Assembly (NCBI RefSeq): GCF_964355755.1 | Contig: NC_092675.1 | Span: forward strand, 16,629,312 to 16,693,311 | Reading direction: 5' to 3' | DNA length: 64,000 nt | From: Antedon mediterranea | Taxonomy: Eukaryota; Echinodermata; Crinoidea; Comatulida; Antedonidae | In this document: in pieces, positions 1 to 64,000 of the stretch | Numbering within the stretch: position 1 is the stretch's first letter | Layout of the letters: each line of letters begins with the position of its first letter | Notes under the pieces: generated by a model | What the model was told of the DNA's origin: nothing | The model's database searches: none | Seen by the model: only the letters and a program-made list of their open reading frames with translations | Made by a program: the position numbers and the translations under genes

Positions 1-23
1 CGAGAATCATCTATGTGCACGAC

Positions 24-60
24 CTAGATGGTACGCGAGCGAAGCAAGCGCACCATCTAG
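24..60. other. GC-rich imperfect hairpin
   Basis: CTAGATGGT at 24-32 is a perfect inverted repeat of ACCATCTAG at 52-60, enclosing a GCGAGCGAAGCAAGCGC core. It lies in CARM1 intron 4 and may be one end or a relic of an inverted-repeat element; function unknown. Confidence 0.4.
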
Positions 61-92
61 TAATTATAATTAAAAGATATTATTTCTATTAC

Positions 93-197
93 CTTATCCC
101 TGAAATCATCATAATTTTGTAATATTGCCTTTTGATAAGTGGACGTTCTTATATAATCTTGCATCATGTTTTGTTGTTGAGATAAGTATCCATAAAA
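93..197 (-). CDS. CARM1: CARM1 coding exon 4
   Basis: Acceptor ctattgtag at 198-199, donor AAG/gtaata at 92-91; 105 nt, phase 0 to 0. It encodes [15 protein letters not shown] through a FRDK end, the two helices that cover the SAM pocket in CARM1. Confidence 0.92.
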
Positions 198-3100
198 CTA
201 CAATAGAAAGACAAAATAACATTACTAAAAAAAATAAACACATACTATCAAATAATCTTTTTTAAAAATTGTATATAAGATATTACATCCTGAACAAAAC
301 CACAGTGCTTATTAAATAATTGTTTACAACATTTCAAACTAAATTATAGGAAATACAGGATTAACAAATATACTTGTTTGTTTTTTTGGTAGCAAGCATT
401 GTTTGTTTATTTAGTAGCATTGTTTGTTTATTTAGTAGCATTGTTTGTTTATTTGGTAGCATTGTTTGTTTATTTAGTAGCATTGTTTGTTTATTTGGTA
501 GCATTGTTTGTTTATTTGGTAGCATTGTTTGTTTATTTGGTAGCATTGTTTGTTTATTTAGTAGCATTGTTTGTTTATTTGGTAGCATTGTTTGTTTATT
601 TAGTAGCATTGTTTGTTTATTTAGTAGCATTGTTTGTTTATTTGGTAAAGTTATTTGTTTAATTGGTAGCATTGTTTGTTTATTTGGAAGCATTGTTTGT
701 TTATTTAGTAGCATTGTTTGTTTATTTGGTAAAGTTATTTGTTTAATTGGTAGCATTGTTTGTTTATTTGGAAGCATTGTTTGTTTATTTAGTAGCATTG
801 TTTGGTTATTTAGTAACATTGTTTGTTTATTTGGTAGCATTGTTTGTTTATTTGGTAGCATTGTTTGTTTATTTGGTAGCATTGTTTGTTTATTTAGTAG
901 CATGGTTTGTTTATTTGGTAGCATTGTTTGTTTGTTTATTGGTAGCGTTGTTTGTTTGTTTATTTGGTAGCGTTGTTTGTTTTGTTTATTTGGTAGCGTT
1001 GTTTGTTTGCTTTCCGACATCAGGAACGGTGAACCCTAGGTTAGGTTTACTGCAGTTCCACTACTGCAGTTCCACTTCTACTGTACAACTAACCAATCCA
1101 TTACTTTACATTACTGGCTTTTGGACATGTTCCGACTCACCTGAAAATATTGTACTGCCGATGCCCCATCTGTCCTTTCATCAAATAAACTCTTTTCTGC
1201 ATGTTTACTATTGAATTGCGCACCTTTCACTATGTTTTGAAACCTTGAAGTTTCTATATAAACAAAAAAAAACATAAAGTTCAAATAATATTGGTTAAGT
1301 CTTTAAAACATTTAAATAATTGTATAATTCAACTCTACAATGGTATATTAATGCACGTACTGTACATATAGTAATACGAAATGTGAAAATATACTGTACA
1401 ATATGTGAAAAGGGACCAAAATGTTCTTGAAATCAAATAAAACTTCTGAAAATATCTAGTTAATTAGAAAAAGTCTTGATTTTTTTTTGTGCTGTGTTAA
1501 TATGCCCTTCATGCGATACAATGTTTACTGTACCTAAGGAGCATGCTTACATTTTAGACTTAGAACTTTTAATTTCAAAGGCTTAGGTCACCGAAATGTT
1601 ATCATTTTATCATCTAAATCTTACAAACTAGGCTTTCTTTATCTTGTTGTTTTTGCTACAGTACTACTATACACTGAAACAAGTCTTTTTTAGTAAAAAA
1701 AATTGTACTATAATTTTTTCCATTGCATAATGTGCAGAGTTTATAGTTGTTAGAACATTACATTCATCCCTGTTTGTATATATTTGAATGAAAACTAAGC
1801 AAATTATCCTACTGCACAGTGCAGTACAGTATTTATACATATTAAAGCAAGTCATGTCTATTTTAAACTTGATTCAAAATTATTTATACTGTTTGAATAT
1901 AAAATGGACATGAATCGTGTTTGAATTATGCTTAATAAAATAAGTTAACTACAAATTTTCTTATAACACAAAAGACAAAACAATTTAGATGATTTGTGAT
2001 AAATCAGTTTACTTACCGAATTCCGTAGGAAAACCTATAATCACTCCATTATTCTGGGTGTTAACAACGTATGTTAACTTGGTTGATTGACAACATTCAG
2101 TTTCATTATCAAGTACAAATTTAAGAATTGGTTGAAACTCTGGAAAACGCAAATGAGAGAATACTCTATCAATGAGCATATAAACAAGTCTTATATTTTT
2201 AAAATGTCTATTTAAAATAAATAACTACAGTATGTTTTTTTAGGTATTATGCACTTAATATTAATTGTATCACCCAACATACGACTCCCGGTAGAGGTGC
2301 GCCATGGATCATTTAAAAATAATTATTGACGCACTATATCATAAACAACGGTAAACAGTGAATCAAAATGGGTGCATCATGGCAAGGCATATTTTTTAGG
2401 CACGGGTGCGTCATAGTATTCATAAGGTACAGTCTGACGCACATCAAACAAATACAAATTCTTTGTTACTAGTTCTTACTTTGGTAATGTTACTGAGATA
2501 TATTGTTCTAATGCTTTTTTTTAATATGCCATTTGAATGTCAGTATAATAGTTATTATTCACTTTGACAAAACATTTGAAATTATTTGTACCTGAAAAGC
2601 AAAAAATAGTGAAATTACTGTAAGTCTAGATACTGTAGGTTTTCGGTTAAATCCAACCGTTTATTTTGTCTTTTTATAAGTGAAAGCATTAACTTAATTT
2701 ATTTTTTTTTCTACGCAACTTTATTAAAACTGCGAAATGGCCTAGTCAAAGTCTTTTTTATTAATCATCATTTTTTATGATTGTAGGGAACATTTTTTCT
2801 CAAAATAAATGTGAATACTCTTACAAATAGTGAGGCTGATGAAAGGTCAAAGCTTTTTTTTTTATTAATCATCACATTTCATGTTTGTAGGGGACAATAC
2901 ATTTTTTCTCATAATAAATGTGAATACTCTACAAATATTGAGGCTGATGAAAAGGTCAAAGCATTTCACATGAACACAGCAAGATAAATTAGTTAGGCTT
3001 TATTTATTATTATTATGCTTTCTAGGTCTTTAGTAATAGATTTAAGATTCTTTATTGATTCAAAATTGGAAATTTGAATTTCCTATTGCAATTACTATAT

Positions 3101-6100
3101 TAGCCATAAAATACATTAAAAACACCAAAATTGCTTAAAATAGATAAAAAGAGTGCTAAAAAAAGAACATTAAAACTTTAAAATATTTTTAATCCAATCT
3201 GCAATCTTCCACAATATAATATAGCACTAAGCCAAAATTTGTTCCTCTATCTCCTCTTTAACCGCAAGTCCGATACTACAGTAGCGTCGTTTGAGCTGGG
3301 GCACCATTTAATTCCCCTTTATCCATTAGTCTACTGTATAATTACGCTGTGTTCGGTAATCCTCGGCAAATTTCCTACATCACAATTTGATCATTGGCAA
3401 TAGAGCCTGTAGCACATGTGATCAGCGCAGTGCTGCTGTACACCATTTCAAATGAATCTCACAGGCAGTAAGTACAATATTGTATGCTTGCTTATGTCTC
3501 TACAGTACCTCTGCAAGAACATTCAACCACATTCAACTAAATCACTGTTTTCCAGTCAGACATTTTTTATCAACATACTTTGGATTTTACAAAACATGAA
3601 ACTATGTAATGCAGGATTATGTCCAATACCAAACATGAGGACGGAAAATGACTGACATAATAATATTCATCAATAAAATAATAAACGTCTATATTACACA
3701 AACAAAACAAGAACAAACATACAGATATTAAAAATATTAATTAATATACCGTACTGACGCGGGTATAAGCCCATACTCGGGTATAAGCCCACCCCCGACT
3801 TTTGACTAATTTTCATGAAAAATGAGGCACTCGGGTATAAGCCCACCCATTAATTCGAATTAATGTCGTAATACATTATTTTGTATTTGGCGACGTCCAT
3901 ACACAGAATACACCTACCTTTGATCATAACCAAGCTAGGCTAATATACGCTAGGCCATATGAGGCCTAGCGGTCCTGTTTTGTTTACACTCCATCGCGGT
4001 CGAAGATCGCTTCACACTCGACGCTACAAGTCGCCAAAACGGAAAACCACTATTTGGTATCGGCTGCCATAAACAAGCTTATTAAATTTCTTTGGTACAT
4101 TTCTATTTAACGAACATTGTATACTTGCTTTTCTGCTTGATAAATTCTTGTTAAATTGATGTTTAAAATAAGATATTATACGATAAATTACAGGAACTAT
4201 AAGCTTAATTTTCCGACACTCTACACCTTGAGTATTTAGAGGCAACGTCGTACACGTGAGGGCGCTCGCTTGCATGGTGGAATACACAGTGTACACGTGC
4301 TGTTTTTGACGATCTGCATTTTTGGATCCTCGGGTATAAGCCCACCCCCCAAACTTGACGTGATTTCATGTTCGAGGGGGGTGGGCTTATACCCGCGTTA
4401 GTACGGTATTAACAAGATTCTGTTTTTCTTGTGATTGCTTGTTTTTCAAACATTCTTTTTATAGTGATAATATTATTTGAGATAACTTTGCAAATTTCTA
4501 TTAAAAATTGCTTGTTTTATAATAAAAACAAAATAGACAAAGAAATATAAAGAAGAATACCTTTCTTTTAATATAAATGCTGTATAATTATGTACCTTAG
4601 TCTACAGTATACATCCATTTACAGATTTGTGTATACTGCATTATTATTGTGTACTACTGTATCTATTTTTGAAATAAGGAGGCAAAGAGTATTTACTCGT
4701 AAAGTCTGCCTCCTCTCAGTGTTTATGTGTGTGTCATATTTTTGCTTGAAAGTGGTAAGTGTTGGGCTTGAAACAATGTGATAAGGTAATGAGTTCCATG
4801 TGTTAATACATAGAAACAAAGAAAGAAGCTCTACTAAAGGTAGGGTTACACAGCTTAAAAGGATGACCTCGTGGAAAATGGCCAGCAGAATTTTGGAAAG
4901 TAAAAAAATCAGAAAAACAAACATTTTCAAGACCATGAACAATCATTTATGTTTCAATCATGTCACCTTTACTACGTCTACCTTCGAGTGACGATAGAGC
5001 CAACCTAAAAAGCTGTTCTTGTGCAGAAAGATTTTGGAGTTTTGGCACTAAACTTAGTTGCACAATTTTGAACCTTCTCAAGTTTAATAATGTCCTTCTT
5101 TAGATGCTCGGTGACCATGATCTGAACAGAAAACTCCAAAATACAGTAGGATACAGTTTTGTATAAGGCAAGAAACATTTCGGAATCCATAAAGGATTCT
5201 AGTACTAGTGCTGTACAATATAGACCTACATTGATATATATAGGCTAGGCTATTTATTGTACTGTTTATTGTTGTACTGCTTATTTATCTAATAGGAAAC
5301 AATTTGTTGAAATAAAGGCAGGTAAATAAAAAAATATGGCTATTGCACATGGCGTCCCCCAAGGGAGCATATTGGGACCTTTGCTGTTCCTAGTGTACAT
5401 AAATGATGTTGTTTCATCATGTGAATTAAAATGTAAAATGCTGCTATATGCAGATGACTGTGCCATCTTGTATTCAGACCAAAACCCTAATACTATTTCG
5501 GCTGTACTTAGTGCTTCGTTAAATCTTTGTAATAAGTGGCTAGTTGATAACCGACTTACAATTCATCCAGGTAATACTGAATGCATTCTTTTGGGAACTT
5601 AAAACCGATTAAGAAATGTTTCGTTTTAACTCAATGCTCTTGAATGTGATATAAAATCGACAGAGTCGGTAAGGTACTGTATTTAGGTGTCCAGATTGAC
5701 CAACAGGCTTCAGGAAATCTGATTGCCAATTCAGTAAGGCGTCATCTACAAATTATTTCAGACCACAAATCAGCGTCCAGACGCGTTTTCTATTGTTTAC
5801 GCCAATATGCATGTTCGACTATGGCCCCGCCCCTATATACCGCTGACTGCACATTGTTATACTGTGTACTGGTGTTAAACGCGCTACATACAAGTGAATT
5901 CACTGAGAGCGTGTGATATTAAATTATTATTTACAACCGGCAGTAAGACAAACAAATCAGTACAGGTATACCCTTTTACCGCCGACAGAGTATGTAAAGC
6001 GCAAATTTTCGTTTCTATTTATTCGCGACCTTTTATTTTTGCGATTTTATTTTTCTTGTGGTAAAGAGTGAATTTACCACATGCAAAAACGTTAAAGTTA

Positions 6101-9100
6101 ACTTTTGGAACATGGAATCACTCAAACTATTGACCTACAGACAGTACAGAAAGAAAATACTGCAACTTTACCTACGAAGTAGCTTGATCGTAGGCTACGT
6201 TGTTGGCTTCGTAGGTTCCATTGTTTGGCTTCGTAACCTCAATAAACAACTTTCAATGAACTACATTCTGAACTTCGTAGGGAGTTCGTAACCTAAATAA
6301 ACAACCCTACGATGTTCTTAGTGAAGTAAGGTGTGAAATTAATGTGTTAAATTTAACTGGCGGAGGACCAAGTTGTAAATATAATATAATATTTTTTAAT
6401 CGTAATCGTTTCCTTCGTGCGTGTTTACCTACTCAACGGCGAATATAAATATAAATTTCCCACGATGTAAACGTAGAGACACGCGATCCAACACAGGTGA
6501 ACCTCAACGAACAGGCCAACTAATAAACATATTATAGCGAACGTACAGTCCATCCAGAACGATGCCGAGAAAAAAAGATCGTAAACAATTCATTCTAAAT
6601 ATAGTATCAGAACGTTTTCAGTCGGTCGCTCAACATTTCGCTCAAAAAGACTGCCGACAGAAGACCGTAATAAATACAGACCTAGTTTTTTTGGGCACAT
6701 GGCATGAAACGCGATACTCTGGTGGCTGCCGTCTGACGACGATAAAACAGTAATTAAGATAGTGTACCTGGATTTTGTGTCACATGACATGAAACATAAT
6801 ACTCTCTCTCTAGCTCTAAACTGCTCACATGTTTTTTCCCCTCCAAATTCTGGTCGAGCCTTTTTCTTTACACATGTCGTAATCATTTTAAACGGCCTAG
6901 GCCCTAGGCCTATGTTAAATCTTAATATGGAATATATATTTATTTTCATATCCTAGCCTAAGCGTCATTGTTTTTATAATTCGCTAACCCAAGGTAGGAG
7001 TGTTAAATAATGTATAGGCCTAGGCTAGAGCCTAGCAGGCCTAGTGTAGGCCGCCGAAACTAGGCTAGCCTAGACTTTCTTTCTCTCTGCATGAGCTGAG
7101 GTTCACAGGCCCGATGTCGTCTCATCGGCGAATTTCCGTCCAAATTAGGATAACCTAGGCCTAGTCTCAGATTTGTTGGTTCTGTGAAATGATACCAATG
7201 TTGTTTCACCATACAAGCAATACAGACGGGTTTTAATCACTCAGACGCGTTTTCTATTGTTTTACCTACTAAACAGCGAAGACGGGTTTTAATCACACAG
7301 ACGCGTCTTCGCCGCGATTGGGTAGCTCATGAATATTCATAATAGATCGTTAATGAGGTTCAGCATTGGACAGACGCGTCTGATGGGTTGCAAGTTTTCA
7401 GACGCGTCTCTGTGGTCTGAAATAATTTGTAGATGACGCCTAATATCTAGCGCAAATAGCCGTAAAAAATTTATGTACTGTACAGACAGTGTCCAAATAT
7501 CTTGATTTTGGTAGTAGGAAACTTCTCGAGCTTCAGCTCTAATTCAGTCTCTTTTTGACTACTGTATGCTTTCCCAGCATGGTATGACTCTTCTCAGGTA
7601 CACAAACACAGGCTTCAGACTACTCAAAACAAAATATTCAGATTTATTACTCAATCAGATTCGAGATCTCATGTTGGCCAATCTGAGCTGAAATCAATCG
7701 GATCTGAACGTCACAGAAAGAGTTAAGTTCAAATGTTTATGCAATGTATATAAAATTTTTAATAATTCTGCCCCAATGTATCTACTTTGTTCATATTGTT
7801 GATTATCACTCTAGAAGGACACGTAGTGCCACAAATTTAAATTTCAATAATTAAGGGCTGCGAACAAAAAACTTGTTATTACAAAACTCAATAAAAGCCT
7901 GGAACGCTATACCATTATGTTAAAAGTAATATTTCATTAGAAAATTTTAAATTGGAACTAAAAAAGCATCTCCTCAACATTTAATTCTCATGTGCAATAA
8001 ATTATAAAAATGCAATAAATCAATAATTTTCTGTAATCTGTAATGAAGAATAAATATAAAATAAGTGTAAAGATTAATTAATTTTTTTTACTTTTAGCGC
8101 ATTAAATCTATATTTGTATATGCCTCTTATACTAAATTAGGAATAAATTCAGAGAAGTGTAATTTAAAATTGTAATTTTTAACTTTTAATATTCTATACC
8201 AATTTTTTTAAGGATTCTAATGTCATGTTGTAATTTGTATGTTATTTTTATCAGTTTCTTGTTTTTAGGACCCAAGTGGAAATGAGTTTTTAACTTTTCT
8301 TGGTATTCCTTGTAATCAAGGCCTGTTTTTCTATTTTCTATGTATTTATTATATTTTATTGTTTTTTTAACCTTGATTACCAAATAAAGATATTCAAATT
8401 CAGGTGCCGTTTTCGGCCACCTCGACTTATATGGACTATACCATTATTATGGTAGGGGTGTGGTGTATTATGTTTTATGTATAGAAGGGTGTCTATTGAA
8501 TGGGAAGACAATACAATTGTTCTGTTATGTAACAATACAGTACAAACTACTGTACAAGAAACAATACAGAACATCAAAAACTAGCAAGCATGCACTTTTT
8601 AATAAGGCATGTTATTACTGTATTAGGCACTGTGTTACGCAATGCCAAGATTTTGTAACAATTTTAGGCCTATGTATAACTTACTAAATACTATATATAA
8701 AAACTAACCTAAACACTATAGTATAATCAAAATTAAAACATATTAAATACTATGTTATGCCTATCTTGATTTCAACACATTAAATTTTAGTACAATCGGA
8801 TTCGAAATTAGAAAATCTTAAATACTAAGTAGATAGGTAGATAAATCATATTTTTTATTTGCAAGGGATAAATCTCAACATCATGGATTTCAAACTGGTA
8901 TCGGTAGACGAACATAATTGAAGATTCATTGAGATAATTATATGTTTTTTGTTTGTTTTACCTCACCAGATACATTTACATTTAATTCTAAGTGTAAAAC
9001 GAATTAGATACAGAAACACAATTCATATTCATTGACATAATTATATGTTTATTTGTTTTACTGATTACTGATACATTTACATTTAATGTTAAATGTAAAT

Positions 9101-10989
9101 AAATGAAACGAATGTAGATACAGAAACCAAATGGTAACAGATTCATTAACGTAATTATATGTATGTTTTCTTTAGGCCTACTGATCACCTGATACATTTA
9201 CTTTTAATGTTAAATGTAAATAAATGAAACGATTGTAGATACAGAAACAAAATGGTAACAGATTCATTGACGATATATATATATTATGTACAACGACTCG
9301 GCTATAGTTGGATACGATTATTCTCTGTACCTTTCTGAGATTATTCGATTTACCGATTATGGCAACAATTTTCTTGAAATAAACATAAATAAACGAAAGA
9401 AATAAGAATTGATTTTCGAAAACATAATTGGTCTGACAGTATACATTACTTAAAGGAAAGGAGGCAGAGATTGTTAACAATTATAAGTATCTGGGAGTAG
9501 TGTTTGATTAAAGCTTAAATAGGTGGACATGTTGATCATATAGTTAATAAGTTAATACAAGGCTGACTGCTTGAGGAAACTCAATTCTTTGGGGTAAAGC
9601 AGGATATTTGTACTATAGAATGTTTTACTAATCAGTGATGTTCTATTTGGGGATATTGTATGTTGGGCTGGGAATATTTAGTAAGTGAATGTGGGGATCA
9701 CCAAATTGAGAAGGTGCTGGGAGCGGGGAAAGTATAAATTGGCTTGTTTATGCAATTGCTTGACTCGTTCTACAGCGAACGGCTTGCCGATGTATTCCAT
9801 GCTATATTGAAAGACATGAATCATCCTCTTCATTGCGACATTATCAGCTCCGTTTTGCATTCGTTATTGTAACGTTTTGATGCAAACGTTGTTCAATTAG
9901 AACATGTAGGCCTATTTCTACACAGAACGTTTAAATACGTGAAATGTTCTGTGTTTTCTGGGAACAAAATGGTACAGATTCATTGACATAATTTTAATGT
10001 TTATTTGTTATCGTTAGATAAATTATATTTTTTATTTGTAACTGGAATAAAAACTAATTTCTTTATAGGCCTATACTTTCTGTATCCGTAAAAAGTAGGG
10101 AATCCACCTAATATCCATATTAGGGAATGATACCTAAAATTTATATAGAAATAAAGAGCCATAATATACTGTATTAACTTGAAAGCGGAAATAAATTCTA
10201 CAGCGTGTAGGGCGTAGTTGTTTTCCCTTTGTTGCTGAAACATAATGCACTAAACAAAAGAACAAAAGCAGCAGTATTTTAACACATTAGCACACTCAAA
10301 TAATAAATGGGACACCCCTATTTTCCCATCTTTTTATAATGGTATAGTCCATACAAGTCGAGGTGGCCGAAAACGGCACCTGATCCTTCAAATTCAAAAT
10401 TTTAAAATGTTTAAATGTTAGTATCTTGTGATGTGATGGATTTGTGGTATAGTCGAAAACTACTAAAATTATGTTGCACAATTGTTTGTGGAAGGCTAGC
10501 CTAAGGAGGCTACTGTACCACTTAATTAATAGCCTGGGCCTGCTCTTTTCATTTTTATAAAATTTACTTTTTGCATAACATTTGTTAATTTCCCAGCAGG
10601 ATATTGTTGAGCTTTTGTGTTGGAAAGGTTCAGGTCAATCTTACAAACTAATCAGTCCTTTTTTAGAAAAACGACCTAGCTACTGAAAATGCTAGGCCTA
10701 GGCCTATTATGTCTTAAAAGTCAACATATCACACACAAGGCCAGGGCGTGCAGACAGTACCACAACAAAGAAAGTTGATGGTTTTAATGTTGGGCAATAG
10801 GCCTAACATTGAAGACAGTCCTAGGGCATTGTTTTATAAAATACCTAACAACTTACCATCGTATATTGTAACATAGGTTTTGCGGTCTTCTGTTGTCACT
10901 TCTAGTCTTAATTTTTTATCAGATCGTCGAGAAATTTCCCCTTGATCTGTGAGCGATCTCAACTTTACCTCGTCAAAAACGAGCGCCAT
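93..10989 (-). CDS. CARM1: CARM1 (PRMT4) arginine methyltransferase, 5' four coding exons; gene runs off left edge
   Basis: Exons in transcript order are 10989-10857, 2139-2017, 1253-1141 and 197-93, joining with phases 1, 1 and 0 to 158 codons without a stop. Residues about 1-115 match the PH-like N-terminal domain of CARM1, including an LRLEV strand and a NETECC segment equivalent to RETEC in vertebrates. Residues about 105-158 carry [31 protein letters not shown] and TYQKAILQN, the CARM1-specific start of the catalytic domain. The SAM-binding VDVGCG-type motif and the rest of the protein lie beyond position 1. CARM1 methylates arginines on histone H3 and transcription or splicing coactivators in the nucleus (family knowledge). 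The start ATG at 10989 has A at -3 and G at +4; an in-frame upstream ATG at 11037 has a weak context. Identity is very secure; the 5' UTR is not resolved. Confidence 0.93.
389..1010. repeat. 21-bp minisatellite in CARM1 intron 3
   Basis: About 30 tandem copies of a 21-bp unit containing GTAGCATTGTTTGTTTATTT. Variants (AGTAGC, GGAAGC, GGTAAAG) and an approximately 105-bp higher-order duplication around 645-795 show amplification by block copying. The array fills about two thirds of the 943-bp intron. Because 21 is a multiple of three, reading frames stay open on both strands, but the encoded repeats are not considered proteins. Confidence 0.95.
1141..1253 (-). CDS. CARM1: CARM1 coding exon 3
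   Basis: Acceptor after a T-rich tract and atatag, donor CAG/gtgagt; 113 nt, enters in phase 1, leaves in phase 0. It encodes the end of the PH-like domain (RFQNIVK, compare FYNILK) and [17 protein letters not shown]. Confidence 0.9.
2017..2139 (-). CDS. CARM1: CARM1 coding exon 2
   Basis: Acceptor gttttccag, donor TTCG/gtaagt; 123 nt, phase 1 in and out. It encodes [16 protein letters not shown] and a VIIGFPTEF end, the middle strands of the PH-like domain. Confidence 0.9.
2745..2962. repeat. Diverged tandem duplication, two units of about 110 bp
   Basis: Both units carry TTTTTATTAATCATCA, a TTGTAGGG(G)A segment, AATGTGAATACTCT and GAGGCTGATGAAA(A)GGTCAAAGC in the same order. It lies in CARM1 intron 1. 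Confidence 0.75.
3748..4407. mobile_element. 660-bp TIR element (non-autonomous DNA transposon)
   Basis: Left end ACCGTACTGACGCGGGTATA is the imperfect inverse of right end TATACCCGCGTTAGTACGGT. The motif CGGGTATAAGCCCA repeats three times at the left end (near 3761, 3778, 3833) and again near the right end, giving dense subterminal repeats. No transposase is visible. The flanks ATTAATAT and ATTAACAA are similar but not identical, so the superfamily is not settled. An internal piece (4060-4160) resembles 15430-15545, suggesting a second diverged copy there. Confidence 0.8.
4690..5190 (-). pseudogene. LINE reverse transcriptase remnant (C-terminal part)
   Basis: Reading on the minus strand, frame-broken peptides [12 protein letters not shown] (5110-5070), RGDMIE-like residues near 4965 and [16 protein letters not shown] (4805-4750) appear in the order typical of the thumb and C-terminus of CR1/L2/jockey-type LINE reverse transcriptases. 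Several stops and frameshifts show it is dead. It lies head to head with the plus-strand LINE starting near 5283. Confidence 0.75.
5283..8397 (+). pseudogene. 5'-truncated LINE, reverse transcriptase relic, split by a DNA transposon
   Basis: Positions 5283-5600 encode [11 protein letters not shown], the box [20 protein letters not shown] and [12 protein letters not shown], the reverse transcriptase catalytic region including the YADD active site. The next block (KYLGVQID, 5670-5737) is interrupted at 5738 by a 1703-bp TIR element. It resumes at 7441 with thumb-like sequence and later pieces such as NNSAPMYL and [13 protein letters not shown] (7755-7855). The 3' tail runs to a TAACCTTGATTACCAAATAAA end near 8390, typical of LINE tails. 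Multiple stops make it non-functional. Confidence 0.85.
5738..7440. mobile_element. PIF/Harbinger-like non-autonomous element, 1703 bp, inserted in a LINE
   Basis: The ends GGCGTCATCTACAAATTATT and its inverse form TIRs of about 30 bp, flanked on both sides by the 3-bp duplication TAA (5735-5737 and 7441-7443). A 3-bp TWA duplication is characteristic of PIF/Harbinger. Inside, AGACGCG motifs recur near both ends and a TTCGTAG/CGTAACCT-rich patch lies at 6170-6320. No transposase reading frame is recognisable. Removing the element rejoins the LINE reading frame, so this insertion came after the LINE. Confidence 0.85.
8926..9275. repeat. Tandem array of 100-120-bp units
   Basis: Three full units and a partial fourth, each starting GATTCATTGACATAATTATA (with variations) and containing GATACATTTACATTTAAT and GTAGATACAGAAAC. 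A stray piece recurs at 9970-10000. The array lies inside the 8401-10382 element. Confidence 0.8.
9436..9870 (+). pseudogene. LINE C-terminal relic, second family
   Basis: Plus-strand reading gives [16 protein letters not shown], then YYRMFY, followed near 9750-9865 by [20 protein letters not shown]. The last motif resembles the C-terminal KAxxILxDxxHPLH region of Rex-like LINEs. Stops and frameshifts are present. It differs from the LINE at 5283. Confidence 0.65.
10857..10989 (-). CDS. CARM1: CARM1 coding exon 1 with start codon
   Basis: 133 nt from ATG to GATG/gtaagt. It encodes [19 protein letters not shown] through TYVTIYD. The N-terminus is about 20 residues shorter than in vertebrates, where the extra part is an alanine/glycine-rich leader, unless the upstream in-frame ATG at 11037 is used. 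Confidence 0.88.
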
Positions 10990-13900
10990 ATTGAATCGTA
11001 AAAAAATCGCAGCGTGTGAAAGACATAATGTGCGCATGTGTCAAACAACTCAATGGCAGTTACTAAAAGATGAAAGCAACTTAACTCGACGTGATCATCC
11101 TGGAAGAGTAAAACTTCTATTTTTTATCCAGTCCGGGTATCTTTTTTTCCCCAAACTTATTCTTATTTGTGTAGCGCGTTTCTGTTATATAAAACATTCA
11201 TGATATTTTGTAGTTTTCTGACATCTGAACTTGTCCTAATAAAAAGCCTATTTAAGATTATATAATATAAAAATAATAATTTAATATATAATTCAGCTAA
11301 TCACAAAATTGAAAATGGAGGCATTTTCAATTTTAGTTTATTATTCGTGTCTTAAATAATCTCTGTGCAATTAGCGTTGGTTAAAATATCATATCTTAGT
11401 ATACATTATGACAAATGTATACGTTTGAATAAAATTCGGAAAAGGTCACGCCTAATACCATAACATTTTTTTTAATTCATGACTGACAAATAGGTCTATT
11501 CAATATTTTTCAATTATTACCATTCGGTCCAATGATGTGTTTTGCCCGACAGTTTACTGGTCTAGACTATGTTATTTTGCATCTCTGTGACAGATAAATC
11601 GTGATATGTTGTGTGGATTATTTTGTTACAATCGGAATCCTGAAGGTGCCGCAAATTACTATAGGTCATTATGTTAGATGGACGTGTTGTTGAATGATTA
11701 TTTGCATATACCTTAAGCATGTGAAGATTGAAAACATAGCTTAGACAATAAGTAATAATTTTATTATTTTCTCAAAATGTATAGCCTATTGGCCTATGCA
11801 GAATTTCATTTTGTTTTGACAAAATTCATCCCACACGGGGCAATTCAAATAAAAGGATTAAAATGATGTACGAAATATACAAAATATCACAATACACAGT
11901 ACAATATAATATGCAAGAGGGTCAAATTTCAAGATGGCCACTGGCAAAAACAATTTCTTTTCCGGTTTGTTCAAATAGTAATGATAATGAACACAATTGT
12001 CGTCACACTGAGAGTTTGAGATAATGGACATTAAATGATTTGCATTAAGTAAATTTCCAAATAAACTGAATGGGCCTATACTCAAATCACACAGGGAATT
12101 TATATTTGATCTCGATCTAGAATTCTAATTGAAACTAAACCATGCAGTGCGCGTGCTCAAATTTGAGTTAGTGTTTACCGACCGACCAACCGACTGACAT
12201 ATGAGCGTTGCGGCACGCGACTAAAAAGGAAGAATATAAAATAATTTATTGATACAGGTAGAAGAGGGCCCAAGTTTTAAGCCTATATTGTAGTGAATTG
12301 TTTGTATTCAAAAATTGATCGGAACAAAAATTTGGCACCAGTGAAGCACAGTGATATAAAATAGAATAAATCATTGCATTTTAACATCTTTTCGTATGTT
12401 AATACACCCTATTGAACCCACAAATGTGAAAACAACCACAAATGTGAAAACGCATCATCCACAATGTGAAAACAACCATAAATGTAAAAACGCGTAGGCC
12501 TACCCACTATGTAAAAACGCGTACCCACACTAATGTAAAAACAGCGCCCACAATTAATGTGAAAACCGTCATCGCGCCCAATATGATACCGTAACGCCCA
12601 CAATGTCAAAAAAGAGATACCTTTTCGCCCACAAATGTATAAATAAAATCAGTGAATTATTTCTATTTGAGTGTCACTGTGCTCCACTTGCGCCAATTGG
12701 GTCCACTTGAGCACATATTAACATAATAATGAAATATACAAATTTAGTGACTTTATTTCTATATCATTGTGCTCCACTGGCCAATATGGGTCCACTTGAA
12801 CAAACTTATCAGTGTAATAGCATACGACTAAGATAACATTTTAGTGATTTTATTTCTATTTTATATCACCCTGTGCTCCGCTCGTGCCGATCTATTTTAT
12901 ATCACTGTGCTCCCCTTGTGCCAAATTGGATCTAGGTCCACACAACTTGAGCACAGTGTATTAACATACGAAATATATAAAAATGAGTGACTTATTTCTA
13001 TTTTATATCACTATGCTCCCCCGGTGCCAAATTTGGTCCACTGGACCAGTTACTGCCTAGTACTATTTCTAAGTGGGTCTTTATTACTACAATAATTAGG
13101 TTCTACGGGCCCAGGGAATTCCCGTATTAATATTCTTTGGTAGAGGAGTTAGGGAGTGGTTGTATAGAGGGCGACATACGCAATTATTTTTTTATAAGAC
13201 TTGTATTTGTATTGTATTGGGAGAGAAAACACTGCAGTACATCATCATCGGAGGTACCTGCTGCTTCTGCTGCATTCTAAGTATCTAGCCGGCCTTCTAG
13301 AGAGTGGACTGTGGTTGTGATTGTGATTTGCTGATTTCAGTAGTTTATTGTTGATAGGTATAGTATCAATATTGTTTAACAAGTGTGAATAAAAAGATAA
13401 TAAAAAGTAGTACTAGGCCTAGTAGTAGATTTGAAACCCATTCCAAAACAAGCAAGAAGGGGCACATCTGTTTTGCATGACAAACCAAACAAATACGTGA
13501 CATACGTTAAGTGCAATAATAGTAGGCCTACTATGTTTTGTTTGTTGTACTATTTAGCAGTACAAACCCGTCTGTAGCTATTATCCTATCCATCGGGAAT
13601 CTAAATACTCTTTGTTTATAGGATATGATATAAATATTTCAGGTGTAACAGTAGATCTTCATGGATGTTTTTGTGTTGAAGTGAGCAAACAAACACTCAC
13701 CTAGACCAATTATTTTGTCAAGGTTATATTGACTTGTGTTATTGCCTTTTGTTCACTCCATTGACAAATACTATTTGAACTGAAACAGCAATAGATTTCA
13801 AACCGGAAAAGAAGTCACCAATGTATGCCCCTATTGTGTAATATTATTAGTGAAATGGGGATTCAACAAAATAAAGTAAAATATATGCCTAAAACAAAGA

Positions 13901-14367
13901 TGTCTTGTCCTATTTGAAATGGTAATTTGTACATGATCTTGAGACTTGTGAGTGTTTTCTAAAATCTTTATGTCGCCTAAAAACTACATTTCTAGACATC
14001 CTTGAATAAATATAGTAAAATATATTAAATTGAATTGGCCTTGAATGAATATAGTGTTATGATAGTAATATAACATGATTGTATAGATTTGGTTATTATT
14101 CATTCTCAATACTGTAGTTTAAAAAGTGTTATAAAGATTAGTGAATTATAATATTATTTCACACTTTCAATAGTATACAGTATTAGTTTTAATTTGCTAA
14201 AAAAACCCCCCAAAGGTAATGATTACTTTTAAAAAAATACAAATAAATAAACAGTTAAATTAACCAACCAATGAAAATTTGCTTTTGGTAGAAAATTAAA
14301 AGAGATTAATTGCAAATTCATACATAAACAAAAAGTTGTATTGTTCTTTTGTTTTATTTTGTTACAG
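10990..14367. other. Intergenic region between divergent CARM1 and SLC44A1
   Basis: CARM1 (minus) and SLC44A1 (plus) are head to head, with 3.4 kb between their coding starts. This must contain the 5' UTR of CARM1 and probably a 5' non-coding exon and promoter of SLC44A1, because the first SLC44A1 coding exon begins with a splice acceptor. A candidate region for that exon is 13190-13375, locally richer in GC, but no donor could be chosen. The repeat cluster at 12310-13040 lies here; otherwise no gene is seen. Confidence 0.6.
12310..13040. repeat. Inverted and tandem repeat cluster
   Basis: A unit with TTTCTATTTTATATCACTGT, GCTCC and GTGCCAAATT(G/T)GGTCCAC recurs about four times in direct orientation at 12645-13040. 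One inverted copy (12315-12412) faces it, so the cluster has long inverted ends. Between them lie short degenerate AATGTGAAAAC(A)-type repeats (12420-12615). Probably a rearranged non-autonomous transposon. Confidence 0.65.
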
Positions 14368-14436
14368 GATTTTGTGGTGAACTTGAAGAGAACAGACATG
14401 GGTTGTGATTGCCTAGCTGACCCTGATGGTTATGAT
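14368..14436 (+). CDS. SLC44A1: SLC44A1 exon with start codon
   Basis: Acceptor gttacag at 14361-14367, short 5' UTR, ATG at 14398, donor GAT/gtgagt. It encodes the 13 residues [13 protein letters not shown]; human CTL1 also begins MGCC. The acceptor means at least one non-coding exon lies upstream. Confidence 0.85.
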
Positions 14437-17400
14437 GTGAGTTTTCAGAATATTGTTGACCACAACTTTTAGTCACCGCGAAAAAGCGCACTACTCACAA
14501 AATATAAGCACTCTTTCACCACCTTAAACCGACCTTCCGAAATCTCTTCCTCCACAACCCCTGCGTCCATATTAGGATTGAGCCTACAGTATGTTATTAT
14601 GTAATTTAGAAGATATTGTTATAAAATATGATTTTACAAAACATTCAGGTCTGAAAACTCAAATTAATATTTTGGGATGAAATTATACAACAGTGCTCAA
14701 CTTCAACTTAACAATTTATTTATTTATTTTTTTATTTTTCAACTTCAGTTTATTTTTCAACTTCAGTTTATTTCAATCCTGCACACCTGGCCATTTGTAT
14801 TACAATTAAACACATTCTTTTTAAACATATACCAAAAAATACAAATTTGAAATTATTTTGTAATAGAAAGTGTAAGTGTTGTTTGGGTAAAGGATCATTT
14901 TATTGCATGACATATTGGACAAGTTGTGAAATATCCTATGAATCAGTTTTGACTTTTAGCCCAATCAAGTCTTGGCTTGTTTTTATATATGACTCACCTT
15001 ATTAATTTGTTACATTTTTCTATTTTCCTCTGATAAATATATTTTAAAACTGTGAAAAAGATGCTGAAAACTAATGTAAATTTTGTTTTCATATAATTGT
15101 GGATACCGTATTGTTTCTAATAAACGCGCCCCCCCCCCCCCCTCTGAGATATGTTTCCTTTGTAATGAGTGCTCAATATAATTCCTTGTGTATCCAGTTC
15201 ATATAGCCTAAATTATAAGGGAAAATATTTATTTCACAATGATGTACCCACCTAGCGATTTTTGTAAAGCGCCTTAAGTTATACTCTACCTTTTATTATC
15301 GACCAAACTAGGATATTGTAAGCTAGGTCATACACAGCAGTATCGGTTCTGCTCCGTCTGCCGCGTGTTGCTTCAGCACACAATACGCTCTATGAATCCC
15401 GCTCGGCTCGACCACCGTACAGTTAGACAATTTTGGTAAACAAAGCTTATTAAATTTAAAGTACATTTCTATCTAACATAGTTCCATTGTATACTTTTGT
15501 TATAAACCCTCCACAAATTCAATTCCCTGGCAAAGTTGTTAAATTGACTTTTAATGTTATGTTTTTTTATAAACAAGAATTTCAACTTTTCTTTTATTGT
15601 TATACAGTACAATATTTATAATTACATTTTGTTATGAGACAAACACAACAAAAATGTTTTTTAAAAGTTTAATCTTTATTAGTTCTTTAAATTGTTTTTG
15701 ATAATCGGTAATTTTGATACTGTACTTACTTTTTATTTATTGTTGTTTTGTTTATTCTTATGGATGCACTGTTTGAGTGCCACCGATAAGCAGAAAGGTA
15801 GTCGTCATTTCATTATTGATTTTTATTATAAAAAGAATTTGTCATTGTTATCGGTTAAGTTACATCTCAAGAACCAAGTTTATTATTAGAAAGTTTCTTT
15901 CAAACTTCAACAAACATTTATTTCTTGAAATACCATACAAATAATACAGAGCATAGAAATGATGACCAACTTTACCGTAGAAGTAAACTTGCTTAAAGGC
16001 TATTTTCCACTAGGCGAATTTCTTTGAATCAAAACCTTCAGCTTATACGCTTGCGTAGAGAGAGATTTGGAAGATGGAAACATGAATATGATAAGCTGAC
16101 ACTTTTAATTCGCACAAACAAATTCGTCTAGTGGAAAATCAGCTTACTCTGATCTTTACGAAATACTGTAGCGCTATATAAGTGTCGCATTATATAATAT
16201 ATTATATCTGGTGGGTGAAAATCTGTGATAAATACCATATATGGTTCTGTGCTCTAGTGGTATGATACTCGCCCTGTTAGCGAGAGGTTGGAATCCCGCC
16301 AGAGACATTTTTTCATACAACAAAAAAATACGGAACTTTCGCCAATGAGCTATGCTTGACACGATTATGAGATCATGTTCCGAATGTCTATAATTTGACA
16401 GTATGATTTATATAATGTTATACTTTAGCATAGGAGAAAATTCACAGAACAGAGAAATCCTGTTTTGTTAATTTAGAAAAGCTTTAAGAAGTTCAAATAT
16501 TGATGGTGTCTATGATACAACAAAAAAGAAAGTCTTTTACATTAATTTGGTGCACTAAAGCGTGGTTCCCACTAGTGACGCAAAACAAGGACGTAACGCA
16601 ACGCAAGTGATTTGACCAATCACAAGCGATGGCTTATTTGCTTGTGATTGCTAACTGTCTATAACTTCGCTTGTCATTGGTTAAAACGCTTGCGTTGCGT
16701 TTACGTCCTTGCGTTACGTTCTAGTGGGAACCAAGCTTAATTGAGAATAAAATTACAACTTGTAGCAATTATGAATAAGACCAATTAGTCTATTTTAAAA
16801 GTACTCTTTTTTTTTATGCCATAATATTTTGAAGGCTGTTTTCTTTAAGTGTATCAATTGCACAGTTTAACCATATAGTATGTTATGTAAAATGATTTTA
16901 CAGTGTAAATATTTATGGTCATTAATGGATCTGTCATCACCTTTTTAACTACCAAACTGTTTTATTAATGCAAGTAAAAGGTCATGTTACTTACTCATCA
17001 TCTATTTGATAATATTATGTTAATTTTTATGCTGCAAAAATTGTTTTAATTTTCGTTTCTATTTTACATCATTATATTTTAAAACGTATTTTATTATATA
17101 ATATAAATTGTAACACGTTACAACACAAGAAAGAGGTTGCCGTTTTTATTCATACAAATAAAAAAAAATTGTTAAAAATGAATGCACAGGAAGGGTGATT
17201 GATGCATCTAATAGTGAATTTAACCAAGATTGTTTCCTTCAGAATCAGAAATTTATTTAAACTGACCTTACATTTCTGTTTATTTGGAAAGTTTATTTAC
17301 AAACATACATAACAAGGAAATATACAATAATTGTTATGAAAGTGGTACTTGTGGTACCATGGAGGTATATACCTCATTTTCCTGATTAAATATTCTGAAA

Positions 17401-20400
17401 TGAATTGTTATACATGGTTCAAAGAATTATGGAGACTGATGATTTGTAACTATTATTATTCTTAAAAGGGTTACAACAATGTTTTTATCACAAAAGAGAT
17501 ATTTTATATTTATACACATTTCCATAGCATACCCAGGGGCAGATCCAGCATTATAGATTAGATGGGCTTAATATTTCATAAATGATAAAAACGATCCGTT
17601 GAGTTATAGTCATTATTGTATTCTAAGAAGACATGGCTGTTAAGCCTGACGCCTGTTTAGCCCCCGTCTAAATCCACGCTTGATACTGGTCAGTAACGTG
17701 AGACGGAGGAAATCCCTGGTTCAGCACTCCTACGGGCCCTCCAACGCTGGGGAGTTGCATTGGGGATGCTCATGCTGTGGCCCCTTAAGCTCTGGGGCTC
17801 CTGGCTTTAGCCAGTGTTAAGCCACTGATAACGGTATTATTAATATATACTGAGCATTTATAAAGCACTCTAAAACTGCTGTCTTCACAATGCTATTGCA
17901 ATGCTAGTAATAATCTATTTGAACAAGCAAGTTTTAAGAAGAGACTTAACACAGAAATATAATATATATATATAAAACTTTGCTGTACTGAACTGTCTTT
18001 ATTATTAATTTTATTTTGTCTCAGCAGGCCACTGACGGAGCTCCACCTTTAAGTAAGAGTGAGGATCGTAGCTGTACTGATTGTCTTTGTGCAATCCTCT
18101 TCCTTGTATTCCTTGTGGGAATGGTTAGTAGCAGAATTTCCTTTTCATTATTCTTGCCACTTATGTCAAGTATAATGCTGTATGCTAGTTTTTGCAATCT
18201 TTCAAGTTTATTATATATTATACTTTTTGAATTATTTTTTTCTGGTGGAACTAGCCTTAAAGCCCTCTCCAGCATAAGTGCATTCTAATAAAAAAAAAAA
18301 AAAAACACTAATATTATTTCACAGTGATGTAGCTTAAGAAAATAAATTGAATTTAATCTGATATTTAGTAATTTTAGCATTCAAAACTACATGCATACTT
18401 AGTCAGCACCCTAATATAAAGTTGATAAATACATAGCATATCGCTTATTGGACAAACTGCAGTGATTTTAAATATTTTCGCAATCTTTTGCAGGGGGTTG
18501 TTGCAGGATTTGCCATTGCAGCAGGCAGTGTTCAACGTGTTGTTTACGGTTATGATAGCTATGGAAACATTTGTGGTATGAAAAATGAAAAATATCCCGG
18601 AGTTGAACTTTCTGGAATGGATATGACAGACATGCCGTAAGTTTTTAGTTTTACCATAGAGGACATAGACCAACTCTATAAAACTAGAGAGTTACCGCAA
18701 TGCAATGAATAAGTTTTTTTTTGAGTAAATAAAACCATTTATGATTGTTTATATAGTACGCTCCTGTTGATGCACTCAAACAGATTGACCAATTTAGGAT
18801 TTTGTCACATTTGATGATCCTTCTCCATAGTACAGTACATCATCACTTTTGAGATGCGATTATATTTGAATTGACCCTCTAGTTGTAAATACCTCTATGG
18901 TTTTATCCAACTAAATCTCGGTCTACACTATCAAACTAGTTTGACAAAAAAAAGTGTGATATGCCCAAATATGGTAGTGATATACAAAAATATGGTAGTG
19001 ATATGATATAATCATGTCCATATATTGGCACATCACATTCATTTTGATAGTGTAGACAGAGCTTAAGATGTGTTTTAGACAGCATTGATGCCTATCTATA
19101 TATTAATGCTACTAAATTGTTCGCGTACTTTACGTATCTCTTCTGAAACCACTGAACGGTACATGCTCACATTTGGCACACTGATGTTTGTTGATGTCAC
19201 TTTCTTGAATTTAAAGGATAAACACTAAAAAAAGGATTAGCAGTAATTTTACCATCTTATGTCACTGTATAAACTACTACAAATACCATGCCGGTCCGCT
19301 AAACAGTCTTTTTAGTCAACTATATCAAATGATTGTGTCATTGTCTTAATTAATTACACCTATTCTTTGAACAGAATGATATCACGGTTTGGCTCGGTGA
19401 GTACCCATTGATGTCAATGCTTAGTATACATTCGAGTTCGATTAACATGATTAAAACTAAAAAATAACCTATTCAAAGTCTGATTTAATTAATCTTCATT
19501 TTTCGAATTTTCAACAAAAAGTTACGCGCGAATGCGCATTTAAAATTTAAAAATGTGCAAAATTAATCTCTAATCAACTTTCTACGCTGATCATGACATT
19601 TTAAGCATGTCAAAAATTTACGCGTAATGTGCGCACGGAGCATGAAAATCATGTGTTTTTCTCTTGAATTATGATCTTACAGCCTTTCCTAGTCATTTTA
19701 AAAAAGATTGACGTCATTTCAAATCAAAAGTCATACGAACATGTTGATTTAGACCATTTGCGTGCGTTTTAGTTGAAAAAGTGCCTAAAAAATTATGCCT
19801 ATTTTGAATCTATTATAGCTCCTCAAGATCATCAATGACCCCCAATTTTTGTAATTTAATATGTAAGCAGATATGTTGTAGATATGAATTCATGCAGAAT
19901 TTTTACCCCTCCGATGTTATGATGTCATCATATGGCCACACGAATGTAAAATGTAAGATTTTTTACTCTTTTGTTATTGCTCATCACATTAAATAGAGCG
20001 CATCTCGCTTATACGTATTCCATTTCCCCGATATTTGAATACTGTCTAGGTCAATCAACTATCTTTCGCATGAGTTAAAAATATTTTAATTTTTGTGATG
20101 TCATCATGTCTAAAAGTGTAAATAACTTGGGTCACCTATTTTCATCTTTACAGTAAATTTCAATCTGTTATAGCTCGTCAGAATAAAAAGTGATAATAAT
20201 GATTAAAACGTTTTCTGGAAGCTTTTGGATTGTAGATTTGAATTCATGTAAACATTTTGCCAATCAGATGTTGTGACATCATCATATGGCCAGTTGAATT
20301 CAAAAAGTCATATTTTTACCTCTTGTGTAAAAGTTCATTGCGTTTAAACAAGAGCGCATTTCAATTTTACGCGCCCAAAATTCTTCAAATTTGTATTAAT

Positions 20401-23400
20401 ATAATTATTTAGATAATTATCTTCTAAAATTGTTATCTTTATGTCAATTTGATGACGTCATTGTGTTAATAATTGGATTTAAATGATGATTCTCGTAATT
20501 TTGTCTATGCTACACTGTATTCTGTAAATACTGTAATATGCTGTATGCTACAAAAGAGGTACAATTCAGCACTGTAAACATATTTGATTAATGTCATAAG
20601 ATGGCATAATAATTGTTGAGGTTCATATAAGTTTAAAGTATGTCCATGTTGCGTTTGCGCGGATAACCCGAACTCGTCAAAGTGACAAGTTCAAATCTAG
20701 TTATTCTTCTTTTTGTACACTTTTTGTGTAACAATTATCTCAAAAAGTTGAATGGCAATGATCACAAAAATTTCACAATTGTCTTTCAAATACTTTAATT
20801 TAGTCCTAATAAGCTTTTCAGTGTGATCACTTATCCGTGACGTCATTTATACGCCATTTTGTGAAATCACATTATCAATCATATCTCCATAATTCATTAT
20901 CACATATTAATGAAATTCACTACACGTAAACTTCAGGTCAAGGGTAAAAATATTAGCAAATAAAAACACACGCGCACGTAAGGTCATGCGCGTTAAATCG
21001 CGCGTTAAAAATTTAAAAAGCTAAAAATGATGTTTTGATCAATTTAGAGCATGAATTAGACCATTTGCGTGTTTCAAAAAATTATTGAGCAAAAACATGT
21101 TTTTGCGCACACAATTCTTAGGAAGCGTAAAAAAATAAAATTTTATGTATAAATCACATTCTACTCGCAATCCTTAGTATATTCACCAATTTTGAGTCCA
21201 TTCCGACTTAAAATAACGCTATACTATATTTTATCTACAGTATATGTATCACTGGTAACATTACCCACCGGTAACATTACAAATTTAGAAGATTCAAAAT
21301 AAATAGTTTGGCATTTTATACTTTCGTTAGTGTTTGCGCGCATCATCTAACTCACACATTACCATTTTTGTTTAGCGTCTTTTATTTTTGTTCCATATCC
21401 AGTATTTGCTTTCATTTTTCAGTCTACATATATATCAAAGTGAAGGGATAGTGTATAACAAATCAATGGCCTTAAAGGGGGGTTCCGGGTTTAAAATGAA
21501 TAGTAAAAAATGTAAAATATATTTGTTTGTCTCTTGAACGGTAAAAGTTTCAATTTATATAAGCGTCCAGTGAAGCAGAACGAAGGCTGTGAAATCAGGC
21601 CAGATTACAAGTGCAGCTACGGCAAAATCACACTGTGGTTACAAAATAGGAAATTCGTGAAATGGTCCATCTTCCGACGACTCGTTATCATAAACCATAT
21701 CAATTACTTTTGTAAAATTATACTTATCTGATGTAATTTTAGTTGGTCTTCCCATTTATAAAGTCAATTTTTTATGAAAATTCATCAAAACAGTGAAAAA
21801 TTAGATATGTTTGCACTTTACGTTTGCTGATTTTCGCACCGACTTAGGGAAAAATCAAAATCAATGAAGCGTAACGTATACTGTACATTCCTGCTGGCGA
21901 GACGACGATACACGTGCTCTCTCTGCTGCCCATGCCTGGCATCGTCACGTGATAAGCAGATACAACAATACCAAACTGGTCGGGTCGAGTATACCCCGTC
22001 TATAATCACAACATGAACGATGTACAGTATTTGATTGAAGGTCGACTCGACCTACCGGAATGGTATAGATAATATAGCTCGAATGAGAGAGTTGGAATAT
22101 TTGTGTAGTGCAGCCTATAGTAAAAGGCCTGGTAGTATCAATTCGCATAGGGTCTACTACACTAGCTAGCTCACTTTTTAACTGGGCCGGATCGGCTAGG
22201 TCTCCTTCCTACTACCTGGTCTACTTGCTTGATGCATGAGTATCCGCTTTTTTGGAGAGTAAACTAAACCTATTTATTTTAGGCCTACTTAGACGATCGG
22301 GACACCATACGTGTGGACGGCGATCGGACCTTGTTTTGCTTCAATATTTACAGCCGATTTTGTAGAATGTTTTAGGTTTAGATTGTTTAGGAGTTTGGTT
22401 GATAGGATGGGTTTTGTTATTTATTTATGGGCCAATCGTCTAGTAGTAGGCTAGCTAGGCCCATGGGCCCCATTGTTTTAACGTAGCCATCGTGGCATGG
22501 AATCCCTAGTCAGAATGGCTCTCGCCCATATTATTATTAGGCTAGGCCTAGAGTAGTATTTGTACGTGAAGCCGATAATACGATCTGTACTATAGAGGTA
22601 TAAAAATAGTATAATTTATGACTCCGTATCTGTACTAAATTTTGTATTTCATTAAATGTCAAATAAATATATGCTACTACTGTTATTACACTTTAGGCCT
22701 AGCTTAGAAAATCTACAAAAAATGTATTTCACAATGATCACAATGGTGGTCGAGTCGTCGTTTGACAGGGGAGAGAGATGTAAATTAGTTGACAAACACA
22801 ACGTACATGACGTCGCGAGTTTGGAATCCACTCCGTCTCGTTATTACTTCTTCATTCTGAAATGTCTATATTGTTATAATATTTTTTATTTAATAAATAA
22901 ACGATATTTAAAAGCAATTTTAAACCCAGAATCCCCCTTTAAATACAGTAGTTCAGAATTTTAGTCTTGATACAAGTTGTTTTTATTTTAATAATTTTTC
23001 AGAGTACTTTTATCAGAGTGCGGTTTTATTATACTTGCCCATGCAAAGTATATAACCACCCACATAAGGCAGAAAAAAACCGTGCAGAGCACAGGTTACT
23101 GCAGTGCTTAAATTTGTTTTATTCCTGTTATGTACAGAATACTATTATACTGTACAGTATATATTACAAACCTGTAGAGAGTGTCATGAAAATCAGTTAA
23201 TGCTGCGTACACAAACATTCTTGGCAGGAAAAGCTAAAATTTCCAATAAATTTATAGATACGTCTTCTTCATGAACATCCTCGACCCAGATGACAGTATT
23301 GAGATTTGTGTGAAAAAATGTCCCACCGGTAACATTACAAATTTAGAAGATATTAAAGCATTTGCAGAAGAAAGTGGCAGTAAGCTTTGTTCATATAACA

Positions 23401-26400
23401 CCCCGATTGAAGACTATCCAACTTCTAAACAGGATGAACTAGGGCCTTGTCCTGAGCGTGATTCACTGCATGACAGGTATGTACACATTCTTTTATTTAT
23501 ATTACAATTTTTTTAATTGTGATAGATTGAATAATACTGTAACTTGTAGTGTACTCTGTCTATAATTGAATAATACTGTAACTTGTAGTGTACTCTGTCT
23601 ATAATTGAATAATACTGTAACTTGTAGTGTACTCTGTCTATAATAATACTATAACTTGTAGTGTACTCTGTCTATAATTGAATAATACTGTAACTTGTAG
23701 TGTACTCTGTCTATAATTGAATAATACTGTAACTTGTAGTGTACTCTGTCTATAATAATACTGTAACTTGTAGTGTACTCTGTCTATAATAATACTGTAA
23801 CTTGTAGTGTACTCTGTCTATAATAATAATACTGTAACTTGTAGTGTACTCTGTCTATAATAATACTGTAACTTGTAGTGTACTCTGTCTATAATAATAC
23901 TGTAACTTGTAGTGTACTCTGTCTATAATAATACTGTAACTTGTAGTGTACTCTGTCTATAATAATACTGTAACTTGTAGTGTACTCTGTCTATAATAAT
24001 AATACTGTAACTTGTAGTGTACTCTGTCTATAATAATACTGTAACTTGTAGTGTACTCTGTCTATAATAATACTGTAACTTGTAGTGTACTCTGTCTATA
24101 ATAATACTGTAACTTGTAGTGTACTCTGTCTATAATAATACTGTAACTTGTAGTGTACTCTGTCTATAATAATACTGTAACTTGTAGTGTACTCTGTCTA
24201 TAATAATACTGTAACTTGTAGTGTACTCTGTCTGTAATAATACTGTAACTTGTAGTGTACTCTGTCTATAATAATACTGTAACTTGTAGTGTACTCTGTC
24301 TATAATAATACTGTAACTTGTAGTGTACTCTGTCTATAATAATACTGTAACTTGTAGTGTACTCTGTCTATAATAATACTGTAACTTGTAGTGTACTCTG
24401 TCTATAATAATACTGTAACTTGTAGTGTACTCTGTCTATAATAATACTGTAACTCGTAGTGTACTCTGTCTATAATTGCTCTATTCATGAAAATATTCTC
24501 CTTATTCATACCCATTCCTTTTTGTACAATGTTTTTTTATACATAAACATTGTAACTGTTGATTATTTATTGAGGATTAATGATAGGCAATAGACACGTT
24601 TCGCGCTCGCGAGGTCACCGTCAGTTTGACCTTTTAGTGGGTATACAATGGTAAACAAACACAGCGAGAGGTATGTTAAAGCATGGGAGAACTGAGAGAT
24701 GATCTTCTTAAAAAGCAATCGTCAAAACTAGCCTTTTGATGGAATGGCATGGTAAGGATGTTATTATTTTCTAAACTTATGTTTTATATTCACTGTAGAA
24801 TTATTTGGGCATTTGGTTCGGAATCATCGACTTTATTTATGTATTGTCATTTTTGGTTTGACACATATATATTACGGTGCATTTAATACATGTTAACTGT
24901 TGATTTTATTTACAAATGTTTCGTAAATATATTAATTATTATATTTCATTCTTCTTCATGCTCCTATTGCATCTTCCATGTATTATGTGATGTTCTTCGG
25001 CGCTTAAACAGACACCCAAGCCTCCTAGGCCTAGTAGACGAAGTACCGCATCAGAAAACGCCACCGGGCGGGCGGAGAGACACGAGCACATCGTGGACGA
25101 ACCTTTCCTTGAAAAATTTCCAAAATTTTGTGCCACTATCCTTCGGAGCCGACGCAAACCACTCAGCAAGTGTTTGAAAATTAAAAACAGGAATATTATT
25201 CAGTGATTTTGTGTAGTTAAATTCACGATGTATCCAACATATACAACATTTATGATGCACCTTGCAACAAAAGCACTCGGCAGTCGCCATTTCGCTATGC
25301 TTCAACACGCACTAGGCGAGAGATGTTCGGTTTGTTTACAAATCTGTACCCACTATTTCTGATTGGTCGCGAGCGAGAAACGTGTCTATTCATTTTAAAT
25401 TAGGACATGTTTGTTGACATGGTAATAGTTTTTTTCTTTTTTATATGCTAACAAAACTTTAAAACAATGTTTATTTTTACAGTACCCCGGTTTTCAACCG
25501 CTGCATCCCAGATAATGTTAAAGAATTAGGAAAATCTTTTCTCGAAACCGCATTGGAAATCTTGAATTCCAATCAGTACATTACCAAAATTGTAGCAGAT
25601 TTGTACATGGCAAGGTGGGCCATATTGGGAATGTGTGGACTAGCCTTTGGTAGGTATAATGTTAATAAAATGTCCTCAAATTAACACATCATTTTCAGAG
25701 AATAATGGTTAATGGTTTTAAATTTGTATAGCGCATAATACAAATAGTCTCTATGTGCTGTGGACTCAGATGTTAGACTTTTCAACTACATGCTTTTCCC
25801 CTACATGCTTTTCCCCTACATGCTTTTCCCCTAAGGGTCATATCATATCATTTGTCCACGAAACAGAGAATAAGTACATTCGAGGAGTGAAAATGTACAA
25901 TTGGTATGAAATAAAAACTAGGTGTCGAAATTCTCTCCCAATGAATGTTCTTTACTAAATGGAACTTTGTATTTACAGTGTTTGCCCTTGCGATGGTGTT
26001 TCTTATTCGGTTTGTTGCAAGTTTTATTGTGTGGATTATATACGCCGTTGCAATTGGATCCTCTGGAGGTATGTAGGCAACGATCATCATAAGCAAAATC
26101 AAATGAAGGTGTTTCAATTGAATAATAATATTACTAGCAGGTAAACGTCCAATGGATGGCATGGCCACCATGATAAAAGTGAATATATGTTCTAGAAATG
26201 TATATGGCACGTCATTGTGAGAGTAACAAAAATACAGAGAGTATTTATATTTTAAAATATCCAGGATTTATAAAGCACTTTATGTTGTGAAACCTCTCTA
26301 ATAGCTGATCATACAGATAACTGAGGGGAAAATGCTAAACCCAAACCGAAATATGAGGATACGCCCTTGTCAGTAACCAGGGTTTGGTCTAAATTGCACC

Positions 26401-29400
26401 TTGGTGAGCAGCAGTTGTGGCTCTGTCATCCCGGTCTTGAGCGCCTCCAACCCTATAGTAAAGAAACTGAAACTCATAAAGTGAATAGGTTTACTGTATT
26501 CTTAAGCCAGAAAGTTTCTTTCCCTGTTCACACTTATAAATATTGTGCTTTGATTGATGTATTATATATTCTTTTGTATTTTTTAATAAATAATGGGCGC
26601 ATGAGATCACTATACAGTACCTCCTCCGATTTATGTTCGAAATAATTCAGCATGGTCGTCAATAGCATGCTCGATCGACGATGACCTGCTGCCCGTGGCG
26701 CTCTTTAACCGTTATTGTCAGGTTATTGATATTGCATACTCGATTGATTATACTAGCGGGGAAACGGCTAAGGATTTCCAGGATTTGCTTGAATAATATG
26801 TTAATTATTTAACTATTTATGTTTACTTTAGCTGTAACTGTCCTTCTCTGGTATACATATGTACAGAGGAAGAAAGATATGGAAGGATTTGGAGAAATGG
26901 TACCAGACTCCATTAAGGAAGATGTCAGAGCTTTCCTTATTTATTCAATCATAGCTACAGTGTTTTTTGTAAGTGAAGTGTTTTTTTTTGCTGAATCCGA
27001 AATTCCTATACTGTGTAAATTCAAATGTTTCTATTTATGGTATATGATAAATATACTTTAGTTCCAACTGCCTGCATATGAAATACTTGAGCATGGGATT
27101 ATACTTGAGCATGGATTATACTTGGTATTGGATTATACTTGAGCATGGGATTATACTTGGGCATGGGATTATACTTGGGTATGGGATTGTACTTGGGTAT
27201 GGGATTGTACTTGGGTATGGGATTGTACTTGGGTATGGGATTATACTTGGGTATGGGATTATACTTGGGTATGGGATTATACTTGGGTATGGGATTATAC
27301 TTGGGCATGGGATTATACTTGGGCATGGGATTATACTTGGGCATGGGATTATACTTGGGCATGGGATTATACTTGGGTATGGGATTATACTGGGTATGGG
27401 ATTATACTGGGTATGGGATTATACTGGGCATGGAATTATACATGGGCATGGGATTATACATGGGCATGGGATTATACATGGGCATGGGATTATACATGGG
27501 CATGGGATTATACATGGGCATGGGATTATACATGGGTATGGGATTATACTTGGTATGGGATTATACTTGGGCATGGGATTATACTTGGGCATGGGATTAT
27601 ACTTGGGCATGGGATTATACTTGGGCATGGGATTATACTTGGGCATGGGATTATACTTGGGCATGGGATTATACTTGGGTATGGGATTATACTTGGGTAT
27701 GGGATTATACTTGGGTATGGGATTATACTTGGGTATGGGATTATACTTGGGTATGGGATTATACTTGGGTATGGGATTATACTTGGGTATGGGATTATAC
27801 TTGGGTATGGGATTATACTTGGGTATGGGATTATACTTGGGTATGGGATTATACTTGGGTATGGGATTATACTTGGGTATGGGATTATACTTGGGTATGG
27901 GATTATACTTGGGTATTGGATTATACTTGGGTATTGGATTATACTTGGGTATTGGATTATACATGAGCATGGGATTATACATGAGCATGGGATTATACAT
28001 GAGCATGGGATTATACATGAGCATGGGAGTATACATGAGCATGGGAGTATACATGAGCATGAGATTATACATGATGAGCATGGGATTATACATGATGAGC
28101 ATGGGATTATATTCGGTATGGTATATCCACCATCCTGCCTGATCTGGTCCTACAGAATATATTGTATAAATTGATTTTCTTGTTTTGTTTAGGTGGTTCT
28201 GTTGCTTGTAATTCTTGTAATGCGTAAACGTGTTGCATTTGCCGTGGAGCTGTTAAACCAAGCTGGCAAGGGCCTCATTGCTATGCCCCTTCTTCTCATT
28301 CAACCTGTGTGGACATTCATTGCTTTGCTGCTGTTCTTTGCTTATTGGTGTGTTGTAATGCTATTCCTTTCTGTCACTGGTAAGTATGACATTTGTCTAT
28401 AGGGTAATACATTCATTCACACAAACAAACAATCAATCTCTTTGTCTTTGTCACCTGGAAAGTGTTCCAAATTTCAAAAGTAAATGTTTTCTTTTACAAA
28501 ATCAACGGTCACTTTTTTGGTAGGGTCACTTTTCTGGTTTCCATAATAAAATGATTCAACTGGTAGGTTTAGCCCAATGCAGTGATAAATGACATGACCT
28601 GATGTGGATCACACCACCAGGTAACCTACTTTTCCAGAAAGATGCACTGGGTTCTTTTAAGTGTATACTAGCCAGATATGTAGGCCTATACTGGACCTTC
28701 AGTTTTAAGTCCTTATTCGAGAAGACTTGTTCTACCACGTTAGTCACCCATATGGTGTGTTGAAAGTTTAACAACAATTAAATTCACCAGGTAAATAATC
28801 AATGATGATCATGGATAATTATTAATTAATTTTTTGTAATTACATATAGGAAAGCCAATACAGTATAACAACACAATTAATGGAGAGATGCATGTAGAGT
28901 ATCAGGAGGGTGAACTGATCAGCTACTTCTGGTGGTACCATGTGATTGGTTTGATATGGATTGCAGAGTTCATTTTAGCATGCCAACAGTTTGTAATTGG
29001 AGCCTGTGTTGCTGATTGGTACTTTACTAGGTGAAAAATATATGCAGGTTTTAGTGTATTCACATTAAGCCAATCTTGAGAAAGGAAGTTTCTAACAGAT
29101 AATCTGTATGTCATGTTCTGTCACACCTTCATATTAAGATATGTTGATTCCCTTTCTCTTCTGATGTAGCTTGTCTTACCCTTTTTATACCTGCTAAATT
29201 GTAACTAGATTTGCATAGTGTGAACAAAATTTTGTGAAAACTGTTTTTTGTTTGTTTTGAGATGTTACTGCTCTGGTATTAAACTGACGAATCATAGTAA
29301 TCAAATAGAGCGCAACTACAATATGCTGTCTTCCGAGATTTCTCATGGTTCATGTATGAGTGTATGAAAACATGTAATAAATCGAGAGATCAAACCTAGT

Positions 29401-32400
29401 TAAAACTTGTTACAAGTTGTAACAATTTATGCAGAAAAGGGTATAAGGCATTGATGGCACAAGATTTTGTCTTTTGTTACACTGCCTTTGTCCATAAATT
29501 ATTACATTTTTATTGTATTTTATCTTACTCTGTCTTCTGAAGGTAAATAATATCTTTTGAAAATTATCAGGAGTTGCAGACACAAAATGTGTTATGGTGC
29601 TCTGTTGCCAACACAACCCTGGACCGCTTGTTAAATAAAGGAAAGGAAAATCACATTTACACTTCTGTTTCAACAGATCTATTTAAAGTGCTCATTCCAA
29701 ATTGATTTCGACAAAGCAGTTTTAATTGCTTAGAATATTTAATATTCTGTTCATCATTTTTGTATTAAATTTTCTTTTCAGAGATAAAAAGAGCTTTTCC
29801 TCACCAATTCTGCGTAACATCGGGTATCTCATTAGATACCATTTTGGATCTGTTGCTTTTGGATCTTTTATCATCACTTTGGTGAAGATTCCCAGGGCTA
29901 TTCTAATGTATATGCAGTCAAAGTAAGTCAATAACCTTCTGATAAATCAATAGATAGGGAGGTTGTTGATTTTAGTTCAGCCATTCTTGGAAACATCATC
30001 ATCATCTTTTATTTGGTTCCTTTCTCCCTTTTCTAAGGGATTACTATTACTCATTCCATCTCATAACATCGGCAAGTGTTCGATGCTCACTCGCTCCATG
30101 GTGGTAGAAAGAGTGTTCTCTGGACTAAACTGTGGGTAACTGTAAAGAACCTAGTACACCATTCGAGATGAGTATAAGTTACCCTGGTATACTAGTACAC
30201 ACACACAGCCGCTGTCATAACTGGGCCCTCTGGAAGAACAGTCTTTTACTGAGGCTACCCAAGAAAGAAATGATAAATAAAATAAATTATTTGTTCAAGG
30301 AAATTGTGATAATTTTTCATTAATATTAATCAAAATGTTCATTTCTAGGATGAAGGGAAGTGAGAGTGAATTAGTGAGATTCATGTTGAAATGCCTTTCT
30401 TGCTGTTTGTGGTGTTTGGAGAAGTTTTTGAAATTTCTGAATGCCAATGCCTACACTGTTATTGGTACGTTAACTCAATCTTGATAGCAAATGTAGGCCA
30501 CAATGACAACAGTGTATTTTCTTGGAGATCCCTACTTGTTAGACATATGCCATTATTCCTTAATATGGACACCCCTCAAAAGGAAAATAGAATAGTCCAG
30601 TGGTGTGTGGATGTATAAACGTCTCTCATCCTCATATCTTTTCACTCATAAACTACAAACACCAAATCAGCCATGTTTCCGCAGCCATAACAAATTTATC
30701 GGTTAATTTTGTAACAAATGAGATAATTAATAACAAAATAAAATGCGCATGATCACACATTACCAAACAACCAAGTGCTGATTTGTCCTTCACATCAAAG
30801 ATTGAAAATTTAATTATCGCATTTATCCGACAATTATCTGATCTGAATGAGATAATTATTGGTTAATTTTTCTTGGGTGGAATCAGTTAAACCTCATTTC
30901 CACAGGAACTTTATCAGTTAATTTTTATCAGTTATTTTTGGGTACGGAAACATGGCCAATGTTGTTTGTTTAATGACATGTTATGTTGTAAATAACATTA
31001 TTTTAAAACTTTTTTGTTTCTATGACTCATCATAAAATATTTATTATCATTTTTTTGTTTAAAAGACTGGGTTTTATTAGTTTCTTTTTAATAATGTTGT
31101 TGTTTTTTTCCTCATAGCAATTGAAGGAAAACATTTTTGTTTCTCTGCCAAGCGAGTAAGTTCTGTTTATTTTTCAAACTTTGTGTTCTAATAATATTAT
31201 AGTGTCTTGCGCCTGTTTCTAAACACAAAAAATATCCTAAAATAACAACAATTTAAGATGAGGAATATTGACTTCAAGTCCGTAGCAAGAGGTTAAAACC
31301 AGATGCTTTCAATATAATTATTAATATAAAATATGACGACTTGTGATGGAGAATTAGGGTGGTTGGTGAAAATTGAAATTTCATTTCTCATGCTGGCTAC
31401 GACTCTGGACTTTATACTTTCTTTAACACAATATTTTTAGATTATACAGATAAATGATAAAGGTCTTAATATTTTATGTTATTCTAGGCGTTTATGATTT
31501 TGGTGTCAAATGCATTGCGTGTTGCTGCCATCAACTGTGTTGGGGACTTTGTCCTATTTCTTGGTAAACTGGGTGTAGCAGGATTAACTGCCCTCAGTGG
31601 TATCTTGATCCTAGAGGTGAGTAATTAAATAATATGCACAACAAACATTTAATGTTCAAAGTCTATTGTTAAAAGAAAAACAATATACCTGCCAACTCTC
31701 ATGCATAATGCACAAGTCTTTAATTGTTTATGCCTCAAACATGGCTATTTCTCACGCATCCATTACAAATATTCAGAAAAACATTATTTTGAAATTAAGT
31801 GATTGAATTTAACTTAATTGAAGGAAAAATAGCCAGAACTACACATTATTTAATTGATTTGAGCATAAAGAGCCTAGGCCTATGTTTATTTGTATTTTAT
31901 GGTTGAGGTAGTACAGGAACGCCAACTCAATTCGGTGACAAATTTAACATGTATTTCATGATTATTTTTTGTTATTATAACATAGAGGGCACTTATACAA
32001 TTCAATTTACTGCATTGGCCACTGAAAAAGTTGGCAGGTATACAACAACATAATGACATAAAGTTTGTGATACACTGCGTATGTAATTCAGTTCATTGTG
32101 TACCATAAACTGTAAAACAGTATTGATTTTTGCAATGCCAACCAACCATTATTATCTTTGCTTTTTATGTATATTTACCTTTGAATTGATATCATTTTAA
32201 TTTTTGTTCATTTACTTAGTTTCAACAGCAGTTCCTGCCAATGCCTCATTGATAATCTTATTCAGTGATGCTCACCGAGACCTATACCTTTTTTCAGAAA
32301 AAGGAAACATATTGCCTATGCTTAGGCATACAAATATTTAAATTTTTGTGTTAATATTAAATTGCATAATTGATTGTGTTTTACCATTGTGGTGCTATAT

Positions 32401-35400
32401 TGCTTATAGAACCCAAGAAAGTCATTGTCTCTGATGCCCGATGTTTCGATCAATTGAATAATTTAACAACTTGGTTAAAATGTTTGACCATTCTGTGTTT
32501 CTTGTCTACGTTTTAAAATTTAATGTAATTGTTTTTGCTAATGACCATTTACTCGTAGGCTATTGATGATCTCAACTATTTTGCCGTGCCACTATTGGCT
32601 GCTGCAATATTTGCTTTTCTTATTGCGTGTGCGTTCTTTTCTATTTATGAGGTAGGTTTTAAAGCAATACGAGCTGGATAGCACGCGTATATATAGTGGC
32701 ACCTTAGCCAAAGTTACCTCGCACTCAAAGCATGTTTTTATGTTGTGTTGGATTAATTAACAGATGATTTTTTTGATTGTTGTACTTTCAATCAGGCCAA
32801 GGTGTAATTACTTTTGAGAATGCGTATTCAACATATTTGTCATTGACTAGGCTGCTAAAGGCAAACTATTAAAAATAGTTCTACCAATATCCACTTGCAT
32901 TGGCCATATTATTAAAACCATGTATTGCCATGAATCAGGTGTCCCAAGGGAAACATATTTTCTTTTCTCAATTCTGGAACCTTTCCTGATTATTCAGTAC
33001 ACTGTTTTCATCACCTAAATGATTGAAAGTACAAATGAAAAATACTCATACTATACATGCCTACTAATATTTTGTGTTTTTATATGTATTCTAATATTAA
33101 TATTCATATTGAAATATTTGGAGTGTACTTTTCTATTTTCTATAGTGTGTTGGGGATCACTCAAGTGTATCATATACTTCTTTAGCTGTGCCCTTATTAG
33201 TTGGTGCTGTATTTGCATATCTTATAACATGTGCATTCATTAGCATATATGAGGTGGGTAGTGGGGACATAACATTTTGGATATATGATGTTTAATGGAT
33301 GAGGTACAGTAACTTAACACTATGGACACTGATCCGTTGTGAATGTTTAGAGAGGAAAACACCAGAATTTCACCAAAAAAAATCCCCCCTAAAACTACCA
33401 AATGTTATAGGTTGGCCAGAATCTGCTCCCGTGTATAGTATCCATACTGTCAGTGTTGTAGCCACAAGAAATAGAGTTGTGCGGTTTTCACAAGAAAAGG
33501 GAACAATCTCTGTTCATGTCGCTGGCCTCTGTGACCTTACTAAACCGTACTGGTGGCTACGGCCCTGACTGTAATTAGGGTGGCATTAATTTGCTGTACA
33601 AACCACTCTAATGTTTGAGGTCAACAAGTTTTTGATAATTTAGAATGTTTTTATCTCTTACTATTATAATAATCAAAGGTCAGAATTTATCTTTCTTTCA
33701 TTGGGTTTGATCAACACAATTATCAATATAAGGGTATAGTGTCATACTAACTTGTTTGATGTTTATACTAAAGGCCACTAGTATAGAGCTTACTATAGCA
33801 AACATAAGATAAAATTTACCTTATCTAATCTCCATATATATACTGGCTTAAAATATACAGCTATATTTAATTGCAAATTGAATTTTTTAATCTATATATA
33901 AAATTTAATTCATTTTTAAAATTATATGCTAATATAAAATATATAGTATAGTATTTTTAATAAATAAATCAAAATAACTTCACCTATAATTTCATCTTTA
34001 ATTGAAAAATGTAAATATTCATAATGAACACAAGACACCTGTATTAAGTAAACACAGTTTGCACATTTCGCATGTTGCATATGCACTTAATGTTGATATT
34101 GTGTGAAGAATGTTGTAGAATAGTGTTATGATTACTGTGAATTCAAAGTATTTGTGATTATTCATATCAGACATAATCATCATCGCCACACAGTCATAAT
34201 CATCATCCCCACACATAATCTTTGTCACATGTATAATCATCAAATCACTATCACACCTACAGACCTCCCAACTCTCCAGATAATGTAGTGATGGATGAAT
34301 AGGATTGTCTTCAAAATTTCTCCTACTAAAGTGCAGTTCTCCCGATAATTTGGATAAATATAAAAAATCTCCTGATATGTAATTTTGAATACTCTAGATA
34401 TTGATAAGAGAATAGAAAAGATACTACTGTCAGTTTGTATAATGTTTATAATCAATGTATTCGTTGTTTAATGACCATGTTTACAATTATAGATGCCAAT
34501 ATCTTTAGGGTTTTCCCTCTATGATTTTATGTATTTTAGCACCCTCTATAGTTTCATAAAGCCCCGCCCCCCCCCCCCCCCCCCGATAGTTTTTCCGAGT
34601 TGAGAGGTATGCAGCTACATCATATATTACAGAGCCAATCATTACAAATACTATCGCATCAATGATCATCATCACCGCATCAATAATCATTATCACTGTC
34701 ATAAAATTATCATAATTCACAAATTTAATTCACAAATAGCATAATTTTAGGAAACAAAAGATAATAAATATTTTAATTAATCTTTAATAATTATTTCATC
34801 TGATCCACTGATGCTGCTATTGATATTGTAAATGAATACAAAATGACAAATTAATCTTTGTAACTATTTTCATTCTCTACATCTAAAGATGACTATCGAC
34901 AGTCTACTGATCTGTTTCTGTGAAGACACCAGAGTGAATGATGGCTCTCCAGCTAAGCCGTACTTCATGGAGTCTGGACTCATGGTAAGTCTTGCAAGAA
35001 AGACATGCTATATTGAAACCATCCATACTTGTTTATCAATGTATATTGCCTCTTGCCAATATTATTGCCCTTATCTTAATAATATTAAGATTGCTGATTT
35101 TTTTTTTATTACTAGTTGATTTCTGGTTCAGGTCTTTGGAGTCTGTTCCTTCAATATTTGAAGGAACAGGAATATTGATAGTGCAAATTAGCCCATTTAA
35201 ATTTAAGCTGGTTGAAATTGGGCTTTTCTCCAGCAATAAGCATGGGCTGAATTATTATTGCACTCAATCTGCATAGTCTAGTGCTGTGATTGTGAAATCA
35301 AAAAGATGTTAACAATTGCCATAAATGAATTGGGACTTGGATCTTTTCCAATTCACTAGGGTTGTGGTTGAGCTCTAAAGCTCTGTCTACACTATCAACC

Positions 35401-38400
35401 AAGGTGGTAATATGCCCAAATATGGTAGTGATAGACATCATCATGTCCATATTTGGGTACATCACATTTTTTTTATCACATTTGATAGTGTAGGCAGAGC
35501 TTTTACTTGTTTTTCCCACTTGTGATCAAACCATTGACCAAACACAGCTGCACTAGCCAATGAATGTCGCTAAAACATTAATATTCTGTATTATATGTGC
35601 TTTTGTTATATATTATCCCTACCTTAAGAATGTTTTCATATTAAATGATTTGATATGTGTGCAATAGTATTAACTTTTTAGTTGCGCTTATATTGGTATC
35701 CTATTCAATAAATATTTCTGTCTCCTGAAATGTAAAATTATGATTTTTCTTTATTTTACACGTGTCAGAATCGTGTATCATTGGAATATACTTTACTCAA
35801 ATTATGTATACCAAAGTATTTCATCAACCTATTACTTACTACTACCTTATAAATAATAATATATAAAATAATAGATATAATATATATAAAATATTTGAGT
35901 AAAATGTAGTAGTACTTCCGGCTAATAGCACCATAGTAATTAATAATCGTACACTTTTATGAATGATATATTTGTGTTTAAATCAATTTACCACTTTTAA
36001 TTTCATCATCTATCCTTTATTACCCTGTTCCACATGATGGGTTGTAGAGTATTACATCAACCTTATCCTTTATTACCCTGTTTCACATGATGGGTTGTAG
36101 AGTATTACATCAACCTTATCCTTTATTACCCTGTTTCACATGATGGGTTGTAGAGTATTACATCAACCTTATCCTTTATTACCCTGTTCCACATGATGGG
36201 TTGTAGAGTATTACATCAACCTTATCCTTTATTACCCTGTTTCACATGATGGGTTGTAGAGTATTACATCAACCTTATCCTTTATTACCCTGTTCCACAT
36301 GATGGGTTGTAGAGTATTACATCAACCTTATCCTTTATTACCCTGTTTCACATGATGGGTTGTAGAGTATTACATCAACCTTATCCTTTATTACCCTATT
36401 TCACATGATGGGTTGTAGAGTATTACATCAACCTTATCCTTTATTACCCTGTTCCACATGATGGGTTGTAGAGTATTACATCAACCTTATCCTTTATTAC
36501 CCTGTTTCACATGATGGGTTGTAGAGTATTACATCAACCTTATCCTTTATTACCCTGTTTCACATGATGGGTTGTAGAGTATTACATCAACCTTATCCTT
36601 TATTACCCTGTTCCACATGATGGGTTGTAGAGTATTACATCAACCTTATCCTTTATTACCCTGTTTCACATGATGGGTTGTAGAGTATTACATCAACCTT
36701 ATCCTTTATTACCCTGTTTCAGATGATGGGTTGTAGAGTATTACATCAACCTTATCCTTTATTACCCTGTTCCACATGATGGGTTGTAGAGTATTACATC
36801 AACCTTATCCTTTATTACCCTGTTTCACATGATGGGTTGTAGAGTGTTACATCAACCTTATCCTTTATTACCCTGTTTCACATGATGGGTTGTAGAGTGT
36901 TACATCAACCTTATCCTTTATTACCCTGTTTCACATGATGGGTTGTAGAGTGTTACATCAACCTTATCCTTTATTACCCTGTTTCACATGATGGGTTGTA
37001 GAGTATTACATCAACCTTATCCTTTATTACCCTGTTTCACATGATGGGTTGTAGAGTGTTACATCAACCTTATCCTTTATTACCCTGTTTCACATGATGG
37101 GTTGTAGAGTGTTACATCAACCTTATCCTTTATTACCCTGTTTCACATGATGGGTTGTAGAGTGTTACATCAACCTTATCCTTTATTACCCTGTTTCACA
37201 TGATGGGTTGTAGAGTGTTACATCAACCTTATCCTTTATTACCCTGTTTCACATGATGGGTTGTAGAGTGTTACATCAACCTTATCCTTTATTACCCTGT
37301 TTCACATGATGGGTTGTAGAGTGTTACATCAACCTTATCCTTTATTACCCTGTTCCACATGATGGGTTGTAGAGTATTACATCAACCTTATCCTTTATTA
37401 CCCTGTTTCACATGATGGGTTGTAGAGTGTTACATCAACCTTATCCTTTATTACCCTGTTTCACATGATGGGTTGTAGAGTGTTACATCAACCTTATCCT
37501 TTATTACCCTGTTTCACATGATGGGTTGTAGAGTGTTACATCAACCTTATCCTTTATTACCCTGTTTCACATGATGGGTTGTAGAGTGTTACATCAACCT
37601 TATCCTTTATTACCCTGTTTCAAATGATGGGTTGTAGAGTATTACATCAACCTTATCCTTTATTACCCTGTTTCACATGATGGGTTGTAGAGTGTTACAT
37701 CAACCTTATCCTTTATTACCCTGTTTCACATGATGGGTTGTAGAGTATTACATCAACCTTATCCTTTATTACCCTGTTTCACATGATGGGTTGTAGAGTG
37801 TTACATCAACCTTATCCTTTATTACCCTGTTCCACATGATGGGTTGTAGAGTATTACATCAACCTTATCCTTTATTACCCTGTTTCACATGATGGGTTGT
37901 AGAGTGTTACATCAACCTTATCCTTTATTACCCTGTTTCACATGATGGGTTGTAGAGTATTACATCAACCTTATCCTTTATTACCCTGTTTCACATGATG
38001 GGTTGTAGAGTGTTACATCAACCTTATCCTTTATTACCCTGTTCCACATGATGGGTTGTAGAGTATTACATCAACCTTATCCTTTATTACCCTGTTTCAC
38101 ATGATGGGTTGTAGAGTATTACATCAACCTTATCCTTTATTACCCTGTTCCACATGATGGGTTGTAGAGTATTACATCAACCTTATCCTTTATTACCCTG
38201 TTCCACATGATGGGTTGTAGAGTATTACATCAACCTTATCCTTTATTACCCTGTTTCACATGATGGGTTGTAGAGTGTTACATCAACCTTATCCTTTATT
38301 ACCCTGTTTCACATGATGGGTTGTAGAGTATTACATCAACCTTATCCTTTATTACCCTGTTTCACATGATGGTTTGTAGAGTATTACATCAACCTTATCC

Positions 38401-41054
38401 TTTATTACCCTGTTTCACATGATGGGTTGTAGAGTATTACATCAACCTTATCCTTTATTACCCTGTTCCACATGATGGGTTGTAGAGTATTACATCTATA
38501 TCCTTTATTACCCGGTTTCACATGATGGGTTGTAGAGTGTTACATCAACCTTATCCTTTATTACCCTGTTTCACATGATGGGTTGTAGAGTATTACATCA
38601 ACCTTATCCTTTATTATCCTGTTTCACATGATGGGTTGTAGAGTGTTACATCAACCTTATCCTTTATTACCCTGTTCCACATGATGGGTTGTAGAGTATT
38701 ACATCAACCTTATCCTTTATTACCCTGTTTCACATGATGGGTTGTAGAGTGTTACATCAACCTTATCCTTTATTACCCTGTTTCACATGATGGGTTGTAG
38801 AGTGTTACATCAACCTTATCCTTTATTATTATGGTTCAATTATTTAAAAAAGATAACAATTCACAATAATAAGATATTTAATATTTATGCTATTGAAAGT
38901 ATTTGTGAATAAATATAGTATTCTGCATAGTTGTAATCCAATAATCATACACATTTGTGAACAATATTTGTTTTTTGATATTGCAACTTATAAAAATTCT
39001 CTCTAATATCTATCCATTCAATTTCAAATTTTATTTTAAAATTATGTTTTTATATATCAGGAGACATTTTATGTGCCTTTTCATTATAAGATGTTTGTAA
39101 TTATAAATGTAAATATATGTATGTAAAGTATTAATAATGTGTTTGTTATGTGATATATATGCTACTAACATGTAATTTACATTTTATATGTTTGCTTCCC
39201 GTTTTTTACCAGCGCTTTGTGAATGTAAGTTCTGCTGTTTTTATGCGGTACGGACATAATAATATAAGCACCACTGTCTAAGCCTGCTTCTTAATTCCTT
39301 AACACATTTTGTTTTTTAATTAAATGTTGCAAACATAATACACTATGTTCCTAGTACTTGTTTTTAATTGATTTTTTGTTTTAAAAGTTTTTTTATATGT
39401 ATGTATTTTCAAAAATTCCTTATTTCGGATTACTATTTGTAAAAATTAGTTTTTATTCAACTTAATGGTGGGATTCTCTATAAATTACAAAATATGTTTG
39501 CATTATATATTAGCATATATTATAATTATAACAACTTTTACCTTTAGCTACTTAACCAATAGTAAAGCTTTTCTGATTAATTGTTTATAAGTTAACATTG
39601 CTTTCAATGCAGTATTATAAAATTACCTTATAAATAATATTAAGTTTCTTCAAAATGTATCGCAACCCGATATTTATTCGTAGTGCCACTTTCCCTGTAA
39701 CTACCTTTCCACTACATCACTTATTAATATCTCCCTACCACATTACTTCAGTGACTGTTGCCCCTGTTGCTACCTTTCCACTACATCACTTATTAATATC
39801 TCCCTACCTCATTACTTCAGTGACTGTTGCCCCTGTTGCTACCTTTCCACTACATCACTTATTAATATCTCCCTACCACATTACTTCAGTGACTGTTGCT
39901 ACACTACCACATTACTTCAGTGACTGTTGCCCCTGCAACTACCTTTCCACTACATCACTTATTAATATCTCCCTACCACATTACTTCAGTGACTGTTGCT
40001 ACACTAAACATTTTGTTGTTTGCATTGCTGTTACTCACCATTTTGTTTGTGTTTTCATTTACTTTCTCATTTTTTGAGTTTTTCTGAGATGTCAACATGG
40101 AAATGCTGAGATATATTATAAAGTATAGATATTTAATACTGTAATTAAGCATATTACAAGATACCATCATTTTATACTCTCCATACTTTATATAGCTAGC
40201 ATGTGCTTGATATTGTAGATACATAGAACATTTCTGGAAATGTTTATAGACTGTTTATATATCTCTTATGAAAAGAATTGGGTTGTAACCATGTAAAAAA
40301 TATAATCTGTGCATGAAAGAATATATATTTTGACATCTTAATTCAATGGTTTTATAATTTGTTTATGTTTCTTTTGCACTAAAGTATATAAAACTATGAA
40401 TATTTAATATATTAATTCTACTCTGAAAACATAGGCCTACAGTATTGTAGTATTTTACATTGACTTATTGTGCAATTACAGTACTATACAAGAAATCGTT
40501 TTAAATGGCCAGTACAATGCATAAAAATATACTAACTAGATGTCGTCCAACCCATTGGGTCAAAGATTGAATCTTTGAAGCTGAATGGAGTTTTGTCTTT
40601 GTATCTGTGTGCCTTAATAATATTAAAGAATGTAAACTGAATGAGTAGAATGGTAATTTAACCAGCACCAAATAGCAATTTTGTGTGTTTTAATAACAAA
40701 TATGTTTTATTATTTTCACTTTTTTCAAGTATGGTCTTTGAATCCTAATTGCTCTGTGTATAAAACTAAGTTTTTAAATCTTTTAATCAATATTAACTAT
40801 ATGATCCAGGTTAATTTATAGCATTTAAGTAGCACTTGCTAACCAATTTGTTTCTCTTCTTCCTTCATTAGGAATTCGTAAGCAACAGTAGTAAAGCCAT
40901 AGATGACGAAGGAGCTGCAGCTGCTAGTGCAGCAGCACCAGCACCAGTCACAGCTAAAGAAGGAGTTGATGTCAGAGATGCAGCTCCAGAAGAAGTGGAG
41001 CCTGCTCTCCAATCCGAGAAGCTCTACCCTGACCTTAAAGACGAAGATAAATAG
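14398..41054 (+). CDS. SLC44A1: SLC44A1 choline transporter-like protein 1, complete gene
   Basis: Coding exons: 14398-14436, 18025-18123, 18494-18636, 23258-23476, 25483-25649, 25979-26068, 26832-26968, 28193-28379, 28850-29030, 29782-29922, 30349-30464, 31118-31155, 31488-31616, 32559-32651 (or 33146-33253), 34889-34984 and 40872-41054. All junctions keep phase and give 685 codons plus stop; human CTL1 has 657. Diagnostic matches to SLC44A1 include MGC at the start, [22 protein letters not shown], the YHV(I)[14 protein letters not shown] block, [21 protein letters not shown] and [11 protein letters not shown]. About ten hydrophobic segments are seen, with a large cysteine-bearing loop after the first (residues about 65-215). 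Family knowledge: sodium-independent choline (and ethanolamine) transport at the plasma and mitochondrial membranes for phospholipid synthesis. Introns carry four minisatellites and many MITEs. Confidence 0.95.
15996..16145. mobile_element. 150-bp MITE with TTTTCCACTAG ends
   Basis: The left end AAGGCTATTTTCCACTAGGC is the near inverse of the right end (AAGCTGATTTTCCACTAGAC inverted). It has no coding capacity and lies in SLC44A1 intron 1. Confidence 0.75.
16195..16415 (+). mobile_element. tRNA-derived SINE-like repeat, copy 1
   Basis: It shares about 220 bp with 44461-44705: a CTGGTGG leader, a tRNA-like block (GCTCTAGTGGTATGATACTC, then CCTGTTA loop and GCGAG), TTTTTTCATACAAC, GAGCTATG, ATTATGAGATCATGTTC and a TTTGACAGTATGATTTATAT end. 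The tRNA-like part has mismatches in the T arm, so it is not a functional tRNA. Confidence 0.7.
16559..16737. mobile_element. 179-bp MITE, family with TGGTTCCCACTAG ends, copy 1
   Basis: The TIRs AGCGTGGTTCCCACTAG and its inverse (AGCTTGGTTCCCACTAG) are flanked by TAA on both sides, a PIF/Harbinger-type 3-bp duplication. A same-length copy lies at 54096-54274 in reverse orientation and a deleted one at 59548-59640. Confidence 0.88.
18025..18123 (+). CDS. SLC44A1: SLC44A1 exon 2 with NAGNAG acceptor
   Basis: 99 nt, phase 0 to 0, donor ATG/gttagt. It encodes SEDRSCTD and the first half of TM1. The acceptor reads tctcagcag, so exon starts at 18025 or 18028 are both possible, differing by one glutamine. 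Confidence 0.92.
18494..18636 (+). CDS. SLC44A1: SLC44A1 exon 3
   Basis: 143 nt, phase 0 to 2, acceptor cttttgcag, donor CC/gtaagt. It encodes the rest of TM1 ([16 protein letters not shown]) and the signature [10 protein letters not shown] at the start of the first outer loop. Confidence 0.95.
18915..19063. mobile_element. 149-bp MITE, family with GTCTACACTATCAAA ends, copy 1
   Basis: The ends ATCTCGGTCTACACTATCAA and TTGATAGTGTAGACAGAGCT are inverted repeats flanked by TAA on both sides. Another copy is at 35379-35501; both contain TGCCCAAATATGGTAGTGAT. Confidence 0.85.
19820..20350. repeat. Diverged tandem duplication of about 350 bp in SLC44A1 intron 3
   Basis: The blocks 19820-20010 and 20170-20360 share TTATAGCTC, TTGTAGAT(A/T)TGAATTCATG, a GATGTCATCATATGGCC segment and AGAGCGCATTTC-like sequence in order. 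It is probably part of an old dispersed repeat; no TIRs found. Confidence 0.5.
21264..21293 (+). repeat. Exact 30-nt intronic copy of part of SLC44A1 exon 4
   Basis: The 30 bases at 21264-21293 are identical to 23322-23351 (start CCCACCGGTAACATTACAAA). Homology stops abruptly on both sides and there are no splice sites, so it is a short templated duplication, not a second exon. Confidence 0.9.
21472..22942. mobile_element. 1.47-kb TIR element in SLC44A1 intron 3
   Basis: The left end TTAAAGGGGGGTTCCGGGTT and right end inverse (TTAAAGGGGGATTCTGGGTT) form 25-bp TIRs. No transposase domain is recognised; short open frames inside look accidental. A TTAA-type target is possible but not demonstrated. 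Confidence 0.75.
23258..23476 (+). CDS. SLC44A1: SLC44A1 exon 4
   Basis: 219 nt, phase 2 to 2, acceptor aatttatag, donor CAG/gtatgt. It encodes [18 protein letters not shown] and KLCSYN, the cysteine-rich outer loop. A 30-nt stretch (23322-23351) is duplicated exactly in the preceding intron at 21264-21293. Confidence 0.95.
23527..24476. repeat. 34-bp minisatellite in SLC44A1 intron 4
   Basis: About 27 units of 34 bp containing CTGTAACTTGTAGTGTACTC, with 39-bp variants (extra AATTG) near the left end and two with an extra AAT. It starts 50 bp after the exon 4 donor. Confidence 0.95.
24589..25390. mobile_element. 800-bp TIR element in SLC44A1 intron 4
   Basis: The ends AATAGACACGTTTCGCGCTC and its inverse (AATAGACACGTTTCTCGCTC) are followed by further paired blocks (GTGGGTA, TTTGTAAACAAA/GGTAAACAAAC), giving TIRs of about 90 bp with gaps. 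No convincing transposase; no clean target duplication. Confidence 0.75.
25483..25649 (+). CDS. SLC44A1: SLC44A1 exon 5
   Basis: 167 nt, phase 2 to 1. It encodes the end of the outer loop (PVFNRCIP, compare IPFFHRCAP in human) and the start of TM2. Of the two adjacent donor-like sites, only gtaggt at 25650 keeps the frame open. Confidence 0.93.
25783..25833. repeat. 17-bp triple repeat
   Basis: Three copies of TACATGCTTTTCCCCTA in SLC44A1 intron 5. Confidence 0.85.
25979..26068 (+). CDS. SLC44A1: SLC44A1 exon 6
   Basis: 90 nt, phase 1 to 1, donor GAG/gtatgt. It encodes the end of TM2 ([12 protein letters not shown]) and TM3 ([15 protein letters not shown]). Confidence 0.93.
26832..26968 (+). 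CDS. SLC44A1: SLC44A1 exon 7
   Basis: 137 nt, phase 1 to 0, donor TTT/gtaagt. It encodes [14 protein letters not shown], an inner loop, and the first half of TM4 ([14 protein letters not shown]). Confidence 0.94.
27082..28118. repeat. 18-bp minisatellite in SLC44A1 intron 7
   Basis: About 57 units of 18 bp, consensus ATGGGATTATACTTGGGT, with sub-blocks of GGGC, ATGGGC and ATGAGC variants. The array ends 75 bp before exon 8. The period is a multiple of three, so hexapeptide frames (GLYLGM, MPKYNPI) stay open on both strands; these are artefacts. Confidence 0.96.
28193..28379 (+). CDS. SLC44A1: SLC44A1 exon 8
   Basis: 187 nt, phase 0 to 1. It encodes the end of TM4 with VMRKRVA and TM5 ([18 protein letters not shown]), both near-identical in layout to human CTL1. 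Confidence 0.95.
28555..28790 (-). mobile_element. SINE-like repeat with shared core, minus orientation
   Basis: On the minus strand it contains TTAAAAGAACCCAGTGCAT, GGAAAAGTAGG and CCTGGTGGTGTG, collinear with TTAAAGAACTTG, GAAAAGAGTAGG and CCCGGTGTGCTG of the element at 53003-53341. Confidence 0.5.
28850..29030 (+). CDS. SLC44A1: SLC44A1 exon 9
   Basis: 181 nt, phase 1 to 2, donor TAG/gtgaaa (weaker than the others). It encodes an outer loop with a possible N-glycosylation site (NNT) and the signature [14 protein letters not shown] of TM6. Confidence 0.95.
29782..29922 (+). CDS. SLC44A1: SLC44A1 exon 10
   Basis: 141 nt, phase 2 to 2. It encodes [20 protein letters not shown] and [10 protein letters not shown], a strongly conserved SLC44 membrane segment. 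Confidence 0.95.
30031..30280 (+). mobile_element. SINE-like repeat with shared core, plus orientation
   Basis: It carries TAAAGAACCTAGTACACCAT, GAGATGAGTA and ACCCTGGTAT, collinear with the core of the elements at 53003 and 28555, followed by CTGTCATAACTGGGCCCTCT. Left end uncertain. Confidence 0.45.
30349..30464 (+). CDS. SLC44A1: SLC44A1 exon 11
   Basis: 116 nt, phase 2 to 1. It encodes a cysteine-rich inner loop, [19 protein letters not shown], then NANAYTVI, as in other CTL proteins. Confidence 0.94.
30670..30956. mobile_element. 290-bp MITE with GCCATGTTTCCG ends
   Basis: The perfect 12-bp terminal inverted repeat GCCATGTTTCCG/CGGAAACATGGC encloses AT-rich sequence with repeated GATAATTA and TCAGTTAAT motifs. 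It lies in SLC44A1 intron 11. Confidence 0.7.
31118..31155 (+). CDS. SLC44A1: SLC44A1 exon 12 (38 nt)
   Basis: Short exon, phase 1 to 0, acceptor cctcatag, donor CGA/gtaagt. It encodes [12 protein letters not shown], aligning with INSTNFCTSAKD of human CTL1. It is required to join exons 11 and 13 in frame. Confidence 0.9.
31488..31616 (+). CDS. SLC44A1: SLC44A1 exon 13
   Basis: 129 nt, phase 0 to 0. It encodes [16 protein letters not shown] and the membrane segment [16 protein letters not shown]. Confidence 0.95.
31684..32042. mobile_element. 360-bp MITE with TATACCTGCCAACT ends
   Basis: The perfect 14-bp inverted repeat TATACCTGCCAACT and AGTTGGCAGGTATA lies in SLC44A1 intron 13, just upstream of the alternative exon pair. 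Confidence 0.8.
32559..32651 (+). CDS. SLC44A1: SLC44A1 exon 14a (alternative to 14b)
   Basis: 93 nt, phase 0 to 0, acceptor ctcgtag, donor GAG/gtaggt. It encodes 31 residues ending [16 protein letters not shown], the last membrane helix, aligning with LFAFLVAHCFLSIYE in human. A second homologous exon lies 494 nt downstream. Confidence 0.92.
33146..33253 (+). CDS. SLC44A1: SLC44A1 exon 14b (tandem duplicate of 14a)
   Basis: 108 nt, phase 0 to 0, acceptor ttttctatag, donor GAG/gtgggt. It encodes 36 residues beginning [10 protein letters not shown] and ending [16 protein letters not shown]. It aligns with 14a through AVPLL and SIYE but has five more residues in the loop before the helix. Open frame, both splice sites and protein-level conservation argue that it is a functional alternative exon. 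Including both would add an extra membrane helix. Confidence 0.85.
34263..34608. mobile_element. 346-bp MITE with ACCTCYCAACTC ends and poly-C tract
   Basis: The ends ACCTCCCAACTC and GAGTTGAGAGGT are inverted repeats with one mismatch. The ends resemble the CCAACT ends of the element at 31684. A run of about 20 C residues lies at 34565-34584. Confidence 0.6.
34889..34984 (+). CDS. SLC44A1: SLC44A1 exon 15
   Basis: 96 nt, phase 0 to 0, donor ATG/gtaagt. It encodes [20 protein letters not shown] and [12 protein letters not shown], the conserved cytoplasmic motif after the last helix. Confidence 0.95.
35379..35501. mobile_element. 123-bp MITE, family with GTCTACACTATCAA ends, copy 2
   Basis: Same family as 18915-19063: AGCTCTGTCTACACTATCAA and the inverse end TTTGATAGTGTAGGCAGAGC. 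It lies in SLC44A1 intron 15. Confidence 0.8.
36011..38828. repeat. 53-bp satellite-like array in SLC44A1 intron 15
   Basis: About 53 nearly identical units of 53 bp containing ACATGATGGGTTGTAGAGT. Two diagnostic sites vary: GTTCCAC/GTTTCAC and AGTATT/AGTGTT. One unit near 38490 is shortened (ACATCTATATCC). High identity implies recent amplification or homogenisation. Confidence 0.97.
39213..39281 (+). CDS. SLC44A1: SLC44A1 candidate alternative terminal exon (or 12-nt microexon)
   Basis: A strong acceptor (gcttcccgttttttaccag) precedes an open frame in the required phase 0: [17 protein letters not shown] and ISTTV, then stop at 39279-39281. The first residues resemble the start of the normal last exon (EFVSNSSKA), suggesting exon duplication. 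The C-terminus STTV fits a class I PDZ ligand (T at -2, V at 0). A gtaagt follows RFVN at 39225, so it could instead be a 12-nt in-frame microexon (39213-39224). No strong AATAAA was seen just downstream. Confidence 0.5.
   Translation, partial: RFVNVSSAVFMRYGHNNISTTV
39701..40005. repeat. 69-bp minisatellite in SLC44A1 intron 15
   Basis: Four full or partial units of 69 bp containing CACTACATCACTTATTAATA and CATTACTTCAGTGACTGTTG. The period is a multiple of three, so a 140-residue frame remains open, judged an artefact. Confidence 0.92.
40872..41054 (+). CDS. SLC44A1: SLC44A1 exon 16, C-terminal exon
   Basis: 183 nt including the TAG stop at 41052-41054; acceptor ccttcattag. It encodes [12 protein letters not shown], an alanine-rich stretch with GCA/GCT runs and an acidic end ([10 protein letters not shown]). 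Human CTL1 has EFVENSRKAMKEAG at the same place. Confidence 0.93.
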   Translation, partial: EFVSNSSKAIDDEGAAAASAAAPAPVTAKEGVDVRDAAPEEVEPALQSEKLYPDLKDEDK

Positions 41055-43100
41055 AATCATCTGACCCGGAATGGTAGGCTCACTGCTGAAGACTTTTTCT
41101 TTTGTTTTGTATCATTGCTGACTGAATGTAATTTGACATTATGTGTGTGATTGAATTAAATGGCATTTTTGTTTTAAAAAATAAGGCTGAGTGGAATAAA
41201 TCAGAGGACAAATATCTTTAAGGAGTGAAAATTGGCTCCGAGAAAGGAAAACCAATACGTTGAAATTTTTTGAACAATTGAATGAATTAATGGGAATATA
41301 TATGTAGAGGTTAAACTATGTGTTAAATAAGTGTAATCAAACTAAATATATTCAATTTATAAAGAATTTTACTGTAGAACTGCTATCTAAATCGAAACAA
41401 ATTGTGACTGTATAATACTAGGGTAATACATTTTATTTAATCAAGAATAATTATATACTAATAATAATTGAGGAAAAATATTGTAATCCCAGATGTTAAT
41501 ATCAATACAAAGCATGTTAATTTATAAGGAAATTAAAGTAGATTGAAAGTATTGTATAATCTTTTACTGAATATAAAAAGATACTGCAATGTAAAGATAA
41601 TTTTTAGATTAAGTTGGTCACAAGTCATAGTACAATACAAAGTTGATTTTCTTAGTGTGTAGCAAGCAGCACATAAAACGCACTGAAATTTCCGATTTAA
41701 CTTACAAATACTGTATTAAGTTTCATGTAACTGGGGAAAATTTGACAAAGATAAGTAAGATAAAACATTAGAGAAGACAGAACTCCACAATCCAGTACAA
41801 ATTCTCAAACATTCCACTCTCCATTAGTTGGACTGAAATACATTCTTTCCACCTTCTTTATCACTTATTGGATCCAATTCAAAATTTTAAAAAGAGGTTA
41901 AACAAACAAGTGTATTATTACTACTTTGGACAAGGTAAATGAAAGACTACTTCTGGCCTATGATAAACTGTTTAGTACAGTTAGCGTTTTCTATAATAAT
42001 AATGGGAAGATTTTTATATAAAGTCTGGTTTTGATACAAATGAGCCAAAGCATTTGACATTTTATATCAGCTAGTACTATAGAGTATGTATAAACTTTGG
42101 TCAAAGGACATTTTCATATAAGCTACTACATGAACATTCTTGATATTTCTTATTACAATATTAAAATATTCATTGGTAATCCCATGTTTTGTACTCCTCT
42201 TTATGTTAAAATTTGTAAATGTACACAAATAGAAGTTGAAAATTTTAAAAATGATTCCATACCAGTGAGTAAAGAACAGGCATCCATTAGCACAGTCCTG
42301 ATTGGTTGGGTAAAAAGCTCATTCATACACATGTTCAAAGTATTAAATCATATACAAAGTTGGTACAGTGTTGTAGGGTTATAGGTTCTAAACCCTAAAC
42401 ATTTGTTTGGTGTTTTTCTTTTACTTCTAATCATTACCTCTCCAAGTGTTAGGCTAGTGTTACTTACCATTCATTTTGTTGGGAGGCAAACTTGTTATGA
42501 CGAATCTCAATGTGGTTAATATCTGTTCTTTATTCTAAATTCCATGTCTATTTAAATAGAAATTCATTTAAATCATCTAGTAGAGTTGGCGTGCACTCTA
42601 CAAGCAATTTAATGTTTATTTAAAATGATTGCAGTGTAATTGTTAGTTTCTATATACTATTTCCAGATAAATAGTTTTAAATGTTTGTATTTTGTAATTT
42701 ACATCCAGCCATTTGTAACCAAATTTATTTAATTTATATTTATTTTATCACTTTCTATGACTATTTGCTGCAAATAGTTGTTTTTTTTTGTAGATTTTTA
42801 TTTATTTTGCTTTTCCTGCTATAAAGGTGCATATTATTAAATTCAGTTCCCATAATTGTTACATAAATATTGCATGGTAATTAGCAATTATTAAGGGATG
42901 AATAATACAATTATTTAACCAATTTTAGCATGCATTATAGGAAGCGTTATATTATATTCTTTTGTAATAATGTATTGTATTCACTTTTGAATTAAAATAT
43001 TACTCGGAAATGATATTTGACTTTTAATTTAATCAAAGAAATAGTGATTGAAGAACGTATGAGGTTTAAGTAAATAAAACATCTTCTTCTACCATCTTTA
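41055..43100. other. SLC44A1 3' UTR and downstream flank
   Basis: No coding exon is seen. The first AATAAA after the stop is at 41195-41200 and could be the polyadenylation signal. The rest is AT-rich unique-looking sequence. Confidence 0.5.
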
Positions 43101-43104
43101 ATAG

Positions 43105-43398
43105 CACTGGTTCGCCACAGGGGTGTGTCCTTTCTCCCTGCTGTACATTTACTACACAAACGATTGCCGTGCCCTGTATGATAACTGCATGGCAATCAAA
43201 TACGCAGATGACACTGTCCTTGTTAGTCTAATAAATAATAACCAATCTGTTAACAATTACTATAATGTTGTAAACCATTTCACTAATTGGTGTAAAGACC
43301 ATTACCTTAAAATTAATTTAAACAAAACATGTGAATTGATAGTTGATTTTAGGAAAAAAAATAGGTCAGTTCACAAGCCCCTTAATATAGGAAATTAG
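43105..43398 (+). pseudogene. LINE reverse transcriptase relic, third fragment
   Basis: It encodes, with one frameshift, GSPQGCVLSPLL, then AIKYADDTVLVSLI (YADD active-site box) and HYLKINLNKTCELIVDFRKK, in the order of jockey/CR1-type reverse transcriptases. Only about 290 bp survive. Confidence 0.85.
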
Positions 43399-44256
43399 TT
43401 AATTAAAGTTGTCCCAGAGTAAAAACTCTATTTCTAAAACCAGGATTTCCTAAATATGGGTGGGGCCTTAATATTGAACTTTATCTAATGTTCTATTATT
43501 TGAATTGTATTTTTCCAAATTTAGGGGAAGCCTGGTTGGACCCACCATATGGTTAATATTCTGTACTTTTAAAACATGCATTTAATTTAAAATTTAATTT
43601 ATAAACATCACAGCACATAATTTGGCTTCTTCAAAATAAGCATTCATTCTGCTAATTCTCTGCACAGTAATTGTATATATATACATATCAAATATAAATC
43701 AATTGTGTTGCGTACCACTGTGTAAATTATATATAAATCATACTGTCAAATTATTGAAACAGTGCTCATATTCGGATCATAATCTCATAATAGGGTGGAA
43801 AGAAAGGAGAACTATATTTGAACACGTCACTATGGACGAGTTAGGTTATCGCGCACAGAAAAACGTTACTGTGGCCCTATATACTTTATACATACTACAT
43901 ATAGTGTATTGCAATTTCTTATCAACTTTCTACGCCTTTCATGTCATCGCATGGTGCGCACGTAGCGCTAAAAACGTTTTTCCAGCCATTTTACCAACTT
44001 TTAAACAATTTCGACACGTCATACGAGCACTTCAAATTTTAAAAAATTCGTCAAAATTATGCCATTTTTTCCCACATAAAGTTAACGCATGATATAAATT
44101 ACACTTTTGCTAAGTTTCAATTTAAATTGTTAAATGGATTTCGATCTATGTTAAATACACGAAATTCATAAAAAAAAACTCTGGTCATATAATAAATTAA
44201 ATTTGTGGAAAGAAAAAAGAATAAGATAGAAAAAAAAGATCCTGACAATAACAAGG

Positions 44257-44353
44257 GGTTATCCGCCAAGTCCGGATAACCAATAATACAGAAAAAAAAG
44301 TTTATGATGATCTCATACAATCACAATGAGTTATCCGCCAAGGTGCGGATAAC
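44257..44353. other. Two tandem GTTATCCG hairpins
   Basis: GGTTATCCG (44257-44265) pairs with CGGATAACC (44273-44281); GTTATCCGC (44330-44338) pairs with GCGGATAAC (44345-44353). Same stem sequence, 64 bp apart. Confidence 0.7.
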
Positions 44354-44410
44354 TAATAATATACTGTACACAATATTATTTTTAAAAACCATTGCGTATT
44401 AAAGTTGGAA

Positions 44411-44416
44411 TTTATT
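44411..44416 (-). promoter_or_regulatory. Candidate DOHH polyadenylation signal
   Basis: AATAAA on the minus strand, 317 nt after the DOHH stop. The intervening 3' UTR would consist largely of the SINE-like repeat. Confidence 0.35.
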
Positions 44417-44460
44417 CTGACTAGTTAAGCTTCCACTGATTGTGAGGTCGTTTGTTGTAT

Positions 44461-44705
44461 GAGAGAATGTATCTGGTGGTTGAAATTCTGTGATAATACT
44501 ATATATGGCCGGTCTGTGGTCTAGTGGTGTGATACTCACCCTGTAAGTGAGAGGTCGCAGGTTCAAATCCCACCAAAGACATTTTTTCATACAACTAAAA
44601 TATATGGAACTTTCGCTAATGAGCTATGTTCGATGCGATTATGAGATCATGTTCTGAATATGAGCACTGTTTCAATAATTTGACAGTATGATTTATATAT
44701 ATATT
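44461..44705 (+). mobile_element. tRNA-derived SINE-like repeat, copy 2
   Basis: Homologous to 16195-16415. The tRNA-like head (about 44511-44581) has a 6/7 paired acceptor stem (GTCTGTG/CAAAGAC), a perfect anticodon stem CTCAC/GTGAG around CCTGTAA, and GGTTCAAAT, but the T stem has mismatches. On the minus strand it encodes WDLNLRPLTYRVSI, a typical artefact of tRNA-derived repeats. Confidence 0.75.
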
Positions 44706-44732
44706 TCTTGTAATTGGTTAAAAAGAATCTTG

Positions 44733-45040
44733 CTATTCAAGTTTAGTTAGAGTGTCTGCATATTGAAAGTCTTGAGATTGTTCATATTGATACATATCTA
44801 AAGCTACTTCACAACTCTCTTTTACGACCACTTCTTTATCCTGACTGAAATCTTGCAATGTTTGTAAGCACTCATCAGCAGCAATGGAGCCTAGGGCTTC
44901 CGCACATTCATGACGAACCATTGGGCTTTCATCCTTTAGTTTCAGATTTTCTTTCAACTGTTCAATACCTGCTGGGTTTTGCATCTGGCCTAAGACGTAT
45001 GCTATTTCATGACGGAAGAGTGCACTGTTACACTTTAAGC
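44733..45040 (-). CDS. DOHH: DOHH exon 4 (terminal)
   Basis: 308 nt, enters in phase 1, stop TAG at 44735-44733. It carries the third and fourth His-Glu pairs and the conserved [10 protein letters not shown] and FQYADTL C-terminus. Confidence 0.96.
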
Positions 45041-48000
45041 CTAGAAGAAAAAACATACAAGTGCACATGAGCCTTATAAACATCTATACAATATTTTCCC
45101 CAGGACCTTTCAAGAGACCATGATACTTGTGTACATGTACAATTAACAATTACTGCAATTTAATTCTCCGCCCAATTTATATTAATTGGAGAACCGAAAA
45201 TGGCTTCAATCGGCTGCTCTCTCTCTCTCTCTATGGATATTGTGACAACGCTTCTTTAAGCCTGTTTTTCTGTCGTCACGTTATCGTTAACAATAATCTT
45301 CTACGTAAACTTTGAAATGTTAACGATTTACACAAAAAAGTACACGCTATCGTTATCACTTCAACTTGATCGTTTTCAAACGATCGTCGTTGAACTGTTT
45401 ACAATCAACGACCATATGATAGCGTCGAATAACGTCGACAGGAAAACAGGCTTACAGAATGTTGCAAACCTTAAAATCTAGGAACCACAGACTTCTTTAT
45501 TTATTTATTTATTTCCTTTATTGTAAACAGTGATGAAGTTGACATAAATATAATAATAAATATATATAAAAAAAAACATAGTATAACACAGTCCAAACAA
45601 GTAATACTAAAATATATCATAGTCCACAAATCAGTCTTTCAATGGCCATCATAGTCTATCCAGTAACACAAACCAAAAGGGGTTCACAATTTGCTTATCA
45701 TAACTCAGTTTCTGATCATTCACCAATCATTGAAAACTCCGTGGAAAGTAATTAAGTTTTTTGTGCGTTGTGTCCGAACTTTGGGGAGGGTGAACGATCT
45801 AACGCGTCGGAGCTGATGGTTGTGTGTGGGAGGTTTAGGTAAGAGAGAGTGTAATCTATGATCTTCTTTTTTCATTTTATCAAAGAATTTTCTTGACAAC
45901 TTCTTGCCATAGGACATACTGTACTTCAATAAAACCAGTTCTAAAATGTCCTTATGTGAAACGAAGTTTTCTAATATAATTCCGACAATATAATAATAGT
46001 ACAACAAGACTGAAGACCTTTATAACTTTATAAAATGCTGTACAACCTCACCTTGTGCTAATGCAAGAGCTGAAGAATTTGTGTTGATATTTCGGAGTGA
46101 GAACATGGCTCTGTAACGGTCAAATAGGGGCAAGTTCTCATTCAAAAGTTTTTGTTGAAGAAGTGCCAGGTCATCTTCTGTAGATGGTGGTGCTGGGTCA
46201 ACAGATTTGAATGGATTTTGACTTAATTTTTCATTTTTATCTTGACTGTTAAGCCATTTTATTCGTTCTACAGCTAGTTGACATGTTTCAGCAACCTAAA
46301 AAAGATAAATGACCAGTATAATCGACCACATATATCTACGCATGTTGCACCTAGGGGTGCAAATCAATAAAATAGTGATTATGTTTATTTTAGGATATTT
46401 TAGGTTGTTTTGTGAATTTTTTTTTTGTGTGTTGTATGTTAGATGTACTATCCAAATTAATGGAAATGAAATGAATGCTCCATAATGTGTAAAAAAAATT
46501 GTGACTTCATTCTGTATGTGGCTTACAAACAAGTACTATCATCATAATTACTGTACATTATCACTTTGTTGTTTGGCTTAATTAGGTATTTAAACATTAT
46601 TTTGTATTCACTTATTAATTTTTCCTCACCTCAATTACAGGATCATTGCTATATTCTTTTAAAACTTGAACCACACTATCACAGCCAATGGCACCAAGAG
46701 CTTCTCCTTTAAATATAGTTATATAAAACGGGTCATACTAAAAATCTACGTCCAGCAGGGCCCGAAATCACCTTGTGGGCCCAGTAAGGTTTTATGATAT
46801 AACATTTTATTAAGTACATCCTAACATTATATTTAACTTTATTCTAATATTTAATTGTACATTTTATTTTATACATTTTTAAATTAAAGATGTATTGTCC
46901 CCATGAAACATGAAAAATGAAGAATAAAATCTTTTAATAAACCATTTTGAAGAAAGAAAAAAAAAAAAAAAAAAAAAAAAATGTATTATTTCACTTATAG
47001 AAAGACAAACGAAATGGTTAATTTCATTTTTTTTTTTTATGTAAATCATTTTTTTTTATGTAAATCATTTTTTTTTCTCAATCCAGTTTTTGGTCAAATT
47101 GAATAACTTTACGTGACATGAAATAACATATTCAACACAAATTAAATAAAACATTTTTAGGGGGACAATATATCTTTAATTTAAGTCAAAATAATAATTA
47201 GGTTTATTCCGAAACTGAAGACCGTCCTCTGTGATAAGTGATGTTTTGTGGTGTTGAAGCGGACGGTTGACGCATTTAGAATAAAAAGTTTAACAATATT
47301 TTAACTAATTTTAACTTGCTTCTGGAAAGAAAAGAAGGTTGTGAACGGCGCCCAGTGGGTGAACAGACCACCCCTTCCGCTGAATGTGGCCGCTGCCACA
47401 ATAGCTTGATTTGCATATACGGGGTATGCAGATGTTAACATGGGACCTCGGCGCTGCCCGATCCGGTCTATTTGCAGCAGGGCACCAAGAAGGTAAGGAC
47501 AGAACCAAAAACCGAAAAAACCAAAAACAACTTACTTGGTCATGCTCTACTACTTGTGTAATTATTAGGACAGTGGAACTAATAAGGAAAGCTTATGTGT
47601 GTTAACTTCACAGTAGCATTATCGATCTCCTTTCTTTGCATCAGGGGAAGGTTTAGTTAATAATAATAATAGAAGCATGCTCAGCCAAGTTTTAAACTGC
47701 TGGAGCCAAGAAACCGACGAACGTGGCCGGCACTCAACCAGATGGCAGTGGCGGGCATCAAGAAAGGGAAGATACATGAAGACATCTGGCAGCCTTGTAC
47801 GGCCAGCACATTATAAGCATATGGAAAAGCACAAGGAGAGCGACTGACCAAGCGCGAATGGCTGTGCCACTGGTTGTGCATGGGACATCGGCCTTGTGTG
47901 GTTTGACTGGTTACAGAGAGATCTACAACTTTCTCGACATGCGGCCCTCTGGGACATGGAGCGAGCGGTTTGGCTGAGAAGCAGCCTCCAGTCTGTGGAA

Positions 48001-49866
48001 GTATTAGGCTGGATTGCACTGTTTGGCGATCCAACCTCGTATCCCAATCGAACGCGAGATCAATGACTTGATGAGGCATGGTTGTGCAATGGGCTTGGGA
48101 GTGGCTCCTGGCTACTCGTCGACAACGGCCAAATTTGATAGGCTTCTGGCTGATCACGAGATGGTTGAGTAATCGGGATTGTTGGATTGGACCATTCGGC
48201 CCCACTCACGGACTGGCCAAGGTAGGACCAACATTTGAAGTTGTTGAGGTCTTGGACAGCCACCACCACCGTGTCCACAGTTTGGATATCACCAGAATAC
48301 AATGTGATTGCAATGCTACTACTAGAGAAGAGTGTTACTATCGTGTCTTGGACATTTTTCGTCTAAACCGCGTGTCAAAGGAACAGCGGCTGCTACTAGT
48401 AGACTATGCTTCTTGGAGGGTGTAGCTACCGCCTACCGCCGGCACTTCCCCAAGTGAAGACCGGCGACTGCTGATGGAATCCAGCGGACCGGACTATCCT
48501 CCTGTTGGATATAGACAGGTCATGGATCTGACATGGACAACGGTCGACGTGCTTGTTTTATAATATTATTATAGGCCATTACAGTGATACCTAAAATCAC
48601 TACAAAATTATTTAACATGTACATTGTATGTACAGTACTAGATATCATTACAAAAATACTAAACTATTAACTAGTAAGATACGGCGCTACTGCAGTTTCG
48701 CACCACACCGTTATATCTTCGATTTCTCACCTAAATTTTTCTTTGTTACACTCACAACATAATATTATGTAACATGTTTATACGATTCGACCACTTACGA
48801 AGTAATTTTTTTTAAATAACAATACTTTTCAAAACATTTTAAACAATACACTGAACTCGATGTCAACACACGGCGAAATGTTCGCCATCTTTTATTTATC
48901 ACTTAATTGCCAGAATGTATGCTTCATTTTCCCCAAAAAATGTAGAAACTATAGAGGCCAGTGTTATAAAATCCGATTACACATATATAGGCCTAGGCCT
49001 ATTTAGTTTTGAAAGGCAACAAATATTTTCAGCTGGCACAAGAGATGTTTAATTAATATTTCATTATTAATATTAGTATTATTATTCATATTAATAGGTC
49101 CTATCAATGTTTTATGTACAGACTCATATCGTCGCCGTTTTGATATGTACAGCTAGCTCTTTGCAGTTTAAAAATAAAAACAGAAAATAAAACATACATT
49201 GATTTCTGGCAATTTTCTGATTCTAAAATGGCCACAGTTCGATCGAGGTATTCGCGGAAATGGAGCTGTTTTGAAAGGCATTTTTTGTTGTGATAAAGGT
49301 AAATATAACAGTGGCTAAATCATGGAAACATGTTACATAATGGCCCAAAATTGTATGATTTAACAGTGTGGTGCGAAACTGCAGTAGCACCTAAGATACT
49401 CTGCGTATATTAGTATGATGACCATATAAAACAATTAAATTTATTCTATACTACCTACTCTGTAGGGTGTAGGCCTTCTTTCTCCACACAAAACAATTCA
49501 TAATTAGAAAATAATTTTCTAAATTACTACAGTATAAATGAAATATTCTATTTTATTAATTTTATAAATATATCACTAAATTTATTAATTACCTGCTTCG
49601 TGTCTAACCATAGCATCTTGATGTGTATCTTTTAACACCGTAATAAGCTTTGGTATGGCGTATTTATCTTGCATTTGTCCTAAACAATATGCGCATTCAT
49701 GTTTAAGCAGGGCTGACGGGTCAGAAAAGCATTCATTTATGTAGTCAATCGCGGCCTCTCCGCCCAGGTTTCGTAAAGTAAACAATGCCCGAAACCGCTC
49801 GGGCAAGGGCCTAGCTACATCACATAATTTTGCACCAATTCTTTTAATTTCAAAAATATCTGGCAT
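44733..49866 (-). CDS. DOHH: DOHH deoxyhypusine hydroxylase, complete gene
   Basis: Exons in transcript order are 49866-49593, 46706-46630, 46295-46052 and 45040-44733; phases 1, 0, 1 join to 300 codons plus stop (human DOHH 302). The protein is an alpha-helical HEAT-repeat dimer-like fold with four metal-binding His-Glu pairs: [14 protein letters not shown] (H56, E57), [14 protein letters not shown] (H89, E90), [14 protein letters not shown] (H209, E210) and [12 protein letters not shown] (H242, E243), all intact. Family knowledge: a cytosolic di-iron enzyme that hydroxylates deoxyhypusine to hypusine on eIF5A, the last step after deoxyhypusine synthase. The start is the ATG of MPDIFEI. The gene is convergent with SLC44A1. 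Confidence 0.96.
45259..45452. mobile_element. 194-bp MITE with AGCCTGTTTT ends in DOHH intron 3
   Basis: The ends AGCCTGTTTTTCTGTCG and CGACAGGAAAACAGGCT are inverted repeats with one mismatch. Inner ATCGTT/AACGAT motifs also pair, so much of it can fold back. Confidence 0.8.
46052..46295 (-). CDS. DOHH: DOHH exon 3
   Basis: 244 nt, phase 0 to 1, donor AAG/gtgagg. It encodes [12 protein letters not shown], the charged linker between the two HEAT halves, [12 protein letters not shown] and [13 protein letters not shown]. Confidence 0.95.
46630..46706 (-). CDS. DOHH: DOHH exon 2
   Basis: 77 nt, phase 1 to 0, acceptor tttaaag, donor GAG/gtgagg. It encodes [20 protein letters not shown] and DPVIE, completing the second HEAT unit. 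Confidence 0.93.
46884..47179. mobile_element. 300-bp MITE with TTAAAGATRTATTGTCCCC ends and poly-A run
   Basis: The left TTAAAGATGTATTGTCCCC and right GGGGACAATATATCTTTAA are inverted repeats with one mismatch. A run of about 27 A residues lies at 46956-46981, near the left end. Confidence 0.75.
47320..48560. other. Unidentified GC-rich block in DOHH intron 1
   Basis: A 1.2-kb stretch markedly richer in G and C than everything around it. Overlapping open frames exist on both strands (plus 48078-48425, minus 47681-48205), neither with a recognised domain. The plus-strand frame contains [16 protein letters not shown] and [14 protein letters not shown]. It might be a decayed retroelement or other inserted sequence; identity unknown. 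Confidence 0.5.
48683..49391. mobile_element. hAT-like non-autonomous element, 709 bp, in DOHH intron 1
   Basis: TIRs of 31 bp start GGCGCTACTGCAGTTTCGCA on the left and GGTGCTACTGCAGTTTCGCA on the inverted right. The identical 8-bp TAAGATAC flanks both sides (48675-48682 and 49392-49399), the hAT-type target duplication. No transposase remains. Confidence 0.92.
49593..49866 (-). CDS. DOHH: DOHH exon 1
   Basis: 274 nt from ATG to GCAG/gtaatt. It encodes [14 protein letters not shown] and the first two His-Glu pairs. Confidence 0.95.
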
Positions 49867-52154
49867 GGTAACAGCTTTCAATACTTTATCAGAATAATAT
49901 CAAAATTGTAAAGTTTTTATATTACAAAAATAAAATTGTCATTTTAACGTTTTAAGCCAGCAAAAATGAACATGTGCGACGGCGACATACAAAACGTAAA
50001 ATTGTTTTTCGTATATATGGTACGCCAACGTCGCCAATATTACTTGTTCTTCTATATATAAATTTACGTAAGGGCAAAATTCGGTAAATCGCGCGTTATT
50101 TCTAGAATGTTTACTCGATGGTATATTAAGTTGGTTAGATCTCGGTACTGATTTTAACCACCTGATGTAACCCTGTTTACCAATTAAAAATCAAAAGTCG
50201 GTGAGCAGTCTTAAAGTAACAAGTAAACTGAAATTGCATTTTCTCGAGACCTGCTTATCTAAAAAACTTCATTTTTGTACAAGAAGAGGCAAGTTATAAT
50301 TTGTGATTTGTAATTTTAAAACATAATTTGATTTTATTTACAGGTTTTTTTAATAAGAGTAGTTTTAAAATATTTCTTTTAAAATTCACCCGTTTGTTTT
50401 GGCGTTGCTGTTCTATTGTTAGTCAACTGATACATATTGTTAGTTGAAAGACTGGTTCATAACCATTAAACTAAATTCGCATACACATGCTTGTAGTGAA
50501 ATTAGCCTAAATCACACACAGCATTAAGACATACACAAATATATATGTATTCCCGGAGAAATCTTATGTAGAAGAATATTACAGTAGGTGGAGGTACGGT
50601 ATGCACTCTCTAATCTAGGATAATAAGAAATATTTCTTACAAAAAACGCCGCTCAAATTTTTGACTAAAAAATTGTAATCATTGTTCTTTCTTCAGATAT
50701 AATGCTTTATCATATCAATTATTTTGGTTTAACAATCAGTAGTAAACATTTTGTGTAAATATAGTCTGGCCTACTGTACAGAACAAATAATCATAAACTA
50801 AACTACAGTATTGTAGGCTACATATTTCAGGGTAGGAGCATGGATCTATCTAATATTTATAGGTCCATGGTAGGAGCATCAATTACTCCCTAATTTGACG
50901 CGGCTCACATAGGCCTACTACCTAGCAAGGGATAACGATGCAACATTAAAAGTTAATAGCATACATTGCCTGTTGATATTTTGTATCAATTTTAAAATAA
51001 AGAATTATGAAAATCTGACATGTATAATTTTTGAAATATATGGTCCAAAACATCGTCGTGTTTAGCCACTAACGAAGTAAAAAAAAAATTGCAATTGTAT
51101 GAACTTTAAAAATTACGGGTTTTATATTAGTACAGTAATATATTTTATACCGTATATTAACATTGTAAAATTCAATCAAATATGATATTACATTATTTTT
51201 AATTTATTAAATAAAAAGATTGTTTTTTCAAAGAATTTCAATACAATGTTTTCCCGTGTATTTGACATGCAGTCCTCAGTACATCTTGACTCAAGTCAAG
51301 TTAACCAGGGCGAGAATCCAAAATCGTTCAACCGTGAGGCCTCATAGACTCTCTTTTCCCAGACATTTTTTGGGTCCAGCAACTTGGACCTATCAATTAG
51401 TCGAGTTTACAAAATACCGAAAATGTCAGCCGTAGATAATAAGCTTTCCGCTTGATATAGCTTCTGAATGCGTGGTCCTCTAAGGATATAGCTGGCTAAA
51501 GCCGCGGCACCATAATAAATTGTTAAACATATATATTTTAAAATTGAGAGTATTGTTTCGCAACTTTAAAATATGCTTTGTTATTTCATCATTAATAAAT
51601 CCAAATACTTTTTAAATTGTCTTCAAAACAATGGACTTATGGTTAATTTTTCCCCTACGTTTTTGTGAATAATTTATTTTTTTCGATTCAAGATGAATTA
51701 ATATGATGAGATATTTAAATGACCTATTTAAAAATTTTTGTTAAATTCAGGGAAACGTTTGTATTGACAGTATATTTAAATGAAATTGTTTGTACAATGG
51801 ACATCATATGTGAACGTCGTAAATATAGCTTTATTTCTCTTCCTTTTTGAATGTGCCACTCTGTTGTCTCAGACACAACTTCATATGTTTAACATTTGCA
51901 AAAGTTTTCACAGAAAGCATATATACCTATTCGAGCAGATGATCCCTCAGACTTTTAAAGCCAGATAACATAAATCACTAAAATAAACAAGTTAGAAACG
52001 AAATAGTATTTATCAGTGATTTTTAATTAATATCAATCTTCTGGTAATTCATTATACAAATAGAAAACACATTTGATATTAATACTGCATCAGCCATTGA
52101 AAAAAATAGGATACCAGCCTGATGATCATGCATGTTCCAATTCGTTAACATCAA
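49867..52154. other. Upstream region of DOHH, no gene seen
   Basis: It contains the DOHH promoter side and AT-rich sequence. A short open block at 51270-51430 has a cag acceptor-like start but no convincing donor or family match. Confidence 0.5.
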
Positions 52155-52725
52155 CTATTGAAGCATGTTTGCGTGACTTGTCTCTCTCACTAAAAGTGTA
52201 CGCCTCGTCAAGAATGGCGACGTTTCTGACGCAGGTCTAAATCTAGTCGGATTTGACTTTCGTCCAATAAGCGGACTGTTAGGGCAGCTGCTATGTGTAT
52301 TCAATTCAGGTAAGAAATGCCGTGGTTTTGACGTCGTGGTGCTTTTTATGTCGTCCGGGTTTGATACCACATTCACTTGACCATGATAGTGTGAATATAA
52401 AAATCTTCCTCCAACTGAAATACGTCGATCTTTATGCACAATGTCCTCTGTTAGTCCGTGAAGTATATTTTCTGACGTAGAGTTTACACCATCCAAACTT
52501 GTGGATCGAATCAAGTTGTTTCTATTAATATTCCGGCCTATGAAAACCATTTTAGCATGTTCCACAGCCTGAAGTTTGTGCTTTAATTCCTTCTCAATGG
52601 CTTCTAATTTCTTCCCAAGCTGAATCTGCTCCTGGTTATTTGCCACATGTACATGTTTAGCCGATATAGGACCCTGGTTTAAAACTGGTCTTCGATACGA
52701 GGAATGATGCATTTCCATGCCTTTC
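52155..52725 (-). CDS. Unrecognised gene, long 3'-terminal coding exon
   Basis: A 571-nt open frame on the minus strand ends at TAG (52157-52155). It is preceded by a good acceptor (gtatttttatttag), so at least one exon lies upstream; phase 2 would be needed if coding starts there. The first ATG in the exon (52718) has G at -3 and +4 and gives 187 residues. The protein has a short charged helical stretch (LGKKLEAIEKELKHKLQAVE, likely coiled coil) followed by a Ser/Arg/Asn-rich, probably disordered tail. No membrane segment or catalytic motif. It sits upstream of DOHH on the same strand. Composition and splice site support a real gene; function unknown. Confidence 0.6.
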
Positions 52726-53002
52726 CTAAATAAAAATACGGTACATAGCCTACACATAGACCAGCATTGTTTATACTTTATAAATTATCAGTTTTGTATA
52801 TTATCACTGTTTACTTTGTATAGACTGTGAGCTTCTTCATGAATCGTTTAACGATATCACGGGGCATCATCCGATAACATTATTATTAATTGAGATAAGT
52901 TCAAAACATTGTAAATATCTCAATAATTAACCACGTACTATTGATAAACACTGGAACTTCAACTTGCGACACATCGCGGCGGGTGCTGTATATACTGGAG
53001 AG

Positions 53003-53341
53003 TGATGGTGTAATGGTAATATCGGACTAGCATGTGTGATAGGCATTTCGAGGTTATCTGTACCATACTAATTGCATCCTTAGGCAAGATGCTTTACTCT
53101 CATTGTCTCGTCCTTCGGATGGAATGTAAAGCCGTTGGTCCCGTGTACTTAACAGTGCACGTTAAAGAACTTGTTTGGTACACTATTTGAAAAGAGTAGG
53201 GGATCGTCTCCCGGTGTGCTGATCTGGTAGGCGCTGCACTGCTGGCTGCCGTGGGTCCGTGGAGGGCCTAATCCGAATTTCCTCAGTTTCCAGTTAAGCT
53301 TGAGGACAAATATGAATACCTTTACCTTTACCTTTACCTTT
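53003..53341 (+). mobile_element. SINE with conserved core and CTTTAC tail
   Basis: It begins with a tRNA-like promoter region (GGTGTAATGGTAATATCGGA), has a core GTGCACGTTAAAGAACTTG, GAAAAGAGTAGG and TCCCGGTGTGCTG, and ends in a tandem CTTTAC repeat typical of a SINE tail. Cores at 28555 and 30031 are related. Confidence 0.75.
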
Positions 53342-53652
53342 ATTAATGTTCTTTTTCATGAACTTTATTTATTTAGGCCTACCTACTCCTTATACATAGA
53401 ACCCGCGTTTATTTGAACCATTGACTGCGACAGGCCCTATAAAATATCCCATCTTTTAATTTAATTGTTGCATTATCTATATATTTACACATTATGAAAT
53501 AATTATTATAATAATTAATTATTAGCTTATATAAATTGGCTCATTGAAACAAAGGCGTATTTTTAATGCAATTTCGGCGCGTCATAACTAACATTTTATA
53601 TACTGCCCTCAGTTTTATTTAAGATGTAAAATAAAACCCCTTTCGTGTATCC

Positions 53653-53726
53653 GGCGCTGTGGCTTAGTTGGTTAAAGCGCCTGTCTAGTAAACAGGAGAT
53701 CCCCGGTTCAAATCCGGGCAGTGCCT
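53653..53726 (+). tRNA. tRNA-Thr (anticodon AGU)
   Basis: Complete cloverleaf: acceptor GGCGCTG/CAGTGCC (7 pairs, one G-T), D arm GCTT/AAGC, anticodon stem CCTGT/ACAGG with loop CTAGTAA (AGT), T arm CCCGG-TTCAAAT-CCGGG. No intron. A T-run follows at once and can terminate Pol III. Confidence 0.96.
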
Positions 53727-54095
53727 CTTTTTTTTTAAATTTTTTTTAAAGTGAATTTTTTTCCTGGTGTAATAATTATCATTTCCAATTTTTTGTATGG
53801 TATATTTTTTAAAAATAATATTTAAATTAAGGATCCAATATCCCATTCATCCATGACTGCATCATGTATCCACTGCTGAGGAATAGGAGGGGTGGTGAGT
53901 GTATGAGAAAACAACGCGCCCGAATTTCAGAAAAAAACTAACAAAAGTTCAATACTGATCTAGTTAGCTAAGGTTTTCTTTTCAAGACAAATCTGCGCCG
54001 TTTTGTTTGCACGTCATATGCACTGTATACGTACAAACATATGAAGTCTATTTGATAATGATAATAGTCACTTCCTGTGTGCATTCGCGCACGAA

Positions 54096-54274
54096 AGCTT
54101 GGTTCCCACTAGAACGTAACGCAAGGACGTAAACGCAACGCAAGCGTTTTAACCAATGACAAGCGAAGTTATAGACAGTTAGCAATCACAAGCGAATAAG
54201 CCATCGCTTGTAATTGGTCAATTCACTTGCATTGCGTTACGTCCTTGTGTTGCGTCGCTAGTGGGAACCACGCT
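54096..54274. mobile_element. 179-bp MITE, TGGTTCCCACTAG family, copy 2
   Basis: Same length and nearly the same sequence as 16559-16737 in reverse orientation; ends AGCTTGGTTCCCACTAG and inverse. The 3-bp flanks differ (GAA, TTA), so the target duplication has decayed. Confidence 0.88.
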
Positions 54275-55169
54275 TTATGTCCAAGACGTACGCACCTCAT
54301 GCCACACTGATACAAACAAAAAATGACAAGAAGTTCAAATTAGTGAGGGAACAATCTTTACATTCAAAATGTTAATATTGTAAATTCCATTAAAAGTATA
54401 TACTCTGTCGGTTGATGACTTATAATTAGGCCCTACATGTAGGCTTACAATATTATTGATTAACTCGTCAATATTGCTAATTCAGTATTGTGTGAATAAT
54501 TGGACTATGATACCCTCATGATGAGTACTAAATGAAAAACAGAAGATAAGTTAAATGAATGTAAATAGCGGGGATAGCCAATCGCAAAGGAAATACTAGA
54601 GGTCATGACCTATGATTGAATGAATGAGTGAGTGCTCACAGCACATTCAGTCTGTTCTTATATTGCGTACGCCTTCGTTGTAAAGACAGGATTTAAGTGT
54701 GTACAGTATAGGATTGTATTTGCTGTTCCGCACATAACAACCGATACACCACAGCCTACATATTCGTTCAATGCTTTCATATGCATATTAGGGTATGGCA
54801 TCGATAGCCAAGGTTTGTACATTTTCACGCCTTTCTTCATTTTCATTTCTCTGATATTGGACGAACCACTGTTTTACAAAAAATGCGAGACTTTATTAAT
54901 TTTGCATTGTTTATAATTATATACCGTACCGTCGTATAATTCGCTTTTGTCATTTCGCATCAGGTGGATTTATCGCCGGATTGTCCGATGACTTGTTCCA
55001 ACCTATCTGTGAATTGCTTTTATTTGCCAATTTTACCACAAGAAAGTTTTCTTTTTTCTCTACTAAACAAGGTCCTGTCCACATATTGTCATTGGATTAC
55101 TAATTTACATGAATTATAGGATAATACATACGGAATTTATTTTATGCAGTTAAATTAATTTGTTTTCAG

Positions 55170-55278
55170 TTTTTCGGCAAGGACTCGCACAAGTCCCATT
55201 CTAAGGACGGCGACATGTTCAAGAAAAAAGCATCTCCGTCTGGTGCAGCTTCTTTAACAACGGAATATAATAATTTTG
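55170..55278 (+). CDS. Unrecognised gene, internal coding exon
   Basis: 109 nt between a strong acceptor (tttgttttcag) and donor TTTG/gtgagt; phase 0 to 1. It encodes a Lys/His/Ser-rich, disordered-looking peptide with FFGKDSHKSHSKDGDMFKKK and SLTTEYNNF. No family recognised. GC content and splice sites support a real exon; the start codon would be upstream or the internal Met. Confidence 0.65.
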
Positions 55279-55426
55279 GTGAGTAAATTAACAAAATGCT
55301 AATCAACTAACGTAATCGTTTAAAACAAATATTTTTGTAATGAGCACCATTTTTAAAAAGTTTATTTTAAAAGGACTATAAGTAAAAAATTGTCCAATAT
55401 TCCATTGAGCAAGTGATTGTATAGAG

Positions 55427-55688
55427 GCCCGTTTCTACTGAGCAATTTGGATTTAAATTCCGTATTTTAAAAGAGTTTGTTGCCAACAGAAACAGTTCCA
55501 CTAAAAAGAATCGATTTTCAATCAGGTATTTAAAAAATCGGGTTGATTCCGGACTATCGTCAAATACCGGTTTTTACGACAGGTTTTTCGTGAACCAATT
55601 CTGAAGCAATTTTTAGCTGTAATGCGATCTTTTTTTAAAACCGGTTAGGAAGAAACCCATTCTTTTTGGATTGTTCAATAGAAACTCA
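55427..55688. mobile_element. 260-bp MITE with CCCGTTTCTACTGA ends
   Basis: The left CCGTTTCTACTGAGCAAT and right ATTGTTCAATAGAAACTC form imperfect inverted repeats; inner ACCGGTTT/AAACCGG motifs add to the fold. Confidence 0.5.
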
Positions 55689-57610
55689 AAGGTAGACCTA
55701 GTCAATGCTGATTTGCGTTTGTTTTATACTCTCAATGAACCATTATAGCTTTATGATTAAACCATGATAATTTACTTTTTTTACATAATCTAGCAAGTAG
55801 CAATCACGAGAGGAAGTCGATATTTTAGAGATAACTTTAGCTGTCGTTGTTTGAACAGAAAGATTATTGATTAGTACAGGTATTACAGAACATTTAGACA
55901 CACTATTCAACGATTCGTTCTGTATTCAAATTCAACTTATTACTAATTGACGTTTAATCTTAATTCCATAAGCATGGGGTCTTTGACAAAAAAATCGATA
56001 TGCCTTTCAAAGAAATATATGCGTCGTGTTGGCCACTGGATATTATCCTTTAATAGTGCTTGTTTACAGCTGTTGTAGTGAAGGAAACAAACGATTTTGT
56101 CTGTAGTTATGTGATTCTTAGTATCGGAATCATTGTGAATAAAGGCCTACCCCATCATGACAAATAGGCCTAACCCTATATTTACTACTTCTCAAAGACG
56201 CCCTGCTCCGCCCATGGTTACCATAAGATCACTTGTCACACATTAGTTGCTCCAAATGGTGCACGTATAAAGAATAGCATGGTTTTTGTCAAACTCATCA
56301 TGTAGGCCCTAATGGGCATATCAACATGTTATACTACCGGAGTAAAATATATAACGGATACTTTATAATGGTATTCGGCATCATTGTACAGTATAGAACT
56401 CCTCAGTTTATGCAGACACCCCTGGGACCCAAAAAGTGTTTATTTAATAGGGTGTCCCCTGAAATAAGGTTAGACGTGTTACACCACTGCACTTTGTTCG
56501 CTAAATAGAAAGCGTCACTTTGGTTACCCTGAGGGGTTGACTATTGTTTGTTAGAGCCTACTATCTGCACCTCGTTCGCTTCGCTGGAACGCGTCCCGTT
56601 AATAGGGGTTTTCATAGGCTTCCAAAAGAAAGTGTACCCTTATGACAGTCCCGTATACACTATTTCTTGTCTTGTGCTAACTCAAGATTCAAGAATTCAA
56701 TATTCCATTGATTCTTGTTTGAGACGCTCAAAATAAATTATAATATATCTAAATAATAGCGGATTTAAATTACCTGTGCAGAATTACTATATTATGATAT
56801 TTCCCATTGTCTATTTGAGCAATTTGTACAACGACTAGGCTCCAAATAGCGTCTATTAATACGATTTGAATGACAGAACTATAAGTAGGACTATCTTTCT
56901 TACATACTACACAGCCCGCATATTAATCGATATAATTGACTCAGGCATCGTAGTGTATTACCAAACCTCCTGAACTACTTATGGTTGGTAACAAGTCGTT
57001 GATGGACCGTTCACGCTCATCTACAATGATAATAAAATAAAGCACTGAATCGAGGCTTAGGCATAATGAACATAAATATTTACATACATGAAATTGAAAC
57101 TTTATGCATAAAATACGAGTCTACGATATTTTTTACATAAGTTAGTTACAGGATGAAATATTGAGAATAAAATTGCAGAGGAAAGGACAACAGTTTTATT
57201 TGTAAAACAGGACTAGTTATTAATGTAACATTATAGTTATCATAAAAAATCCTATTTTACAATGAGACGGTTATACTATAATCTGAGACAGATTCGATTT
57301 TGCTGTATAAAATGTCCATTGAGGAAGAATAATCAATTCATTTGATCTTTTCCAATCCGTTTAGCAGTTCGGTTGTTGGTTTATTGTACATTAATGAGAA
57401 ATATTATGAAAGACATGAACCTACGGTGCTATCTTTGTCGGTTTAAACAACAGCAACGTGATGTTCACTAACATATATGAGTCAGTAGAGTGTACGTGGA
57501 AGTGTACGGTATTTCGACCATTTCTCTACAAAATTGTAGCAATTGGTCACTCATATTCCTCGAACCAATCAAAACCACAATCGATGCATGCATCAAGTTG
57601 TCTCTGTTTG

Positions 57611-57633
57611 ACCATGGAGCATAGCTCCATGGT
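57611..57633. other. Perfect 10-bp palindromic hairpin
   Basis: ACCATGGAGC, a 3-base loop ATA, then GCTCCATGGT. Confidence 0.6.
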
Positions 57634-57721
57634 TTGACCGTCAATTTTGATAATTTGATTTCTTTCTGTGTGACCTATCAAAATTGTCTGAATAGATCGA
57701 TACCGATTGGTCATTGTATTA

Positions 57722-57839
57722 TTTTGTTGGATATTGATTGACTTTAATCTCATCTTCTTGACCTTCTGACGCATCCAAATTGATAAGAGAAGTATCAGCT
57801 GTAAACATGTATGTAAGTTCGCTCCCACTGACGGATACC
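57722..57839 (-). CDS. Possible terminal coding exon, low support
   Basis: The acceptor acatttttag is followed by an open frame giving VSVSGSELTYMFTADTSLIN and an acidic end to a TAA at about 57722. Another frame from the same acceptor is open to 57547. Acidic, low-complexity, no family match; may be chance. Confidence 0.25.
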
Positions 57840-58500
57840 TAAAAATGTTGATGTGTTAGGCCTACTCGACTATGGGGCGCCAAAACAGCAACTGTATAAT
57901 GTTTGTTAAACACCCGTAGATGCTTTACGTTACGATGCTTGGCACAATCTGTAGCCTACCCCTGGGCACTAGTAATTGATTGTCAAGGCACGCGTCACAA
58001 AGTCACATGTCTTGTTATATCTTTCCTCTCAGCGTCAGAACATGAGTCGAGCTCGGTTTATATTGTCATTCTAACAAATTAACGTAAAACTTAAAACAAA
58101 AATGATTTCGGATGAACCAAATGACGTCTTCACAAACATTAACATTAGTGTTTGTTGGTGGAATACCGAATACGTACACTACATTACCTATCTTATTTTG
58201 GGGCTACGCAACCGGTATAAGGCAGGAACCAATATCATTTTATTTTGAATATCTGTGTATTAATTACAAAACCACAATCATATCCATATTATGTTTCATA
58301 CATAGGTGGCACTTTTTACAATCAATATGCCAACATGAATTATCATATCAATGTTTGATGCATTTATTATAAGGTGTTTAATGCACATAAAAGACTACTG
58401 TATCACCATCTCCGTCAATGTATTTTAATGAACATAGACTCATTTAATGCACATTATAAAGAAATGCACCATGTGTTTTATGCAAATGCATTTAGAGTTC

Positions 58501-58631
58501 TAGATGTCCATGTGTTTAGTGCACACACTTACAGAGACTATCCAGTCATGTGAATACACATAAGCCTAGATGTCCATGTTTTTAGTGCACACACTTACAG
58601 AGACTATCCAGTCATGTGAATACACATAAGC
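58501..58631. repeat. 66-bp tandem duplication
   Basis: Two almost identical copies of a unit containing TAGATGTCCATGT and CACACACTTACAGAGACTAT. Confidence 0.9.
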
Positions 58632-59547
58632 ACTGTACACGCCAATCATGTCATGTATTATCAACTCATTAGATGTCGTCTGTTTACAATAATATTAAAT
58701 TATGCTCTTGATTCGCTTGCAATTATAGTATGTCCGATGAGTTTGCTCAACACAGTACACAATCAATTGAATAAATAATTTGAAAATCATCAGATAATCT
58801 TAGACTATAATGAAGTAGGTAGACCTACATCCGTCTTTCAATAACGCCATGTAGAGATAGACCATTCTAATTTACTTTTTAATAGGCTTAAGATACTCCC
58901 AAAAATCTGCATTTTTAAAATAATGGTTACAATATTCAAGGAGCAATGTTTGATACCATATTGCCTCAGGGAGACGCTGTGTTTCCATGGCAACGAATAA
59001 CCATCAATTAAACAAAAATCTTATTGAAAGATTTGGACTGAGTCAGCGGAAGCTGCCGGCACTCAAAATTATACCTTTCGTTGAAGCAGCGGAAATGACA
59101 ACACACACCTATTAAATCTAAGTTAAAAATAGGACACATGTCAACTTTGACCCAGCTTTGACACTCAAAATGAGCATTTAAATAGTTCTACTGCTAGGAA
59201 ACTAGTTCTCAAGTGATGAGTGATGGGAGAGAGTATACAAAAATAGCTTATTAACCTTTGGAGTGTGGGTGAACGCCCATAAAGTTAATAGACACGCAAC
59301 AGTTGATTTGCAATCAACTGCCAATGTAATAGTTTCTCGATAATTTAGACAGAAGAAATATTAGCAACCAAATTACCATTATCGGTGCATTGTACGGTAT
59401 CAACGATAATCAACGTTTAAGACACCTTCCCCCCAGCCCAACGTTTTCCCATTATTTGGCGTACCTAATCACATTAGATGCACCAGGTCTATGTATTATA
59501 CTCAACATCCAACTAAAGATTATCCCACTGAGATGAAACTGTAACTG

Positions 59548-59640
59548 TAATTGCAACGCAAGTTGACCAATCACAAGCGATATTACTCAAACTGTCTTCC
59601 ATTGGTCAACTCGCTTGCGTTGCGTCCTCGTAGGAACCAA
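59548..59640. mobile_element. Deleted MITE of the TGGTTCCCACTAG family
   Basis: It keeps GCAACGCAAGT, GACCAATCACAAGCGA and TTGGTCAACTCGCTTGCGTT in the family order, with shortened ends. Confidence 0.6.
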
Positions 59641-59683
59641 TCGGGACTACCCGACAGAATAAGAGCTCACTGAAACTGTACAG

Positions 59684-59877
59684 AAGCCACTCACAATCGG
59701 CGTTATGAAAGCTCTGATTTCGGAAATCAGAATACGGTAAGCGTTCCGGAAGCATATTATTGGCATCCGTTAGTTTTGGACGAAGATATTGAGAAAGTTA
59801 GGTTCGTGTTGGCGAGTGTATCCGATATGAACCACAGAACTCTCATACCAGCAATCGATGCATTGTATTGCCTTTAG
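59684..59877 (+). CDS. Candidate terminal coding exon, phase-compatible with 55170-55278
   Basis: An open frame of 64 codons to TAG (59875-59877), entered in phase 1 after ctgtacag, continues the frame of exon 55170-55278. Peptides RRYESSDFGNQNT, YYWHPLVLDEDIEKVRFVL and IPAIDALYCL have balanced composition unlike surrounding AT-rich DNA. An internal gtaagc at 59735 could end a shorter exon. The acceptor's pyrimidine tract is weak and no family is recognised. Confidence 0.4.
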
Positions 59878-62800
59878 TGCCGCATTAGTATGAGAAATGT
59901 AATTTATTATGCATTTTGAGACGAAATAGTTAGGCTATGTATGTTTCTATCGTTAGGCCTGTTTAAACTTAAATATATCTATACATACATTCAACAAGTT
60001 GGTAGTAAGCAAACACTCATTAAACTATTCTGATAATTTAATTCCTGTCTTTAAAATAATATTTTGCGTTTATGTATATATAACGCATATGTAAGATAAT
60101 TGTTCTCAAATACAAACGCAGCGCTATATCAATTTAAATAATATATGAACATGTTATACTATTGTCAAGGCAAATAAACATGAGTAAATTATATAGATCA
60201 GATAGGTAAGCTATCCTCAAAATTCAATAATCAAATATAAAACATAAAGCTCATATTAAGCCTGCATTCTACTGAGAATTGCATAGGATATTAATAACAG
60301 ATCATGGTCACACGGGAATAGATATTATGCCAAATGAGACGTAGTTAACAACACATAAAATGATATAATCACACCGATTTTTAAACAACTGATGCTCTCC
60401 ATAGATTAGAAAATTATGCCGAGGCCCATATGGTTTCAAAGATATGACGACAGAATTAAATAACATTCTGTACAGGATGTGTTGAGTACCACCCTACCGT
60501 GTGTTGTCGTACGCACTTGTAACATAATATTTTTTAACAAATGGAAAGACCATTCTAACGTGAATTTAGGATATTGGGACACATTCGAAGTGATTGGCCA
60601 GCCTTTTACATTTATATTTTCGTAAATATTGAAACCCTTATATATTTAGTTAGTCCACTAGTAAGTTTAATCTCAAAGAAACACCGTTCGTATCCGATTG
60701 ATATAATATTGAATTTCAAAACGTATAGCTACTGGCTCATTGTCATGTTATATAATTTCTTTAAAATACCGGTATTTTATTATTGAAGTGTATTCTTTCT
60801 ACATTTGATCAATGTTACTTCCATTTGTTAATGAATTGCGTGCGTCATGGGCAGCAACTTTGTGGAGGCCTACATGATTGTAAACGGTATAAATTATTGA
60901 GTGTGTCAATTTCTCGGTAGATGCACAGAGATGCGAACTGCTTTAGAAAATTGCATTGTGATTCCACAGAGAAAAAGTACGGCAAATACATTTGAAAATT
61001 GTATCGACGTGAATATAAGACCTATAGTATCTGAATGCCTGTTTATTTTCGGTCCGGATAACACATTAATTGTGATTCAATCAATAGTTTTATATAAACA
61101 ACAGGCAGTTTCTGGTCTTATTAACCCAACATGTAGTGGAATAATGCATATGTTTATTGTTGTTTTGTTCTGCCAAAATCATGTGTAATTAATAGGCAGT
61201 CCATATGTTTTTTTGAATCGAGGACAGTTCTTCTGTGAGCGTTGAACACCAAGTGATAAATAACACCCGTCGTATATATAGATTCATGAAAATCGGTCCT
61301 CTTTTCCCGTTTCATGTGAATTTGTAGCAAGATTAAACATTTTTTCTTTATTTTTAACTAAATGTCAAACAAACACAGATTTCCATTTTAAAAAGCATGG
61401 CATTTTCTGAATAAAAGTGTTGTAATTATAGATGAATATGAATGTACCTCTCTCTTAAGCGATGAAATCAACCGGATTCCCAGTGCTGTATCCCTACATA
61501 GGCCTACTATATTTCCGAGGTAAATAGGAATATTTGGTATTACAGCATATCATTTATAACACATGTGGTGCCTGTATCATGTAAGGTTAGGTTATGTGTT
61601 GGCTACTAATAGATACAAGTGAAAGATACAGTACCGAGAATCGACTGTGAAAATCAATACGTAATAAAATAACGTAGGGCCTGCGGCCGAGACGATTACA
61701 AAGAAAGATTAGAATGTCACCATCCGTCCCCATTATTCCGTTGGGGCTCCGAATCCTGGGTATCTTGACCATGATAGGTAATGGATCAAACATTCAGTTT
61801 CTGCCTCAGAAACGATGAGCAAGAGACACACCGAATACAGGCCCGTAAGAAAAAAAACCAATATGATTAATGCCATTTCATGTCATCTTAAAATGGGAAT
61901 GACATTTATATAACATGCGAAGAGGCACAACAAGGTAGTAAATAATATGTTTGTATCTAAATACAAACTGGTTGACCTTAGGGTACTGGTGTTATATATT
62001 AAATTAGGACAAATTAATTTACATTTCGATTATGAGGTCTCATGAATCAGAAAATTATATTTTAAAAATCTACTTAGTAAAACTTCTTCTGCTGAACATT
62101 GTTATTCTAAATGTTAGATTACTGAATGACGTTGTGTGCAGACCACGTTAGAATTGGTTTAGTTTGCATTGATTTATTAGAAGTTCACTTTTATCTGTTG
62201 ATTGAACCTTAACATTTATTTTCATGTTCATAGGAACTGATATGATGTACATCGCTAATGATGTGTTGCTCATAATTGATGTTGTGTCCAAAGAATCATT
62301 ATGTACTTTAAAGTTCACGAACCAGTTCTTGATGCATATTTTATAGGCCTGATAATGTTCTTCCACTTAAGCAAATATCAGCCCATCAACATGGAAGTAC
62401 GGGCATGCACACTTATCACCTTAAAGATCCCATTTTTCTGATTAAAGATCATATGTATCTTCTAAGTATACTATATGCCTATAACCCGCAGTCGTGTTGC
62501 ATGCTGTACGGCAACCATCATCCAAGACAATGTAATGATTGATCTCTTCATTCAACTATTATGGCATGGATGGTTAGAATGTTTCGAAACTGAAACACTG
62601 TTCATTCTGATCAGAAACGTTCTTTATCAGACCTGCATTCTAATAGCCTAAATTGAAAGAAAAACCATGTTGAATTGTTAATTGTGTTCTGTTATTGAGA
62701 TATAGGTCTATCAGGGTATGCCCATGCAGGTTAGTTGCATACTAATAATAGGTATATTGTATTGAATAAATTCATCTTTCAAATATATTTAGTCCAGGTT

Positions 62801-64000
62801 TATTGTATTCCAAACACAGAGGGGTTACCGGTTATACACAGCTGCATTATATTTTTCAACGATACCGTTTCTTACAATGCTTAATTGTCGTAACTTTATG
62901 ATTCTGTAGAGTCAAAACTGCTTAAAATAGTTATTATTTACCCGATTAGATCTTTGATTTCACGGTGCCGATTTCGTTACTACATTACTATAGAATAAAC
63001 AGTATTCGGGAATAACATGCTAATAGGACGTCTTGTAATAGATTTACTGGTCATTTATTACGATTCTCTTGCAATGGAAGATGATGATGGTTGTATTAAT
63101 TGGGCTCGTAAATTTTTGTAGACTTCCATCCAATCTTAATTACAATCATGAATAACTAATGTGGAAAAACATTTAACGACAACAATTATTCTTTCCACCA
63201 TGATTGAATCACTGGGAAAAGTAAAAATAAAAAATGCTCCTTCATTGTACAATTTACGCCACTACCCAGTCTTTTGGCCATACATTGCAAGTCAAATCAA
63301 GTGCATTATTTTGTGTTTATTTTAAATTTTATTACGCACGTTCGGTTGATTAACCCGGATGTGGTATTGTTGTTCTTATAACTAAAAGAAAATCAACCTT
63401 AGTGTAATACCCAAAGGTTATACACGAGTACCCAGTTCAATGAACAGTAATCACAAATGTTTAATTATCAATAACTTGAAATATAGTACGGTACAGTACA
63501 TACAATGTCGATTCAATGTGTGTTTTCCATAAAATACTTTTGTTATTCAATCTCGTAGATTAAAATTGATAGTAAATTTTTTCTTGAATCTTGAATCATA
63601 CTTATTTCAAACAAACATTCAGTAACTGAGGTCCCCAACAGTATAATTATATTATATACGTTATAACATGAAAAGGCATGAAAAGCATAAAAAATGCAAG
63701 AAATGTTATTTAATGCGAATAGGAGGTAATATATGAGAACCGATATGGTAATAAGCTCCTATGTTATTTTTTAGTCCGATATCAGTCCTCAAACATACTT
63801 ATACTTACTTTTCTACTTATTTTTGCTTACCATTTCCTTAATGTAGGTTGTTGTGATAGGCCTCTAGAAATGTTAATGTATAATAACGTGCATTATTCCC
63901 GTATTGAGTTATTAAAAGTAATTTCTTCTAATTCTTCAAACGGAACAATTATGAAATACATAATTGCAATGTACACAGGATACATTACTATCACACATAT
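59878..64000. other. Repeat-poor, gene-free stretch
   Basis: No convincing exon, tandem array or TIR element was seen. Open frames here (for example 60901-61188) look accidental. It could be a long intron or regulatory flank. Confidence 0.45.

What the first reader, a model, noticed from the sequence alone, without database searches (positions are those of the whole stretch)
32559..33253. Duplicated, probably mutually exclusive exons for the last membrane helix of SLC44A1
Exons 14a (93 nt) and 14b (108 nt) are adjacent, both phase 0 to 0 with intact splice sites, and encode homologous versions of the same helix ([14 protein letters not shown] and [14 protein letters not shown]). Loop residues before the helix differ and 14b has five extra. 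Using both would add a helix and flip the C-terminus, so exclusive use is expected. It would give two transporter isoforms differing at the last helix and its outer loop. I am not aware of this in vertebrate SLC44A1.
Basis: partly seen in the sequence, partly recalled or inferred. Interest (0 to 1): 0.75.

Follow-up and report, generated by a model that had tools for sequence, protein, structure and literature searches.

The report
Duplicated last-helix exon in CTL1 gene
In this animal genome the gene for the membrane protein CTL1 (SLC44A1) carries two different intact versions of the exon for its last membrane helix, so the animal can probably make two forms of the protein by choosing one or the other; this is a known kind of arrangement, in a gene where my searches showed no earlier report of it.

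Summary
Exons 14a (32559-32651, 93 nt) and 14b (33146-33253, 108 nt) are open, phase 0-0, with GT-AG sites, between exons 13 and 15 of a CTL1/SLC44A1-like gene. Their similarity is not chance (E 1e-8 in the window; 17 of 24 aligned residues identical). 14b keeps 8 of 8 residues (of 24 aligned) shared by human CTL1, a paralog on contig C11 and 14a. The C11 gene has one such exon, 93 nt, closer to 14a: 14a is probably ancestral, 14b derived. With equal branch times 14b evolves under constraint (omega 0.24; lnL 2.5 better than neutral); a fit with free times could not tell. Both-in and both-out transcripts stay in frame, so nonsense decay cannot enforce exclusivity; the argument is topological. 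No RNA data or relatives' genomes were available: mutually exclusive use is inferred, about 0.72. No docking/selector pairing beyond chance was found. 'Two transporter isoforms' must be hedged: PMC13160678 suggests a non-transport role for CTL proteins. New member of a known kind.

The parts
   Evidence: aligned to human CTL1
32559..32651 (+). exon 14a, 93 nt, phase 0-0: M9-M10 loop and M10; the ancestral-type copy
   Evidence: same length and phase as the single exon of the C11 paralog
33146..33253 (+). exon 14b, 108 nt, phase 0-0: homologous loop (five residues longer) and M10; the derived copy
34889..34984 (+). exon 15, starts in phase 0 with ATG (equivalent of Met592 of human CTL1); common downstream partner
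28193..31155 (+). five upstream exons of the same gene (28193-28379, 28850-29030, 29782-29922, 30349-30464, 31118-31155), one open frame through to exon 13
   Evidence: PF04515 E 4.7e-100 (14a form) and 1.8e-99 (14b form)
18490..27000 (+). further upstream exon pieces of the gene (about 18494-18634, 23256-23473, 25480-25650, 25974-26070, 26830-27000; borders approximate, the first exons not delimited)
   Evidence: read by eye; two of these pieces (81 aa) match human CTL1 residues 43-71 and 107-144
32780..33034 (+). intron between 14a and 14b: perfect 15-bp inverted repeat (32780-32794 / 33020-33034), 225 nt between the arms; single match in the genome; role unknown
   Evidence: as long a repeat in 3 of 5000 shuffles of this intron and in 15 of 500 shuffles of the whole 31617-34888 stretch

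Best explanation
A tandem exon duplication inside a CTL1/SLC44A1 gene has given two alternative last-helix exons that are most likely spliced mutually exclusively: exon 13 joins either 14a or 14b, and either joins exon 15. 14a keeps the ancestral length and sequence; 14b is the derived copy, with a loop five residues longer before the helix and six changed residues inside helix M10. Shown: both exons are intact, homologous, in phase and carry the family-conserved residues, including the equivalent of the pocket glutamate (Glu591 of human CTL1). Inferred: 14b is used, one at a time, probably in a tissue- or stage-specific way; the choice is made by splicing factors and site strength rather than by frame, steric distance or mixed spliceosomes; and the swap retunes the outer entrance and helix packing while leaving the pocket glutamate in place.
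For: Both splice forms open, GT-AG, phase 0-0. Homology E 1e-8 in the window, 17 of 24 residues. dN 0.19 against dS 1.37 between 14a and 14b (NG86). 14b keeps 8 of 8 positions shared by human, C11 and 14a. With equal branch times omega_b is 0.24 and lnL -221.30 against -223.79 for omega_b = 1 (twice the difference 4.97, about P 0.03 on one degree of freedom by my arithmetic); omega_a = 1 gives -229.38. Neutral decay from a 14a-like start leaves an open frame, the GT and at least 17 of 24 residues in 22% of 4000 runs at 0.2 changes per site, 3.2% at 0.3, 0.3% at 0.4 and none at 0.7; the neutral fit itself implies about 0.3 per site, dS about 0.7 per branch. Hydropathy peaks are those of a membrane helix in both (2.6 and 2.3). 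Human CTL1 has 10 membrane helices, with Glu591 and Met592 of M10 in the putative pocket (PMC13160678, section 8); the exon ends at the equivalent of Glu591. A passage of PMC5740500 calls cassette splicing of two membrane-helix exons highly unlikely; a passage of PMC3228551 reports that 90 of 16,180 non-exclusive exons (0.56%) of the fly X chromosome share such features.
Against: No transcript evidence for either exon. No relative's genome could be searched, so conservation of 14b is unknown. The three-branch fit with free times does not reject neutrality of 14b (lnL -221.20 against -221.23), and the C11 branch ran to its upper bound: synonymous sites are saturated and 24 codons are few. 14b changes faster than 14a (equal omegas lnL -223.37). 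No inter-intron pairing beyond shuffles and no unusual folding of the 14a-14b intron (z -0.88). Nothing in the frame prevents joint inclusion or skipping.
Confidence: 0.72

Rival explanations
1. 14b is a relic or nearly unused exon: a duplicate that survives by chance or is included only at noise level, with 14a as the only functional last-helix exon.
For: 14b evolves faster than 14a, carries a five-residue insertion in the loop, and the fit with free branch times cannot exclude neutrality. The C11 paralog does without it.
Against: Open over 36 codons, both splice sites canonical, the richer pyrimidine tract of the two (15 of 18 against 11 of 18), 8 of 8 family-conserved residues kept, decay simulation (weak if divergence was only 0.2 per site).
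Confidence: 0.15
2. Both exons are used but not exclusively: some transcripts contain 14a and 14b together, giving an 11-helix protein with the C-terminus outside, or the pair acts as loosely regulated cassettes.
For: All four combinations of the two exons stay in frame; the intron between them is 494 nt, long enough to be spliced; all sites look like ordinary GT-AG sites.
Against: Topology: M10 is the last of 10 helices in human CTL1 and is followed by conserved sequence encoded in exon 15; the C11 paralog shows one copy and the human protein in the PDB has one M10 (the human gene was not examined).
Confidence: 0.1
3. Assembly artefact: the second exon is a misassembled allele or a paralog's exon.
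For: None found; named because duplicated stretches can arise in assembly.
Against: The matching stretch is 79 nt at 73% identity and the flanking introns show no comparable match; each peptide has one exact place in the held genome.
Confidence: 0.02

Closest known systems
Mutually exclusive tandem duplicated exons in solute carriers (SLC25A3 and SLC39A14, named in a passage of PMC5740500)
   Same: Adjacent homologous exons of the same phase for the same stretch of a membrane transport protein, expected to replace one another.
   Different: Those rest on transcripts; here exclusivity is inferred from sequence only. The term SLC44 occurs 0 times in the main texts of PMC9741552 and PMC5740500; their supplements were not seen.
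Docking-site/selector exon clusters (Dscam, 14-3-3 zeta, Mhc; passages of PMC6071210)
   Same: Exons with lengths in multiples of three, for which nonsense decay cannot enforce exclusivity, so another mechanism is needed.
   Different: No inter-intron pairing beyond shuffles was found here; only a local 15-bp inverted repeat within the 14a-14b intron.
Human CTL1 (SLC44A1), PDB 7wwb and 9qu3
   Same: Same protein family, same loop and M10 region; the equivalent of Glu591 is the last residue of both exons.
   Different: One version of M10 in the solved chains; position 584 is His in human and in the C11 paralog but Cys in both 14a and 14b.

Membership tests
Mutually exclusive exon pair (tandem duplicated exon substitution) | Neighbouring internal exons of similar length | tested here: met
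Mutually exclusive exon pair (tandem duplicated exon substitution) | Same reading phase and compatible splice sites | tested here: met
   Phase 0-0 and GT-AG in both
Mutually exclusive exon pair (tandem duplicated exon substitution) | Sequence homology between the exons | tested here: met
   tblastn E 1e-8; 17 of 24 residues
Mutually exclusive exon pair (tandem duplicated exon substitution) | Transcripts with each exon and none (or only non-productive ones) with both | not testable with these tools
   No RNA data held
Mutually exclusive exon pair (tandem duplicated exon substitution) | Conservation of both exons in relatives | not testable with these tools
   No collection of other animal genomes is held; one scan each of genome contigs and viral contigs with the 14a form confirmed no relative
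Exclusivity by nonsense decay, steric closeness or mixed U2/U12 sites | Frame shift when both are included; very short intron; U12-type sites | tested here: not met
   Both-in frame open; intron 494 nt; donors gtaggt and gtgggt, acceptors tag (the U12 consensus is recalled)
Docking-site/selector RNA structure | Competing long-range pairing between flanking introns | tested here: inconclusive
   Duplex energies no better than shuffles: 9 of 40, 40 of 40 and 14 of 40 shuffles as good; the long inverted repeats across introns are mostly AT-rich and imperfect; no relatives for covariation
SLC44 / CTL family | PF04515 domain | tested here: met
   E 4.7e-100 and 1.8e-99 for the two forms, 335.4 and 333.5 bits against cut-off 26.9
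SLC44A1 (CTL1) subfamily | Closest to CTL1 among SLC44 members | tested here: inconclusive
   The two PDB sequences matched by the 14a form at E up to 0.001 are both CTL1 (E 1e-109), but no other vertebrate SLC44 member was compared, a second CTL1-like gene lies on C11, and no tree was built

The most novel reading that the evidence does not exclude
An old, lineage-wide splicing switch swaps the last helix and outer loop of CTL1, the helix that carries the pocket glutamate, and so changes what this enigmatic protein binds or partners with at the cell surface; comparing the two natural forms would give a handle on the disputed function of the SLC44 family.
Probability: 0.3. Interest if true: 0.55.

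Novelty: new member of a known kind. Interest (0 to 1): 0.4.

Why it matters
The function of CTL1 is disputed: PMC13160678 suggests a non-transport role and reports an unidentified density in a pocket partly formed by M10. A gene that naturally makes two versions of M10 and of the loop before it would be a ready-made comparison of which residues matter there. It would also add a solute carrier to the list of tandem duplicated exons, and offers a case in which exclusivity must be achieved without help from frame, distance or mixed spliceosomes.

Tried and rejected
Docking/selector pairing: the longest inverted repeats across the introns are mostly AT-rich and imperfect, and duplex energies between introns do not beat shuffles; dropped as a claim. 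The 15-bp perfect inverted repeat in the 14a-14b intron is unusual for that intron (3 of 5000 shuffles) but less so for the whole stretch (15 of 500), and the intron folds no better than shuffles overall (z -0.88, 19 of 100 shuffles as good); kept only as a lead. A dispersed-repeat origin of that 255-nt stretch was checked: the genome search gave only itself.

Face of the helix: I tested whether the six in-helix differences between 14a and 14b cluster on one face or toward Glu591; they do not significantly (fractions 0.55 and 0.14 of 27,132 combinations).

Splice-factor motifs: TGCATG is absent from introns and exons between exon 13 and exon 15 (plus strand); the other short motifs scanned prove nothing.

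Branch-specific omega without equal times could not be identified. YN00 estimates failed in the script, and one NG86 value (14a-C11 dS) could not be computed. Relatives in genome contigs and viral contigs: none confirmed. A mitochondrial gene for placing the species: no match in G000. Literature: no paper of the library holds both 'SLC44A1' and 'mutually exclusive exons'; in the capped lists of seven further searches (8 to 15 papers each, of 51 to 4,764 that passed) I saw no title or abstract on such exons in SLC44A1. Five papers were opened, by abstract, passages and, for PMC13160678, sections 8 and 10. Structure prediction was not tried, because by its stated rule that tool takes proteins that the DNA gives letter for letter, which spliced ones are not.

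Full report
The observation. The window lies in contig C6 of an unnamed 354-Mb genome. Reading exon by exon gives one open frame from 28193 through exon 13 (31488-31616), then either 14a (32559-32651) or 14b (33146-33253), then exon 15 (34889-34984), all with GT-AG borders; 14a and 14b both begin and end in phase 0. Both spliced forms match Pfam PF04515, at E 4.7e-100 and 1.8e-99. Of 177,635 distinct PDB sequences the 14a form (the only form searched there) matches two at E up to 0.001, both human choline transporter-like protein 1 (7wwb, 9qu3; E 1.2e-109). Two upstream exon pieces also match CTL1, so the gene looks whole, although its first and last coding exons were not delimited.

More than chance. 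14a's peptide finds 14b at E 1e-8 in the 64-kb window. The DNA match is 79 nt, 73% identical, ungapped, and ends six bases past the donor sites; apart from matches of 14 nt the surrounding introns show none (a 106-nt match is only the overlap of the two pieces compared). Genome-wide, 14b's peptide has 3 matches at E up to 10: itself, 14a and the C11 gene; 14a's has 6, adding three of the C10 genes.

History. The genome holds other PF04515 matches: four long single-frame genes on C10, three groups of exon matches on C4 and one CTL1-like gene on C11. I fetched one of the four C10 genes, all three C4 groups and the C11 gene. In the C11 gene the intron positions on both sides of this exon are the same; the exon is 93 nt long, phase 0-0, and only one copy is seen between its exon 13 and exon 15 equivalents. 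Its last 24 residues match 14a at 14 and 14b at 12 places, while 14a and 14b match each other at 17. Both 14a and 14b have Cys where human and C11 have His (position 584). The simplest history is that 14a is the ancestral exon and 14b a later tandem copy that gained 15 nt in the loop, after the C6 and C11 genes split. Each of the three C4 groups gave one last-helix hit below E 0.1 with these exon queries, a weak test for second copies there.

Is 14b kept by selection? For: dN 0.19 and dS 1.37 between the copies; all 8 positions (of 24) shared by human, C11 and 14a are kept in 14b; with equal time on both branches omega is 0.005 for 14a and 0.24 for 14b, and fixing 14b at neutrality lowers lnL from -221.30 to -223.79; random decay seldom leaves such an exon unless divergence is small (22% of 4000 runs at 0.2 changes per site, 3.2% at 0.3, 0.3% at 0.4, none at 0.7; all amino-acid differences charged to 14b). 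Against: with free branch times the data do not tell; the C11 branch is saturated and at its bound; 24 codons are few; equal omegas for both copies fit worse (lnL -223.37), so 14b evolves faster. I take 14b as probably functional.

What the swap would change. Human CTL1 has 10 membrane helices; the putative pocket includes Glu591 and Met592 of M10, and His584 lies in a positive patch near the pocket entrance (PMC13160678, section 8). From the alignment the 14a exon corresponds to human residues 561-591 (the script printed 560-591, one residue more, which belongs to exon 13), so the exon ends at Glu591 and Met592 is the first residue of exon 15. Both copies keep the glutamate. They differ at 568, 574, 575, 577, 580, 583 and 587 (human numbering) and in the preceding loop, which is five residues longer in 14b. 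The in-helix changes show no significant preference for one face. So a change at the outer side and in helix packing is the reasonable guess, not a new pocket residue. That paper suggests a non-transport role for CTL proteins, so I do not adopt 'two transporter isoforms' as shown.

Why exclusive, and how. All four combinations are in frame. Joint inclusion would add a membrane helix before the conserved C-terminal part and omission would remove one; a passage of PMC5740500 makes the same argument for paired helix exons. Reading frame, a short intron and mixed spliceosome types cannot be the means. I looked for competing intron pairings and found none beyond shuffles. A perfect 15-bp inverted repeat sits within the 14a-14b intron; its 255-nt stretch has no other match in the genome, and without relatives it cannot be judged. 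The acceptor of 14b has the richer pyrimidine tract (15 of 18 against 11 of 18), so 14a may need help or 14b repression; that is inference.

Compared with what is known. It meets the sequence criteria for mutually exclusive exons quoted in PMC3228551 (passages), where 90 of 16,180 non-exclusive exons of the fly X chromosome share such features. Tandem duplicated exons are said to be enriched in ion channels and ion transport genes (PMC9741552, abstract and passages). SLC44 does not occur in the main texts of PMC9741552 and PMC5740500; supplements were not seen. No paper of the library holds both 'SLC44A1' and 'mutually exclusive exons', and the capped lists of seven other searches showed none on such exons in this gene; most subscription papers are outside the library. 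I call it a new member of a known kind.

Verdict. Observation confirmed; interpretation partly supported, with mutually exclusive use at about 0.72, pending RNA-seq junctions and relatives' genomes. Interest 0.4.

Noticed in passing
31684-32042: Intron 13 carries a 359-nt element with perfect 14-bp terminal inverted repeats (TATACCTGCCAACT); a search of the genome gave 41 matches, itself included (a lower bound), the others at 70-84% identity: a MITE-like family.
   Followed up: partly
34255-34620: The intron before exon 15 holds another dispersed repeat, with a stretch like the end of the first (ACCTCCCAACTCTC); 47 matches in the genome, itself included.
   Followed up: partly
36011-38828: A 53-nt minisatellite, 53 copies, 97% matches, about 1 kb downstream of exon 15 and perhaps in the next intron; as 53 is not a multiple of 3, its peptide reads openly in all three frames in turn.
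   Followed up: no
27083-28121 and 23530-24476: Two more long minisatellites (18-nt unit x 58; 34-nt unit x 27) in other introns of the same gene; the 18-nt array ends about 70 bases before an exon.
   Followed up: no
G000 C10:15795257-15819281: Four PF04515 genes each in one open frame (725-742 residues) close together on C10, in contrast to the many-exon CTL genes on C4, C6 and C11.
   Followed up: partly
44733-45083 (-): ORF with HEAT_PBS/HEAT_2 repeats (E 1e-10); perhaps an exon of a deoxyhypusine hydroxylase-type protein (name recalled, not tested).
   Followed up: no
53653-53727 and 44512-44581: tRNA-Thr (AGT) found by both tools; the second tRNA-like stretch was found only by Rfam, at 35.6 bits against a gathering score of 29.
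   Followed up: no
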